A DNA stretch of 64,000 nucleotides from Arabidopsis thaliana (Eukaryota > Streptophyta > Magnoliopsida > Brassicales > Brassicaceae), in the NCBI RefSeq assembly GCF_000001735.4, contig NC_003071.7:2925001-2989000 (forward strand). The letters are read 5' to 3'. The position numbers and the translations under genes were made by a program. Below are positions 1-64,000 of this stretch, piece after piece. Within the stretch, counting starts at the first letter, position 1, and every line of letters begins with the position of its first letter. The notes below the pieces were generated by a model. It saw nothing but the letters and a program-made list of their open reading frames with translations, was not told where the DNA came from and did not search any database.

Positions 1-620
1 GTGAACTTAGCTTGTAACTAGATTTGATTGTATCTTACTCCATGGATATGTAGGAGAGTCTAGTTTACAATAGATGGAAAAGTACACAGAGCATATACAA
101 CAACAAAAACTAGAGTTAATCTACCTTCGCCATTTTCTCAATGGAAGTGAAAAAACAATCCCAATCTAGAGAAACTAACAAAGCCATATGATTCTTTTAC
201 TGATTTATTTACAACGGGAGAGTTGTGATACCAGTTATGCATTTGGTCTAAAGCTGAGATCTGAATATCTGTGTTAACTTATTGCTACCATTATTTGAAG
301 GCTTCTCTTTACTACCTATTGTACTCTCTTGTGTTTCTATAGTTTGTAATCATTTGGCTTTCATTATTTTTATTAGTCTTTGAGTCCATGACTTTCTCTT
401 TAATTTTATGATATTCCATCAGGGCCTGATCTATGGCAATTCTTCGACTGATTGCAATTCTCTGATGTCCAGCCTTTAATTTTCTTCTTAATTTTCTGCT
501 GTCCTATGATATATCCCATGAGGGCTTAATCTATCACACTCCTTTGACAGATTACAGTTATCTGATATTCAACCATTTCTAATCCAATAGTTATCGCTCT
601 CTCTCTTTCTCTGTTTGTAG
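1..620 (+). other. CAS1: 3' part of CAS1 intron 1, with an internal tandem duplication
   Basis: No coding exon is visible here. The stretch ends in a pyrimidine-rich tract and an AG at 619-620, directly before the first CAS1 exon in the window, so I read it as intron. The expected first exon (about 66 codons beginning MWKLK) is not present and must lie upstream. Positions about 407-482 and 505-583 are diverged direct copies of one segment: both begin TATGATAT, continue with a version of CATCAGGGCCTGATCTAT, and share a later TCTGAT block. Confidence 0.75.
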
Positions 621-3600
621 TTTTCAAGAGAAAATTTGATTAGCCCAGTTTTACCTCAAGTCAAAATCGAAGACACTGATGATGTTACAGAGGAGATGGT
701 GGAAACCACGTTAAAGAGGGGTCTAGATTTCTATTCAACTATACAGGCACACGACGGGCACTGGCCAGGTGATTATGGTGGTCCTATGTTTCTTCTCCCA
801 GGACTGGTCAGTTCATATGTTTCGTGCCTAAGCTTTCTTTTGCAAATTTTACGGAAAACTTGACAAAAACTACTTTTGATTACAGATAATTACACTCTCC
901 ATAACTGGAGCACTGAATACAGTATTGTCGGAACAACATAAACAAGAAATGCGCCGTTATCTCTATAATCACCAGGCAAGAAATTTCTCGTATCTTTACT
1001 ATAATTCTGTTTCCTTGCAATGCTGTACTTGGATTTTCCATCGCAAAATAGATGTTTACACATCTTTCTGTTTCAAAGATTTTCGTCTTCTACTTTCTAA
1101 TTGTTAAACTAATTTGCACTATTGGTGGCATGTGGTTTCAGAATGAGGACGGAGGTTGGGGTTTACATATTGAGGGCCCTAGCACCATGTTTGGGTCTGT
1201 GTTGAACTATGTTACTCTAAGGTTGCTTGGAGAAGGACCTAACGATGGAGATGGAGATATGGAGAAAGGACGAGACTGGATACTAAATCATGGTGGTGCT
1301 ACCAATATTACATCTTGGGGGAAAATGTGGCTATCGGTACTAAAGTTTTGACCTCTATCTGTCCTTTAAAGTTATCGTATGAAAATTTCTGTTACTTGAC
1401 TCATCTTTTTGCTTGGATCTGCTAATACTGTAAATAAAGGTACTTGGAGCTTTTGAATGGTCCGGAAATAACCCACTGCCACCTGAGATATGGCTTCTCC
1501 CATATTTCCTGCCAATACATCCAGGTAAAATGACAATCTCATGTGTTCTTGACTTTCTCAACTTATATACTGTTTAAATTTATTCTTTTCCCTGTCTCCA
1601 ATTGTTGATCTGACTAAACTATTCATTCAAATGAAGTGCCTCGTATTATCAATTCTTGGTTCAGCCGCTATTTATAAAGAATGGAAAAACCAGAGTGCTG
1701 TAACCATGCCCGTATCTGTTTTGTCTCCTTTATGCTTCCTTAGGTTCAACTATTTATTTGGGATTTAATTATAGTTATATTGGTAATGCGCTCCATAAGC
1801 AGTACATTATTTCAGACTTTATGATATGGAACACCCTCGATCATGGACAACTCAAGTGAAGTAAATCTTGAATTTTTTTGTAAATCTGCTTGGAATCGAG
1901 CATGATTCAAGCTTGTTCAAAGCACACTTATCGAATGTATTAACTATGTGTGGATTTACAAAGATGGATATGGTTTTCTTTTGCTACAACTTGCTTTTTA
2001 GTTCTTATGCATATTGCTATAGTGCACAGTAAAGCATCAGAATAAGATTAATTTTCTCTTGCTCCAGGAAGGATGTGGTGCCATTGTCGAATGGTGTACT
2101 TGCCGATGTCGTATTTGTATGGAAAAAGGTTTGTGGGTCCCATAACGTCCACTGTTTTATCACTGAGAAAGGAGCTTTTCACAGTACCATATCATGAAGT
2201 CAACTGGAATGAAGCACGCAACCTTTGCGCAAAGGTTCGTGGAATGGATGGTGGATTTTGCAACTATGCTAACACATAAGCTCATCCTTTGACGAAGTTA
2301 CTTCCTTTCTTAAAAGACCTGAGCATTTGCAGTTTAAATGAGATCCTTGTTTGGCTGAATAACACAATTAGATTAAATGATTCCTACTAGAATATACAGT
2401 ACTCAAAATATAGGTTTTTACACATATCGATGTGTATTCAGATGCTCAGGGGTAACTGTTTTGATGCTGATAGTTGCTTTTTTATTGAAGGAGGATTTAT
2501 ACTACCCACATCCACTTGTGCAAGATATTCTTTGGGCATCACTTCATAAGATTGTTGAGCCTGTTCTGATGCGATGGCCTGGTGCAAATTTGAGAGAAAA
2601 GGCTATAAGAACCGCAATAGAACATATTCATTATGAAGATGAGAATACTAGGTACATCTGCATAGGTCCCGTGAACAAGGTATGCAAACTTCCACTACAG
2701 CCTCTGTACCATTGTCTTAACGATTGTTATTATTCTCTTTCGCAAGTTCAGTATGAGGATATGTTCGACTTTGTGTTTTCTTTCTGTTTATGATTCCTCT
2801 ACTATTTTTTTTGCCAGCCAATCCTCTTCTTTAATCATCTGTGTTCTGTGCTGTTATAGGTATTAAATATGCTTTGCTGTTGGGTAGAAGACCCAAACTC
2901 AGAGGCTTTCAAGTTGCACCTACCAAGAATCCATGACTTTCTCTGGTTAGCTGAAGATGGAATGAAGATGCAGGTACCGCATATTTGTATATATGATTAT
3001 GTTATGTAGATTATATGGACCACGGTTACTGCTGAACCAGTACAAATATTATGTCTCTGGAATCATTAGCTCAACAGTATACAAATATACACTAAAAAAT
3101 TTGATAGTACTCAGAATGGCTTTACTACATTAACTTATATGAAGTTGGGAGTTTTACCTAGTATGTGTTTGATAGAATCATAAGAAAGAAACGAACAACC
3201 TTGATAAAGCTCTTCCCTGTTTCTTTTTCCTCCAGCCAACCAAAGCCCCTACTTTACTTTCTATCCAATTACTAGTTATAAACATTGAACCTGTTGTCCA
3301 TACTCTAATGCAGCAGCTATTGACAGGGTTATAACGGAAGCCAGCTATGGGATACAGGTTTTGCTATTCAAGCGATTTTGGCAACTAACCTCGTCGAAGA
3401 ATATGGGCCCGTTTTGGAAAAAGCACATTCATTTGTCAAGAATTCCCAGGTTTGGGATAGGCAGTTAATGAAAATCAGCGTGTTGCTTTGGATGTTCTTT
3501 TCCCTCTCATGATTGTTTCTTTTCATGGTATAGGTGTTAGAAGACTGCCCTGGAGATCTGAATTACTGGTATCGCCACATTTCTAAAGGGGCTTGGCCTT

Positions 3601-5295
3601 TCTCAACTGCAGATCACGGTTGGCCCATCTCTGACTGCACCGCAGAAGGACTGAAAGTAATAATAATGCGACAGAGTTACCTTTCAGGATTTCTTTTCTG
3701 GTGGTAATTAGTTTTGTAATTCCTCTTCAGGCTGCTCTTTTGCTATCCAAAGTTCCCAAGGCGATTGTTGGTGAACCAATAGATGCAAAACGGTTATATG
3801 AAGCTGTTAATGTTATCATTTCTTTACAGGTTAGATTTGGTTTCTAATACAGATTGGTGCTTCGATCAGTCATATGTCGTCTTTCTGCTCTGTTGACCTT
3901 TTGTTTTTTAAATGCATATTTTGAAAACCAAAACAGTTTCCTTGTCTAATCAGCTGAAAATTTCTGATGTCAGAATGCAGATGGAGGCCTCGCAACATAT
4001 GAGCTCACCAGGTCATACCCTTGGTTAGAGGTATTGTCTGTGTGCCTAGATAATATATACTTTCTGTATCTCTGTGTCCAACACATATTTGCCTTAGTCC
4101 CCTTTGCTTGAGGTTTTAAGTGAAAAGTTTACTCATTTCTGTTGGCAGCTAATCAACCCAGCAGAAACCTTTGGCGATATTGTTATTGATTATCCGTAAG
4201 GCACTAGCATATTCCATTGATTGAATCATCTGGTTAATCTTATTTTATGTTTTGCAAATTTCTCTTGATGTGCAAGAATGGTTCTGTAGTTACGTGGAAT
4301 GTACATCAGCTGCTATCCAAGCTTTGATATCATTTCGAAAGCTGTATCCTGGTCATCGAAAGAAGGAAGTAGATGAGTGCATTGAGAAGGCGGTTAAGTT
4401 CATTGAATCCATTCAAGCAGCAGATGGCTCATGGTAAGTCTCTATTCATTATAAATCTATTTGCAGAATTACATATTTTCCTATATTTTATCTTTGTATC
4501 TTCTAGTTGGTTTCTTTTTGGTAACCTGTGATATTTCCCTAGGTATGGATCATGGGCTGTTTGCTTCACGTATGGTACGTGGTTTGGAGTGAAAGGGCTG
4601 GTAGCTGTTGGAAAAACATTGAAAAACTCTCCACATGTTGCTAAAGCTTGTGAATTTCTATTGTCGAAACAACAACCTTCGGGCGGCTGGGGAGAAAGCT
4701 ATCTTTCATGTCAAGACAAGGTTAATAATTACTTTGTATGTTCACTAAACTCTTACTTACTGCTCTACTTGATGAATCGTTTCTTTTTTACTTTTATGAA
4801 TAGGTCTATTCAAACCTTGATGGCAACAGATCTCACGTCGTGAATACAGCATGGGCTATGCTCGCACTCATTGGTGCTGGGCAAGTGAGTAAATTCCTTA
4901 AGAAACTTTGTACTTCAGTTCATCGTGCTGCAAGGCGGGGGGATTGCTCATTCTTGTCCTCTCTCTCTTTCCATTTACAATTTTATCTCTTTGTTTGTGT
5001 TCTTATTAGGCTGAGGTAGACCGGAAACCACTACACCGGGCTGCAAGATACTTGATTAATGCTCAAATGGAGAATGGTGATTTTCCACAACAGGTAACAA
5101 GTTGCATCAACCACATCATTGTTTGGATTTTCTCTTAGTTAACGGTTAAGTGATTATCTTGACTCTCTATATCAGGAAATAATGGGAGTCTTCAATAGGA
5201 ACTGCATGATAACATATGCCGCGTATCGAAACATTTTTCCGATATGGGCTTTGGGGGAGTACCGTTGTCAGGTATTATTGCAACAAGGAGAATGA
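621..5295 (+). CDS. CAS1: Cycloartenol synthase (oxidosqualene cyclase), 5' partial
   Basis: The enzyme cyclises 2,3-oxidosqualene to cycloartenol, the first committed step of plant sterol synthesis, at the endoplasmic reticulum. Exons seen: 621-806, 886-975, 1142-1336, 1440-1524, 2068-2234, 2491-2679, 2860-2973, 3327-3449, 3534-3656, 3731-3829, 3974-4030, 4149-4195, 4290-4433, 4543-4720, 4804-4884, 5010-5093, 5176-5295. They join in phase to 693 residues plus stop; exon 1 (about 66 codons) is outside the window. The catalytic acid motif DCTAE is present. Tyr, His and Ile fall at 410, 477 and 481 if the motif Asp is D483, the combination known to favour cycloartenol over lanosterol or amyrin products. 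QW-type repeats (for example [16 protein letters not shown]) are kept and the protein ends VLLQQGE. The reading frame is intact. The intron after 975 has a GC donor. Family assignment is certain; the specific name rests on residues and on recall of the Arabidopsis protein. Confidence 0.95.
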
Positions 5296-7270
5296 ATTAA
5301 GTGTTCAAATTAGTTATTTCTCTAGGGAAGGAACTGTGTAGCTTCCATGCTTTACTCTTTCCAAAGTTGTGTTATCCGTAATGGATCTGCTCTGATGGTT
5401 ACGTGAACCAATCTTTGTGTAATTGTTTCAAACTCAAATCTTGGTTGCAGATTTTGTTGGGTTCTCTTGAATACCCCATTTTAGGATAATGTCTTGTTTT
5501 GTGAAAACAGACATTTTTCTTGTATTTGTTTTTTTAATTCATGTTTCCCGCTTAGGTCGTGTCTCCGGTGGTTTCCCACTTTGCTCAAAATATTGGTTTT
5601 GACTGGTTGCTTTTACTAAGCAATTTTTTTCATCTAAAATAAGTTTTCCCTTGGATTCCTGGGATGATGCTCATTTAATTCCCCAAGTATGGTGTGGGCA
5701 ATTTTTTATTTCTAAATAGTCAATGTTTACAGAATATATAATATTAGTCAAATAAAACTTAATATACTTAGATAAGTCTCTAAATATATATTAAAGGCGG
5801 TTAGCCGGAATTTTTCTGTTTTTTTGTTTTATATGAATAATTTTCGATTTTAAACGGATACCTAGTTTCCGCTTTGCCGGAGTTTATTACCATCTTAGTT
5901 TGGATTGTTTTCCATCTAAGTTTGGTTTATTTTGTTCATCTTTCTACCAAAGCTAAATCCAAATTCCGCTATTTATAAGATTGGTTTCTTTCCTTTAACC
6001 GTAGCTTGGCTCTTCTCAAATGATTAGAGTAATATCTTCGCTAAAATTACTTCGTTATCATACGAAGTTGACCTCATATGATAGGTCAAAAGGCGGAGCT
6101 TCTATCTTTGAGCTTGAGTTGAAGCAAAAAAGATCTGAAAATTCTTCAATCTTACGAGACGGTTCCAATCTAAGAGGGCGGCAATACAACTGTAGAAAGA
6201 TCTATCAAGTGGTTATTTGGAGTAAAAGCTGATTTCATTGAAGAAACTTAGATCAATAAGGAATATCAGCTTCGGTGGTGGCGGTGAGCTGAACGGAGAT
6301 TGTGACGGAAGACGGTGAATATTGCAGATCCAATCTTTGTTGCTTTTCATCCACACACGTGTCTTACACCTGTCAAAATATGGGCTTAATTCTGAAATAT
6401 ATTTTATGTATTTTAATATGTAAAGTCCAGGTTGTTGGGCTTCCAGATAACCACTTGTAATGCCCATGAGCTTTGTTTTCCATATAAATAGATTTGGTCG
6501 ACAAAAAAAAAAAGATCAGTCTCTAAATTTTTTCCCAAATTAAAACCTAAGAACCCTAAAATCTAAAGTTAATATGTTTAATTTTTATTTTTGTAAAGAA
6601 CCGCAACTTAATATTGTTCAATCTCTATTTCTTCTCGAAACTTACCACAAAACATCGCAGCTAGCGGCCAAATCCACCCTCTCTTCTCCTCTGTCCAAAT
6701 CCTCTTTCTATTACCGTCTTCACGATCACTCGATACCATTAAAACATCACTTCATGGCGGAAAAAAAACTTTGTCAAGAAATTGTGAATATTTCTTCGAT
6801 TTTGAGAAAAATTTAGTCTTTTGGGTTCTTATGTTTTAATTTGGAATTTTTTTTTGGTTTATCAAGTTGTATTCCTCTATAGTTTCACCTATTAGAAAAG
6901 TAGAGTAAAACAAAGCAATTTTTCCTTCTAAAGTAATACATCCATAACGTAAATAAAAAAAAAAAGAAATTTGCGTGTTTGTTTTGGTCTTTAATACAAG
7001 ACTGTTTTATTGTTAAATCCAAGCCAACAACATCTACCAAAAACAATTTAAACTTCCCGTAAGTTAACACTATCTATCTCCTATAGGCTAGAGGAAACTA
7101 ACAAGAATTGAGCCGGAAAAAAAGGTAACATGAAATGGAGATGTTAGTATACCTTTTTCATTGTTTTGTTTTCTCCCATGCATGCTTGAGACTTTGAACA
7201 GATTATTATCACTTACAAGAAGACAAGTCATAAGATATAAGTAGACAAGACCAAAGAAAAGAAAATGGCT
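5296..7270. other. Intergenic, CAS1 3' flank
   Basis: The first few hundred bases after the CAS1 stop probably hold its 3' UTR. The remainder is AT-rich with scattered short ORFs (for example 6020-6232 and 6574-6816) that show no recognisable domain and no splice logic. I see no gene here. Confidence 0.6.
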
Positions 7271-7271
7271 G

Positions 7272-7680
7272 GGAGGTCGCCGGTAATCAACCAAGGACCA
7301 GATCTAGTGGAGTAGACTTCCTGAAGGAGAGACCACACCTGAAGTCTTTCTGATCTCTCTGGCTCTCCATACAAAAAGGTAGCATAAAAAGATTTACCCT
7401 TAGCAGTTATTTTTGTGTCCATAAAGTGAATATAGGAGCTGATAATTTCCACTTGTAAACTTGACCTCCAGAAAAGAGCTAAACCACCAGCAGCAGGAGA
7501 AAGGGGTGCAACCAAATGATTTGAGTTATTGTCTAGCCACTGAAGCGTTTGCAGGACATTTTCAGAGGTATTCTTGGTTTCCATGAGGAATAGAATGTCG
7601 GGAAATATCGATTTACGAATTTTTTTTAACCGCTGGACTGTCATGGGATTCCCCAACCCACAACAGTTCCAGCTTACTAT
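7272..7680 (-). pseudogene. LINE ORF2 endonuclease domain, 3'-truncated
   Basis: The minus strand from about 7680 reads IVSWNCCGLGNPMTVQRLK, the conserved start of plant LINE ORF2 endonucleases. FLMETKN, GGLALFWR, ATFLYGEP and GPWLITGD follow in the correct order. Endonucleases of this type nick genomic DNA to prime reverse transcription. The usual initiating methionine is not visible (the position reads TTA), and the frame leaves LINE homology after WLITGD at about 7275, where DFNEI would be expected. Only about 135 residues of a protein normally exceeding 1,000 remain, so it is non-functional. Confidence 0.75.
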
Positions 7681-7682
7681 CC

Positions 7683-9446
7683 TTAAGGAAGCGGGGCTAA
7701 TGGATTATGAAAATCCACTTTATTTTTCTGGGCTGCAGGAATTAAGAAAATCTTTGGATTTGCAGGTTTCTTCGATTTTGGACAGGCAGCCTTAGAGGAG
7801 GGGTTACCTCCTTGTAGAGCTGCAAAAGATGAAGGTAGATTAGATCCAGTTCCTTTCTTTGGTGAGTTCCTTACAAGATTTCTCTTTTGGCTTTTGGCTC
7901 CAATTAACTTTGAGGAGGAATTTGCAGGATTCTTTGAATTGGTTTTAGCCAGTGGTGGTCGACCTCTTCCTCTTTTCACCTGGACTACATGAGAACTAGT
8001 AGGTAGGGAAGGATCCTCCCTAACAGATACACGAGGCTCAGGGGAAGCAGGAAGGGCAAGTCCAATGGGGTCAGCACTGGAAATGGAAGCAGCGGCGGCT
8101 TCAATTATTTGGTCAGTTGTATTACTCATCAAGTTTCTAGCCTCGCCTTGAATAACTCTTTGTTTCCTAGCTGCGCTCTCAATGGGATCAACACACGTCA
8201 AGTATTAAATAGTGACTTCACGCAGTTCACCAAGGACTTGATCTTTGGAAGGTATGACAACTGGGGGGAAGAGACCTCAGAAAGTCTTTGATTCCAGTTA
8301 GAGAGAGGAGCAGGCAGGAGAGGTGGAGTTTGAGGGTCCGGGGAGAGGACATCTCTCTCAAGAGGGGGTCTTCTTGTTCTGGAAGAATCAGAGGTTTCCT
8401 GGGAAAATCTTGGTACATTTGAGTGTTTTTCTTGCCATTAGAGATTCCCCAGATTAGCAGAACCCGCACCATGAGGGTGGTTAGTGTGATAAACTTGAGC
8501 TTTAGAGCTAGGCCGTGCTCTATACCCTGAGGATAATAGTGAAACACTTCTTTGCGGAAAGACACTTCTAGACCTTTCTCCAGAGGGGAGGTTAGTTCTA
8601 TCCACCGCAGAATAATGTTTATGAGAAGAGGATCCGTGGCCCTGAGAGGAAGCATTAGGAGAGATCCCTCTACCATGGCTTTTGGATGCAACGAAGTTGT
8701 CTGCAGGGGTATAGTAATTCCTAGAGACACCACCTGAGCCTCGGGAATGAGTAGAGGTGGGCGGTTTAGATTTTTCTGAAGAAGAAATTAAACCTGGGCA
8801 ATCCTTAATGTCATGAGATAGTCTTAGACAATGGCGGCAGTGATTTTTCAGGTTTTTATAATCAAGAAGCACTAAGGCTTCACTACCATCAGGGAACTCT
8901 ACCACTATCTCTTTTGTTAGGGGTTGGAGTCCATTGATAAGCACTTTGAGTTTGACAGAAGAAGAAGAGATCTCCATATCCAAGATTTCACCAAGCTCTT
9001 CACTAATGGTTTTTAACATTTCCTCTTGCCAGTAATGTTTACGGAGACCTTGGAGTTCAATCCAAAAAGGCAGCATAGATGGAAAGGAGTCACAGAAAAC
9101 TGTCCCATTTTTGGAGAATGACCATCCATTGGTCATAATGGTAAGGTCTATTATCTAGAACCTTCTACATATCCTCTTCAAAATCAAATTTAAACTGGAA
9201 ACACCCTTTTCCCAGACCTGAGCCCACAACCTTTCCTTTGAGGTTCCATCTGTTGGAGAGGAAAGGAAAGAGAGACCAGAGACGTTGAGCCGCTGGATTA
9301 GTGAGTCGACCCATGAGAGTGAGAGCATTTGCTTTAATAAGCTCTGAAGTATCTAGGTCTAGAGCTCAGATTCGTTTGCGAGTTGGAGAGGAGTAGCCTC
9401 TTGCTAAACTTTTGCCTTTAAGGTGAGCATGGATTCTTGTACTCAT
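7683..9446 (-). pseudogene. LINE ORF1 (DUF4283 / CCHC zinc knuckle), broken
   Basis: The likely start is the ATG at 9446 (MSTRIHAHLKGKSL...). The N-terminal part carries the pattern usual for plant LINE ORF1 proteins, which bind nucleic acid and accompany the element RNA: a segment ending KVLDNRPYH(Y)DQW, then PFWIELQGLRKHYW, and a zinc knuckle CRHCLRLSHDIKDC (CX2CX4HX4C) read from near 8850. In-frame stops occur near 9360 and 9165, and the C-terminal region shifts frame between about 8440 and 8200. The low-complexity basic C terminus ends at 7683, close to the start of the endonuclease frame, as in intact LINEs. Confidence 0.72.
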
Positions 9447-9830
9447 GGTTAGGTTTGGGTAATAAATGAGAACATGGTAATAGTTGGGGGAAACGAACTT
9501 TCAAGGAGCAATAAATTTTCAGGAGCAGCCGGAGGAAGTTGCAGATAGGTTTAAACACAGTTCAACAGGGTTAAAACAGGGTTACCAGGATAGCAGAGGG
9601 AGGGGATATACCTGAAGGAGAGCAGATATATCAGATGGTAGCAAGAAGGAAGTTTCAGAGGGAGAAAACATCAGGTCCACGCTGGAGAAGTTCATCAGAA
9701 ACCTCGCAAACGCACCGGAAAAAGCTAGCCTGGCTAGGGACCGTTGGGTATTGCTAAAAATAGGAGGGAAAAGTGGTTGAGATCCGGTTAGTAGCAAGTA
9801 CCATACTTCTAATAGCCGTCTTGATTACAG

Positions 9831-11177
9831 TGCCTACTAGAATGACTCTCTAAGGGTGTAAAAAGACATGAAAGCTGGGGTTGAAATTTTTTATTACAGT
9901 TATGCCATTTAGATTTTAATTTTGTTTGTTTTCATTATTTATGTCTGTTTTAATTGAATATAATTATGAGAATTGAAAAGAATAAATATTTAATTATGTG
10001 GATATTGTAGACCTATTACATCTAAACATAATTACGACCACATATAAAACCTAATTTTGAGAGAGCCGATTAAGGGCGGCAAAAGGAGAAGCGATTTCCG
10101 ACGACGACTTGAGAGGCGGTATCCGGCGACGATTGTTGTTTAAATCCGACAACGAGAGGAGAAGCGAGTACGGAGGAAGACAGGAGAGTCGAGCTGATTA
10201 ATTAAGGGCGACTTTATGAGCCGAAGCTAGGAGCGATGGACTCTTGAAAGGAGGTTAGTTATTAACAACTAAGTTTTGGTAATATTAGTGTTAAGGAACC
10301 GAAATGCATTTATGTTGTCGGCTTTTGTGTATATGAAAGTTGTCGGAAAATGACGGACATAATGTCTTCTTATTTTAAGTTGATGAACACAATCTTATGT
10401 ATGTCATAAAATGCGATTGACGTATTCTTGAATATGTTGTTTGAGAAGCATTTGGGTGACGAAAGAGAATTAAGTGTTATGTTGTTTATAATTTGAAATT
10501 CGCGCAGTTGATTTGTACAGTAGACTTAAAAAATATAAGTTGTATGATGATAGAGGTTTTGAACTGATGGTAGACATAATGCGTATGTAAGTCTGTCTAA
10601 AAAAACTAATGCATTTGATTATAAAGAAGTTTAGGCCGTTAATGATATGTGGAACTTGAAGAAACAGAGTGTCTGAAGTTCAACAGGCGTGTCTGAAGCA
10701 ACACAGAGCAGAACAAAGGAACAGAGGAAGCGGAAAAGAAGCAGTTGCTTTTGCCAGCGTGGCATGTTGATTGGAGTGAAGAAAAGGCGTATCACTTTAG
10801 ACAAAGGAGACGAAGTCGTCAGACAGAGGACGTGGGCCTAGTGTCAAGATAATGATGAGGAGCTAGACTTGGACCTTCTAGATAAAGTGGAGCATCCTGC
10901 CTTTTCCGAGAAACTACATAAGAGAAGTTTCGGTCTCTTAGTAGAACTTGTTCTTGTGGGTTTTATTGGTGAGTGAACAAAGTGAGCACACGGTTGTTGT
11001 TGTGTTTGTGAGCTGGGTAGTTTTAGTATCTGACATGAGCAAATCAGGTTGTTGATGTTGCGTAACACTGTCCAAAGTTATCTGTGATTGATCAGTTTGA
11101 AAGTTGTTCTAATAAAGTGTGTTTATTGGAGTTGTGTTCTTTGTCTTGTCAAAGTACTTAGAGTTCTTTTACTACAA
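9831..11177 (+). other. Non-coding stretch including a probable 5' LTR end
   Basis: No gene is visible. The 3' end (TTACTACA, ending 11177) lies directly before a tRNA-Met primer-binding site, so the last several hundred bases are probably the 5' LTR and leader of the retrotransposon whose gag follows. I could not fix the left LTR edge and found no matching 3' LTR downstream in the window. A small direct repeat (GTGTCTGAAG...CAAC) sits near 10670-10705. Confidence 0.45.
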
Positions 11178-11179
11178 TT

Positions 11180-11191
11180 GGTATCAGAGCG
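11180..11191 (+). other. Retrotransposon primer-binding site (tRNA-iMet)
   Basis: The sequence TGGTATCAGAGC is complementary to the 3' end of plant initiator tRNA-Met and is the standard minus-strand priming site of Copia and many Gypsy elements. It lies two bases after the putative LTR end and about 50 bases before the gag ATG, as expected for an LTR retrotransposon. Confidence 0.8.
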
Positions 11192-11238
11192 GGTAACCAA
11201 TCTGAGATTAGTATATCTGAACAGGTTAGATCCTAATT

Positions 11239-13214
11239 ATGGAACCAACGGATGTTAGTACTGGTACAGGCAAGGTTTTACTGCTAGATACTAAGCGGTA
11301 TGGATACTGGAAAGTTTGTATGACACAAATCATTAGAGGCCAAGGTAAGATGCTTGGACTGTAGTAGAGGAAGGATGGGAACCTCCGTTTGATCTAACAG
11401 AAGATGGGTTCAAAATCACTAAACCAAAGGCGAATTGGACTGCAGAAGAGAAGCTTCAATCAAAGTTTAATGCAAGGGCTATGAAAGCTATCTTCAATGG
11501 TGTTGATGAAGACGAGTTTAAGCTTATTCAAGGGTGCAAGTCAGCGAAACAAGCGTGGGACACGTTACAAAAATCCCATGAGGGAACTTCGAGTGTAAAG
11601 AGAACAAGACTGGATCACATTGCTACTCAGTTTGAGTATCTCAAGATGGAACCAGATGAAAAAATAGTGAAGTTCAGTTCAAAGATAAGTGCTCTTGCGA
11701 ATGAGGCTGAGGTCATGGGAAAGACCTATAAAGATCAAAAATTAGTTAAGAAGCTGTTACGTTGTTTGCCACCGAAGTTTGCTGCCCACAAAGCAGTTAT
11801 GAGGGTTGCAGGGAATACTGATAAAATATCATTTGTTGATCTTGTGGGAATGCTCAAGTTAGAAGAAATGAAAGCTGATCAGGACAAAGTCAAACCGTCG
11901 AAGAATATTGCATTTAATGCAGATCAAGGCTCTGAGCAGTTTCAGGAGATTAAGGATGGAATGGCACTGCTAGCAAGGAATTTTGGGAAAGCTCTAAAAC
12001 GTGTAGAAATAGGTCAGAATCGTGACAGTACGCCCTGAAGCAATAAAGATGGAGAGAGATCACGTGGAAGATTCTCCAGATCTGAGAATGATGACTTAAG
12101 AAAGAAGAAGGAAATTCAATGCTATGAGTGTGGTGGTTTTGGTCACATTAAACCCGAGTGTCCAATCACCAAGAGAAAAGAAATGAAATGTCTTGAATGC
12201 AAAGGTGTGGGTCACACTAAGTTTGAATGTCCTAACAAGAGCAAACTTAAAGAGAAATCTTTGATAAGCTTCAGTGATTCAGAATCTGATGATGAAGGTG
12301 AAGAGCTGTTAAACTTCGTGGCGTTTATGGCAAGTTCTGACTCAAGCAAGTTTATGAGTGACACGGATTCTGATTGTGATGAGGAATTGAATCCCAAGGA
12401 TAAATACAGAGTGCTATATGATAGCTGGGTGCAACTAAGTAAGGACAAGCTGAAGCTGGTAAAGGAAAAGCTAACTCTAGAAGCAAAACTTGCTAATGTG
12501 AGCACAGAGGATAAGCAGAAACTGAGTGGAATCACTGTTGATGGAAATTCACAGGACTACTATCAAAAGAAACTTGACTGTCTTCAGAAAGAGTGTCACA
12601 GGGAAAGAGATAGAACTAAACTTCTGGAAAGAGAGTTGAATGACAAATACAAGCAGATCAGGATGCTCAACAAAGGGTTAGAAAGTCTAGACAAGATCTT
12701 GGCAATGGGCAGAACTGATTCTCAACAAAGGGGTTTGGGTTATCAAGGTTATACAGGAAAGATCAAAAAGGAAGAAGGAAGAGTCATCAACTTTGTCAGT
12801 GGTGGTTCAACAAGTGAAACTGTGGTGAGACAAAGCTATATTGAACCGAAGAAACAAGTAAAGTCACATGTTGAAATAAAAAGAGAATCTGTTGTGAGAA
12901 CAAGGATGGTGGGTGTGATTTGCTGCGATCATTGTGGTAAGAGATTTCATATGAGAGAACAGTGTTACAAATTCAAAGAGAAAGTCAGAACGCTGTGGAA
13001 TTTAGCAAAGTGCTTCATTGAGCCATCGAGATTCTGCACTGTGTGGATTAAGAAGAAAGATCTATATGGTGATATGGAAGCTGAAAGGTACAATCACAAG
13101 TTAGAAAGAATGTATGAAGAAGAGGAAATGCATTACGCCAGTTGCTGCAATCAGGTCAACAAAGAAATGCAAGACGAGGCCCGCAAAAAAGATGATTCAT
13201 TCGGATCAACATGA
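11239..13214 (+). pseudogene. Copia-type gag (UBN2-like) with three zinc knuckles, broken
   Basis: Gag forms the virus-like particle and binds element RNA. The ATG at 11239 gives MEPTDVSTGTGKVLLLD; one base appears lost near 11345, after which the frame resumes DAWTVVEEGWEPPFDL and the UBN2-like helical region (IFNGVDEDEFKLI..., LKLEEMKAD). A TGA interrupts at 12036, and the same frame continues to 13214. Three CX2CX4HX4C knuckles are visible: CYECGGFGHIKPEC, CLECKGVGHTKFEC and CDHCGKRFHMREQC. An acidic segment and a charged, probably coiled-coil segment lie between the second and third. No protease, integrase, RT or RNase H follows: the frame stops and plastid-like DNA begins. I recall a gag-like locus annotated close to CAS1 in Arabidopsis. 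Confidence 0.8.
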
Positions 13215-13280
13215 AAGCCCAACTACATTGCCAGAATTTATATATTGGAAAGAGGTTTGCCTACTTGCTTCTATGGTATA

Positions 13281-13832
13281 ATCCTCTTCCCGCGGAGCCT
13301 CCTTTCTTCTCGGTCCGCAGAGACAAAATGTAGGACTGGTGCCAACAGTTAATCACGGAAGAAAGGACTCACTGCGCCAAGATCACTAACTAATCTAATA
13401 GAATAGAAAACCCTAATATAATAGAAAAGAAAAGAACTGTCTTTTCTTTATACTTATGTATACTTTCCCCGGTTTCGTTGCTACTGCGGGCTTTACGCAA
13501 TTGATCGGATCATCTAGATATCCCTTCAACACAACATAGGTCGTCGAAAGGATCTCGGAGACCTGCCAAAGCACGAAAGCCAAAATCTTTCAGAAAATGA
13601 ATTCCTATTCGAAGAGTGCATAACCGCATGGATAAGCTCACACTAACCCGCCAATTTGGGATCCAATTCGGAATTTTCCTTGAGGGATATTGGTAAGGAA
13701 TTGGAATGTAATAATATCGATTCATAATGGATTCATATCGATACATAAGACAAGGTTCTCTATCGATTCAACAAGTGTTGTACTTATGGGAAAGCGATAG
13801 AGAAAGAGAAAAAAAAACAAAGATTTCACATA
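13281..13832. other. Probable plastid DNA insertion (NUPT)
   Basis: This stretch differs sharply from its AT-rich surroundings. It matches, from memory, spacer sequence of the plastid inverted repeat, probably near rps12/trnV: blocks such as GGATCTCGGAGACCTGCCAA, CGAAGAGTGCATAACCGCAT and GGATAAGCTCACACTAACCC. It has scattered substitutions and small indels compared with the remembered plastid form, so it is an old nuclear copy. It carries no complete gene. Edges are approximate and it begins within about 70 bases of the gag stop. Confidence 0.6.
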
Positions 13833-16104
13833 GAAATAAATGGATGGTGAATGCAAAGACCCAAAAGAAAAATTTATAAATTTATTTTTGTGATTCTGAT
13901 GAGCTGTTCACTCTTTGAAAGATATTTGACTTATTTTTAAACATTTTTGTTATTAATAGATCAATCCATCTGAGTCTTATATCTCACCTCCAAGAATCGT
14001 GAAAAATGGTATGTTTTTTCTTAAGTCTTTGGTTAAGAGAAACAGAAAAATTGCGTTAATGGTTGTTGAAATAGTAGCTTATATGTTTTGTATAACAAAT
14101 TTGGACAACGTTTAAGAAATACATTTTCGCTGGCGTTTTCATTCAAATCCAAGCCGTTTTGACTATGTGAGAAAGGTGCTTATGGAGATTATTGAAGGTT
14201 TTGATTTTCTTTCGTGTGTTTATATAGTCAAGTCACTTGTGAATAAAATGAATGTACCATCCTCTTTTTTGGTCAGAAAGGTTTTTATTTATTAACATTT
14301 TTAGGAGCATGAAATAAATAAACATATTAGATTTGGCACAATAATGTCTCGCCTTAATTGACGATGCATGGATAATGTTATGTGTATACCTTTGTGTGGA
14401 TATGAAGCGAAGACAGATGAGAGAGATGTGATTATTATCTAAATATATTTTTTTTTAAATATGCGAGGATTTGTAAAAAGTGAAGTATTCAAATTTGCAT
14501 TTTTGTGAAGAGAGATTGGCTACAACCTAAAAAGTCTTTCTACGACTAACATTTGAAAAACTATTCCGAAATTATTATGGTTTATACATCATGACTGATA
14601 CACATGATGGGAAGATTTAACATAGAGTAAAAAACGATGATATTACAAAGAAAATTCAATCAATTAGGCTTTTTTTTAGATTAGAACAACTCTCGTACAA
14701 ACATATATGTCATTAATGAAACATTTTTAGAAAAAACTATTGAAAAAGATTTAAGCTTATACATGTTTGAATGTCTGCTAGAGTTCATGCTTGTTATCAT
14801 GGAGCCACTTTCCCGTGACACACACAATCATTCCAGATCCAATTTTGAAACATATTTAACATGTATTCTTGAGAAAAAATATCGTATGACACATTGTCGC
14901 CTATTAAAAAGATGTCGTTTTTGAAAACTCAAAAACAATTATCTTGTATGGTGATTGTGTGCCCTTTGAATTGGTCATTTTTCCAGTTTCAGTAGTCCTA
15001 AATATGCAACGTAGTTGTGACTTCAAGTGTTTTAGCCACTACTCACTAAACTAAAACATCTCGCTTAGGATTCTAATATTGTGTGATTGTGAAATCATAT
15101 TTACTATTATTTTTTACTCTTACACATTAGAAATTATATGATTTTTGTTATAAAAATAGTGTCACAAAACAGTCACACTTTGTGACAATGTTGCGACGAC
15201 GTTGCAACTCTCGCAATTTTATTCATATATTCACCAATAGAAAATTTTAAATATGTTAAGTTTTAAGGTTTCTACAACGATTTGAAGTACATAGATGTTA
15301 AAAATCATTATAATACCAAAAAATTTGATTTATTTTTTATGTTTTAAACAATAATTCTAAGCTTACGTAATGTTATATGTGATGTGAACTAATGGTTTTT
15401 TGAATTTTCATAATTTTCTTTGCATTTCATGTATTTACTTATTAAATTGATTGATCTTGTTTAGTATTATGATTTCATTGATTTTAACCTTATAGATATA
15501 ACCTTTTGGATCTTAAACTTTAAAATTCATATGAATAGGGTTGTGACTCATAAAAATTCATCATAAAATATTAGCATTTTGCAACTATTCTAAGGAAAAG
15601 TTACAAACAAGTCATTACATACCAACATATATTTGGCTGAGTTGTGACGAACAACTGAGATTGAGACGATTGTGCTACCTTTTAGCAACCCTTGCAGTTT
15701 TTGTTAAGATATTAACCAACATAATATTGTTAATATGTTAAGTTTCAAGGCGTTGCACAAAAAAAAAAAGTTTCAAGGATTCTAAATTGATTTTAACTAC
15801 TATATCTACAAAATCATTACAATGGCAAAAAATCCCTTTAAAGTTTTTAATGTTTTAAACAAAATTCCTAAACTTACGTAACGATTATATGTGATGATAC
15901 TTATAATTTCTAAATTTCTAATTATTCTTACATTTCTTTTCTTTCTCATTAAACTGATTTATCTTGTTTAGTATCGTAATTTACATGACTATAACATTAT
16001 ACATAGATTTTATTTAGTTAGTAAGCTTTAAATTCATAGAAATATAGTTGTGACTCATAAACATTAGTCACAAAAGAGTAACACTTTATTATTACTTTAA
16101 AAAA
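13833..16104. other. AT-rich non-coding DNA with diverged repeats
   Basis: No coding potential is visible. From about 14985 it contains copies of a dispersed repeat rich in phrases such as GCAACGTAGTTGTGACTT and GTGACTCATAAA; see the repeat entries. A second, more diverged copy of the same unit runs from about 15735 to 16080, directly before the MULE. Confidence 0.6.
14985..15495 (+). repeat. Dispersed repeat, copy A
   Basis: It is about 500 bp and closely similar, in the same orientation, to 23485-23995. Shared blocks include GCAACGTAGTTGTGACTT, TTGCAACTCTCGC, CACCAATAGAAAATT and TTATATGTGATGTGAACTAA. The two copies bracket the MULE about 8.5 kb apart. It encodes nothing and I cannot assign it to a named family. 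Confidence 0.7.
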
Positions 16105-16345
16105 AAGGAAAAATATCAGAAAAATCGTCAACTTTCAAAAAAGAGACGAAAAACTCGTCAACTCACGAGACGTTGTTTTAATCACATACTTTTGGTTAAC
16201 CTCTCCAAAAAATACCAAAGTTTTGTTGACCGAGACAAATAAGTTATCGCGTTAAGTCTCTGTTAGTACACGAGAAACGGGGTTAATACTTCGTTAACGG
16301 TCACCGTTAAACCTAAACGACTTCGTCTCTTTAAAAACAAAACAA
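16105..16345 (+). repeat. MULE left terminal inverted repeat
   Basis: It begins AAGGAAAAAT and ends near AAAAACAAAACAAGCC. Its reverse complement aligns with 20560-20800 along its whole length, with blocks such as CTCCAAAAAATACCAAAG and AGAAACGGGGTTAATACTTC identical in both. In Mutator elements the TIR holds transposase-binding sites and promoter sequence. Here the GRF ATG lies 88 bases inside it. Confidence 0.9.
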
Positions 16346-16432
16346 GCCTCTGAAACCCCCAATTCAATTTTAGAATCTCAAACCCTAAATTTTCCAAATC
16401 TCTTCTTTTTCTTTTACATTCTCACTCTAACA

Positions 16433-16984
16433 ATGAGCTCAAGCTCTGTCACATCACGTGTTGCCAGAGAGCGTGGTGTTGCCGGAGAGCGTGGTGTGCC
16501 GTCGAAGTGTTTGTGTGGATCAGAAGTCACGATCTTTGTTTCAAAAACCCAAGAGAACCAAGGACGTCCATTCTTTCGTTGTGTTAGGAATAGAGATGTG
16601 AATACTTGGACAACCAAAAGAGATGTATGTAGAGGATAGAAATGAGTCGACATTTTTTTGACAAGCTAACAATGTATCTATGTGTTTGTGCATTAGGGTC
16701 ATTTGTTTAAGTGGGTAGAGGATCCCGTGTTTGAAGAAGTCGAAGATGCTTTACCAAGACTAGCCATCGTAGCAAATGAGATTAGCAAAGTTAAAGCAGA
16801 AACAAATGAGATGCTTAATCAGATACAAGAGCTGAAAGAAGAAGCCATAGCGAGGAAAAAGGAACTCGTCAAGTGTAAAGAGTGGTTGTATGTGTGTTTT
16901 CTGTTGCTTTGTGTAATCACAATTGTGGTTGCTTATGTTATGTTTGGTCAAGGGAACCAAAAGAAACTTTCAATTGGTTATTGA
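16433..16984 (+). CDS. GRF-type zinc-finger, coiled-coil, tail-anchored membrane protein, carried in MULE
   Basis: Two exons, 16433-16624 and 16697-16984, join across a 72-bp GT-AG intron into 159 residues with no stop. Residues 26-70 form a GRF-type finger: CLC at 26-28, NQGRPFFRC ending at Cys50, and GHLFKW at 65-70, where His66 may replace the fourth cysteine as in related plant proteins. GRF fingers bind nucleic acid, mainly single-stranded, in better-known proteins. Residues about 91-123 are a charged, heptad-like coiled coil; 127-147 ([21 protein letters not shown], one short of 22 residues) are a hydrophobic membrane anchor near the C terminus. It resembles proteins annotated uncharacterized At4g04775-like. 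It starts just inside the left TIR and is convergent with the transposase. It is open although the transposase is broken. Its role is unknown; an accessory role in transposition or silencing control is inference. Confidence 0.75.
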
Positions 16985-17219
16985 GTGTATGCAATCTTAT
17001 GTAACTTTTGTAATGTTGTATGGATTATAACTAATCGTTTGTAAGGTAATTTGAACTCAAAAGTTATGAAAATGCAACATTGAAACATGTCTTAATACAC
17101 TCTGAAACAAATTAGCAATGTCATAATACCAAACATGACAAAACAAAACATGATGAGTTATTTGGTTCTGAAACAAGAAAAAAAGAAAACAAAAAACAAA
17201 AGCTGCATCAACACATTGT

Positions 17220-20200
17220 TTAGCGGGAACATTCAAACCATGATCTCCATCCTCCGAGGTTGTCATTTCCACTTCCTCTATGTGTTCCACCTCTCTCCCA
17301 TCCGCTCTGTGCATTTCCTCTTCCTCTCTGTGTTCCAACTCTTTGTGATCTACCTCTGTTTGATCGTCCTCTCTGTGATGGTTGGAAAGCTTGGGATGGC
17401 GCTACATATGGAGGTTGAGAGGTTGCTCCCTGAGAAGCTTGAGATGGTTCTACTTGTGATGTTGCTCCAAGAGATGTTTGAGATGGTGTAGGTGCTCCTT
17501 GGGAAGGTTCAGATGGTTCTCGTTGCAATGGTTGTCCTTGACCGAACAATATATTCCTCGGCTCCTGCAGCCACAACATAATCTCATTAATCAACCACCT
17601 TATGCACATGATAATTTTAAAGATGACATGAAATAAACCTGATCTTTTCTTGATCGACCCCTAGATCTTTTTGGTGGAGGTGCAACAATCTCATTCTTAC
17701 ACCCTTGTTTGTTGTGTCCTTCTTGCTGGCAATTAGAACAGGTCATGACTCGATGTATTCGTGATAACATGGTATTGGAGCTAGAAGCTGTTTCAAACTG
17801 AGACTTCCTCCTTGCATGATTGTTTGGTCTACCTGGATTACCTCTTATGCAAGGAGGTGGCAGCACTCCCAACCGGTTCACTCTAGGCCATAGAAGCTTG
17901 CCCTGTACAGGCGTAATGCCATCATAGTATGTCAGCTGCCACATTCTAGTTGTGTACCAATCCACAACATAATCTTCCACCTTCTCACGATTCTCTATAA
18001 TAACCGAGGCAGCGTGAATACATGGAATTCTAGTCATCTGCCACTTTATGCAACCGCAAGTGTGGCTGTTCATTCGACTGTGAAGTCCATATCGCCACAT
18101 TTGATCTGATACTTGTTATGTCTGGCCATCCATCTTTCACAACCTTGTGCACGAGCAATCATCTTCTTTATCTTAGCATGAGCTCTTTTGGTGAATTGAC
18201 TCTTCAGTCTCTCTACTATTACATACCTCTTTTGATTCTGCACCATACATTGCCGCCTAATATCTTCCAACATATCAAGTAGAGGCTTCCTTCTTGCTTG
18301 TCTGATAGTTCTGTTGAAAGATTCACTAAGATTATTGAGGTTGTCATTGTAGCAACTTCCTATCCTGACGTAAGCTCGTGACCATGTCCTCGGATTGGTC
18401 TTCAACAGAGACTCATAAGCGCTTGGATTGTAATTCTTCAGTTCAACCATATGGTTAGTGAATTATCCTTCAGTGTAACTCCTAACAATCTTCTAGAATA
18501 GTCGATGTAACTCCATGTCATGACTATTCCTTTTCCAGTTGTCCATAATGTGCCTAGCACATTACTTATGTTCAGCTTGCGGGATAACAGTATGAATAGC
18601 TTTTACCAAACCCTGAAAATGCATGATACAAATAAGAATGTCAAACAACTAAAACATCAAAACAAACATCCATATAAGTATTAAACCAAGAGATTCTCAC
18701 CAATTGCTTGTCTGATATGACAGCTACATTACTCCCATCTCCTAACCCTAAAGAAGAAGAGAGCATCTTAAGAAACCAGTCCCAGTTATCATCATTCTCA
18801 ATTTCAATTACAGCCCATGCTATGGGAACTATCCTATTATCTCCATCTCTTCCTGTAGTAGCTCGTAGATGTCCTTTTACATCCCATTTAAGGAATGCAC
18901 TATCTATCCTTATTATAGGCCTACATGTGTTCTTCCAAGAGTCTCTTTGCGATTTAAAACAGATAGAGAGTCGCAAAAACCTTGGTAAGCTGTCTATGGT
19001 TGTTCCTGGAGTTGTCTCAATCTCAAATTTGGTCTCAGGATTTGATCAAAAAATCTCTGCTTGGTAGTCCCAAATCCGAGCAAAATGGTCATCGTGAGTA
19101 GCTTTCCTTTCCATCAAGATCTTTGTCTTCGCCTTTGAACATTAATCTTCTGTGACTACAAGATTATACTCCCTATGAATACTAACCATCTCTTGCTTAG
19201 TAATTTTTGGATTCTTCCTCAGCCTCTCCCTATACAACCATGCAATTGTCCCTTACTTCACCATCTTGCTGTAACCTGACCTCACACATACATGCTTATC
19301 ATCGTATATCATCAGTTGCATCTTATGAGTCTTCTTGTCATACATGCTGTAGCATCTCCATGGACACTTCACGTCAGTAGAAGAGCGCTTTGCACCAATT
19401 CTCAGACTTTGTGATTTATACAGCTTGATATCATATCTAGTCTTCAGAGAGTACCTTAAGACAGCTATCTTGAATTCTTCAGGACCATTGAACGTTTTCC
19501 CCAATCTCAGAAGCACTTCAAGATCTTCGGCTTCAGGAGCAGCAACACCTTCTTCTTCAGGACCTAGTTCATCATCACTGTCAGCCAAAGGCTCTGGAAT
19601 CCTCTCATCGTCCCATATCTCTTCTCCACTGTCAACATCAGTGTCCCTTGCATCGCCATATTCTCTTGCACCAATACCAAACCCTGCTTCAAAATCATCG
19701 CAATGTTCCTCCTCTAGACCTCCATCCATATCGTCTTCACCAACACTGCCACCCACATTGTCTTCACCAACAATCCCACCCACATTGTCATCACCAACAT
19801 TCCCACCCACATTGTCTTCACCACATGTTCCACCCATATTGTCTTCATCTATAGTAACACCCACATTGTCTTCATCAACGATTCCACGGCCATTGTCTTC
19901 AACATAAGGTTCACAGTAACGTTCAGGAACAGCTTCAATCCCCACTTCACCCACATTGTCTTCTTCCTCGCAGTCTTCATCGCCGATAACCTCACAATCA
20001 TCTCCACTCACACAATCGCGATCTTCTTCTTCTTCTTCGTCACGACTCTTCCTTTTTTTTCTTCTTCTCTTTTTGTTCATGTTGTTTCTGTTGAGGAACT
20101 GGGTTTTCCTCTTGTAGAATCGACACCGCCTCAATCACTGTTTCTTCTGGAGTTCGATTAGTCACTGTTTCTTCACGGGTTTCATTTATCTCCATTTCTT

Positions 20201-20429
20201 CTTGGTTTTGATTAGTCTCCGTTAATTCTGGGTTTCTATTCGTCGCGGTTTCTTCTGGGATCTGATTTGTCGCGGTTTCTTTTGGGTTTTAATTTGTCTC
20301 CAGTTCATCAGAGATCTCAAAAACTTCTAGTGGTCGATTCGAAATATTTGCTCTGTTAGCTTCGCCAACAACAGCCATTAGCCTCCGCGACCGACGAGGA
20401 TTCCAGTTTCCTCCCCGCGTCTTCGCCAT
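17220..20429 (-). pseudogene. MULE transposase (mudrA type), decayed
   Basis: Minus strand, from ATG at 20429. An acidic N-terminal region holds six 9-residue repeats. A MuDR DNA-binding-like segment (KTFNGPEEFKIAVLRYSLK, then KCPWRCYSM) follows. The catalytic DDE-type core has IRIDSAFLKWDVKGHL and, after GRDGDNRIVPIAWAV, the second acidic motif VISDKQ. A SWIM zinc finger (CGCIKWQMTRIPCIHAA), a CCHC knuckle (CSNCQQEGHNKQGC) and a Gly/Arg/Ser-rich tail ending at 17220 complete it. Probable introns are 18613-18700 and about 17567-17639. Breaks: a TAA soon after the start (near 20310), a frameshift near 20120, TAA at 19253 and 19142, a frameshift near 19050, and further stops around 18450-18570. 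Domains are complete in order, so the element was once autonomous. Confidence 0.88.
19737..19898 (-). repeat. 27-bp coding minisatellite in the transposase
   Basis: Six tandem 27-bp units, each with a version of CCACCCACATTGTCTTCA, encode an acidic 9-residue repeat close to EDNVGGNVG on the minus strand. Units differ by several substitutions but no frameshift, so the array is old and was kept in frame. Confidence 0.8.
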
Positions 20430-20559
20430 CGGGATCAATTGCTAAGAGATTGAGAGAATTTGAGAATTTTCTCTTTTAGGGTTAGGGATTGGTTTCTAAT
20501 CGATTTGGGAAATTTTAGCAGACTGTGAATCAAGCGACGACGTTTCTCTCGTTTTTGGC

Positions 20560-20800
20560 TCGTTTTGTTTTTGACAAAACGATGTCGTTTAGGTTCAACG
20601 ATGCCCGTTAACGAAGTATTAACCCCGTTTCTCGCGTACTAACAAAGACTTAACGCGATGACTAATTTGGCTCGGTCAACAAAACTTTGGTATTTTTTGG
20701 AGAGATCAACCAAAAGTATGTGATTAAAACGACGTCTCGTGAGTTGGCAATTTTTTCGTCTCATTTTTGAAAGTTGGTGATTTTTCTGCCATTTTTCCCC
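20560..20800 (-). repeat. MULE right terminal inverted repeat
   Basis: Inverted partner of the left TIR. Read on the minus strand it begins GGGGAAAAATGGCAGAAAAA. It lies upstream of the transposase, whose ATG is at 20429, so it should supply the transposase promoter. Confidence 0.9.
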
Positions 20801-22423
20801 ATTAAAAAACAACACTACACTTACTTACCCTTCTTATTTCTCATTGGCTGATCTTAAATGACAAGGAACACCTAAGGGCCATCTTACACCGTCGACAAAT
20901 TCTATCCAACAGACTAAATCATCTCAATATTTCCTTTCTCTCTCGCTATTGTTTATGTTATTTTCTATAATCAAATTTTTCTCACCTTCTCTCTTTCTCA
21001 ATGTATCCTCTCCATCAAGTTCATGTGAAATCATGAAACCCAGAAGACTAAATCATTTTTCATTTACTCAATGATTACTAGAAGGTTAGTTCTCTCTTTA
21101 CACAATAAATTTGTTATGTGTTTTGATTATTTCTTTGGTAGATCAAAGAATTTGTTATTTGTATTTTAGGTTTCATTGGTAGATATGAAGAATCAATTTG
21201 TTATAGATGATTGCAAATCTGAAGAACTAGCGCCACCAGTACCACATCTGAAAGTCTCCACAAATTCACCACCAACACATGTCAACTTGAATCGTCCACT
21301 GGCGCACCTCAAAACCTCTTGACACCATCACATCCCAGACCCTCTGGCCACCGCCATGGTTTTGTTGCCCCACGCCTATCGTCGCTCCATCGCTCCATCA
21401 ATGTCGATATCAATATTTAATAAATCAATTGATATATGTTATTGTATTTATGTGTTTGTTATGATTTTTAAAAATAGAAAATTATATTTATTTCATATTT
21501 CCTTATTTGTTTTTATTTTTTCTATTTGTTAGTTAATTTTTTCAAAAAAATTTTAATAGTTTTTCACTAAGAAGTCGCTAATATACGATTTTAGATACTG
21601 TCACAATTTAGTCTCAATATATGATTACTAATATGTATCTCTAAACCATCGCTAATATACGACCACATAAGTCAGTCTCAAAAACCGTCACAAATATGAG
21701 ACGTTATTGCGACCATTTTATTTAGTGACCGTTTTTAGGGATCAATATGGATAGTCTCAAAGTAGTCGGAAAATATCCATATGTGCCAGCTGCTTCTTTG
21801 TAAGCATCTAACAAATAACCATATGGAGTATCAGGCCCACAGCTTTTACTCATTTTCTTCACCTTTGCCTCCTCCTTTATAAGTGAAGAAAGCTCTGTTT
21901 TCCCTACAAAAATAAATTAAATCAACTAATTTATCCTTACATAACTCCCAAAATCAACTAATTTAAAGACCAAAAAGATCTTCTTACATAGATCTCCTAA
22001 AATTAACTCATTTTAACGACCACCAAGATTTTCCTACATAAAACAGTATTTAGTACTCAAAAGAAAAAAAAATAAGGTTGGCGAAACCTACTTTTTGTGA
22101 GAAGAGTGATTGCTACTGGATGAATAATAACATTTAATGTCTCAATATCCATGATTTGAACATTGATGTTCTCCTTTAACTTCGAAATCATTTCCAATGT
22201 TGGTAAGCCTTTGAACGGAACCATCATCTCTCGGGATCAAAATTATGTTGGAGACCGTGTTGATGAAAGAAGGAAGTCGGTGAGCAAGGAATATGGTGTT
22301 TTAGCTCAAGAGTTTTAGGAATTTGAAATAGTGATATTGTTGTTAGCAAATAATTAAACTATGAACATATTGGGTATTTATTACGTCCATCATTTTACAA
22401 AAGCAAACAAAAATTATATATTT

Positions 22424-22800
22424 ACAACTCAAGTTTATGTATCATTTTTTATTTATTGTAACAATCATGATTTAAAATATAAAATTTAATTATGCTGACA
22501 TGTGGAGTTTTTTTCTAAGTGTGCTAGCATGGATAATTATCATGATGTGTCAATTTAAGGTAGTAGTTTAGGAAGCTGATGTGACTAGCCTTAGAAACCT
22601 CAAATAATATATGTTCAACTCAACTGTATTTATCATTGTTTTTATTGTAACAATTATGATTTTAAATATAAAATTTTAATTATGCTGAGATGTGGAGTTT
22701 TTTCTGGGTATGCTCACATTGATAATTATGAAGATATGTAAATTTAAGATAGTAGTTTAGGAAAGAGATGTGGCTAGCATTAGAAGCCTCAAATAGCTCC
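22424..22800 (+). repeat. Tandem duplication, two units of about 187 bp
   Basis: Units 22424-22614 and 22615-22800 align throughout. Both begin near CAACTCAA and share TTATTGTAACAAT, TTAATTATGCTGA, ATGTGGAGTTTTTT and a closing GTGGCTAGC-like block followed by CCTCAAATA. It is non-coding, with roughly 80-85% identity by eye. Confidence 0.75.
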
Positions 22801-23484
22801 TTTTATTAGTTGGTAGGTGATAACGATTTTGATGTATATCTCATTTGTTTGCTTAATAAAACGTAGATAAATGTTTTTGATAACTAGTTTTATAACAATC
22901 TTAATTATTATTTATTTATTTCTCTAATTCTAGCAAATTATAATTTTTTTCATTCAAGCCGCTAATAGTACCATTTTTTCGAGATATGTGTTAGTAGATT
23001 TAGCTGATACAATCGTTTTTTTTACAAAGAAGACAAAATCTCTTAACAAGAGCAGTTGAGTTTACAACAACCATCAAAACATTTCATTGGGAACCAACAT
23101 CTAGACTTTATGTAGGAGCAGCTGCAACTGTTATGATAAATGGGTCAAACACTCTTTAAATTAGAAGATTAGTGGTTTGTGTCATTCATCAACCCATCAT
23201 CGACACATTGGAGGCCATACAAGAAAACCTGCATTTTGGGACTACATTTCTGGGACCCTTGTTTGGTCACATATATTAGTAACGGTTTTGTAATTATTTT
23301 GCGGCTAATAAACGACTACACACAGAGAATTATCACAAATTTACGACATAATATTGTAGTCAGTAAACCGCCTAATATTTCTGACTGTTATGAGACTATT
23401 CATTGACTTTATTGGTGTAGTTGCAAAATAATCATAAACTGAGACGAATTAGATACTCTTTTTGTAGTTCCAATCTTTAGTCTC

Positions 23485-23995
23485 AACGTAGTCCCAAATT
23501 TGCAACGTAGTTGTGACTTTAAGTATTTTAACCATATAAAGTTTTACTCATTAAACTAAGAGATCTCCTTTAGGATTCTAATTTTGTGAAATCATATGTA
23601 CAATTTTTTTTTTTAACTCTTACACATTAAAATTCATATGGTCAGTGTAATAAAATAGCGTCACAAAACAGTGACATTTTGTGACTATGTTGCAACTACG
23701 TTGCAACTCTCGCGATTTTATTTATATATTCACCAATAGAAAATTATGAATATGTTAAGTTCTAAGGTTTCTACAACGATAAGAAGTGCAAAGATGTTAA
23801 AAATCATTATAATACCAAAAAAACTTGATTTTTTAATGTTTTAAACAAAAATTCTAAACTCACATAAATGTTATATGTGATGTGAACTAATGGTTTTTTA
23901 AATTTTTTTAATTTTCTTTGCATTTCATGTATTTATTTATTAGACAGATTGTTCTTGTTTAGTATTATGATTTCAATTATCTTAACCTTATAGAT
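23485..23995 (+). repeat. Dispersed repeat, copy B
   Basis: Same-orientation partner of 14985-15495. Similarity fades after the shared block ACCTTATAGATA. Both copies keep TTGCAACTCTCGC and CACCAATAGAAAATT. Confidence 0.7.
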
Positions 23996-24539
23996 AGAAC
24001 TTTTTTTTTAAGTGATATTTTGATGGTGAAGCTTACTAGAGAAGATGAATTATTATTGTTTTGATATACAATTTCAAATGAAAATGTAACACTTTTTTCC
24101 AAGAAAAAGGACAACATGCATCATCGAGTTCTTTTATGGTTTGGGGGAAAATGAAAGTGATGAGCTATGTTTCTCATCTGTCCATTTTTGGTTATCTTTT
24201 TGCATTATTGTTTTTATTTGTTTCCTCATATTCATTAGGATAAGAAAAATGGGTAAAAAAATAACATTATCTTTTTTAGAAACATGAAAAGACCCATAAC
24301 TCTTTATGGGTTTTTAAACCTTCACATTTTAATAAAATGTAAAATAGCATATAATATTAATAAAATCAATTTAAAATAAAAGAATCCATTATACTTAAAT
24401 TTAAATAAATAAATAGTTTGGTTTATAATTCTTTTTCCTAAATTCTATTTTACAATTGTTTTTTTTTTCTAATTGAAGTTCTTTAGTTTTTGTGTTAACA
24501 AATTTTTTTTTTTTTGTGCACAAACTTAATTATATTGCT

Positions 24540-24965
24540 CAAATGATGTTCTGTCCATACAAACAAAGACATAGTTTTGTGAGAGTATCAACCACAACAT
24601 TAGATGACCGAAGAATAAATCGGCACATAAAGCTAGCAAAAGAGTTGATGCTTAATAGAATGTCTTCCAAAATACTGTGAAATTCCAAAAGAACTGAACG
24701 AGAGTTTATAGCTCCGATTAGTTGTGGACAATCAGACTCAAGCAGAAAGTGATCCACTCCTAAGCTGGCTGCATCCAGAATTGCAACTCTATAGGCTAAA
24801 CTTTCAGCCATGAAAGGTGATGAAACGTTCTCGAAAATCTCAGAACACGTTGAGGTCCCTCCTGACCCCGGTTCCTTAAAACTCTAGCCAAGTACCGCCA
24901 AGTCCCGCCACTTTGATGTCCTCTCGCCAAGCCGCATCCGTTCTACACAATACACCTTGCCATAA
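24540..24965 (-). pseudogene. LINE-derived RNase H domain fragment (RVT_3-like)
   Basis: The minus strand from about 24965 reads DAAWREDIKVAGLGG, then after frame disruption MAESLAYRVAILDAASLG, LESDCPQLIGAINS, LHSIL-like ILEDILLSI, FIRSSNxxAD-like ILRSSNVVVDTLTKL. This is the order of the plant LINE RNase H domain, with the first Asp and the ESD motif visible. The final Ala-Asp is Val-Asp here. It is an isolated fragment with at least one frameshift and no adjoining reverse transcriptase. Confidence 0.75.
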
Positions 24966-26011
24966 ATTATATAAAATTATATAATTTTTTTTTTCAAATT
25001 TAGTTGAGGTATAGTAAAACGTTTTCGTTACGGTTATATCCAGTCTATGCCCAAAATTTATTGTTTGGAAAATCGGTTTCATATTTATGATACCATATGC
25101 AGTCTATGCCTAAAATTTATTCCAGACGGAGTTTATGTATGATTCCATTTTTCGATAAAAATTAAGTATTTTGTGTTATATATGATTTTTTATTAATTTT
25201 ATGTACTAATTGAAAATAACAGTTAATAATAATTTATTTTGTTGAGTTATAGAAATTCATCATCATAAAACCAGATTAGTTTTTCTAATAGTAAAAGCGT
25301 CATATAAATTTTTATATCAAACTGAATATGAAATTTATGTTTAAAAAGTTATTTGGTTTGATTACACAAGTTTAGAAAAAACTATGCTAATAATTTTGAC
25401 CAATTTGAAATTCAAAACTTGAAAAGTTAGAACCAATTCGAACAAAAAAATAAACATAATGGGTAATCAATGAATTTCTGTAGTTTATGTACCAGTTTCT
25501 AGTGGGAACGACACTGATTTCTTTTAATAGAGTAAGAAAAAAAATTAGAAAGAAAAATAGGAAACTAGAATTTGCAAAAATAAATTACAAACTAAGTTTT
25601 TATTTATTTATTTATTTGATTCATTAATATTAGGGGTTATTTTACCACTTTTAAAAAACTGAGGGTTTAAAAATCCACAAAAAAAAGTTGAGAATTTTTT
25701 CATGATTGTAGATAATGTGAGGTTTTTTTTTATCCATTTTTCCATTAGGATGAGTTGTTTGTTATTAAATAAGAGGATGATTTGTATCAAACAAGAAGAT
25801 ATAAAGTTGATACTTGAACAAGAGTGTGATTAGTTTTGCTAAATTAAGCACATATGCATATGACAAGTTGTGTGGGTGAGAGACTCATCATAAAACCAAA
25901 AATGAATGTGAGAGATTCATCAAGACACAACATAAGTTTCTTAAAGTACTTAATTTTACGATTCTTTCTTTTGTTTTGTTCAACTACTATCCTTTATATG
26001 GCACACGTTTA
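24966..26011. other. AT-rich intergenic DNA
   Basis: No gene seen. A short direct repeat of AGTCTATGCCCAAAATTTATT (25046-25066) recurs with one change at 25103-25123. Confidence 0.55.
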
Positions 26012-26439
26012 TCTATACTCTCTTAAAAAGGAACGCATGAGATGATCACAACTTATACGAGAAATTCAAATAAAATAAAAAGATTGTATTTATATCTTGT
26101 ATTTGGAAACTTTAGATTGAAATGAAAATGTAATGATTTCTTTCAAGAAGAAAGACCGCATGCACCATCCGATGTTTTTCAAGGTAAGGGGGAAAATGAG
26201 AGTGATAATGAGCTTTGATTCTCATAAGAACTATTTTTGGTGTTCTTTCTTTCATTATTGTTTTTAGTTTCTTTATATGAAGTTTCAAATGAAAAATGTA
26301 ACACTTAGATTCCTTCTAAATAAACGCACATCTCTCATTTTCTCTAACTCACAATATTTCTCACTAGTTCTTCAAAAGTTACATAAATTATTTTGCTTAA
26401 GCTAAGAAAATAAGTAAATTAAGTATGATATATATACAT

Positions 26440-26472
26440 ATAAATATATATATATATATATATGTATATATG
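26440..26472. repeat. AT microsatellite
   Basis: Run of alternating AT with a few interruptions. Similar runs occur at about 55322-55338 and 61469-61490. Confidence 0.85.
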
Positions 26473-26612
26473 TCTTATTTACTGATTCAAAAACCTTAAG
26501 TAATTGAATTCTTTATTTGTTTGTTTTCTTAGCTTCAGTGTGTTTGATAATGGAGATAAGAAAAATAATGTATGTTTGATAATTGTGTGTTTTTATGTTT
26601 GTAGACATGCAT

Positions 26613-26800
26613 GTTTTTTGTGAAAACTGTGGGAAGTCAAACTGTGACAATCGATGTCAAAGGTAACATGACCCAAAATCGGGAAATTGAAGTCTCTTCG
26701 AGAAGCGAAAGAGGGGATTTTGGCTAACAAATAGAGGATCTACTTCAAAGGGAAGATGTTGGCGGACGGTGGAGCTACCAACTAAGATTTAAAATTTTAT
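26613..26800 (+). pseudogene. Ubiquitin-like domain fragment
   Basis: Translation gives MFFVKTVGSQTVTIDVKG, which follows the first two beta strands of ubiquitin-family proteins. After a one-base frame change come KIGKLKSLREAKEGILANK, a TAG, then RIYFKGKMLADGGATN and a TAA. This keeps the family order: the central helix, the EGI turn, the RI-F-GK-L-DG segment. The N-terminal Met-x-x-Phe-Val-Lys-Thr spacing and GK/DGG motifs are the main support. It ends before the C-terminal tail and has one frameshift and two stops, so it is dead. It lies inside the candidate Helitron, which could have captured it. Confidence 0.6.
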
Positions 26801-28604
26801 AGTTTAAGGAATTGTGTTGGTCTTTTAACTTTTTGTTCGTCCAATGGTAGGTCTTTAAGCGGGTTTCTTAAAAAACAAAAAAACTATTATTAAATTAAAA
26901 ATTACACATATTTTCTTTCATAAAATTTAATAATTAATCTAAATTTTTAAATTTTAAACATACATGATATAAATATTGAAAATCGGAATAACGATAGTTG
27001 TTAGCTTGATTTCCGCCAAATTTGTGCCGTAAAATTTAACTCTTAAATTAATTATGAAAAAGTAATAGTGAAATTATTAAGAAATGATTTCTTAAAGTTT
27101 GAGTTTTTCATTTAAAAATTTTAAATAATTCTCATTTCTAAAATCATTAGTTTAACTATTTTAATTAACAGTTAATATTTAAAACTAATTTAATTTTTAA
27201 ACTAATCTTGAAGAAAAAAATAAAATCCAAACATGATACACATATTCCTTGCCTAAAAATTAGATGATTATTATGAAAAAACTAAATAAATATGCAAATT
27301 AAATATATCTAAGCTATTCGAGATTTATGCTAAGAAAACAAGTAATTTGAAAGACTGTTTTGTATGACTGTTTTGTATTTTTTTTTTTATTCTGCTAGAT
27401 CGTTCAATATGAAAGAAGAAGAATCTCAAGGTAAATTTCTCGACTTCGTAAATTCTATCCTTCATAGTCTCCCTTTTTGTACATCATATTTCTTTAGAAC
27501 AAACGTTTAATACCTTCTAACTGCCAGAATGGAGGCCACGGTAGAAGTTACACAAAAACATATTCACACTCTCAGTTTATGGGATTACAAACTTTCACTA
27601 CTATAAACTCTATAAATACTCAAACAGACATTGTTTATACCGGATTATATGTGTTTCAGACAGCATTAGTAAATGTTTACCAAGGTGAAAGGAACATAAA
27701 AACGATACAGAACCACCATCATGTACAACCTACACAGAAATTACAAAATGAAAACATCAGATACAACTCAAGTTGACAATATATATATACACAACATTGA
27801 ATAGTTACTCACCTGAATAATCACTGAGGTGGTGGTATTTGGAACAACTCTCAAAACACAAATACTCTGTAGCGTCCTTTTCAGTATCGTTTCATACTCT
27901 TTTTCAACTTTTCCTATCAATATTCAAAGCAAAAGAAATTCACATCTAAAAACCAAGAATCACCTGTACTACATACTCAAGCGACAAAACAAGCCTCTTT
28001 CTGAAAAACTAAACGCATTTACGATTACCAATCTATCCGGTTTAAGGCTTCCATATGACTTCAAACAAGCCTTCTCAGCATTTTCGTTCTTCTTCGTTCT
28101 TGCTTTAGGTCCGTATTGCGCAGATAGAACTTTTGTATCCTCTGAAAATATAAACGAGAGAGTTCCATGTATCCCATTCAAAAAGGATAAAAACAACTTT
28201 GTACCCATAATAGATATTGAGAAAGCTGATAAAGTACCTTCTGACCAACTAGGAGAGCCATGAGGACGATGAAGGATATTACGCGAATAAGCAAGAGGTT
28301 TCAGCTGACAAGTAAGTCTTTCACGAGTTATATTTCAAGTAAAAAAAAAAGATATAATCTTAAAAATTGTAACTACATAAGATAGTTTTAGTTTTATTAA
28401 TTAACTACATAATAACGAATAAAAAATAAACATAAATTAGCAAAAACAATCAATAATTGTTTTTCACAATTTTCAAAACAAACTCACGCTTCACAATTTT
28501 CAAAACAAACCCACGCTACACGTGGGTATTTATCTAGTATAATATAAAAGACATGAAAAAAGAATCACATTTCAAAGACTGTTTGTACTCGAAAAATCGA
28601 AATT

Positions 28605-29722
28605 CTAAACTTGCAGTGATCTGAATTCCAAAGGAACCGAGGTCAAACTTGGAAGATGGACACATTGAGAAAACCCAAGAGAGACAGAATCTATTTGAAT
28701 CTTCTTGCAGAAGTCTCCCCTCGCAATAAAGATGCAACCCACTCCAGTTTGATTGTCGTCACAGCACAGGATAAGGGTCATGTCATGGATGAAGTAACTA
28801 ATATCAGAAAGCTGATGGAATAGCGAGGGAAAATCAGGTATTGACAGTGTCATCAAGTTTAACCACACCACATTATTACTAGAGTTAATCATGTCATTTG
28901 TTACCCAAATCTCTGTATTACTTGATATACGAGATTGCTTTAACAATGCAAACTGATCGCCCTTAAATACAGTGAGGACAAGTTTATCTCGTAAGCCAGA
29001 AACATGCTTCCCACAAGGAAGGAGACAAAAGTGCATGGATATTTCTGTGGAGAAATCAAAGCTTCCGAGAAAATGCTCACGAGTATCTTCATTGTAAGCA
29101 GTCCAATACAAATTTCCATTCAAGGACACATATTCACCTCGACCTGCCAGCATTGGCCATTCCGGGGAATCAATGAACTTAAACGCTTGAGACGCACATT
29201 CAAAGATCGCAAATCTGTGGCCGATTTTCAGTGTAGTGTCATAGAAACGACTAAAATACCCAAAGATCTTGTAATCCTTTTCGGGTTTACAAGCATCGTA
29301 TCCTACACCGCAAAAACGGAAATCTCTGTCCTCCTTATACTCGATCCACCCAACCTGTCTTAACCATGGATTCCAAATGGTAACCCCTTGGTTCCAAAAG
29401 TCACGAAACAATAATCCATCGCAAGCCGTGATCCTGGTAAATGCCCACTTCTCAGCCTTAAAATGAAATTGACAGGCTAGCTCACGCACCTCTATCTTCG
29501 GATCAAAGTCGTCCAGGCCGATGGTTCCTATCGAATAAATCTTGGATTCGGGCAGGATGATAAATTGGGGACGTGCACAACCCAAGCTTTTCTTGATGAA
29601 CCATTTGTCGTTGAGAAGATCGTTCAGTGTTTACATACGGATCTTACCCGAACAAGGGATCCAGGTGGAAGCCGACACAGTATCTCTTCCTCCAACTCCC
29701 ACGGAAGCTTCCCCGACGCCAT
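28605..29722 (-). pseudogene. F-box protein with F-box-associated domain, one-base frameshift
   Basis: F-box proteins select substrates for SCF ubiquitin ligases. From the ATG at 29722 the minus strand reads MASGKLPWELEEEILCRLPP, then VRVRSVCKH, a typical F-box. At 29624-29626 a TGA appears where Trp is expected (CACTGAACGAT instead of CACTGGAACGAT). In the next frame the protein continues through LGCARPQFIILP to the end at 28605, about 326 residues of F-box-associated domain (CDGLLFRDF, VTIWNPWLRQVGWIEY, GNLYWTAY, EIWVTNDM). A single missing G therefore separates the two halves; apart from this the gene is open. It could be a recent pseudogene, a sequencing error, or a polymorphism. Confidence 0.8.
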
Positions 29723-30797
29723 TACCTTTCTCCGACTTCGGTGGCTTTAGAGGAGAATCTATATATATACCACCGCGTGTACGACTCAAATAAATAAGAA
29801 AAGGAATATTTTTATCTGTTACGAAAATGAAATAACACCCTTTTTTGGGGATAATATTAAATAATTCTTAAAAGTAAATGTCAAATAATTCTTAATAATT
29901 ATTTAGGAAAGAGATTTATCTTCCAATAATAAAATTACTGAATAATTATTTCTCAAGGATAAGAAGTTAAAAACATAGATTTGAGGAATAAATAAAAAAA
30001 CAATTATTCTTTAAATTGTTTATAAAAAAGAAAGAAATATATCTTTCAATAAGAACTGCATATTTTTGTAAGAAATAAGAAAAAAAATTCATTTCTTAAG
30101 AGTTAAGAACAAGAAGACAATATTTGGAGAAATATTCTGTTTATATATTCTGTTTTTAATTGTTAACCTTGTAACCTGTTTACGACAAAAATAGAGAAGA
30201 TCTATTGGTTTTAATCAGCAGAATCTAGCAAGAAACTAGATTGATTACCATTATACGAGATTACAAGAATTGATTTCGATGCAAAACTTAATTTGTAAAT
30301 TTGTAATTCAGCTAAAGGTAGTTGGTCGGTAGGTTTGACACAGAACATATAACCTAATTTTTATATGACTATGGTTTTGCCTATGTGATCTCTACAGCTT
30401 CATTGATCAACTTGAAAACTAGTTCTAAACTTTTTCACAAAATACCAACACTGAGACTAATCAATCACATCAAATCTAGAGCAGCATAAGTATTGAATAT
30501 TGGTTTAATTTAAACAAATTTCTCTACATATACAAGTTAAATGTCTGAAAATAAACTTAATTTAAACTTTTTTAAAACAAATAAATGGTTTTTTAATTAA
30601 TCAATATAAAAAAATCGCCTTTAAATTCCCTTGGAAACATAAATATTGCGCATCGGTTTAATTTTTTAAAAATTACCAAAAGAGGAAAGCTGAAAACCAA
30701 AACCCTAAAATAATATTAAGAGCCACGTTATCCTAATAGATCAAATGATAACATAACATTGAGAGCCACCTGCTGCCGTTTTCTTCGGCGACTAACG
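29723..30797. other. Intergenic between divergent F-box genes
   Basis: AT-rich, no gene seen. It separates the minus-strand F-box gene from the plus-strand cluster and so holds both promoters. The last 80 bases resemble the leader of the intact F-box gene downstream (shared TTGAGAGCCAC and TTTTCTTC). Confidence 0.55.
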
Positions 30798-31880
30798 ATG
30801 ACGATGCCGAATCTTCCAAATGAGTTGGTAGAGGAGATTCTCAGCTTTTTTCCAGCCACATATCTGAAACGTTTGAGCTACTTGCAAACCATGGAACCGT
30901 TTGATCCACAACGACAAGAGATTCGCAAGAAAGCACTACGATAACGCCGCAAAGGAGTTTCTGGTTTTCATGTTGAGGAAGAACTTCAGGATTTGTCTGA
31001 TAGGCGTCAATCTCCATGGACCTAGCTGATCCATCTGCAGAGGTGAAAGGTGAGCTTACCCTACCAGATCCGTATTTTAAGAACTCTGCTGATGAATTCG
31101 ATATAGATAGAGTCTTTCACTGTGACGGCCTATTGTTATGCACTTCCCAACTCGAACGTAGAATGGTTGTTTGGAACCCGTTAACTGGTGAAACCAAGTG
31201 GATCCAAACCCACGAAGAAGACAAGAACATATCCTGCAAAAAGAGCTACAAAATCATGGGGTTTTATCGTAGTGGTAGCAAAGTTTGGGAATACGATTTT
31301 GAACTCTGATTCATGGAGGGTTCTTAATGGTATCCTTCCAAAATGGTACTTGGATGAATCTTGTAAGTGCGTGTCTTTGAAGCGAAATACTTACATGCTT
31401 GCTAGAGCTGTAACAGAAATGGGCTTTCACACCTATCCTTGCACAGTTACGATTTTTCAACAGAGAAATTTGCACCTGTGTCTCTTCCTTTTCCCTCTCA
31501 CGCCCGTAGTTCGAATGGTGCTAATCGTCTTTCCGTTGTTAGAGGAGAGACGAGATAAGAGATCCAAGGCTGAGATATGGGTGACAAATAAGATTGATGA
31601 CACCACCGAAGGAGCAGTTTCTTGGACCAAGGTCTTAGTATTGGATTTGAGCAGGGATCTTCAAGCCTTGTTTACTTCAAATTTCTTGGTAGACGAGGAG
31701 AAGAAAGTCTTCATTTGTTGTGTGAGTTGGAAGGAAGACGAAGACGAGAACAAGTCCAAGAAAGTATACATTGTTGGGGAAGACAATAGAGTCAAAGAAA
31801 TTGATTCTGGAGAAGATGCAACCAGTGGATGTGAGCCAACTATTCTTAGTTTGTATGTTCCAAGTTTGGTCTACATGTAA
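30798..31880 (+). pseudogene. F-box / F-box-associated gene, frameshifted paralogue
   Basis: It starts MTMPNLPNELVEEILSFFPA, clearly paralogous to the intact gene at 32561. The frame then breaks several times: after YLKRL, again near 30940 and near 31015 (a TAG follows the remnant VNLHG), and near 31300 within the F-box-associated domain. Recognisable pieces include RVFHCDGLLLCTSQ, VVWNPLTGETKWI, SDSWRVLNGI and EIWVTNKI, ending LYVPSLVYM. With at least three frame disruptions it cannot make the full protein. Confidence 0.85.
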
Positions 31881-32560
31881 TCTCTCTCTCTTTTGTGTGA
31901 GTCTGTGTGTTTTTAAAATTTATCTTGCTTTGAACTGATATTTCATTAAGATGTTGTATTGTCAGATGTTTCAAATGCTCAGTATTGTTCCTTGCCTTAA
32001 ACACAGCTTTTAAAAGTTTATGATCAAACCTCTTCTTGTAGAGAAGATTTTCTAAAGAAGAGAACAGAATTATGTTTCAAATTTTCAAGCTTTTCTAAGT
32101 CGTGATTTATTAAACATGAACCAAGCTTTTCTACTGGTATTTTCTCTGAGTTATCTTTTCCCCCAAGTTACAAGTTGTACAACTAGAAATCATCACTCAT
32201 TCACTTTTAAAGTTCTTCGGTTCTACCACTAAAGCTAATCATGTTATCTTACAAATACACCACTTAAAGTTAAGGAACTAAATCTATTGATAAGAGATCC
32301 ATTAATTAATGGAAGATTAATTCTTGATGATATCTTAATTTTAGGACAAGGAGGATTCTAAGGCCAAAACTTATCGGTTTTGTTGTGTTGCTGGCAGATA
32401 AAGTGAGTGACTCAAAAAAACTTATCCAAATCCTTTGGTATTGATTATCGGTTTATCCGGTTTTTAAACTAAATGCACATAACCAGTTATCTTGAAATGA
32501 AAGATGGAAAGCCCTAGACTATATTGAGAGCCACTTGCCGATTTTCTTCAGTGATCAAAA
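31881..32560. other. Intergenic spacer within F-box cluster
   Basis: It holds the 3' flank of the broken paralogue and the promoter and leader of the next gene. No ORF or repeat of note was seen. Confidence 0.5.
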
Positions 32561-33715
32561 ATGACGTTACCGGAGCTTCCAAAGGATTTAGTAGAAGAGA
32601 TACTCAGTTTTGTTCCGGCCACATCTCTGAAGCGATTACGATCCACTTGCAAAGGATGGAATCGTTTATTCAAAGATGACAAGAGATTCACAAGAATACA
32701 CACTGAAAAAGCCGCAAAGCAGTTTCAACCTCTCACGTTGACGAAGAACTACAGGATTTGTCCTATAAACGTCAATCTCCATGGAACTACTCCATCTCTA
32801 GAGGTTAAAAATGAGGTCAGCTTACTCGATCCTCACTCTAAGAATTCAGCAGCTCAGTTCAATATAGATCGAGTCTTTCACTGTGATGGCTTGTTGTTAT
32901 GCACCTCCCAAAAAGATTCAAGATTCGTCGTTTGGAACCCTTTAACTGGTGTAACCAAGTGGATCGAACTCGGCGATCGTTACAACGAAGGTATGGCTTT
33001 TATTCTTGGATATGACAACAAGTCCTGTAATAAGAGCTACAAAGCCATGAGCTTTAATTATTTAGACAAGGATTCTGAAATCTACGAGTTTAGCTCTGAC
33101 TCATGGAGGGTTATTGATGATATTATCAAGCCACCCCACTACATGGACTACTTTAGAGAGTGTTTCTCTTTGAAGGGAAACACTTACTGGTTGGGTATAG
33201 ATAGAAGACGAAGGCCACCGGACCTTCGCATAACCTTGATCAAATTTGATTTTGGAACAGAGAAATTTGGTTATGTTTCTCTGCCTCCCCCCTGTCAAGT
33301 GCATGGTTTTGAGGCTTCTAATCTTTCCGTTGTCGGAGACGAGAAGCTTTCGGTGTTAGTACAGGCCGGTTCTACATCCAAGACTGAGGTATGGGTGACA
33401 AGTAAGATTGGTGAGGCCAATGTGGTGTCGTGGAGCAAGGTGTTATCATTGTATCCGAAGCCTGACGTTGGTTTTTGGCATGGCCTAAGTTTCTTGCTAG
33501 ACGAGGAGAAGAAAGTCTTCTTGTGTTGTAAGAGTAAGGGATGGATGGAGGAAGAAGACGAGGACAATGTTTACATTGTTGGGGAGGATAATAAATTCAT
33601 ACTACTGAATTTTGGAGTTGAGACAATTGGAGGAGAATCGCCAATTATTACTACTTATGTTCCAAGTTTGGTTCAGATCGAGCTAGCTGGAAGCAAAAGG
33701 AAAACAGATTACTAA
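32561..33715 (+). CDS. F-box and F-box-associated domain protein (intact)
   Basis: A single-exon gene of 384 residues, the usual length of this very large Brassicaceae family. Residues 3-45 are the F-box (LPELPKDLVEEILSFVPA, then LRSTCKGWNRLF), which binds an ASK/SKP1 adaptor in an SCF ubiquitin ligase. From about residue 90 the F-box-associated domain, thought to recognise the substrate, shows RVFHCDGLLLCTSQ, FVVWNPLTGVTKWIE, SDSWRVIDDI, KGNTYWLG and EVWVTSKIG. The ATG follows a leader shared with the broken paralogue upstream and is at the start of the F-box. It is the only undamaged member of four in 6.4 kb. I recall an F-box gene, At2g07140, at the matching place in Arabidopsis. The substrate is unknown. 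Confidence 0.92.
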   Translation: MTLPELPKDLVEEILSFVPATSLKRLRSTCKGWNRLFKDDKRFTRIHTEKAAKQFQPLTLTKNYRICPINVNLHGTTPSLEVKNEVSLLDPHSKNSAAQFNIDRVFHCDGLLLCTSQKDSRFVVWNPLTGVTKWIELGDRYNEGMAFILGYDNKSCNKSYKAMSFNYLDKDSEIYEFSSDSWRVIDDIIKPPHYMDYFRECFSLKGNTYWLGIDRRRRPPDLRITLIKFDFGTEKFGYVSLPPPCQVHGFEASNLSVVGDEKLSVLVQAGSTSKTEVWVTSKIGEANVVSWSKVLSLYPKPDVGFWHGLSFLLDEEKKVFLCCKSKGWMEEEDEDNVYIVGEDNKFILLNFGVETIGGESPIITTYVPSLVQIELAGSKRKTDY

Positions 33716-34244
33716 ACAAGCTCTACATTTAGTGTGTTATAATCCTTGCTTTAAACACAGTTTTATTTTTATTGATCAAACCATGTCTAGTAATGTTTTA
33801 AGAAGAGAAAATTTATGTTCCGAAACTAAAGCTTTTTCTAATTCATGTTGGTCGGTAATTGAGTTTTCAGTTAAAGGTTGTAAGTTTGTGTTGTTTCACT
33901 CAAGAGGCACAAGTAGAAAGAGACACAAGTATGAAGTGACACAACTAATTGAGTTGTTGTGTCTATTTGTTTTCTATATAAACACCTTGTATCGTCATGT
34001 AAATACTAACAAGTTTCAGTTTCAATAAAACAAAGTTTTGTTCTTGTCTTCTTCACAAGAGAAGAGATATGTCTCTCTTACTCTGTTTTTCTTCTTTCTC
34101 TCAATAATCCAACAATTCAATGACAAAAGTGATTCTTAAAACATATACTAACAAAGCTTTCTCATATTGTCTCTTCTTTTCTATACCAAACTCACTCCCT
34201 TACAAAGTTGTACAGCTAGATAACATCCAACCACCCAAAGTTGT
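33716..34244. other. Intergenic, 3' flank of F-box gene
   Basis: No gene seen; short ORFs here have no recognisable features. Confidence 0.5.
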
Positions 34245-34990
34245 GGTCAAAATTATAGGATTTGTTTACTGAACGTAAATCTCAAAGAAACACCATCCAT
34301 AGAGATTAGGGGTGAACTTAAGCGAGTCAGTATATATATCTCAAGTCTTTCACTGTGATATACATCAACAAAGGAGACACTATAATGGTGGTTTGGAACC
34401 CGTTTATGGGTCAAACCAGGTGGATCCAACATATAGATCTTGACAATACACGCTACAACTATGATCATGATCTCTCTCTAGGGTTGGAACTTGGAAATGC
34501 TAGTCACAGCAGCGTGTCTTTATAACACGAACTGAATCCTTGCTCTATTTTGATTTTTCAACTGAGAAATCCCACCTTAATTTGCCTCTTCCCTATCAAT
34601 GTGATAATTATGATGCCAAGGTTCTCCCCGTTGTTGGAGAAGAGAAGCTTTCTGTGTTATAAAAGCGGTGTAGAAAGGGTTCCAAGACTGAGATTTGGGT
34701 GTCAAATAAGTTTCATGACACCACCAAAGCTGTTTCTTGGACCAATGTCTTAGCATTGAAATTGGACAGAGAGCTTAAGTTTCTTGCTCGACGAGGAGAA
34801 GAAAGTCGTCCAAATTTGTCAGAGATGGTTCGACAATGGAAGCTTCAATAACATGTTATATGTTGTTGGGAAGAGTAAACAAGACTTGATAATCGTACCT
34901 GTGATAGCGGTTGGTATTGGCCAGCTATTCTGAATTATGTTCCAAGTAATCAAACTAGCTGGAGGCAAAAGGAAAAGATGTCACTGAATA
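34245..34990 (+). pseudogene. F-box-associated domain remnant
   Basis: Fragments of the same paralogous family occur in order but in changing frames: ETPSIEIRGEL, VVWNPFMGQTRWI (read across 34385-34430), a DFSTE/LPLP-like block, KTEIWVSNK and the closing VPS...QTSWRQKEK. The F-box itself and the start are missing, and the frame is broken many times. It is the oldest-looking member of the cluster. Confidence 0.7.
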
Positions 34991-37294
34991 GGAGCTCTAC
35001 ATGTAAATTTGTTTTTTGTTGGAATGTTTCTGAGCTTTAATGCTGACATTTTATCACCTTGATATGTATTTTGACATGTTTCTGAGCTTCAATGCTTTCC
35101 CTACTGTCATATACATCAAAGCAATCCCAATCCGTATTAAGTATTGACTCTGGAGAAATCAAAGGACGTCTACGTTTACCCTCTACTAGAAAGTTGTATT
35201 TAGGAGTTGATTTGGCTTAGTGGATGTATGATTTGGCAAAATAATGGCTGCTGAAAAAGTGTAAAGCTTATCTTTGTTTGAAATCAATCCATGGTAAAAC
35301 TAGTGTTGTTTTCTCTATGTTGAGGATTTTCTAGAGAGTGTATTAATCTTGTTGGATTGATCGCTTAAGAGCTGAGTGCTTAAAACTTTCTTAGAATCTT
35401 ATTCTGCATTCGATACGATCACATTATTTGTTGGTAGGGTGTGATCTTAATTGTGCGACAAGGAAGATTCGAATTAAGGCAGCCTAAAAAAGGAGAGGAT
35501 CTTAATTGCGTGACAATGAAGATTCAAAATAATATGAAAGTTTCCAGAATAAGCAAATAAAGTTAGAGCTTTATCCATAACAATGACAAAATCGTCCTAT
35601 CCATACCAATGATTCTTATTTTTATAAATAAAAATATATGTTATAAATATTCAACCTTTAAAATATTTGAGCTAATCATTGGTATATTTGTATTCACAAA
35701 AACAAATACAAATATATTTCTAGACACAACATTTAAATATTTGTGTTAATCCATTGAATATTTTCAAAATAAATAATATTGACTACATTGAAAAAAATAT
35801 TTAAAATCAAAATTAGAGTACAATGGTAACGTCTACTCGATTTCACGAATCTCAGTAGATAATATACATGAAAATGAAAGATGACCACATTAACATTTTT
35901 TTTTAATGTGAGAAACTGAGAATAATACAAAATAAATATTAGTAAAATACTCTCATTCTCATTAATTCAGATAATTGTGGGTTTATATACAATTGACCAG
36001 GCTTAAACCAAAGCCTCTAAATCAATCCTATACAACTCCAAATAAAACTATACAAAAGCATAATATGTACATTGAACTATATACAATAATAGTCTCCCTC
36101 AAGATGGGAGAAATCTGTGATCCCTCTCTGCTAACTAGTGACATTACCAGACAGCAAGGATACTCTTGGCAAGGTTTGTTGTCGTCTCTGCTTGAAACAA
36201 CCCATTAATTTTCCTCTTAATTAAATATACATGTATGTTTTGTAATAAAGATGTAAATAAAATCATATATATGAAAGTTTGCCAACTCTCTCCATATGAT
36301 TGACACATCATCACTTTAATATTTGTCATGTGTCTATTAAATAATTAATGTAAGCTATTGAACTTCTAATTTATAGGTTAATGATATATTTATTATTTTA
36401 TTTTACATATTATTTTATTTTACATATTTAATTGTACTATTACTAAATTTATTTTAATATTACATGATTTTTTAATAAAACCATTTTAATAGTTTTATCA
36501 TACTCGAAGATTTTTTTTTTTTTAATCCAAACTCAAAGTATGAGTGTATAACAGTCGTGGATTACTTAATGATTTGAGTAAGTTATTCTCTTAAATTGAT
36601 ATTTATATTCTTTTAAATTGATATTTATATAATAAATCACTGAGGGTGAAAAATATGTAAGAAGCTCTATCATCAAATTCTTAGGTTTTTAAAATCTAAC
36701 ACTACCCTCTGTTAAATTGGTTTAAGAAAAACATTGTTTATAAATTATGTGTATGATGCATTGTTGAGAATGTTGTTAGAATTATTTTTTTTTAATACTA
36801 AAAGTTTGCTTATTGCATGAGCCCCATAAGAAATCTGCATTAGACCTACTCTAAGCCTTTGAAATAATATATATCCCCATCTATCCATCTATCTGAATGT
36901 ATGATCTCAAATATAGCATTTCCTTTCTTTTAAGCTTAAAGTTTTTCACTTTGCTGAATTATTGGTATTTCTTTATATGCAATTGATAGTTTGTACATTA
37001 GATCACTTTTTGTGTTTGTGGTTGTGTTGTTGCGTGAATTGAATTTGTTACTCTTTTTTTCTTTGAAGACATGCTAGTAGATATTTCATCAAGTTATGCT
37101 ACTTGTTAGTGCATTATAATGGTTAGAAGAATTTTGCATGTCAAAATGTTTATGCTGCAGAAAAAAAAAGTTATTTTGATTTTAGGCTAGATATGTGAAC
37201 TCCCAGAATATTTCAAAAATTCATTCTCTACTTTAAGAATAGACATTCCATCAATTTTGTAGAGCAGATGATTTTCACTTGTAATATACTATTA
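34991..37294. other. AT-rich intergenic DNA
   Basis: No gene seen. A short tandem echo (GATCTTAATTGTGCGACAA at 35443 and GATCTTAATTGCGTGACAA at 35497) is present. The stretch 35940-36200 looks like a retrotransposon LTR or leader remnant by texture only; I could not confirm it. Confidence 0.5.
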
Positions 37295-37325
37295 CTAGAT
37301 TTTAACCCGCAGTATACCGCGGGGC
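37295..37325 (-). mobile_element. Helitron 3' terminus, minus orientation
   Basis: Read on the minus strand: hairpin CCCGCGGTATACTGCGGG, then TTAAAAT and terminal CTAG (37295-37298), followed by T. The element extends to higher coordinates. Its 5' end was not identified. The hairpin is closely related to those near 59.5 and 59.7 kb. Confidence 0.6.
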
Positions 37326-37971
37326 GATTTATATTTTAAAGGTAATATATATTAAAATTTACAAATTTTATTTTTATAAAATATTTATATTTAACAGTTT
37401 ATAATTGATATTAAGTAACGCTATACCACAAATCCATGAGACAATTGTTAAAAAACTAAAGTTTTAACCCTTATTAAAACAACCTATTAATAATATTTTA
37501 AAATTTTATAAATATTGATTCAAATGCAACCACCATATAACCCAATTCCAAAATAAAACCCGTTTTGTATTTTGAATATTCGGTATATTTTGCTTCAGTT
37601 TAGGAAATCTTTGATGACCCGACTTTAGATCCAATAAACCCTATAATTAAGAAATGAATATTGTCGTTAAATGATTTTGATAACCTTAATGACGTCATTA
37701 AAAGATTTTGTTTTTTATTAAATTTTTTTAATGGCAATGTCATGTAATTAATTACAAAAATTAAGGTTACATTTAAAATGTACTTCCCAAATAATATAGT
37801 AGGATGAAAGCAACTCAAAGATGTAAATATTTAGGCTACAACAATCATATATATAAAAGTAAGGTTTCACTATCTTTATTGGGCCACTTGACATTTCTTT
37901 TTTATATTTTATTAAAAAAAACTTAGAACATATTAATCTCATATAACTCACTTAAAACTCATGTGTAACTC

Positions 37972-39152
37972 ACGGACAAATTTCTGGAATATTGATCGTT
38001 TACAAGAGCTTTTTGATCCGGAAGATGTCTCGTTAATAAGTGCTTTGCACTTGGGTGCGTCAACTAAGGAAGATATCCTAGGTTGGCATTTCACAAAATC
38101 TGGAAAATATACAGTTAAATCTGGATATCATACGGCGAGGTTAAAAACTTTGGATGCTAATTTTTCTTTTTTTGGCCCAGACATCAAAGTCTTAAAAGCA
38201 TTCTCATGGAAAGTACAGTGTCCGCCCAAGTTACGTCACTTCTTGTGGCAAATTTTAGCGGGATGTGTACCACTAACGGACAATCTATGAAAACGCGGAA
38301 TAAACTGTGAGATAGGATGTAGCAGATGTGGTGCTCTAGAAGAAACCATTAACCACACGCTTTTTTTTATGCCATCCTACTCGTCAGATTTGGGCACTTT
38401 CACAGATACCTACGGTCCCAGGAAAATTTCCTTCTGCATCTATATATGTAAATTTGGATCATTTATTTTGGCGCATACCTTTGGAATTTGATTTATCTTC
38501 ATTTCCATGGATAATTTGGTATATTTGGAAAGCACGGAATGAAAAAATCTTTGATAATGTGGATAAAGATCCTCTAGAGATCTTACATTTGGCGGAAAAA
38601 GAGTCAGACTTATGGAAGTCCGCTCAACTTGAGCTTCACAACGAAAATTTTGGTTCTTTCAATTTGGAAGATCGTAATCGAGTGCGGCATTTTTCTTTAG
38701 ACAACAATTATTCTGGATATCGTTGTTTTGTAGATGGATCTTGGAAAGATACTGACAAGTTTTCAGGCTTAGGATGGTACTGTACATCATCAACTGGAGA
38801 GACACCAACTTTGGGAGCTGCCAATCTCATAAGAAGTCTATCTCCTTTACATGCCGAGGTGGAAGCCCTCCTCTGGGCGATGAAGTGTATGATTGGTGCC
38901 GACAACCAAGATGTAGTTTTTCTTACAGACTGTTCAGATCTGGTGGAGATGGTGTCTTCCCCAACCGAATGGCCGGCTTTCTCATCGTATTTGGAGGAGT
39001 TACAGAGCGACAAGGATGAGTTCACAAACTTTTCTCTATCTTTAATCTCTCGTAGTACTAATGTTAAAGCGGATTTTTTGGCACGAAAAGTTCGTACCCA
39101 ACCGCTTCATATTACATTTGTAAACAACATTCCTCAGGATTGGCTCGTTTGA
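37972..39152 (+). pseudogene. LINE ORF2 C-terminal part: zinc-binding and RNase H domains
   Basis: The frame opens inside the reverse-transcriptase C-terminal region (FWNIDRLQELFDPEDV, ILGWHFTKSGKYTVKSGYH). The zinc-binding segment follows (WKVQCPPKLRHFLWQILAG, CSRCGALEETINH), then the RNase H domain (CFVDGSWKD, HAEVEALLWAMK, LTDCSDLVEMV, NVKADFLA), ending DWLV. A TGA near 38287 replaces Trp, and an extra T in a T run near 38365 shifts the frame. Without RT and endonuclease it was dead on arrival. Confidence 0.88.
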
Positions 39153-39190
39153 GTCCTAATTAATTTTCGGATGACAAAAAAAAAAAAAAA
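37972..39190 (+). mobile_element. 5'-truncated LINE with target-site duplication and poly(A)
   Basis: The body is flanked by direct repeats AACTCATGTGTAACTC at 37956-37971 and 39191-39206, identical over 16 bases, and ends in a run of about 18 A. This is the signature of target-primed reverse transcription with 5' truncation. It carries only the C-terminal part of ORF2. Confidence 0.9.
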
Positions 39191-39206
39191 AACTCATGTG
39201 TAACTC

Positions 39207-39942
39207 CACATTTAAATTCATTTGTAACTCCTCCACTATAAATTAAACTCTACATTTAAACTCAATTGTAACTTCTACCAATCAATAATAGTTTGTAACT
39301 CTTGTTTATTAATTATAAGAGTTTTACCACTTCTCATCTATAAATATACATTCTACTATCGTCCTTCACCATATTTTCAAATCTGTAAATCTACATTATT
39401 TTTATTTATTTTGCATGAGCTTAAAACAATTATTGTGTCATATAGTAATGGTAAGAGTTTGATTGTATAATTTTATTTTTAGAGATTATATGATATGTAG
39501 GTTACATTGTACTCAATTTTATTTTGTTTATTTTATTTTTAGAGGTTATATGGTATAGAGTTTGTATCGTACTCAATTTTTTTTGTCTACCACATTACAA
39601 TAATATTTATATTCATCTTAATATTTCCAATTTTACGATTTTTTATGAAATATTTAAGGAAATCTTTTTAAATACTAAGATCATAAAATTTGAAATATTT
39701 AAGGAAATATTTTTAAATATTACAATCATAAAACTAATAATTTATCATAAATTTTGATTTTAAAGAAAAATAAATTCAGGTACCATAAATTTCGGTTACT
39801 ATTAGCTAGCATTTCTAAAATTATGTTTTAAATTTGGAAAATCTTATTAGACGTAAGCATATTCCGTAAAATATTCATAATCCTTAAATTAATTTTTTTG
39901 TTTACATTTTTTGGAATAAACCTAAATTGTTTGACATACTTA
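39207..39942. other. AT-rich DNA, LINE target region
   Basis: No gene seen. The first 100 bases contain loose repeats of a CATTTAAACTCATTTGTAAC type, to which the LINE target duplication itself belongs. Confidence 0.5.
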
Positions 39943-41160
39943 TATGGGAAATTTGTAAAACTACCCTTTTTTTACTACCCTTTTAAAATAATAACCTTTT
40001 GTGTTGTCCATTTTTACTACCCTTTTAAAATAATACCCTTTTGTGTTGTCCATTTTTAAAATACCCCTTCCATTGAACAGAATGACCAAATGACCAAATT
40101 TTCCAACCAAAAAAAAAATCCGCCAAACTTTTTTTCCGCCAAAAAAAAAATTTTCCGCCAAAAATAAAAAAAAATTCCGCCAAAAAAATTTTCGTGACAA
40201 ATTTTTTCTCAGCCAAAAAATACTTTTAAAAATTCTTGTAAATTTTTTTTGGCGGGAAAGAGATTTACAAAGGATTTTAAAAATGTTTTAAAAGATTTAC
40301 AATGGATTTTAAAAGGGTTTAAAATATTTATAAGGGATTTTGAAGGGCTTTCAAAGATTTATAAAGGTTTTTTAAAAATTTTTAAAGGGTTTAAAAATGT
40401 TTTAAAAGATTTACAAGAGATTGAAAAGGGTTTTAAAATATTTACACGGGATTTTAAAAGTGTTTTACAAGATTTACAAGAGATTTTAAAAGGTTTTAAT
40501 AAAATTTACAAGAGTTTTTAAAGGGTCTTCTTGTAAATTATTTAAAAATCTTTTAAAACTCCTTGTACATCTTTTAAAACTCTTTTAAAATTTCTTGTAA
40601 ATCTTTAAAACCCTTTAAAATCCCTTGTAAATCTTTTAAAATACTTTTATACCCTTTAAAAATCTTTTAAAAATCTTTGTAAATCTTTTAAAGCCCTTTG
40701 AAATCCCTTGTAAATATTTTAAAATCTTTTAAAATTCCTTGTAAATGTTTTAAAACCCTTTTAAAATCACATGTAAATATTTTAAAACTCTTTTAAAATC
40801 CCTTGTAAATATTTTAAAACCTTTCTAAAATCGCTTGTAAATATTTTAAAACTCTTTTAAAATCCCTTGTAAATCTATTTTACGGAAAAATATTTTTGAA
40901 AAAAGTTTTGGCGGGAATGTTTTTTTTTCAAAAATTTTTGGCGGAAATTTTTTTTTCGAAAACTTTTGGTGGGACAATTTTGGCGGGAATTTTATTTTGG
41001 AATATTTTAGGCAAAAACTATTAATATTTCATTTTGTTAACATAAAACAATTTCCAAATAAGGGTAAAATGATCATTAAAAAATTAAAGAGGGTAGAAAT
41101 AAAAATGGCAAATAGGAAAGGGTAGAATTGAAAAAGGGTAGTGTGCAAAGGGCATTCTCA
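39943..41160. mobile_element. 1.2-kb foldback (long inverted-repeat) element
   Basis: The two halves are inverted copies around a centre near 40520. The left half runs from ACTACCC-rich through CCGCC-rich to units such as GATTTACAAGGGATTTTAAA. The right half mirrors this: CCTTGTAAATCTTTTAAAA units, then GGCGGGAA blocks, then GGGTAG ending near 41160. The termini pair loosely (GGAAATTTGTAAAACTACCC against the complement of GGGTAGTGTGCAAAGGGCAT). The inner parts are arrays of about 30-bp degenerate units. No target duplication was secure and no transposase is present. A transcript would fold into a hairpin several hundred bases long. Confidence 0.7.
39974..40058 (+). repeat. Tandem repeat, two units of about 43 bp
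   Basis: Units contain CTACCCTTTTAAAATAATA, then CCTTTTGTGTTGTCCA; they are nearly identical and lie inside the left arm of the foldback element. Confidence 0.8.
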
Positions 41161-42015
41161 GCAATTATTCTACTTTCAGTCCCTATAAATACTGTAAATA
41201 TCTAGAGTTTATTCCATCCTTACCAACGTTAGTTTTAAGAAAAAAAATTATATTTTATTCTAACACAAATCAATTGATATTAAGTAATTTTTTTATCATT
41301 ATCCTTATATGAATTAGAATGTAGGAAAAACACATAAAAATAAAAGTATAGTTTGTATTAAGTCTAAATATAGTATGAAAATAATTACTTTGTATATCTA
41401 AACAGAAAATAAAACCTACAAATTATCATATATCTATTTTATTACGTAAAAAAATTAGAATATGTTTTATTGTACAATAAAAAAAATTGTAATGAAACTC
41501 ATACTACACATTTAATCTTTTTACATGTGCGAATTGCAAGAATTATATCGAGGATCATTGTTGCTTTTTAAATTTTATTATCAGTTATATCAATATATTT
41601 TAAAACAAATTCAACTCTTAGATAAATTAAGAATTTATTGTTGAAATTTGTGGTTTAAAATTATTGATTTTGATAAGTTATATGTTTATTGTTTTTATTT
41701 ATTATATGTGAATACTCAGCTAATAGAACAGGATTTGTAAAACAAATATTTACTAAAATATACATGTTTACAAATTCTACTATACACTAACACACAACGT
41801 ATATACTAACACATAATGTTATACTAACACACAACGTATACAACTATATAAACTATAAGATTCAAACTTGATATAGACTTTTATACTTTGTAAATTATAG
41901 AAGTTAACATTTATCCACACTAATTATCCACCAAATTAATATAGAAAAGATATTGCCAAAACTAATAGACGAATTAAAACGTTATTCCCGTGCAAAGCGC
42001 AGAGCACTGACCTAG
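41161..42015 (+). mobile_element. Probable Helitron remnant, 3' end at 42015
   Basis: It ends GTGCAAAGCGCAGAGCAC (stem GTGC/GCAC, 41990-42007), ACTGAC and terminal CTAG (42012-42015) before A. The interior is AT-rich and non-coding, with repeated ACTAACACACAACGTATA phrases at 41780-41840. The 5' limit given is only the edge of the neighbouring foldback. Confidence 0.45.
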
Positions 42016-42585
42016 ATTAATCCAAATGGTATGATTTTTTTTTATTTTTTTTAAATATTTTTACATATTAATTATTCTACACAGTTTATGAAATACTAAG
42101 TGTTTTTCCTTTTGTATATGCATGTTGCAAGAATTATTATATGACCATTGTTTTTTTATTTTTTTTAGTGCTGCCTTTTTTATATACGATTAAAGAAGTA
42201 TGTAGTTTATTAATAATTCTTTTAAGTTTTTCTTCTATAATTCTGATTTTGACAAAAGTTATGTTTATCTTATTAATTTGTCAAATTTAATAATTAATTT
42301 ACATGTTTATAAAATACATTATACCCCGACACACCATGTATACAACTACATATACTAAATATACAATTATGTACACAAAGAGACACATCAATTCTATAAT
42401 ATATTCAATAGTATTCATGTTTAAATGATACCAATAATAAATTCATAAATTTTTAAATTCAAAAATTATACAAGTAAACATTTATAGACAAAAAAAATAT
42501 AAACCATATTAGTAATATATACAGAAGCAAAATTTATAAAATAATTAAAGCATGAATCTCATGTGAAGCATGAATCCTGACCTAG
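42016..42585 (+). mobile_element. Second related Helitron remnant, 3' end at 42585
   Basis: Its interior follows that of the preceding element in order (TTGCAAGAATTAT, ACATGTTTATAAAA, ATACTAAATATACAA-type blocks). It ends with a weak hairpin TCATG-TGAAG-CATGA, CCTGAC and CTAG (42582-42585) before T. Two related copies lie head to tail. Together with the following 400 bases to 42990, where I see nothing, this is non-coding. Confidence 0.45.
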
Positions 42586-42999
42586 TAAGTGTTTAATCAA
42601 CAAACTTTTGTTATATATGATTTGAGCTCTTTGCACATGGTCTCTCCTTCTATGTTATCTCTCTTTTTATCCATTATAAATTTGAAGAAATTTGAGTTGG
42701 CGTTGTTTTCTAAAATCACTATTCGGTAAAAAAATATATGATATAGTCACAGCATAGAGAGGTGACCATCAAGCCGTCGAGCTTTAAAGAGGAGCATCCA
42801 CTATGAAGCCTTTACTCAAAATCAATTTCTAGCAAGATAATGTGGAATGCCTAAGTTAAGGAATCCTTTTGTCCTCGTGTCCATCTTTCAATCCCCAAAA
42901 TATCTTTTGTGAACATTTCCATTTTAGCTATTAATTGACACTGAATACCTCGCTATAGACTATTCAGTGCTTCAGTTATTGATGTTTTGACTAGTTTGT

Positions 43000-43617
43000 T
43001 TGAGATATAGTACAAACATAGTCAACCCTCATTTTGTATCAACATCAAGTTCTCAAGATGGGTTTGAGAGACAGGAACATGATTATGTAGATGATCATGA
43101 CTTTATGAATGTGGGGGTTGAAGGTTTAGCTTCTGTTTACGACAAGATGGTAAATGAAGAGGGGTTTGATGCAACCAAGACTAAGCTTGATGTGTACTTG
43201 AAAGAAAGTGTTGAAAACACAAGGGCCAATACATTGGGAACAAAATATGATGTGTTATCATACTGGAAGCTCAATAGTCTTAAGTTTCCGATTTTATCTG
43301 TACTAGCTAGAGAAATTCTAGCTTTGCAAGTTTCTTCTGCAGCTTCTGAGTATTGTTTTAGCACTAGTGGTCGGATCGTAGAGCCAAAGAGAAGTTTCTT
43401 AACACATTATATAATTGAGGTCTTGATGTGTACAGAACAATGGATGAAGGCTGACTATTATATTAGTGAAAAAGTTGTGGAAAACTATGCAAAGATGGTT
43501 GAGGATATTGAAGATTCGGATGATCTGGAGAAAGGTATAAGTGTTGGCACTTGTCCGTTTCTTACTTTCTTTTCAAAGTCTAATAATTTTATGTTTTCTT
43601 CAATGTATAGAGTTTGA
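43000..43617 (+). pseudogene. hAT transposase C-terminal dimerisation domain fragment
   Basis: About 205 residues are open. LDVYLKESVENTRANT, DVLSYWKLNSLKFPILSVLA and the closing block LQVSSAASEYCFSTSGRIVE with RSFLTHYIIEVLMCTEQWMK match the hAT family C-terminal domain through which these transposases dimerise. The catalytic core upstream is absent (only non-coding DNA), so this is a remnant. The usual LxPxxVEaLiC motif reads LTHYIIEVLMC. Confidence 0.85.
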
Positions 43618-44175
43618 CAATTTGTGTAAGAGACTAGAGACTTAACCAAGACAAGTCATCCACTCATGAACTCAGGTACGTGATTCAGATTCTTCAGTTT
43701 TTGTGACATGTATTTGAGTTTTACTAATTAACTATGATTAAGTTTAAAATTGTTGTGACATGTCTGACTTTATCATTCAATTTTGTAGACAAGAAAAAAA
43801 GGTATGGTAAAGAAGTTCTCAACATGGTAAAGAACTAAAGATTAAAGAAGTTCTCAAACTTTTCAACTCTCTGTTGAGTTTTAACTCTCTATTTTCTCTA
43901 GAAAGCCTTTTTAATTTGAGTTTGATTTCTCGTTTGTACTTTCACTCTCTTTTGGATTTGAGTTTTAACTCTAGTTTGTACTTTTTAATTGTTCTATTGT
44001 ATTTTGAACTTTGTATTTGGTAATTTTGGTCAATTTGGTCACTTTTTGGGTATAATGTAATGGTCCGAAATGTATTCGGTTACCATATGGATAGTAAACT
44101 TAGTAACCGAAAGACCCGATAACCAAATGGTTATATCCAAAACCGAACCAAAATGTGTTCGGTTACCATATGGAT
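43618..44175. other. hAT 3' flank with short direct repeats
   Basis: Non-coding. A 41-bp segment (TTCGGTTACCATATGGATAG followed by TAAACTTAGTAACCGA) occurs at about 44072-44113 and again at 44159-44193. These and the CCGATAACC-type phrases resemble the subterminal repeats of hAT elements. The large LINE is inserted at the second copy. Confidence 0.6.
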
Positions 44176-44530
44176 AGTAAACTTAGTAACCGAGAATTAA
44201 AGAATATTCGGGAACAACAAAGGGAACAAAACAACACTTGAGTTAGTTATGGAGATTCTCAAAGCGATTTCTAAGCGGTTATTTCATCGGTTTATCCTCA
44301 CCTTTTTGGTGACGGTTCACAGCGTTTTCGCCGGCGAAGTGGTTCCCAACCCCATTTTCCCTCAGGCGGTTATCTCCATGCTTGATCCCACGATCAATCG
44401 TGATGTTTATTCGGTTCCCAAACACCTTCATCTATTTAAGCAACGAATTGTCGATTGGGGAATGGCACTTTGTCTTCTCATCAAATTCTCAATTTTTTAC
44501 CCACTTCGATTCTATAAAAACCTCTCAAAA

Positions 44531-45755
44531 ATGGCAGACAATCTCAGGCGTGCAGTTCAGAACATCAATCTGGGTGCAGACGAAGAGCCCATAGCGATCC
44601 CAAAAGAAATTGTGAATCAAGCAATTGCCGACAATCGTTTCATCCTGATTGGCAGACCGGTGATACCTAGACGTCAGAACATCCGCTCCATAGTTGCTTC
44701 TTTACCGCGAATATGGGGACAAGCAGGGCTAGTTTCAGTTCATTTTCCCGACAAAGGAATCCATGGAGACGGTTCTGAGGCGTGGTCCTTGGGCCTTCAA
44801 CGACAGAATGCTCATCATCCAAAGATGGACTCCACAACTGCCTCTCCTCGACTTCATCCCTTTCTGGATCCAAGTTCGTGGCATCCCCTATCAATTCCTC
44901 AACCGTGGCGTCGTCGAACACATTGGTCGTTCACTCGGTCAGGTTCTCGATGTGGATTTTGACGTTGAAGTCGTGGCTAGAATGGACTTTGTTCGCATTC
45001 TCATTCACTGGAACATCACTCACCCACTTCACTTCCAAAGGAATTTCCAATTCGCGCTTGGCACCAATACTCTGCTCCGCTTCAGATATGAGCGTCTTCG
45101 AGGTTTCTGTGAAGTCTGTGGGATGCTCACACACGATTCCGGGGCGTGTCTTATACAGAATGGTGGAGAAGATCAGCACGACAATGATGATGAGGAGGAT
45201 CAGGATCGCGTTCAGAATCATGGTGTCATCATTAGGGAGATCAATGATGAGGATGCAATGGAGTTGGCAAACAATCAGGACATCAATGTGGTGGTAAATG
45301 AATCAGAAGATAGAGAGAACGGAGGCGATGCGGTTAACACTCCTTCACCCGCTGATTCAAATGAGGCCAGGCTCTCAGATATTGATCCACATCACGATGC
45401 ACTGATTGACTACGAACATACTGATATGTTCAGTGAAGAACGAAACGATAGTGAACTCTTAAATCCCATCCCGTGTTTTGAGAACTCTTGTGGTGATATT
45501 CCTGGTAATCCTAGCCACAACATTTATTCTCAAATTCACCCACTGGCGCTTATGGATTCAGCAATCGTCATCAATCCTTCAACTGAAGTTGCAAATGAGT
45601 GTGGGAAGCGCAAGCGGGAGGACGTGCTGGATTTTTCTAAGGAACAGGGAAACACCAAGTTCACGGTGTGTGAAAGGGGAGAGGGGAGTGGAAGCTCCGG
45701 TGAACACAACCAAGGCGGAGGTGCGGTGGGCCCGAATCCACCACTTCCACCATGA
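44531..45755 (+). pseudogene. LINE ORF1 (DUF4283, CCHC knuckle), frameshifted
   Basis: The likely start is MADNLRRAVQNINLG at 44531. IAIPKEIVNQAIADNRFILI and SLPRIWG follow, then one frameshift near 44730. The next frame holds ESMETVLRRGPWAFNDRMLI, PFWIQVRGIPYQFL and the knuckle CEVCGMLTHDSGAC. An acidic, low-complexity tail ends at 45755. The protein would coat the element RNA. The frame open further upstream (to 44249) is probably leader. Its TGA overlaps the ORF2 ATG as ATGA. Confidence 0.85.
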
Positions 45756-48700
45756 AGACAGCCTGCTGGAACTGTCGGGGTTTAGGCAATGACTCCACAG
45801 TTCGACGCCTAAAGGAGATCAACAGATTGCATCTCCTGGACATCAGTGCTCTTTTAGAAACAAAACAGCCCGATGGTTTTATTCAAGAAAAGGGTTTGGA
45901 AATGGGTTTTAGTAAGTTTGTAACAGTCCCGCCTATCGGTTTAAGTGGGGGTTTAGTTGTGTTTTGGCGTGATCATGTAGATATGTCAATTTGCTTCAGT
46001 TCTCCTAATCTTGTAGATCTTTTCATTAAAAGTAATGAAGGTGATTTCTATTTATCTTTTGTCTATGGGAATCCCAATCCTAATTATAGAAATCACCTTT
46101 GGGAAAGATTAGAAAGAACATATACTGTGAGAAAAGACTACCCTTGGATTATAATGGGAGACTTCAATGAGATTATGAGTAATAGTGAGAAGAAGGGGGG
46201 GGGGGGGGGTAGAGTGAGAACTGAAGCTTCCTTTCAGGATATGAGAAGAATGTTCGATGCTGTAACTTTACAGATTTGAAATCAACTGGAGATAGGTTCT
46301 CTTGGGCTGGACAAAGGGGAGATCACTATGTCACATGTTGTCTTGACCGCACAATGGCGAATGCTGAATGGCACAACCGGTTCCCTGCCTCAGAGACAGA
46401 GTTTTTGGAGTTCGGCGAATCAGATCACCGCCCTCTAGTTACATATATTTCAGACCAGATAGAGGAACGCCGAGGCTGCTTCCGCTATGATAGTAGATTA
46501 CTTCACAAAGACGGTTTCAAGGAGATGGTTACTCGAGCTTGGAGAGGCACAAGACGTCATGATGAGGGTATTTTACTCTCCAAAATTGTTCACTGTCGTA
46601 AGAGTATTTCAGCCTGGAAGCGAAGCAACAAAACCAACTCCGAGACTAGAATCAAATCTATCAAGGCTCAACTGGATTGGGCTATTGCAACCGGAAATAC
46701 ATCTACCCATGATATCGCAACCTTACGGAGAAACCTGAATGAAGCGTACTTGGAGGAGGAGACTTATTGGAAATTAAAAAGTCGAAATCACTGGCTACAT
46801 ACAGGAGACCGGAACACGTGTTACTTTCACCACACTACAAAGGCAAGGCGTAATAAGAACAGATTACTTTCGGTCCAGAACGATGATGGTATTCTTAAGA
46901 AAGGGGACAAAGAAATTGCAGAGGTCGCGACCAACTATTTTGCAGAGCTTTTTACGGCCACACCAACTTCTGAGGAGACGTATGAGGCTGTGTTTCAAGG
47001 ATTTCAAAGCAAGATAACTGATGAGATGAATGAAGACCTAACAAAAGGAGTCACAATAGAAGAAATAAGAGAAGCCGTGTTATCTATTGGTCCTACAAAG
47101 GCCCCAGGCCCTGACGGTTTTACGGGAGATTTTTACCAACAATTTTGGAATGATATCAATCCGGCAATCGTCGATGAAGTGCAGATGTTTTTCACCACTA
47201 ACTAATTCGATCCAGCTCATAATCATACAAATCTCTGTCTTATCCCCAAAGTGGTTCCCCCAACAAAGATGTCTGACTTTCGACCAATCGCCCTCTGTAA
47301 TGTCAGCTACAAAATCATTTCAAAGATACTTGTCAACCGGCTGAAGAAACACCTTTCAGGAATCATATCAGAAAATCAGGCTGCTTTCATTCCAGGTCGC
47401 ATGATCACAGTCAATATTATCATTGCCCATGAAGTGTTCTACTCCCTAAAATCAAGGAAACGTCAAGCAAATTCTTACATGGCTCTAAAAACAGACATCA
47501 CAAAAGCCTACGACCGTTTGGAGTGGAGTTTTATCGAAAAAACTATGACACATATGGGTTTCAACTCAACATGGATCGCTTGGATAATGAAGTGTATCTC
47601 TACAGTCAGCTTTTCGGTTCTAATCAATGGTTCTCCACATGGTCACATCAACCCCACTCGTGGAATCCGACAAGGCGATCCATTATCTCCCTATATATTC
47701 ATACTTTGTGCTGAAGTTCTCTCTCACATGATGAACCAAGCCGAGATCAACAAGCAGCTTAAAGGGATAAAACTATCCACAAGAGGTCCATCTATCTCTC
47801 ATCTTCTCTTTGCTGATGATTCTCTATTTTTTACTATGGCAAATCATAGGTCATGCCATGCCATTAAAACGGTTCTACGTACTTACGAGGAAGCTTCGGG
47901 TCAAGCAGTCAATTTGCGAAAATCAACTATTACCTTTGGCAAAAATGTTAGCAATGACATAAAGCGAAGAATGAGAAATCTCCTCGGAATACACAATGAG
48001 GGAGGTGGCGGAAAATACTTGGGGCTACCGGAACAGTTTGATAAGAAGAAATCTGAGATGTTTCGGTATATTGTTGAGAAAGTTAAAGAAAAAACTCAAG
48101 GTTGGAGCAAGAAATATCTGTCACAAGCTGGAAAAGAGGTACTACTCAAAGCAGTGCTTTAGCTATGCCAATCTACTCCATGAATGTGTACAAGCGAACA
48201 AAAGAGATTTGCAATGAGATTAGTGGAGTACTAGCAAAATTCTGGTGCGGTTCAGACGCTGAAAATCACGGTATGCACTGGTTTGCTTGGGATCGTCTTG
48301 CTTTGCCAAAACAGGAGGGTGGTCTTGGTTTTAGGGATCTTGAAAGTTTTAATTTAGCATTACTTGGCAAGCAAACGTGGCGAATGCTTCAATATCCAGA
48401 GAGTCTAATGGCAAAACTTCTTAAAGGGCGATATTTCCATGATTCAAATATCCTAAATGCAGTCCAAGGGAAGAAGGCCTCTTTTATTTGGAAATCCATC
48501 CTACATGGTAGAGATTTAGTCAGGAAAGGGCTTCGATTCTGTATAGGTGATGGCACAATCGTCGACGCTTGGCTGGACCCATGGTTACCAATGCATCCCC
48601 CTAGACCAAGTGACTCCACCACCTAGAAACGTTCTCTTGAAACAAAGACTATGGAAATTAAGAACTGCTCCGAAAATCAAACACTTCTTCTGGCGGCTTC

Positions 48701-49635
48701 TATCTACTTCTCTTCCTACTGGTGCAACTTTGAGGTATCGACATATTACTAATGATGCTAAACGTGTGAGATGTTGCAGAGAGGACGAAACGGTCAATCA
48801 TCTCTTCTTCCGCTGCCATTACGCTCAAGTCATATGAAGAGGCTCGAGAATCCCAAATCCCATCTTTCTCGACCAAACTGCTCCATGGGACGATAAAATT
48901 CGCGCCATCTTTAATATCAACACCTCAGCACGAACATCTCATATGAGACAGTTGCCCTTATGGATCATGTGGCGATTATGGAAAAGTCGAAACACACTTA
49001 TGTTCCAACAACAAAGTATACACTGGCGGAAAAGTCTAAGATTAGCGAAGCAAGATGCATGCGAATGGCAAGATGCAGAAGATTATGTTCAAAAAAGCTC
49101 AAGCGGGACTCAGATTCTACCCTCAACGGTTAATATTCAAAAAAATTGGACACTCCCACCTAGCGGCTGGACAAAATGCAACTATGATGGTACTTTCAAC
49201 AGAGACTTGCCAAGTAAAGCTGCTTGGATTATCAGAAATGACAGAGGAACGTTCTTAGGAGCAGGACAAGCGGTGGGGATAACAACAACAAACTCTCTTG
49301 AGAGCGAGTTACAAGCTCTGGTCATGGCAATGCAAAATTGTTGGAGCAAAGGCCATAAGAAGGTTTATTTTGAGGGAGATAACAAAGAGGTAGCCGATAC
49401 AATCAATGACAGGAATCCAAACTTTGCGGTTTTTAATTGGCTAAGAGAGGTTGTGGCTTGGAAAACAAGATTTGAGGATTGTCGCTTCACATGGGTTCGA
49501 CGAAATTCCAACATGGCAGCAGACACATTAGCTAAACATGCACTACCTTCACATACTTCTTATCATTTTTCTAGTTTTACTCCTCATGTAATTACAGACA
49601 TACTCCATCGAGACTTTGTCTCTGCAGTTCAATAA
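45752..49635 (+). pseudogene. LINE ORF2: endonuclease, reverse transcriptase, RNase H; broken
   Basis: Domains in order: endonuclease (ACWNCRGLGN, ALLETKQ, IIMGDFNEI); reverse transcriptase (KAPGPDGF, LIPKV, FRPIALCNVSYKIISK, AFIPGR, DITKAYDRLEW, GIRQGDPLSPYIF and catalytic FADDS); a zinc-binding region (APKIKHFFWRLL, CCREDETVNHLFF); RNase H (CNYDGTFN, ESELQALVMAMQ, EGDNKEV, ADTLAKHA). Breaks: a 14-G run at 46196-46209 and a frameshift before CNFTDLKSTGDRFSW, a TAA at 47203, a frameshift near 48160, and an apparent internal deletion near 48610, where about 100 residues normally between the RT domain and the zinc-binding domain are missing. A further stop lies near 48837. Confidence 0.9.
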
Positions 49636-49682
49636 TAAGATTGATGTTGATGAAAAAAAAAGAAAGTAAACTTAGTAACCGA

Positions 49683-50564
49683 AATATCCGATAACCGAAC
49701 CGAATACCCGGAAACCCAGGATTAGCTATAGTTAACAAAATTAAATGGATAAAACAAAACGTACGGTTACTACAAAATATCCGGCCCATAAAAGGCCCAG
49801 TGATCTCTGAAAACATGCTTCATGTCAGATAGATAAAAAAAAAAAATAGTTATTACGGTCAAACTTTTTTTCCTCTTCTGTGTTTAAATTTCCAAATCTC
49901 AGTGTACCCCACAAAACAAAATTCGAAAAACCTCGCAACGAGCGCGAGATTCAAAAATCAAAATCAACAACACGCGAATCAAAAGAAACTGACTCACACG
50001 CGCCTCTCTCCTCGAACTCCGTCTCTTTTCTCTGCTAAAACAAAAATCATCTCTCTTCTCGCTCTCTGCTTTTGAATCTCTCTTTTTTCTCTCCACCACC
50101 TGAGATTTTCCCATCACTTTCCCGGAAAAAGCAGCGATTATCTTCATGGCTTCTCACTCACCACTATCCCACTGATGCTTCAGAGTATGTTTCGCTACTC
50201 TCTCTTCCCCTTAATTTTTCACTTTCTCTGCATTTTTCTGTGTTGTTCTTTGGAATTAGAGTAATGCGCGATGAAGAAAATGGTTGAATCGTTACTTTAG
50301 AGTAATTCGCTGTTGTTTTTTGGTTATTATCATCGTCTTCTATCCAATTTTAGAGCGAATTAAGTAGAGATTCGATTTTGTTTAGAGTAGAGAAAATTTC
50401 GAATTCGCTGTTGTTTTTTGGTTATTATCATCTTCTTCTTTCCAATTATAGAGCGAATTAGGGAGAGATTTGAATTTGCTTCTTCGATTCACCAGATCCT
50501 TGAGCTACATGTCTCAGACTCAATTCTAATTCCTTGTTGCAGTTATTGGATTTGAGGAAGGATT
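49683..50564 (+). promoter_or_regulatory. Promoter, 5' UTR and leader intron of the HEAT-repeat gene
   Basis: From about 49900 the DNA becomes rich in CT tracts, as in plant leaders. A GT-AG intron is likely at 50185-50542 (CAGA|GTATGT ... TTGCAG|TTATTGG), placing the coding ATG 22 bases into the next exon. The first leader exon contains an upstream ORF of 9 codons (50146-50175) and the start of a second (50175). The outer 200 bases hold the LINE target flank. Transcription start was not determined. Confidence 0.6.
50146..50175 (+). promoter_or_regulatory. Upstream ORF 1 in the leader
   Basis: ATG GCT TCT ... CAC TGA encodes MASHSPLSH. Its stop overlaps the ATG of the next upstream ORF as TGATG. 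Confidence 0.5.
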
Positions 50565-53500
50565 ATGAAGACGAACATGCAAGTAAAAGGAAGAGGAGGA
50601 AACATGAAGGCTAATACTAATACACAACAAGTGATTTTTGAGCTGAAGAAGAAGGTTGTTATTGCATTAAACAAGTTAGCAGATAGAGATACATATCAGA
50701 GAGGAGTTGATGAGCTTGAGAAAACTGTTGAGCATTTGGCACCGGATAAGGTTTCATGTTTTCTCTCTTGTATTTTGGATACTGATTCTGAGCAGAAGAG
50801 TGCTGTGAGGAAAGAGTGTATTAGGTTGATGGGGACTTTAGCTAGGTTTCATGAGGGACTTGTTGGTCCATATCTTGGTAAGATGGTTTCTAGTATTGTT
50901 AAGCGGCTTAAGGATCCTGATTCTGTTGTGAGAGATGCGTGTATTGAGACAATGGGTGTTTTGGCTTCCAAGATGAGTTGTTATGAAGACCAGAACTTTG
51001 GTGTTTTTGTTTCCTTGGTGAAACCTCTTTTTGAAGCTATTGGTGATCAGAATAAGTATGTGCAGTCTGGTGCTGCCTTATGCTTGGCGAGAGTTATTGA
51101 TAGTAGTCCTGAAGCTCCAGTTGCGATTATACAACGCATGTTGATGAGGACAGTAAAGCTGCTTAATAACTCGCATTTTATCGCAAAGCCAGCGGTTATT
51201 GAGCTTAATAGAAGTATCATCCTGGTAAGCTACTTCTAATACCATATAAGTCATTTTAGTTTCCGAGTCTGAGCCTTTGGTGCTACTATTATCATGTGGT
51301 TGTATAATGAAAAATGGTTATTGACTTTAATCTAGGCTGGTGGGGCAACGTCGAAGAGTGTGTTGTCCTCAGCAATGTCTAGCTTTCAAGATGCCCTTAA
51401 AAATAAGGACTGGACTACTCGTAAGGCAGCTTCTGTAGCACTTATGGAGATAGCTGCTACTGGTGAAAAGTTTCTTGGACCTCTGAAGGCGTCCTGCATC
51501 TGCTCTCTTGAATCATGTCGCTTTGATAAAGTTCGAACTCTTTTGCTCAAATTCACTCTCTGACAGATGATAACTTTTGGAATGAAACATCTAACTTTGT
51601 GCTTTTCTATTTTAGGTGAAACCAGTGAGGGACTCAGTTATCCTTGCCTTAAAATATTGGAAAGGTGTCCCTGGGTCTGATAGTCCAGAGCCATCTGAAA
51701 CTGAATCCTCTGTAAAAGGTGGGTTTAGGAAATGAATCTTTTCTTCAAATATTTTTTTTTTTGCAACTCATAAGACTCATAGATGCTCTTTCTGTTTATT
51801 TGTTTTGTAATCACAGAAAGTTATAATGGAGCTCGAGAGAGTAGTGAACTTTTCAGCACCAGTGACTTTAAAGTGAAGGATGGTATGTCTATCAAATATG
51901 TAACGGATGTGACAAGGAAAAAGGTTCCGGTCTCTGCCAGGCAACCACCTACACGTTACAATGACGACCCTCGAAAGAGTAACCAAGATGATTGGCATAT
52001 TGAAATTGCAGTCCCAGAATCTTCTTTTGTCTCCAAGGTTGATCTTTACAATGAAGAATCAGAGGGCAGTTGCATCACCAAGACGTTTGCAGAAACGACA
52101 AACACGCCAGAAGTGACATATGAGTACATTCCAATGAAGGATAAAGCAGATAGCTATGTAACAGGCGGAGTCAATGAAAACGATGATATCAAGTCTATTA
52201 CAGTTTCATCAAGCAGTTTCCGGGCAAGTGGTATGGTGAATCCAGCCATAACGAGTAAGAATTATGCAGCTGAAGAAACTGATTTGGAAGAGCAGCCATT
52301 CTCAACCCAAGTGAAGGATCGTACAAGCCTTGACTCTTTTGTAACAGTGTCGAGCTCTCAAATTAATCATGACTGCTGTGCTAAGATTGCAAATGAAATG
52401 GCTTCTGTACGTAAACAACTCTCAGATATTGAAAATAAACAGTCACGTTTGATAGATCAGCTACAGGTTAGTGGATTATCTGTCACAATCTAATGTCTTT
52501 ACCCAGCTTACAAATTTATAGATGCTTTAGTCAACCTTTGTATCTTCAAGATGCGTGTTCTCAGTAACTAAGTTTCGTCTTCTGTTAAACTTATAGGTCT
52601 TTTCAACAGGAATAATGAACAACTTTTCGGTTCTTCAATCCAAGGTATCAAGCTTAGAGTATGCAGTGGAGGGGATAGCTCAGAACGCTGCCTTGCATTC
52701 AGATATATCAAACTCCAATTTTGTGAAGCACAACCAAGGTAGTACCATATCACCGAGGCTGTCTAGCTGTACGTCAAGAACTTCGACGGATATCCGCAAT
52801 CGACAATCTACACTATCCACTTCCAAGTACTCAAGGGAGAACAAAACACATGTAAGAAGCAGACTAAATGAATCACAGGGCATGGAGAAGACACGGAGTA
52901 ATCCTTTAGGTAAGACTGGTCAACTACATACTAGAGAGGACATTTGGAACAACATTGGACAGGGAAGACAAACATTGATCCAGACCCGGACATCTTCTGA
53001 TTCAATTCAAAGCATTAGACAACAGTATGCAGAGGTGATGAGTGGAACAAGGAAACCAGTGACAGGTGTTTCTTGTGAAGATGTGGTTGAATCAGAGTAT
53101 CTACAAGTGCTTTCTTCCGGTGATGAGCTTGCACTTGTTGAGCTTCTTGACAGAACAGGCCCGGTGCTGGAGAGTATGTCATCACAGACCATAAATGAAA
53201 TTCTCAGTATTCTATTGTCATACCTCCTAGAACGAAGATTCATGAATTCAATACTTCCTTGGCTGCATCAGGTAAGTTTGTTGTAGTCATGCTTGAATTG
53301 CTACTACTGGAATATGATACTGAAAATCCACTCTATTCTCGTCCACTAGGTCGCTGACTTGAGTACTACAAATGGAGCTAATTATCTTATTCCATCTGCG
53401 AGAAAGAGAGCTCAAGTGTTGTCTGCAATTCAGGAGGCTTCAGGCATGGACTTTTCAAATCTTGCTGAGAGGAGAGCAGTTACTCAAATAGCTATGAAGT

Positions 53501-53692
53501 TGCGCAAACTATGGGGTAAGCTAAGTTCGTCTCCTTGCACTAGTCCCTACTTGGTCTAACAATCATGCACTGAAAAAACTTGCTTATACATATATGTTTA
53601 TAAACAGTGTACATTCATTGAAACTATAATCTTTAAAATCTTCATATTACTAAAAGTTTTCCTTCTCTTTTTCTGCAGGAAAATGCTCTTGA
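50565..53692 (+). CDS. TORTIFOLIA1/SPIRAL2-like HEAT-repeat protein (microtubule-associated)
   Basis: Exons 50565-51224, 51336-51530, 51616-51718, 51817-52466, 52597-53271, 53350-53515 and 53679-53692 join in phase to 820 residues ending KLWGKCS. Residues 20-310 are HEAT/ARM helices of the plant TORTIFOLIA1 family (VIALNKLADRDTYQRGVDEL, SAVRKECIRLMGTLARFHEG, DPDSVVRDACIETMGVLAS). The family binds cortical microtubules and governs cell expansion and twisting. The middle is serine-rich and presumably disordered. A coiled coil is near residues 512-550 (MASVRKQLSDIENKQSRLID). A conserved C-terminal domain follows (SEYLQVLSSGDELALVELLD, then RTGPVLESMS). The ATG is the first in its exon and is preceded by two upstream ORFs. 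I recall At2g07170, an ARM-repeat gene, at the matching place. Confidence 0.9.
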
Positions 53693-54189
53693 TCATTATG
53701 GTGTGCTGAAGTAGTTGAATTAAACTTGTTAGTGTGGGAACTTGTGAAAACTTCTACTCCTTCCTTTGTTTTCCACGTGTGTAACACATGAAATCATTTT
53801 GGAAACTTCTACTCCTTCTACTTGCTTGTTTCATCTCTTCTTGCCAATCGTTCTCTACACCGGCTCTTTTTGCATTGCCTTCGCCTTCACTCTAGTTTCC
53901 GTCTGTCTTGATTCAAACCATAAACGGAGTGGCAAATCAACCCAGAAAATTAAACAATTTGGTGGGAATATCAACAACAGTCATACGAAACTGCAGGAAA
54001 AAGCGGATCACGGTTTAGATTTACGGTTTGAAAGTTATAACCAATTTACTAAGACAGAGCCGGAAGGTAACAAACCTGCAAGCAGTCAACTTTGGAAACA
54101 ATTTCCCATCAAACAGCAAGACAACTAGAAGATGATCTTTATGTCCATGGAAAGATCTCGCTGTCAAGTTTCCAGAACATCTTTCAAGT
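53693..54189 (+). other. 3' flank with a possible small secreted-peptide remnant
   Basis: The first part is the likely 3' UTR of the HEAT gene. An ATG at 53788 opens a 35-codon frame (MKSFWKLLLLLLACFISSCQ...) that looks like a secretory signal peptide but stops at 53895. A different frame continues with a polar, Gln/Lys-rich stretch to 54128 ending FPIKQQDN. A one-base frameshift would join signal peptide and tail. No known peptide-hormone motif is recognisable, and chance is not excluded. Confidence 0.3.
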
Positions 54190-54371
54190 CTAAAACCCAA
54201 TATCTATAGCCAAAGAAATGAAGACGACAAAACCAATGAAAAACCATGTCGTGTTGTGTATTGACTTTACTTGATTTTCCACTACAGCATGTAAAGTAGA
54301 TTGGTGACAACCGGTTTACCGATGTAAGTGTGCGTCTTTGTGCCCACAATTAACACTTTGTTCAGAACAAT
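54190..54371 (-). pseudogene. Mitochondrial ribosomal protein L21-like exon fragment
   Basis: After a plausible acceptor (CTTGTGCAG) the minus strand reads IVLNKVLIVGTKTHTYIGKP, then VVTN. This resembles the L21 family segment LNKVL-(x)-G-(x)-T-(x)-IG(K/R)P. A one-base frame change then gives HAVVENQVKS, matching the family HAVVEE. After that, similarity is lost and the frame ends in a hydrophobic stretch (TTWFFIGFVVFISLAIDIGF). No upstream exons were found. It is probably a captured or duplicated exon; L21 identity rests on about 35 residues. Confidence 0.5.
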
Positions 54372-55058
54372 CTGCACAAGAGAAAGAATTAAAGATATGA
54401 ACTTCATGAATCACCAAAAAGCAACAAAGAACAACTTAACAATGTTAACATAGATAAAAACAGAACATCAACAAAACATTTGTTCTTCATCTTCCATGGT
54501 TACTAGACAAATGAAGAACACATCACATAGAAGAATTCAAATCAAATGTGCCTATACTTGGTCATCGACATTTGCATCTTTCTGCCTCTTAGTGTAAAAA
54601 TATCTCCTTGGAAACACTAAACTATTCAACCAAAGAGAACAACACTAAACTAAATTAGAGATAGTAATACAAAACATATGTTCTGCATTTCAATACAAAA
54701 ACCAAACTTTAGAAACCCCCAAAATAGGTGGAGTCTGTAAACTCTGACACCCATACATGATTTCTTCTAACCGTAACACAAAATTGACGAACAAGATTAT
54801 AGCAAATCTAACACCATGAGATCCAACTCGATAAATTCGATTACAACATAAAACGGTTACTTCATAAACGTTGGAGAAAGTCGTGTTTTTCTCGGAGAAA
54901 GCAAAGCAACTCGTACTGTTTTTTTTTTTTTTCAAAACAAAACATCGAATCACATGTGGACATGTGTCGCCACTCTCATTTTCTCAAAACCTCACTTCAC
55001 AGAGACGACTCTCCCATTTTTAATCAGTTTTGATTAATTTTTCATCCCATATTTCAAG
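54372..55058. other. Intergenic DNA
   Basis: No convincing gene. A minus-strand open stretch at 54690-54953 has no recognisable domain. Confidence 0.45.
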
Positions 55059-55066
55059 AGAACCTC

Positions 55067-55789
55067 CAATGTTTTTAAACCCGACACGGACAGTGAATCG
55101 GACTACTTTTTGGGTCACTGGATCATCAGATCAACCAGGTTGGACCACGGATCAATTGATTAAAATTTATTTATTAAATGTAATATTAATAGAGATTTTA
55201 GAGTTTTCAGAGTTCTTATAAATTTAAAAAGAAAAATAATCATATCATGTTTATAAAATATAAAATCAGATTATGTTTAATAAAATATAAAATTATTTAG
55301 ACCAAAAAAACTGAAAACAAAATATATATATATATATGATTAAATTTTTTAAATCCAACTAAATATCTAATATCGTAACAAATATAGTAGGAGATCACCA
55401 ATTACGGAAATAAATTAATAAAACATTGTAAATTCACGCAACTAATATCGGGTGTCTCAGTCACCATTCGATTCATTTTTTAAGGCAGCATTGTGAAGTC
55501 TTCACAAAAATCTAAAACATCAAATGAGTTTAAGAACTGAAATTTTTTCTAAAAATGATTGAATAAAGTTTAAAATCCCATATTTTATTCCAACATCAAG
55601 AGAATTTTTTAAAACCCACACCCGGCCGGTTCAAACGGTTCACCGGGTCACGGGTTAATGGTGAATTTTTGAGGGTTTTTTCGGTTTTGAACTTGTCGGG
55701 ATTTTAGCATTAAACCCAAACCGGAAAAGTGTTCGGGTCACGGTTCAACCGGTCGGACCGGACGGTCCGAGTCGGGCGTGAAAACGCTG
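55067..55789. mobile_element. Non-autonomous hAT element (723 bp) with perfect 8-bp TSD
   Basis: It is flanked on both sides by AGAACCTC (55059-55066 and 55790-55797), an exact 8-bp duplication. The left end is CAATGTTTTTAAACCCGAC and the complement of the right end is CAGCGTTTTCACGCCCGAC, imperfect inverted repeats beginning CA as in hAT elements. Subterminal regions are rich in CCGGGTCA and AACCGG phrases; the centre is AT-rich and non-coding. The exact duplication suggests a fairly recent insertion. Confidence 0.85.
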
Positions 55790-55797
55790 AGAACCTC

Positions 55798-56081
55798 ACA
55801 AATTTTCCAACACAACCTCCCATTGGAGATGCTCTAAATATGTTTTGAAAGTTTCATGCACTCTCACTGAAGTTACTTGTCGACGACAACTAACAAATAA
55901 TCTCTCCAAAATTCATTTGAATTTCAAAGAAACATCAAATTGCATATTGCACTAATATTTGTAATTCAAAAAGAAGAAGAACCCGAAACGAAGACTCAAC
56001 TTATTTATACATTTTAAGCCAACTCTGCTACTTTCTTATCTTACAGTCTCAAATCACTGGTGAATCATTCTGTCTTGAGTC
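55798..56081. other. 3' flank of the kinase gene
   Basis: Non-coding; contains the likely 3' UTR of the minus-strand kinase. Confidence 0.5.
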
Positions 56082-57936
56082 TTAAATTTTGGTAGTATCC
56101 GGTTCCGAAAGAGTAGAAACATATTTTTCAGTGTCGACCGCGGCTTCGCTCTTGCTTCTACCACTTTCCGGTCTTCTCCTCCTCTGTCCATTCCCATCTC
56201 TTGTGCCTTGAGAATCGCTAGAAGCTTCATATAAGGTTACAGACTTTCCCCTACTATGAAGATTAGTCATGACTTCCTCCTGAGCATCTCCGTCGTCCTT
56301 GAGAGTCTCAAGAACTTCTACAACATGATTCATGAGAGGCCTTCCTTTCGGGTTTTGGCTTAGGCATTGGTATGCCAAACCAGCTACTTTCATCAACGCC
56401 TTAGTGCCGTACTGTCCATCCATTCGAGGGTCTATGATCCTCAAAAGCTTTTTGTTGTGATTCAAAAGAGGTCGTGCCCACTCTACCAAGTTATGCTCCC
56501 TGCAAGCTCTGCTTTTGTCCATTGCCCTCTTCCCAAGGAGCATCTCAAGGAGAAGTACACCGAATCCATACACATCACTTCTGGATGTCAAATGCCCTAT
56601 TACAACAATCACATATATGACCCATTTACATAATGTGATCGTATCAACATGCATATGCTTAAAAAGGGTCCTTTTTAACACTGCTTGACAAAACAGCCAT
56701 GACTTTTAAAAGGTTCTTGTGTCAATTAAACATGCTGAATTCAGACATATGCTGACGGAAAGTAATAAAGACAGACCTGTCATGACATACTCTGGAGCAG
56801 CGTATCCGTAAGTCCCCATAACACGTGTAGACACATGTGTTTGGTCTCCTCTTGGACCATCCTTTGCCAGTCCAAAGTCAGAGAGTTTAGCATTGTAACC
56901 CTGCACAAGCATTACATACACCTTTCAGGGGAAACATAGGCGGACAAATAGAAAAACCAAGTCATTTCACTACCTTTGTAGACACTATCTATTGAAGAAG
57001 AAGAATTAAAAACATATGTAATCTCAAAACAGAAGAGGCAATAGCTGACCTCATCAAGCAATATATTTGCTGTCTTCAGATCCCGGTATATGATGGAGCG
57101 TTCAGCACCATGAAGAAATGCAAGACCCTTGGCTGCGTCTAGCGCAATCTTCATTCTTTTTGTCCATGTCAAAGTGCATCCAACTCCTGTCAAGTGAATT
57201 CGAAAAGACGACACATTTCGTCACTACTCCTTCTTTATAATATGGGAACATATGCTTTATCAATTCCTCTTCAAGATACTTATAATGACACTAAGAACTA
57301 ATCTGTATAAACCATCCATACGTTCCACCTTTAGTCACGTATATGCGATGAATATGAAATAAACTTACTTCGGAAAAGATGTTTCTCAAGGCTCCCCATT
57401 GCCATGTATTCATAGACTAACAATCTATGATCATCTTCACAGCAGTAGCCAATAAGTTTCACCAAATTCGGGTGACTCAGCTGTCCTAAATAGTTGACTT
57501 CAGCCTAAAAAAACACCAACAGTTATAAAAAAACCACACATTCCCAAGTACATAACGATATATCCAACATTACCAGCCACTCTCTATCTCCTTGGAAACC
57601 CTCAGGATTAAGTTCTTTGATAGCAACTTTTGTAGACTTGAAACCAACCCTCACAGACTCATCTATAACTCCTTTATACACCACTCCGAAACCTCCCTCA
57701 CCGAGAATATAATCCGGCCTGAACTGCTTAGTAGCAATCTTCATCTCTTCGTAAGTGAAAATATCAACATTTTCATATCCTGGATTTGATTGAAGATCTT
57801 TAATGTTTTTTGGAGCCAATGGCAAACCACCACCACCACTTCCACTTCCACTCACTTTACCAACTACATCTTCACAATCTGACTTCATTAGATACACTGC
57901 TGCTTTTTTCCCTGCTTTCCATAAACATCTCATCAC
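56082..57936 (-). CDS. PBL17: Receptor-like cytoplasmic kinase, RLCK-VII / PBS1-like
   Basis: Minus-strand exons 57936-57574, 57504-57369, 57186-57050, 56900-56777 and 56596-56082 join in phase to 424 residues. This is a Ser/Thr kinase of the family that relays signals from receptor kinases at the plasma membrane. The P loop GEGGFG is at 79-84, the catalytic lysine at 107 (VAIK), then [14 protein letters not shown] (HRD reads YRD, as is common in this family), DFGLAKDGP with the metal-binding Asp, [25 protein letters not shown] and a basic, Ser-rich tail. The HEAT gene lies tail to tail, 2.4 kb away. The N terminus ([11 protein letters not shown]) lacks the usual N-myristoylation glycine; nearby Cys could be palmitoylated, or a further upstream start may exist. 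The symbol is from recall of At2g07180. Confidence 0.88.
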
Positions 57937-59486
57937 ATTCAGAAAATTTCATCCAAACTCAAAAATGTTTTTTTTTTTTTTTTGTCATCAGATTTTATTT
58001 AGATTTCAGAAAAGCCAATTACGAGGAAAATTGTTTACAAAAGTGATACGTAGCGGTTCAGTACGAATTTTTCGGTTCAGTACTATTTTTTTTATCATTA
58101 AGAAACCCAAATTGTTATTTTCCAATAGAAAGAAAAAAAGAATCACGAACAACGGCAAAATAAAGAGAGAGAGATCCAAATCTGATTGAGACCTGGAGTT
58201 GTTTTCTTAGGATAGTTTTGTTGTTGAGAAAATTGGTAGTGCTGATCTTCAGCGCTAAAGCAAATCCCCATCCGAAAACACTCTCTCTGCGTTCTCTGTT
58301 ATTGGATTCCCATCACATAGTCGACAGATCCAGGAAAAAAAAAAAAAAAAAACTCCGATCTCTCCGACGAGACTCCGAGAAACTTGCTGATGAAACTCCA
58401 AGGGCAAAAATGGAGGAGGAGAGATGGGTTTCTCGGAGGAGGTCGGAGAAAGAGAGAGAAGAAGAAAGAAAAAAAAAGGAAAAGAAGATAATTGTAGAGA
58501 GAGAGAGAATGAATGATCCGTTGGAATCGATGGATTTGAGACTAGCCGCCAAAAACGCAAGGCCAAGCGAAACGACTTGACTTTTTTTTTTCCTTGTTCA
58601 ACTGTTACGTTATGTTAAAAAAAAGTCCTTTCACATCGGTTTTAAATTTGCTTATATACGTTTTGTTTTGTTAAAAAAACATTTAAGATAGGTTAAGAGA
58701 TTTAAGATTTCCATAAAACTACACCTACTACTACTTACCAAATTTTATTAAAAACTATTATTGAGTTTCCAAATCTATGTCAAAACGTTTGGTCAATGGT
58801 CAATATTTTGAATGTTTGTATTGCATTAACTTTGATGTTGACTAATTTTTTATTTTTTGGATAATTTGCAAACAAAGCATATTTTAACATTGTTTAAAAG
58901 TTTTTAAAGTTTTAAATTTTGTAAATATTTGAACTTTATAAGAAGTTTAAACATATAAATATTAAAAAGATATTAATACGGACGATATATTACGGGTGAA
59001 ATCCTAAATGTAACAATCAATATGCAATTATGAAGTTTGAATCGATATTAAAACTTTTTGAAGTTTCTAATATTATAAATATTCGAACTTAATAAAAAAA
59101 TGACAAAATGATGATTAATTTCATGGGACGAGGTTAAATGGTGGACGGGTTTGGATTGATATTAATACGGGATGGTATACTATGGATGAAATCCTAGAAT
59201 TAAAAATCAAAATACAATTATATAATTTTAAACACTAAAAAAATATTAACGAAACAAATATAACTTAAAATTTCAAAAAGAAAATTAATTAATAAAATCG
59301 TCATGAGGTGTATCATAGTATCATACATAAAAAAAATAGCATGTATCTATAAATCATCTTAAAAAAAAAATTCAATTTTTTTATTTAAAATATAGGCTTA
59401 TGATGTACCTCTTGAATATGTAATTTATATATAAATAATATTAACTAAAATAAAAATCTCTAATTTTCTAACAAAAATATTAACAT
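57937..59486. other. Kinase 5' leader and promoter region, then AT-rich DNA
   Basis: The first 650 bases upstream of the kinase ATG contain A and CT/GA tracts typical of a leader. A possible leader intron starts at the donor CCAG|GTCTCA near 58193 (minus strand). From about 58580 the DNA is AT-rich and non-coding. Two loose copies of an ACGGGTGAAATCCTA-type segment lie near 58980 and 59165. Confidence 0.5.
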
Positions 59487-59512
59487 GCGGTATACCGCGG
59501 GTCAATCTCTAG
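59487..59512 (+). mobile_element. Helitron 3' terminus
   Basis: Palindrome GCGGTATACCGC (59487-59498), GGGTCAATCT, then CTAG (59509-59512) followed by A. The hairpin and terminal CTAG fit a Helitron 3' end; the matching 5' end was not found. Confidence 0.5.
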
Positions 59513-59729
59513 ATAATACAACTTTTAAATCTTTATTACCTCTAAAAAACTCTAACAACAAAAAAATACTGAATTTTAATATTCAATTAATGTACAACAA
59601 ATATCAGAAGATAAAACATGAATTACCCAAGCTTAACATATATAAAAATTAGGTGTCAAAAATTTATCATTCATATACAAATAATAATTTTTATAAAAAA
59701 TTTATATAATTTTAAATAAACATATTCAC

Positions 59730-59757
59730 CCGCGGTACACCGCGGATAAATATCTAG
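59730..59757 (+). mobile_element. Helitron 3' terminus, second
   Basis: Stem CCGCGG-TACA-CCGCGG (59730-59745), ATAAATAT, then CTAG (59754-59757) followed by T. It lies 245 bases after the previous terminus, so two related elements appear to be stacked in the same orientation. The 300 bases after it are AT-rich and empty. Confidence 0.6.
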
Positions 59758-60059
59758 TAAAATAATCATTATGGTGAAAGAATTCATTGAATAAGTTTAG
59801 ATTGAAAGATATCAATTTATGATCTTATCATAATTATATATATATTAGATTAATAATTTTTATTGTGCCTGAATGCTATGTTATTAACAATCTTATTTAT
59901 TAGAATATATGAATCTATCTAATGATAATTATCTAATACTATTATTTGAAAAATACATTTATTTAAGTGGACAGAAAGTTGAAAAAAATAACAAATTTGC
60001 TATCGGGTTAAAAATTTTATGTCATGAAAAAATCCGTTTAGAAATATGTGTATCCTTTA

Positions 60060-60768
60060 GACTATCTACAATGGCTTATTGAAAAAAATTATTCAATAGT
60101 TGAATGCTTACAATGGGGTATTGAATAAAGAAATGAATCGTATGTGGATTAAATGGTGTTGAACCGATTCAACATTGTTGAATCTTTAAAAATGGACCCC
60201 TCATTGCCATTTGTCCTTAAATGATTGGAGACAGAAGTTGTGGGGAGAGTTAAATAAAGATAGGACATATGTTGCTCTTTTATTTGCTACTGAGATTTAT
60301 GATATTTTATTTTCCTCTAAATTATTAGAAATCAATTATCTTATAAAATATTTATTTGTTTTAAATTATTTTTACACTAAAATTCATCATTTTTCAAACT
60401 CTATAAATAAAGACTTGTTTCATTTGATTTGGACACAGAAAAAAATATATTTATTTTCACTATAATTTTTTTATTAGTCGGTAAACTCGTGTCTATATTT
60501 TTATTCTGTTTTTTTCAGTGAAATGGATCCCCACAATAACTCCTTTAACAACTAAAATTCCACTTATTATCCATTTAAAATATAAAAGAAAAGAAAAATA
60601 ATGAAATAAAATGTTTTGGGGTAGGGTGTTGAATTTTTAAAAAAAACCATTGTAGAGTGTAAAATTTGAGTGGGTATTGAATTATTATGTGGAAGAAAGA
60701 GGAAAGGATGTGGAAGAGAGAGAAGATGATGTGGAGGGTGTTAAATGAAAAAACCATTGTTGATAGCC
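60060..60768. mobile_element. PIF/Harbinger-type MITE (709 bp)
   Basis: The termini are inverted repeats GACTATCTACAATGGCTT (left) and the complement of the right end, GGCTATCAACAATGGTTT. They are flanked by TTA on both sides (60057-60059 and 60769-60771), the 3-bp target preference of this superfamily. Internally AT-rich; a short open stretch at 60211-60465 has no transposase features. Confidence 0.75.
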
Positions 60769-61249
60769 TTAGAGCAGGATTTTAAAAGTCAGATTATCGC
60801 ATCTAATCTTGGAAATTGAAATGCAGTGTTATGAGCCGTTGATTTTTTGAGTTGAACCGAATAAAAAAATCACGCGTCTATATTTCATCAACCGAATTGC
60901 ATTAATTTCAAATATTCATTGCTTATATTCCTATATTGAATTTGAATATATCACTTCTCCATAATTATAGGTAATCAAATACTTACTTTGGATCTTCATT
61001 TTGAATTTTCATAAATTTTCTTAACGATTTTCATAATTAAATAACTACTTATATGGTAAATGGTAAACATTCTCCTATAATTATGGGATCATCATAATCA
61101 CTAAACATGGATTCCACGATTTTGTATTTTGTCCATATTTTTTGACATAAAAATTTATATCTTATAAATACCGTAAGTCCCATTTCAATAACTCACTCAG
61201 CAATACCTCATACTCTATTACATTCATTTCGAACTTATCACCAAAACAG
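60769..61249. other. AT-rich flank of the OB-fold locus
   Basis: No gene seen. The last 100 bases (TCTTATAAATACC, then AACTCACTCAGCAATACCTC) look like a TATA region and leader for the following locus. Confidence 0.45.
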
Positions 61250-62303
61250 ATGCTCGCTAATCCTCTTCCATTTGCTTCTTTGAGATCACTAAAGCCTTAC
61301 AAGAACGCTTGGCGTATTCATGTTAAATTGCTTCATGTTTGGAGGCAATACTCTGTAAGGCTGGTAAATCCATCAAAATGATTTTGGTTGATGAAGCAGT
61401 AAGTATTATATTCTATGTATTTATTTTCCATAATATATATTGTTTCTGGCAAGTATCATATTCACTGATATATATATATATATATATATAAATATTTGTA
61501 TATTTTTAAACTTATAGGGTGATAAAATTTTATCTGCTGTGAGAAGAGAGTAGATCAAAAAGTTTGAAAAGAGTTTAACCGAAGGTGTTTGGAAGATTAT
61601 TACGATCGTCACTCTCAATCCTACAAGTGGTGAGTATCGTATTTCTGACTTGAAATACAATATTGTTTTTGTTTTCAAAACCACGGTCTCTCCATGGATA
61701 ACGTCTCAAATTATTAGTTTGTCTCTCTTGCTAAGTTTGACGTGATCTTTTCTGGATCCGCTAACACAAATCTCGTCATCGGTTAGTTTAACTTTTAAAG
61801 TTGAACATACATGCCTTATTATAAAGTCAATTATTTATATTTTTTCTCTTCTTTGTCTATACAGATGTTATTGGTCAAGTTGTTGACCAGACTAAAATCC
61901 AAGATCTTAATGCTAACAACAAGCCCACCAAAAAAATTGATTTCCAATATGAGAGACATGCAGTAAAAGAAATTTCTATTTTTATTTTCTAATTAAATGT
62001 TTATTATTTATTTATCAATTTTTTCTTTCTATATAAGCGACACTCGCTTGGCATGTGCACTTTAGGGAAAGTATGTTAAGATTGTTGATAAAGCTTGCGA
62101 GAAATCAACTGATGGTATTGTTGTTTGCTTAATACGATTTGCGAAGATCAATCTCTATAACGGTAATTATATTAATATGCATATATATATGTAATATTTC
62201 ATTTTATATATACGCAGATAATAAGAGCATTTCCAATTCATTTGATGTTTCACAAGTCTTTGTTGATACAAAATTGGTTGAGTTGGTTCTTTTTAAGAAA
62301 AGG
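61250..62303 (+). pseudogene. RPA1/DUF223-like OB-fold gene, broken
   Basis: From ATG at 61250: MLANPLPFASLRSLKPYKNA, WRIHVKLLHVWRQYS, then after a frame change SIKMILVDE(A) and, past an intron, GDKILSAVRRE, a TAG, IKKFEKSLTEGVWKIITI, GEYRISDLKYNIVFVFKTTV, then DVIGQVVD, LGKYVKIVDKACEKSTDGIV, VCLIRFAKINLY and ISNSFDVSQVFVDTKLVELV. This is the domain order of plant replication-protein-A-like OB-fold proteins, which bind single-stranded DNA. Stops and frameshifts in several exons make it a pseudogene. Such genes are often TE-associated in plants, and the DUF1985 gene follows within 60 bases. Confidence 0.7.
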
Positions 62304-62363
62304 TAAATTTTTATCCCATTTCCAAAAAAATAATTACTGAAAAGATGGGACTCAAGTAGACTG

Positions 62364-63941
62364 ATGATGGGAGCTGCAATTATGAGAAATGGAAAGATGA
62401 TAAAGGATTTTTGGAGTAGATTGCTGAAAAGAGATGGAAATATTTGCATAAGGAAATTGATGACTGACATTGAAGATGTTAAGAAGTGGAGTGAGAAGAA
62501 GGACATAATCCGTTTTGTGTATATTTGTGTGATAGCTGGGTTGGTCATGGCTACGAGTGAAACGAAAAAGATAGATCATTTATATATCAAGATGGTAATG
62601 GATCTTCATAACGTTCGTAATTATCCTTGGGGTCTTAAAGCTTATGATAATCTACTAAATTGTATCATGAAAGCAATATATGCTCTGAAGAAAACCAAAA
62701 GCTATGTTCTGGATGGATTCTCATATACACTTCAGATATGGGTGATGGAAGCAATTCCAGAAATTGGATCATTGTTGGGAGAAAAGATTAGCACTGAATT
62801 CAATGAAGGTCCTCGATGTTCTAATTGGAAAGGTGCTGCAAAGATATCATATGAGGACATCATCTCTGTGGACAGGTCATTTAAATCACATGTAAGTTTA
62901 CAGTTCTTTATCTTCAGTTTAAAAGTTTTAAGAACTAAGGGTTTTGTAATTGTATGAAGTACTTTAACTAGTAGTTTGATTATCTACTATGATTTTTTAA
63001 ATGTTTATTTTTATTTTTCTGTAGGCTGTCTTTTATCCATCTATTTCTTATTTTGGAAACGAGGTCATTAACGACAGAGAATTTGTATGGCGTGATGAAA
63101 TCAGAGATGGTGAAGTGGATAATATGATTGAAAAAATAAAATCTAGGAAAGATTTTAGAGACCATGTTTGGGAAAGTGTTGTACATAATCAAATAGAAGG
63201 CGACAATATTGAGAATGTGCAAGAGAATGATGTCCAAGGAAAGGATGATGTAACTGAAGATGGTAATGAGGTCGATCATATGAGTGGGGTAACTGAAGAA
63301 GGGAATGAAGAGAACCATGTCTCCGGTATGAACAGGAGTAAGAAAAAACAATCTGATCACGGTGCAGAGACACGCAAAAAGAAGTTGCTTTGTCAACGAG
63401 CAACAGCAACAACACATGGAGCTTTAAATGACAAAATGAATTCCTTTCTTAAAGCATTGATTGATTCTTCTTTTGAGAAGTTTGAAAAGCGATTGCAATC
63501 AAAAGAGGATGATACATCACTAGTGGAGGGTTTGGTCTCTACATCTGAAACTACAAGAAAAACAACGAGATTCACAACTTCGCAACCGTCCAATCCAACA
63601 GATCAGCCAAGTAAACTTGTAGTACGTATAAATCTAAATCTTGTAGATATTTGAAAATTATGTACTTGTAGTTCTTGTTTTAATGTTTTTGTTCATCTTT
63701 TTTAATAGCAGGACCTAATGTCTTTAGATGACGATATTTTAGACTTTAATTTGGGTACACAAGAATTTTTAGATAAATCTATGGGACACTTATCTCAACT
63801 GTCACAGCTATCCGGATTTGATTCCACACAAAATTTGGATAAATATATTCCTGACGTGGACAAAAATGACAAGGATGCTGTATTGGTGTTTGTTTCGGAG
63901 GCTAGATGGGAAGCTTTTAGGGAGTGGGATATGAAGCACGA
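62364..63941 (+). CDS. DUF1985-domain protein (Ulp1-like protease family), 3' partial
   Basis: Three exons are visible: an exon up to 62891 (open from 62364 or slightly before), 63025-63621 and 63712-63941. All junctions are in phase, and the last ends at a GTAAGT donor, so the gene continues past the window. The first exon holds the second half of DUF1985: VYICVIAGLVMATSE, NYPWGLKAYDNLL, KSYVLDGFSYTLQIWVMEAI, PEIGSLL. The second is acidic then Ser/Thr-rich (EDGNEVDHMSGVTEEGNEEN). DUF1985 proteins usually carry a C-terminal Ulp1 (SUMO protease) domain and many are carried by MULEs. That domain would lie beyond the window. The start is uncertain because the first half of DUF1985 is missing or lies in an unseen exon. 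I recall At2g07190, a DUF1985 gene, as the Arabidopsis neighbour. Confidence 0.7.
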
Positions 63942-64000
63942 GTAAGTCCATTGTTTTTCTCTTAAATTATTAGAATTTTATGCTTTGTCAATCAATTAAA

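What the first reader, a model, noticed from the sequence alone, without database searches (positions are those of the whole stretch)
16105..20800. MULE that keeps an intact GRF zinc-finger membrane-protein gene beside a dead transposase
Seen: 240-bp TIRs, a near-perfect 9-bp duplication, a transposase with several stops, and a two-exon GRF, coiled-coil, tail-anchor ORF with clean splice sites. Known: some plant MULEs carry second genes (for example anti-silencing factors in VANDAL elements, Ulp1 genes in Kaonashi). Inference: the GRF gene is an element-borne accessory factor, or has been taken over by the host, since it outlived the transposase. A membrane-anchored nucleic-acid finger is an odd cargo and could act at the nuclear envelope.
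Basis: partly seen in the sequence, partly recalled or inferred. Interest (0 to 1): 0.75.

Follow-up and report, generated by a model that had tools for sequence, protein, structure and literature searches.

The report
Transposon zinc-finger helper gene family
A jumping gene in what looks like the thale cress genome carries a small zinc-finger gene with a predicted membrane anchor; the gene recurs beside many related jumping genes and is a likely distant relative of VANB, an unexplained gene of a well-studied one.

Summary
The element (16105-20800) has 242-nt TIRs (90%), an 8-of-9 target-site duplication, a MULE transposase with at least six stops and a frame change, and an intact two-exon GRF zinc-ribbon / coiled-coil / C-terminal TM gene (159 aa; identical to At2g07090). 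The gene is element-borne: 31 of 47 GRF loci in the own genome have a MULE transposase hit within 8 kb, downstream and convergent (0.8 expected, at most 5 in 2000 shifted sets). At C1:16.66 Mb an intact GRF gene and an apparently intact three-exon transposase lie between TIRs. The family evolves under purifying selection (median pairwise dN/dS 0.30). Relatives occur in Ulp1-bearing (Kaonashi-like) MULEs, and GRF and transposase trees conflict. It is probably remotely homologous to VANB21, the gene of unknown function of VANDAL21. That the GRF gene 'outlived' the transposase is no evidence for host use: its smaller size explains it (7 of 11 intact, 5.6 expected). Most likely it is a trans-acting transposition cofactor in the mudrB/VANB role, with the TM tethering it to a membrane (inferred). 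Ten searches of an open-access library showed no paper linking GRF fingers to MULEs. New variant of a known kind.

The parts
16096..16104 (.). left target-site duplication TTTAAAAAA
   Evidence: 8 of 9 match to 20801-20809
16105..16348 (+). left terminal inverted repeat
   Evidence: 242-nt arm, 90% complementary to the right arm; related TIRs elsewhere in the genome
16433..16624 (+). GRF gene exon 1 (residues 1-64); zinc-ribbon ligands C26, C28, C50
   Evidence: identical to At2g07090; C26, C28, C50 invariant in A2
16625..16696 (+). GRF gene intron, phase 0
   Evidence: donor GAT|GTATGT, acceptor GTGCATTAG; same donor position in relatives C1:16.66, C1:17.84, C5:9.70
16697..16984 (+). GRF gene exon 2: fourth ligand H66 in GHLFKW, coiled coil about residues 74-127, stop
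16886..16942 (+). predicted C-terminal transmembrane segment (residues 128-146), followed by a 13-residue tail ending KKLSIGY
   Evidence: Kyte-Doolittle 2.81 over 19 residues; most of the 19 proteins of A2 end in GY or GH
17220..20429 (-). MULE transposase gene, three-exon layout as in the relative at C1:16.66 Mb, broken by stops and frame changes; convergent with the GRF gene
19256..20134 (-). open piece with MuDR DNA-binding domain (PF03108) and acidic 9-residue repeats
18641..19045 (-). open piece with MULE catalytic domain (PF10551)
17600..18115 (-). open piece with SWIM zinc finger (PF04434) and a weak CCHC-like knuckle
20557..20800 (-). right terminal inverted repeat
20801..20809 (.). 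right target-site duplication ATTAAAAAA

Best explanation
The element is a decayed two-gene MULE. Its GRF gene belongs to an old family of element-encoded accessory genes (GRF zinc ribbon, long coiled coil, usually a C-terminal membrane anchor). In TIR-MULEs the gene lies convergent with the transposase, each gene starting just inside a TIR, as mudrB does in maize MuDR (recalled layout); in VANDAL elements its probable remote homologue, without anchor, is VANB. Shown: the structure, the genome-wide pairing, purifying selection, presence beside an apparently intact transposase, and sequence links to VANB. Inferred: the protein acts in trans as a transposition cofactor. Its zinc ribbon would bind single-stranded or transposase-bound element DNA or RNA, the coil would dimerise it, and the tail anchor would hold the complex at a membrane contiguous with the nucleus (ER / inner nuclear envelope).
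For: Pairing: 31 of 47 GRF loci have a MULE hit within 8 kb downstream and convergent; shifted control mean 0.83, max 5 in 2000 sets. C1:16.66 Mb has an intact GRF gene, an apparently intact transposase and TIRs. Related elements have TIRs, some ending in GGGAAAAATG, with matching flanks, e.g. GAAGCTATATT on both sides at C5:11.27 Mb. dN/dS: median 0.30 in the 60 of 78 pairs with finite dS under 2; 9 of the window's 12 pairs have a finite estimate, 0.17-0.37. TM in 16 of 16 GRF proteins tested, chosen from 37 models. VANB: hhalign probability 92%, score 43.8 against at most 31.3 in 200 column shuffles (88%, E 3.3e-6); an A. lyrata VANB homologue hits Pfam GRF at E 1.7e-4; five loci are reached from both families; a phase-0 intron in the same loop. 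For a cofactor rather than an anti-silencer: the transgene lacking VANA21 and VANB21 still demethylates (PMC5735166, passage).
Against: No functional data. Pfam scores of the 159-aa protein (24.4 bits) and of the A. lyrata VANB homologue (22.0) lie below the GRF cut-off of 25.9, and VANB21 itself does not hit the GRF model. The VANB link is remote and VANB21 has no TM. 16 of 47 GRF loci lack a convergent MULE hit. Two of the 13 closest transposase relatives (C1:13.42, C3:14.64 Mb) have no GRF hit within 8 kb. Zinc-ribbon confidence in the structure model is low (pLDDT about 50).
Confidence: 0.55

Rival explanations
1. Counter-silencing factor: the membrane-anchored zinc ribbon interferes with small-RNA production or RdDM at the ER or nuclear envelope, as VANC counters silencing by another route.
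For: Anti-silencing second genes exist in Arabidopsis MULEs (VANC; PMC5735166, PMC10398659, abstract starts and passages). Relatives of the gene occur in Ulp1-bearing elements, whose KIU genes are said to act on related elements (PMC13317346, passages).
Against: VANA21 and VANB21 are dispensable for VANDAL21 demethylation (PMC5735166, passage), which speaks against a direct role of the VANB homologue in that form of anti-silencing. No methylation or small-RNA data here.
Confidence: 0.25
2. Host take-over: At2g07090 has been recruited as a host gene after its transposase died.
For: The ORF is intact beside a badly broken transposase; on the window branch of exon 2 there are 3 synonymous and 2 nonsynonymous changes, against 2 and 10 on the branch of its interrupted sister C3:13.38.
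Against: Fisher one-sided p 0.12; survival of a 159-codon gene has p 0.13 from lesion density alone, and 7 of 11 intact against 5.6 expected over related loci, p 0.24. No population or expression data were tested.
Confidence: 0.08
3. Passenger: a captured host gene (transduplication) without a role in transposition.
For: MULEs capture genes. Some loci with a divergent transposase (C3:14.10, C3:14.13, C4:2.15 Mb) carry a TM-type GRF copy with a shared frame change inside its zinc ribbon, which looks like a capture that decayed and was then copied.
Against: One layout in several transposase clades, intact copies at distant loci and dN/dS about 0.3 are not expected of a passenger.
Confidence: 0.09
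4. Host GRF genes that happen to lie in MULE-rich DNA.
For: 16 of 47 GRF loci have no convergent MULE hit within 8 kb; 11 of the 19 loci found only by the PF06839 model have no MULE hit near (counted from its list of 66).
Against: The local-shift control keeps regional MULE density and gives 0.83 convergent pairs against 31; TIRs enclose both genes at several loci.
Confidence: 0.03

Closest known systems
VANB21 (At2g23490) of VANDAL21 / Hiun
   Same: Element-encoded second gene of a MULE; CxCG...[FY][FY]xC...H zinc-ribbon pattern, then W and EEV, long helix; two exons with a phase-0 intron in the Cys3-His4 loop
   Different: No TM segment; on the strand of its transposase and 3' of it (10 of 18 VANB loci); remote sequence similarity only
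mudrB of maize MuDR
   Same: Second gene convergent with the transposase gene (layout of mudrB recalled); PMC6446971 says mudrB is of unknown function and apparently required for integration (passage)
   Different: No sequence comparison with MURB was made; no GRF zinc finger known to me in MURB (recalled)
Kaonashi / KIU (Ulp1) MULEs
   Same: In 10 of the 12 Ulp1-GRF pairs that I examined within 12 kb, Ulp1 lies upstream of the GRF gene on its strand; the GRF gene is intact in four of those 10 (C2:10.59, C3:12.11, C4:5.53, C2:5.20)
   Different: Divergent transposase (about 33% identity in the MULE domain); the window element has no Ulp1 hit listed; no TIR pair found at C2:10.59 Mb
'Uncharacterized protein At1g43920 / At4g04775-like' GRF-type proteins of Brassicaceae
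   Same: Same family by profile search: 419 proteins at E <= 0.001, the 120 listed almost all from Brassicaceae where a name is given
   Different: Annotated as uncharacterised proteins or 'transcription factor GRF family'; no MULE origin stated in the names seen
VANC anti-silencing proteins
   Same: MULE-encoded non-transposase protein
   Different: VANC carries DUF1985 and DUF287 (PMC5735166; found in the VANDAL21 locus); neither was hit in the GRF protein

Membership tests
Mutator-like element (MULE) with TIRs | MULE-type DDE transposase | tested here: met
   PF10551 27.7 bits (cut-off 27.6), PF03108 31.3 (25), SWIM 27.8 (19.6) in pieces
Mutator-like element (MULE) with TIRs | long terminal inverted repeats | tested here: met
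   242 nt, 90%
Mutator-like element (MULE) with TIRs | about 9-bp target-site duplication | tested here: met
   8 of 9 identical; 0.05% of flank pairs match as well
GRF zinc finger (PF06839) | Pfam gathering score 25.9 bits | tested here: inconclusive
   29.8 bits for the 150-aa splice form, 24.4 for the 159-aa annotated form; relative P0035 28.8
GRF zinc finger (PF06839) | conserved CxC...C...C/H ligands | tested here: met
   C26, C28, C50, H66 invariant in 19 sequences
Tail-anchored membrane protein | TM segment near the C-terminus | tested here: met
   Hydropathy peak 2.81, 13 residues after it; only the highest peak was computed
Tail-anchored membrane protein | inserts in a membrane with its N-terminus in the cytosol or nucleus | not testable with these tools
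   needs an experiment
VANB family | sequence homology | tested here: met
   hhalign 88-92%, above 200 of 200 column shuffles; shared bridging loci; remote, so likely rather than certain
VANB family | same strand as the transposase and no TM | tested here: not met
   convergent, with TM; so called a homologue, not a VANB
mudrB | convergent second gene starting inside a TIR | tested here: met
   GRF ATG 85 bp from the inner end of the left TIR, transposase ATG about 130 bp from that of the right TIR; the mudrB layout is recalled
mudrB | sequence homology to MURB | not tested
   MURB sequence not fetched
Kaonashi (KIU) MULE | Ulp1 peptidase gene in the element | tested here: not met
   no PF02902 hit listed inside the element or the window (its list was cut short)
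VANC | DUF1985 / DUF287 domains | tested here: not met
   not among the Pfam hits

The most novel reading that the evidence does not exclude
GRF/VANB genes are one ancient family of transposon helper proteins shared by TIR-MULEs, Kaonashi elements and VANDALs, exchanged between transposase lineages. The membrane-anchored form reveals a membrane-tethered (nuclear-envelope or ER) step in plant MULE transposition that VANB performs without an anchor; many Brassicaceae 'uncharacterised GRF-type proteins' are in fact these helpers.
Probability: 0.3. Interest if true: 0.82.

Novelty: new variant of a known kind. Interest (0 to 1): 0.64.

Why it matters
It gives a family and a testable biochemical idea to VANB, the gene of unknown function in a well-studied mobile plant MULE. 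It shows that a zinc-ribbon gene with a predicted membrane anchor is a recurrent, selected second gene of MULEs. It also warns that many plant genes named 'At1g43920-like', 'At4g04775-like' or 'transcription factor GRF family' may be transposon genes. The conflict between the GRF and transposase trees means helper genes move between MULE families, which bears on how such elements gain and lose autonomy. The 16.66-Mb element on C1, with both genes apparently intact, makes the helper question directly testable.

Tried and rejected
Host domestication inferred from survival of the ORF: rejected as evidence, because gene length accounts for it. The 150-aa splice form as the true product: rejected because relatives and At2g07090 use donor 16625. 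A solved-structure match by sequence: the best hits are coiled coils, none a GRF ribbon among the 21 listed. Structure models: GRF model pTM 0.27, VANB homologue model pTM 0.33; only the order strand-strand-long helix agrees. I ran no fold search because zinc-ribbon confidence is low. Co-divergence of GRF and transposase: rejected; holding the 8 GRFs of divergent-transposase loci as one clade costs 99.5 log units, AU p 8e-14. Caveats: the groups were named after seeing the transposase tree, several branches are unresolved, the program warns of long branches, and C4:2.15 was too short for the transposase tree and was placed by its weak MULE match alone. In one misplaced group (C3:14.10, C3:14.13, C4:2.15) the GRF copies are broken, so that transfer may be a mere capture. 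My first reading of those copies as carrying a deletion was wrong; one search shows a shared frame change. Failed or superseded steps: wrong frame; start one base off, no intron found; redone; too strict; redone; stopped with an error after its useful output.

Literature: ten searches showed no paper linking GRF fingers or DUF730 to MULEs. The narrow ones were complete: searches (1 paper; 1; 7; 0; 2), all unrelated by title and not read. The broad ones listed 12-20 of 37 to 11,376 papers, so a paper further down could be missed. Most subscription papers, among them Hoen et al. 2006 on Kaonashi (recalled only), are not held. 'Unreported' therefore means not found in these searches.
Full report
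What is there. The window is C2:2925001-2989000 of a 119.66-Mb genome in 7 contigs. Its size, and the exact match of the GRF protein to At2g07090 of Arabidopsis thaliana, point to that species. The element runs from 16105 to 20800 between TIRs of 242 nt that are 90% complementary, with flanking 9-mers alike at 8 of 9 places. The GRF gene starts 85 bp inside the left TIR and runs inward; the transposase starts about 130 bp inside the right TIR and runs toward it; the two stops are about 235 bp apart. The transposase has its DNA-binding, catalytic and SWIM domains in separate open pieces, with 6 in-frame stops and 1 frame change in a 550-residue core against the relative at C1:16.66 Mb. The GRF gene has no lesion. 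Its product is 159 aa: zinc-ribbon ligands C26, C28, C50 and H66, a long helix, a TM segment at 128-146 and a short tail ending in GY.

Is the GRF gene part of the element? A protein search of the own genome gave 78 GRF matches, merged to 47 loci. Three transposase searches, each of which scored only the best 150 candidates and the first of which did not list all its matches, gave 208 loci after merging by hand-copied lists. Of the 47 GRF loci, 31 have a MULE hit within 8 kb that lies downstream and on the other strand, 1 has a hit in another arrangement and 15 have none. Moving each GRF locus by 20-300 kb and giving it a random strand, 2000 times, gave 0.83 such pairs on average and at most 5. 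With PF06839-only loci added it is 36 of 66, against 1.1 (at most 6). From the MULE side, 50 of 208 loci have a GRF or VANB hit within 8 kb. Of 13 loci whose MULE domain is at least 57% identical to the window's, 11 have a GRF hit nearby; C1:13.42 and C3:14.64 do not.

Anatomy of relatives. Pairs of TIR arms of about 140-355 nt on either side of both genes were found at C1:4.33, C1:5.91, C1:16.66, C1:29.47, C2:5.86, C3:11.79 (one arm reaching the edge of the fetched stretch), C5:9.70 and C5:10.57 Mb, and around a deleted derivative at C5:11.27 Mb with GAAGCTATATT on both sides. No pair was found at C3:13.38, C1:17.84 or C2:10.59 in the stretches held (14 stretches tested, the window's and a TIR-only element included). 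Of 24 GRF loci modelled, 11 have an uninterrupted full-length gene: C1:4.33, 5.91, 16.66, 17.84, 29.47; C2:2.94 (window), 10.59; C3:12.11; C4:5.53; C5:9.70, 10.57. One search modelled 15 further loci, mostly divergent or truncated; C2:5.20 and C1:12.14 are clearly full length. At C1:16.66 Mb the three transposase exons are open, so an apparently intact transposase and an intact GRF gene stand side by side. I take that locus to be At1g43920, from gene-number order (recalled, not from a call).

Selection and decay. Among 13 GRF coding sequences (one truncated), 60 of 78 pairs have a finite dS under 2, with median dN/dS 0.30; 9 of the window's 12 pairs give a finite value, 0.17-0.37. Seven of the eight youngest pairs give 0.4-0.9, and one with hardly any synonymous change gives 4.1, as expected if copies drift after landing. 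The claim that the GRF gene outlived the transposase was tested with lesion density in the transposase core as the clock. Twelve loci were scored; C1:13.42, which has no GRF hit, was dropped. For the window copy P(no lesion in 159 codons) is 0.13; over the 11 loci 5.6 intact GRF genes are expected and 7 are seen, p 0.24. The window copy's own branch over 84 codons of exon 2 has 3 synonymous and 2 nonsynonymous changes, its interrupted sister at C3:13.38 has 2 and 10; the difference is not significant (p 0.12). So the gene was selected while the elements were active; for this copy today the data do not decide.

Links to Kaonashi elements and conflict of trees. GRF loci with a longer gap (mostly about 4.4 kb) sit beside a divergent transposase, about 33% identical in the catalytic domain. 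A Ulp1 search put a Ulp1 gene near many of these. I picked 13 Ulp1 hits by eye from that list because they lie near GRF loci; 12 are within 12 kb of one, and in 10 of the 12 Ulp1 is upstream of the GRF gene on the same strand. That is the Kaonashi/KIU kind as I understand it; a review says KIU is one of three genes of such elements (PMC13317346, passages). In the GRF tree the genes from divergent-transposase loci fall in at least two places inside the TIR-MULE genes, and forcing them together is rejected (AU p 8e-14). The GRF gene therefore seems to have moved between transposase lineages. One of the two groups (C3:14.10, C3:14.13, C4:2.15) has a shared frame change inside the zinc ribbon. At C4:2.15, C2:6.07 and C4:5.95 Mb a second, VANB-like match lies close by; that transfer may be simple capture. 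In the Ulp1 group, four young intact copies give pairwise dN/dS 0.4-0.9.

VANB. VANB21 is At2g23490 of VANDAL21 (PMC10398659, passage). The fetched VANDAL21 locus holds a DUF1985 and DUF287 gene, hence VANC, and an open 793-aa MULE transposase, hence VANA. The small two-exon gene between them I take to be VANB by elimination and gene order. Its first exon ends after CPCGG...RYYQCEKFK; its second has MHIRKLWDKAMEEEV. A profile of 17 GRF proteins hits its two exons only weakly, though they rank first and second in that locus (E 0.046 and 0.071). Profile against profile gives 88% (E 3.3e-6), or 92% with score 43.8 against at most 31.3 in 200 column-shuffled controls. The Pfam GRF model hits an A. 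lyrata VANB homologue at E 1.7e-4, below its cut-off (22.0 of 25.9 bits), and VANB21 itself not at all. One VANB locus (C4:5.571 Mb) is also hit by PF06839, below its cut-off. The A. lyrata protein also reaches C3:5.282, C5:10.789, C4:10.174, C4:2.157 and C4:5.955 Mb (E 0.002-0.04), which GRF queries reach too. Both genes have a phase-0 intron in the loop between the third Cys and the His, though not at the same aligned residue. I judge homology likely (about 0.8). Of 18 merged VANB loci, 10 have a MULE hit upstream on the same strand, 0.33 expected, at most 4. VANB21 lacks the TM.

How it most likely works. The transgene that lacks VANA21 and VANB21 still causes sequence-specific loss of methylation (PMC5735166, passage), so VANB is not needed for VANC's anti-silencing. 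A role in the transposition reaction itself, as reported for mudrB (PMC6446971, passage), is the simplest reading for VANB and by homology for the GRF genes. A zinc ribbon that binds nucleic acid (GRF domains of repair enzymes bind ssDNA: recalled), a dimerising coil and a tail anchor suggest a tethered complex at the ER or nuclear envelope. This step is inferred, with no data here.

Known or new. A survey of MULEs lists further motifs and second ORFs such as PMD, FAR1 and SET, and its main text does not contain the term GRF (PMC6446971, section 6 read and term search). Ten searches showed no paper that makes the link (limits under Tried and rejected). The protein family itself is in databases as 'uncharacterized protein At1g43920' or 'At4g04775-like' and 'GRF-type'; where a source names the organism, nearly all of the 120 listed of 419 hits are from Brassicaceae, with one from Orobanche minor. 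The element is an ordinary MULE; the new points are the identity, spread and probable VANB kinship of its second gene.

Noticed in passing
window 19722-19901 and 20140-20298: Two arrays of 27-bp units in the transposase N-terminus; the first encodes acidic 9-residue repeats.
   Followed up: no
G000 C2:6076453, C4:2157740, C4:5955584: Loci that seem to carry two GRF-type genes: a VANB-like match and, close by on the other strand, a TM-type relative; the TM-type copies modelled at C2:6.07 and C4:2.15 share the same break in the zinc ribbon.
   Followed up: partly
G000 C3:12457377-12458168 (L004, L006): A short element of about 0.8 kb made of little more than two TIRs related to the window's (76-77%): a likely non-autonomous derivative.
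   Followed up: no
G000 C5:9.25, C2:6.88, C1:19.59 Mb: A more distant set of GRF genes convergent with MULE transposases 44-48% identical to the window's; the two modelled far enough (C5:9.25, C2:6.88) also have a C-terminal TM, so the GRF family looks deeper than the window's own clade.
   Followed up: partly
window 11349-12035: Copia-type gag piece (PF14223).
   Followed up: no
window 28608-29630 (-) and 32555-33712 (+): Open frames with an F-box-associated (FBA_1) domain, the second also with an F-box.
   Followed up: no
window 44733-45752 and 48838-49632: A DUF4283 / zinc knuckle piece and an RNase H-like (RVT_3) piece of what may be a decayed LINE.
   Followed up: no
window 40258-40981: AT-rich tandem arrays with units of about 11-114 bp, many of 21-32 bp.
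   Followed up: no
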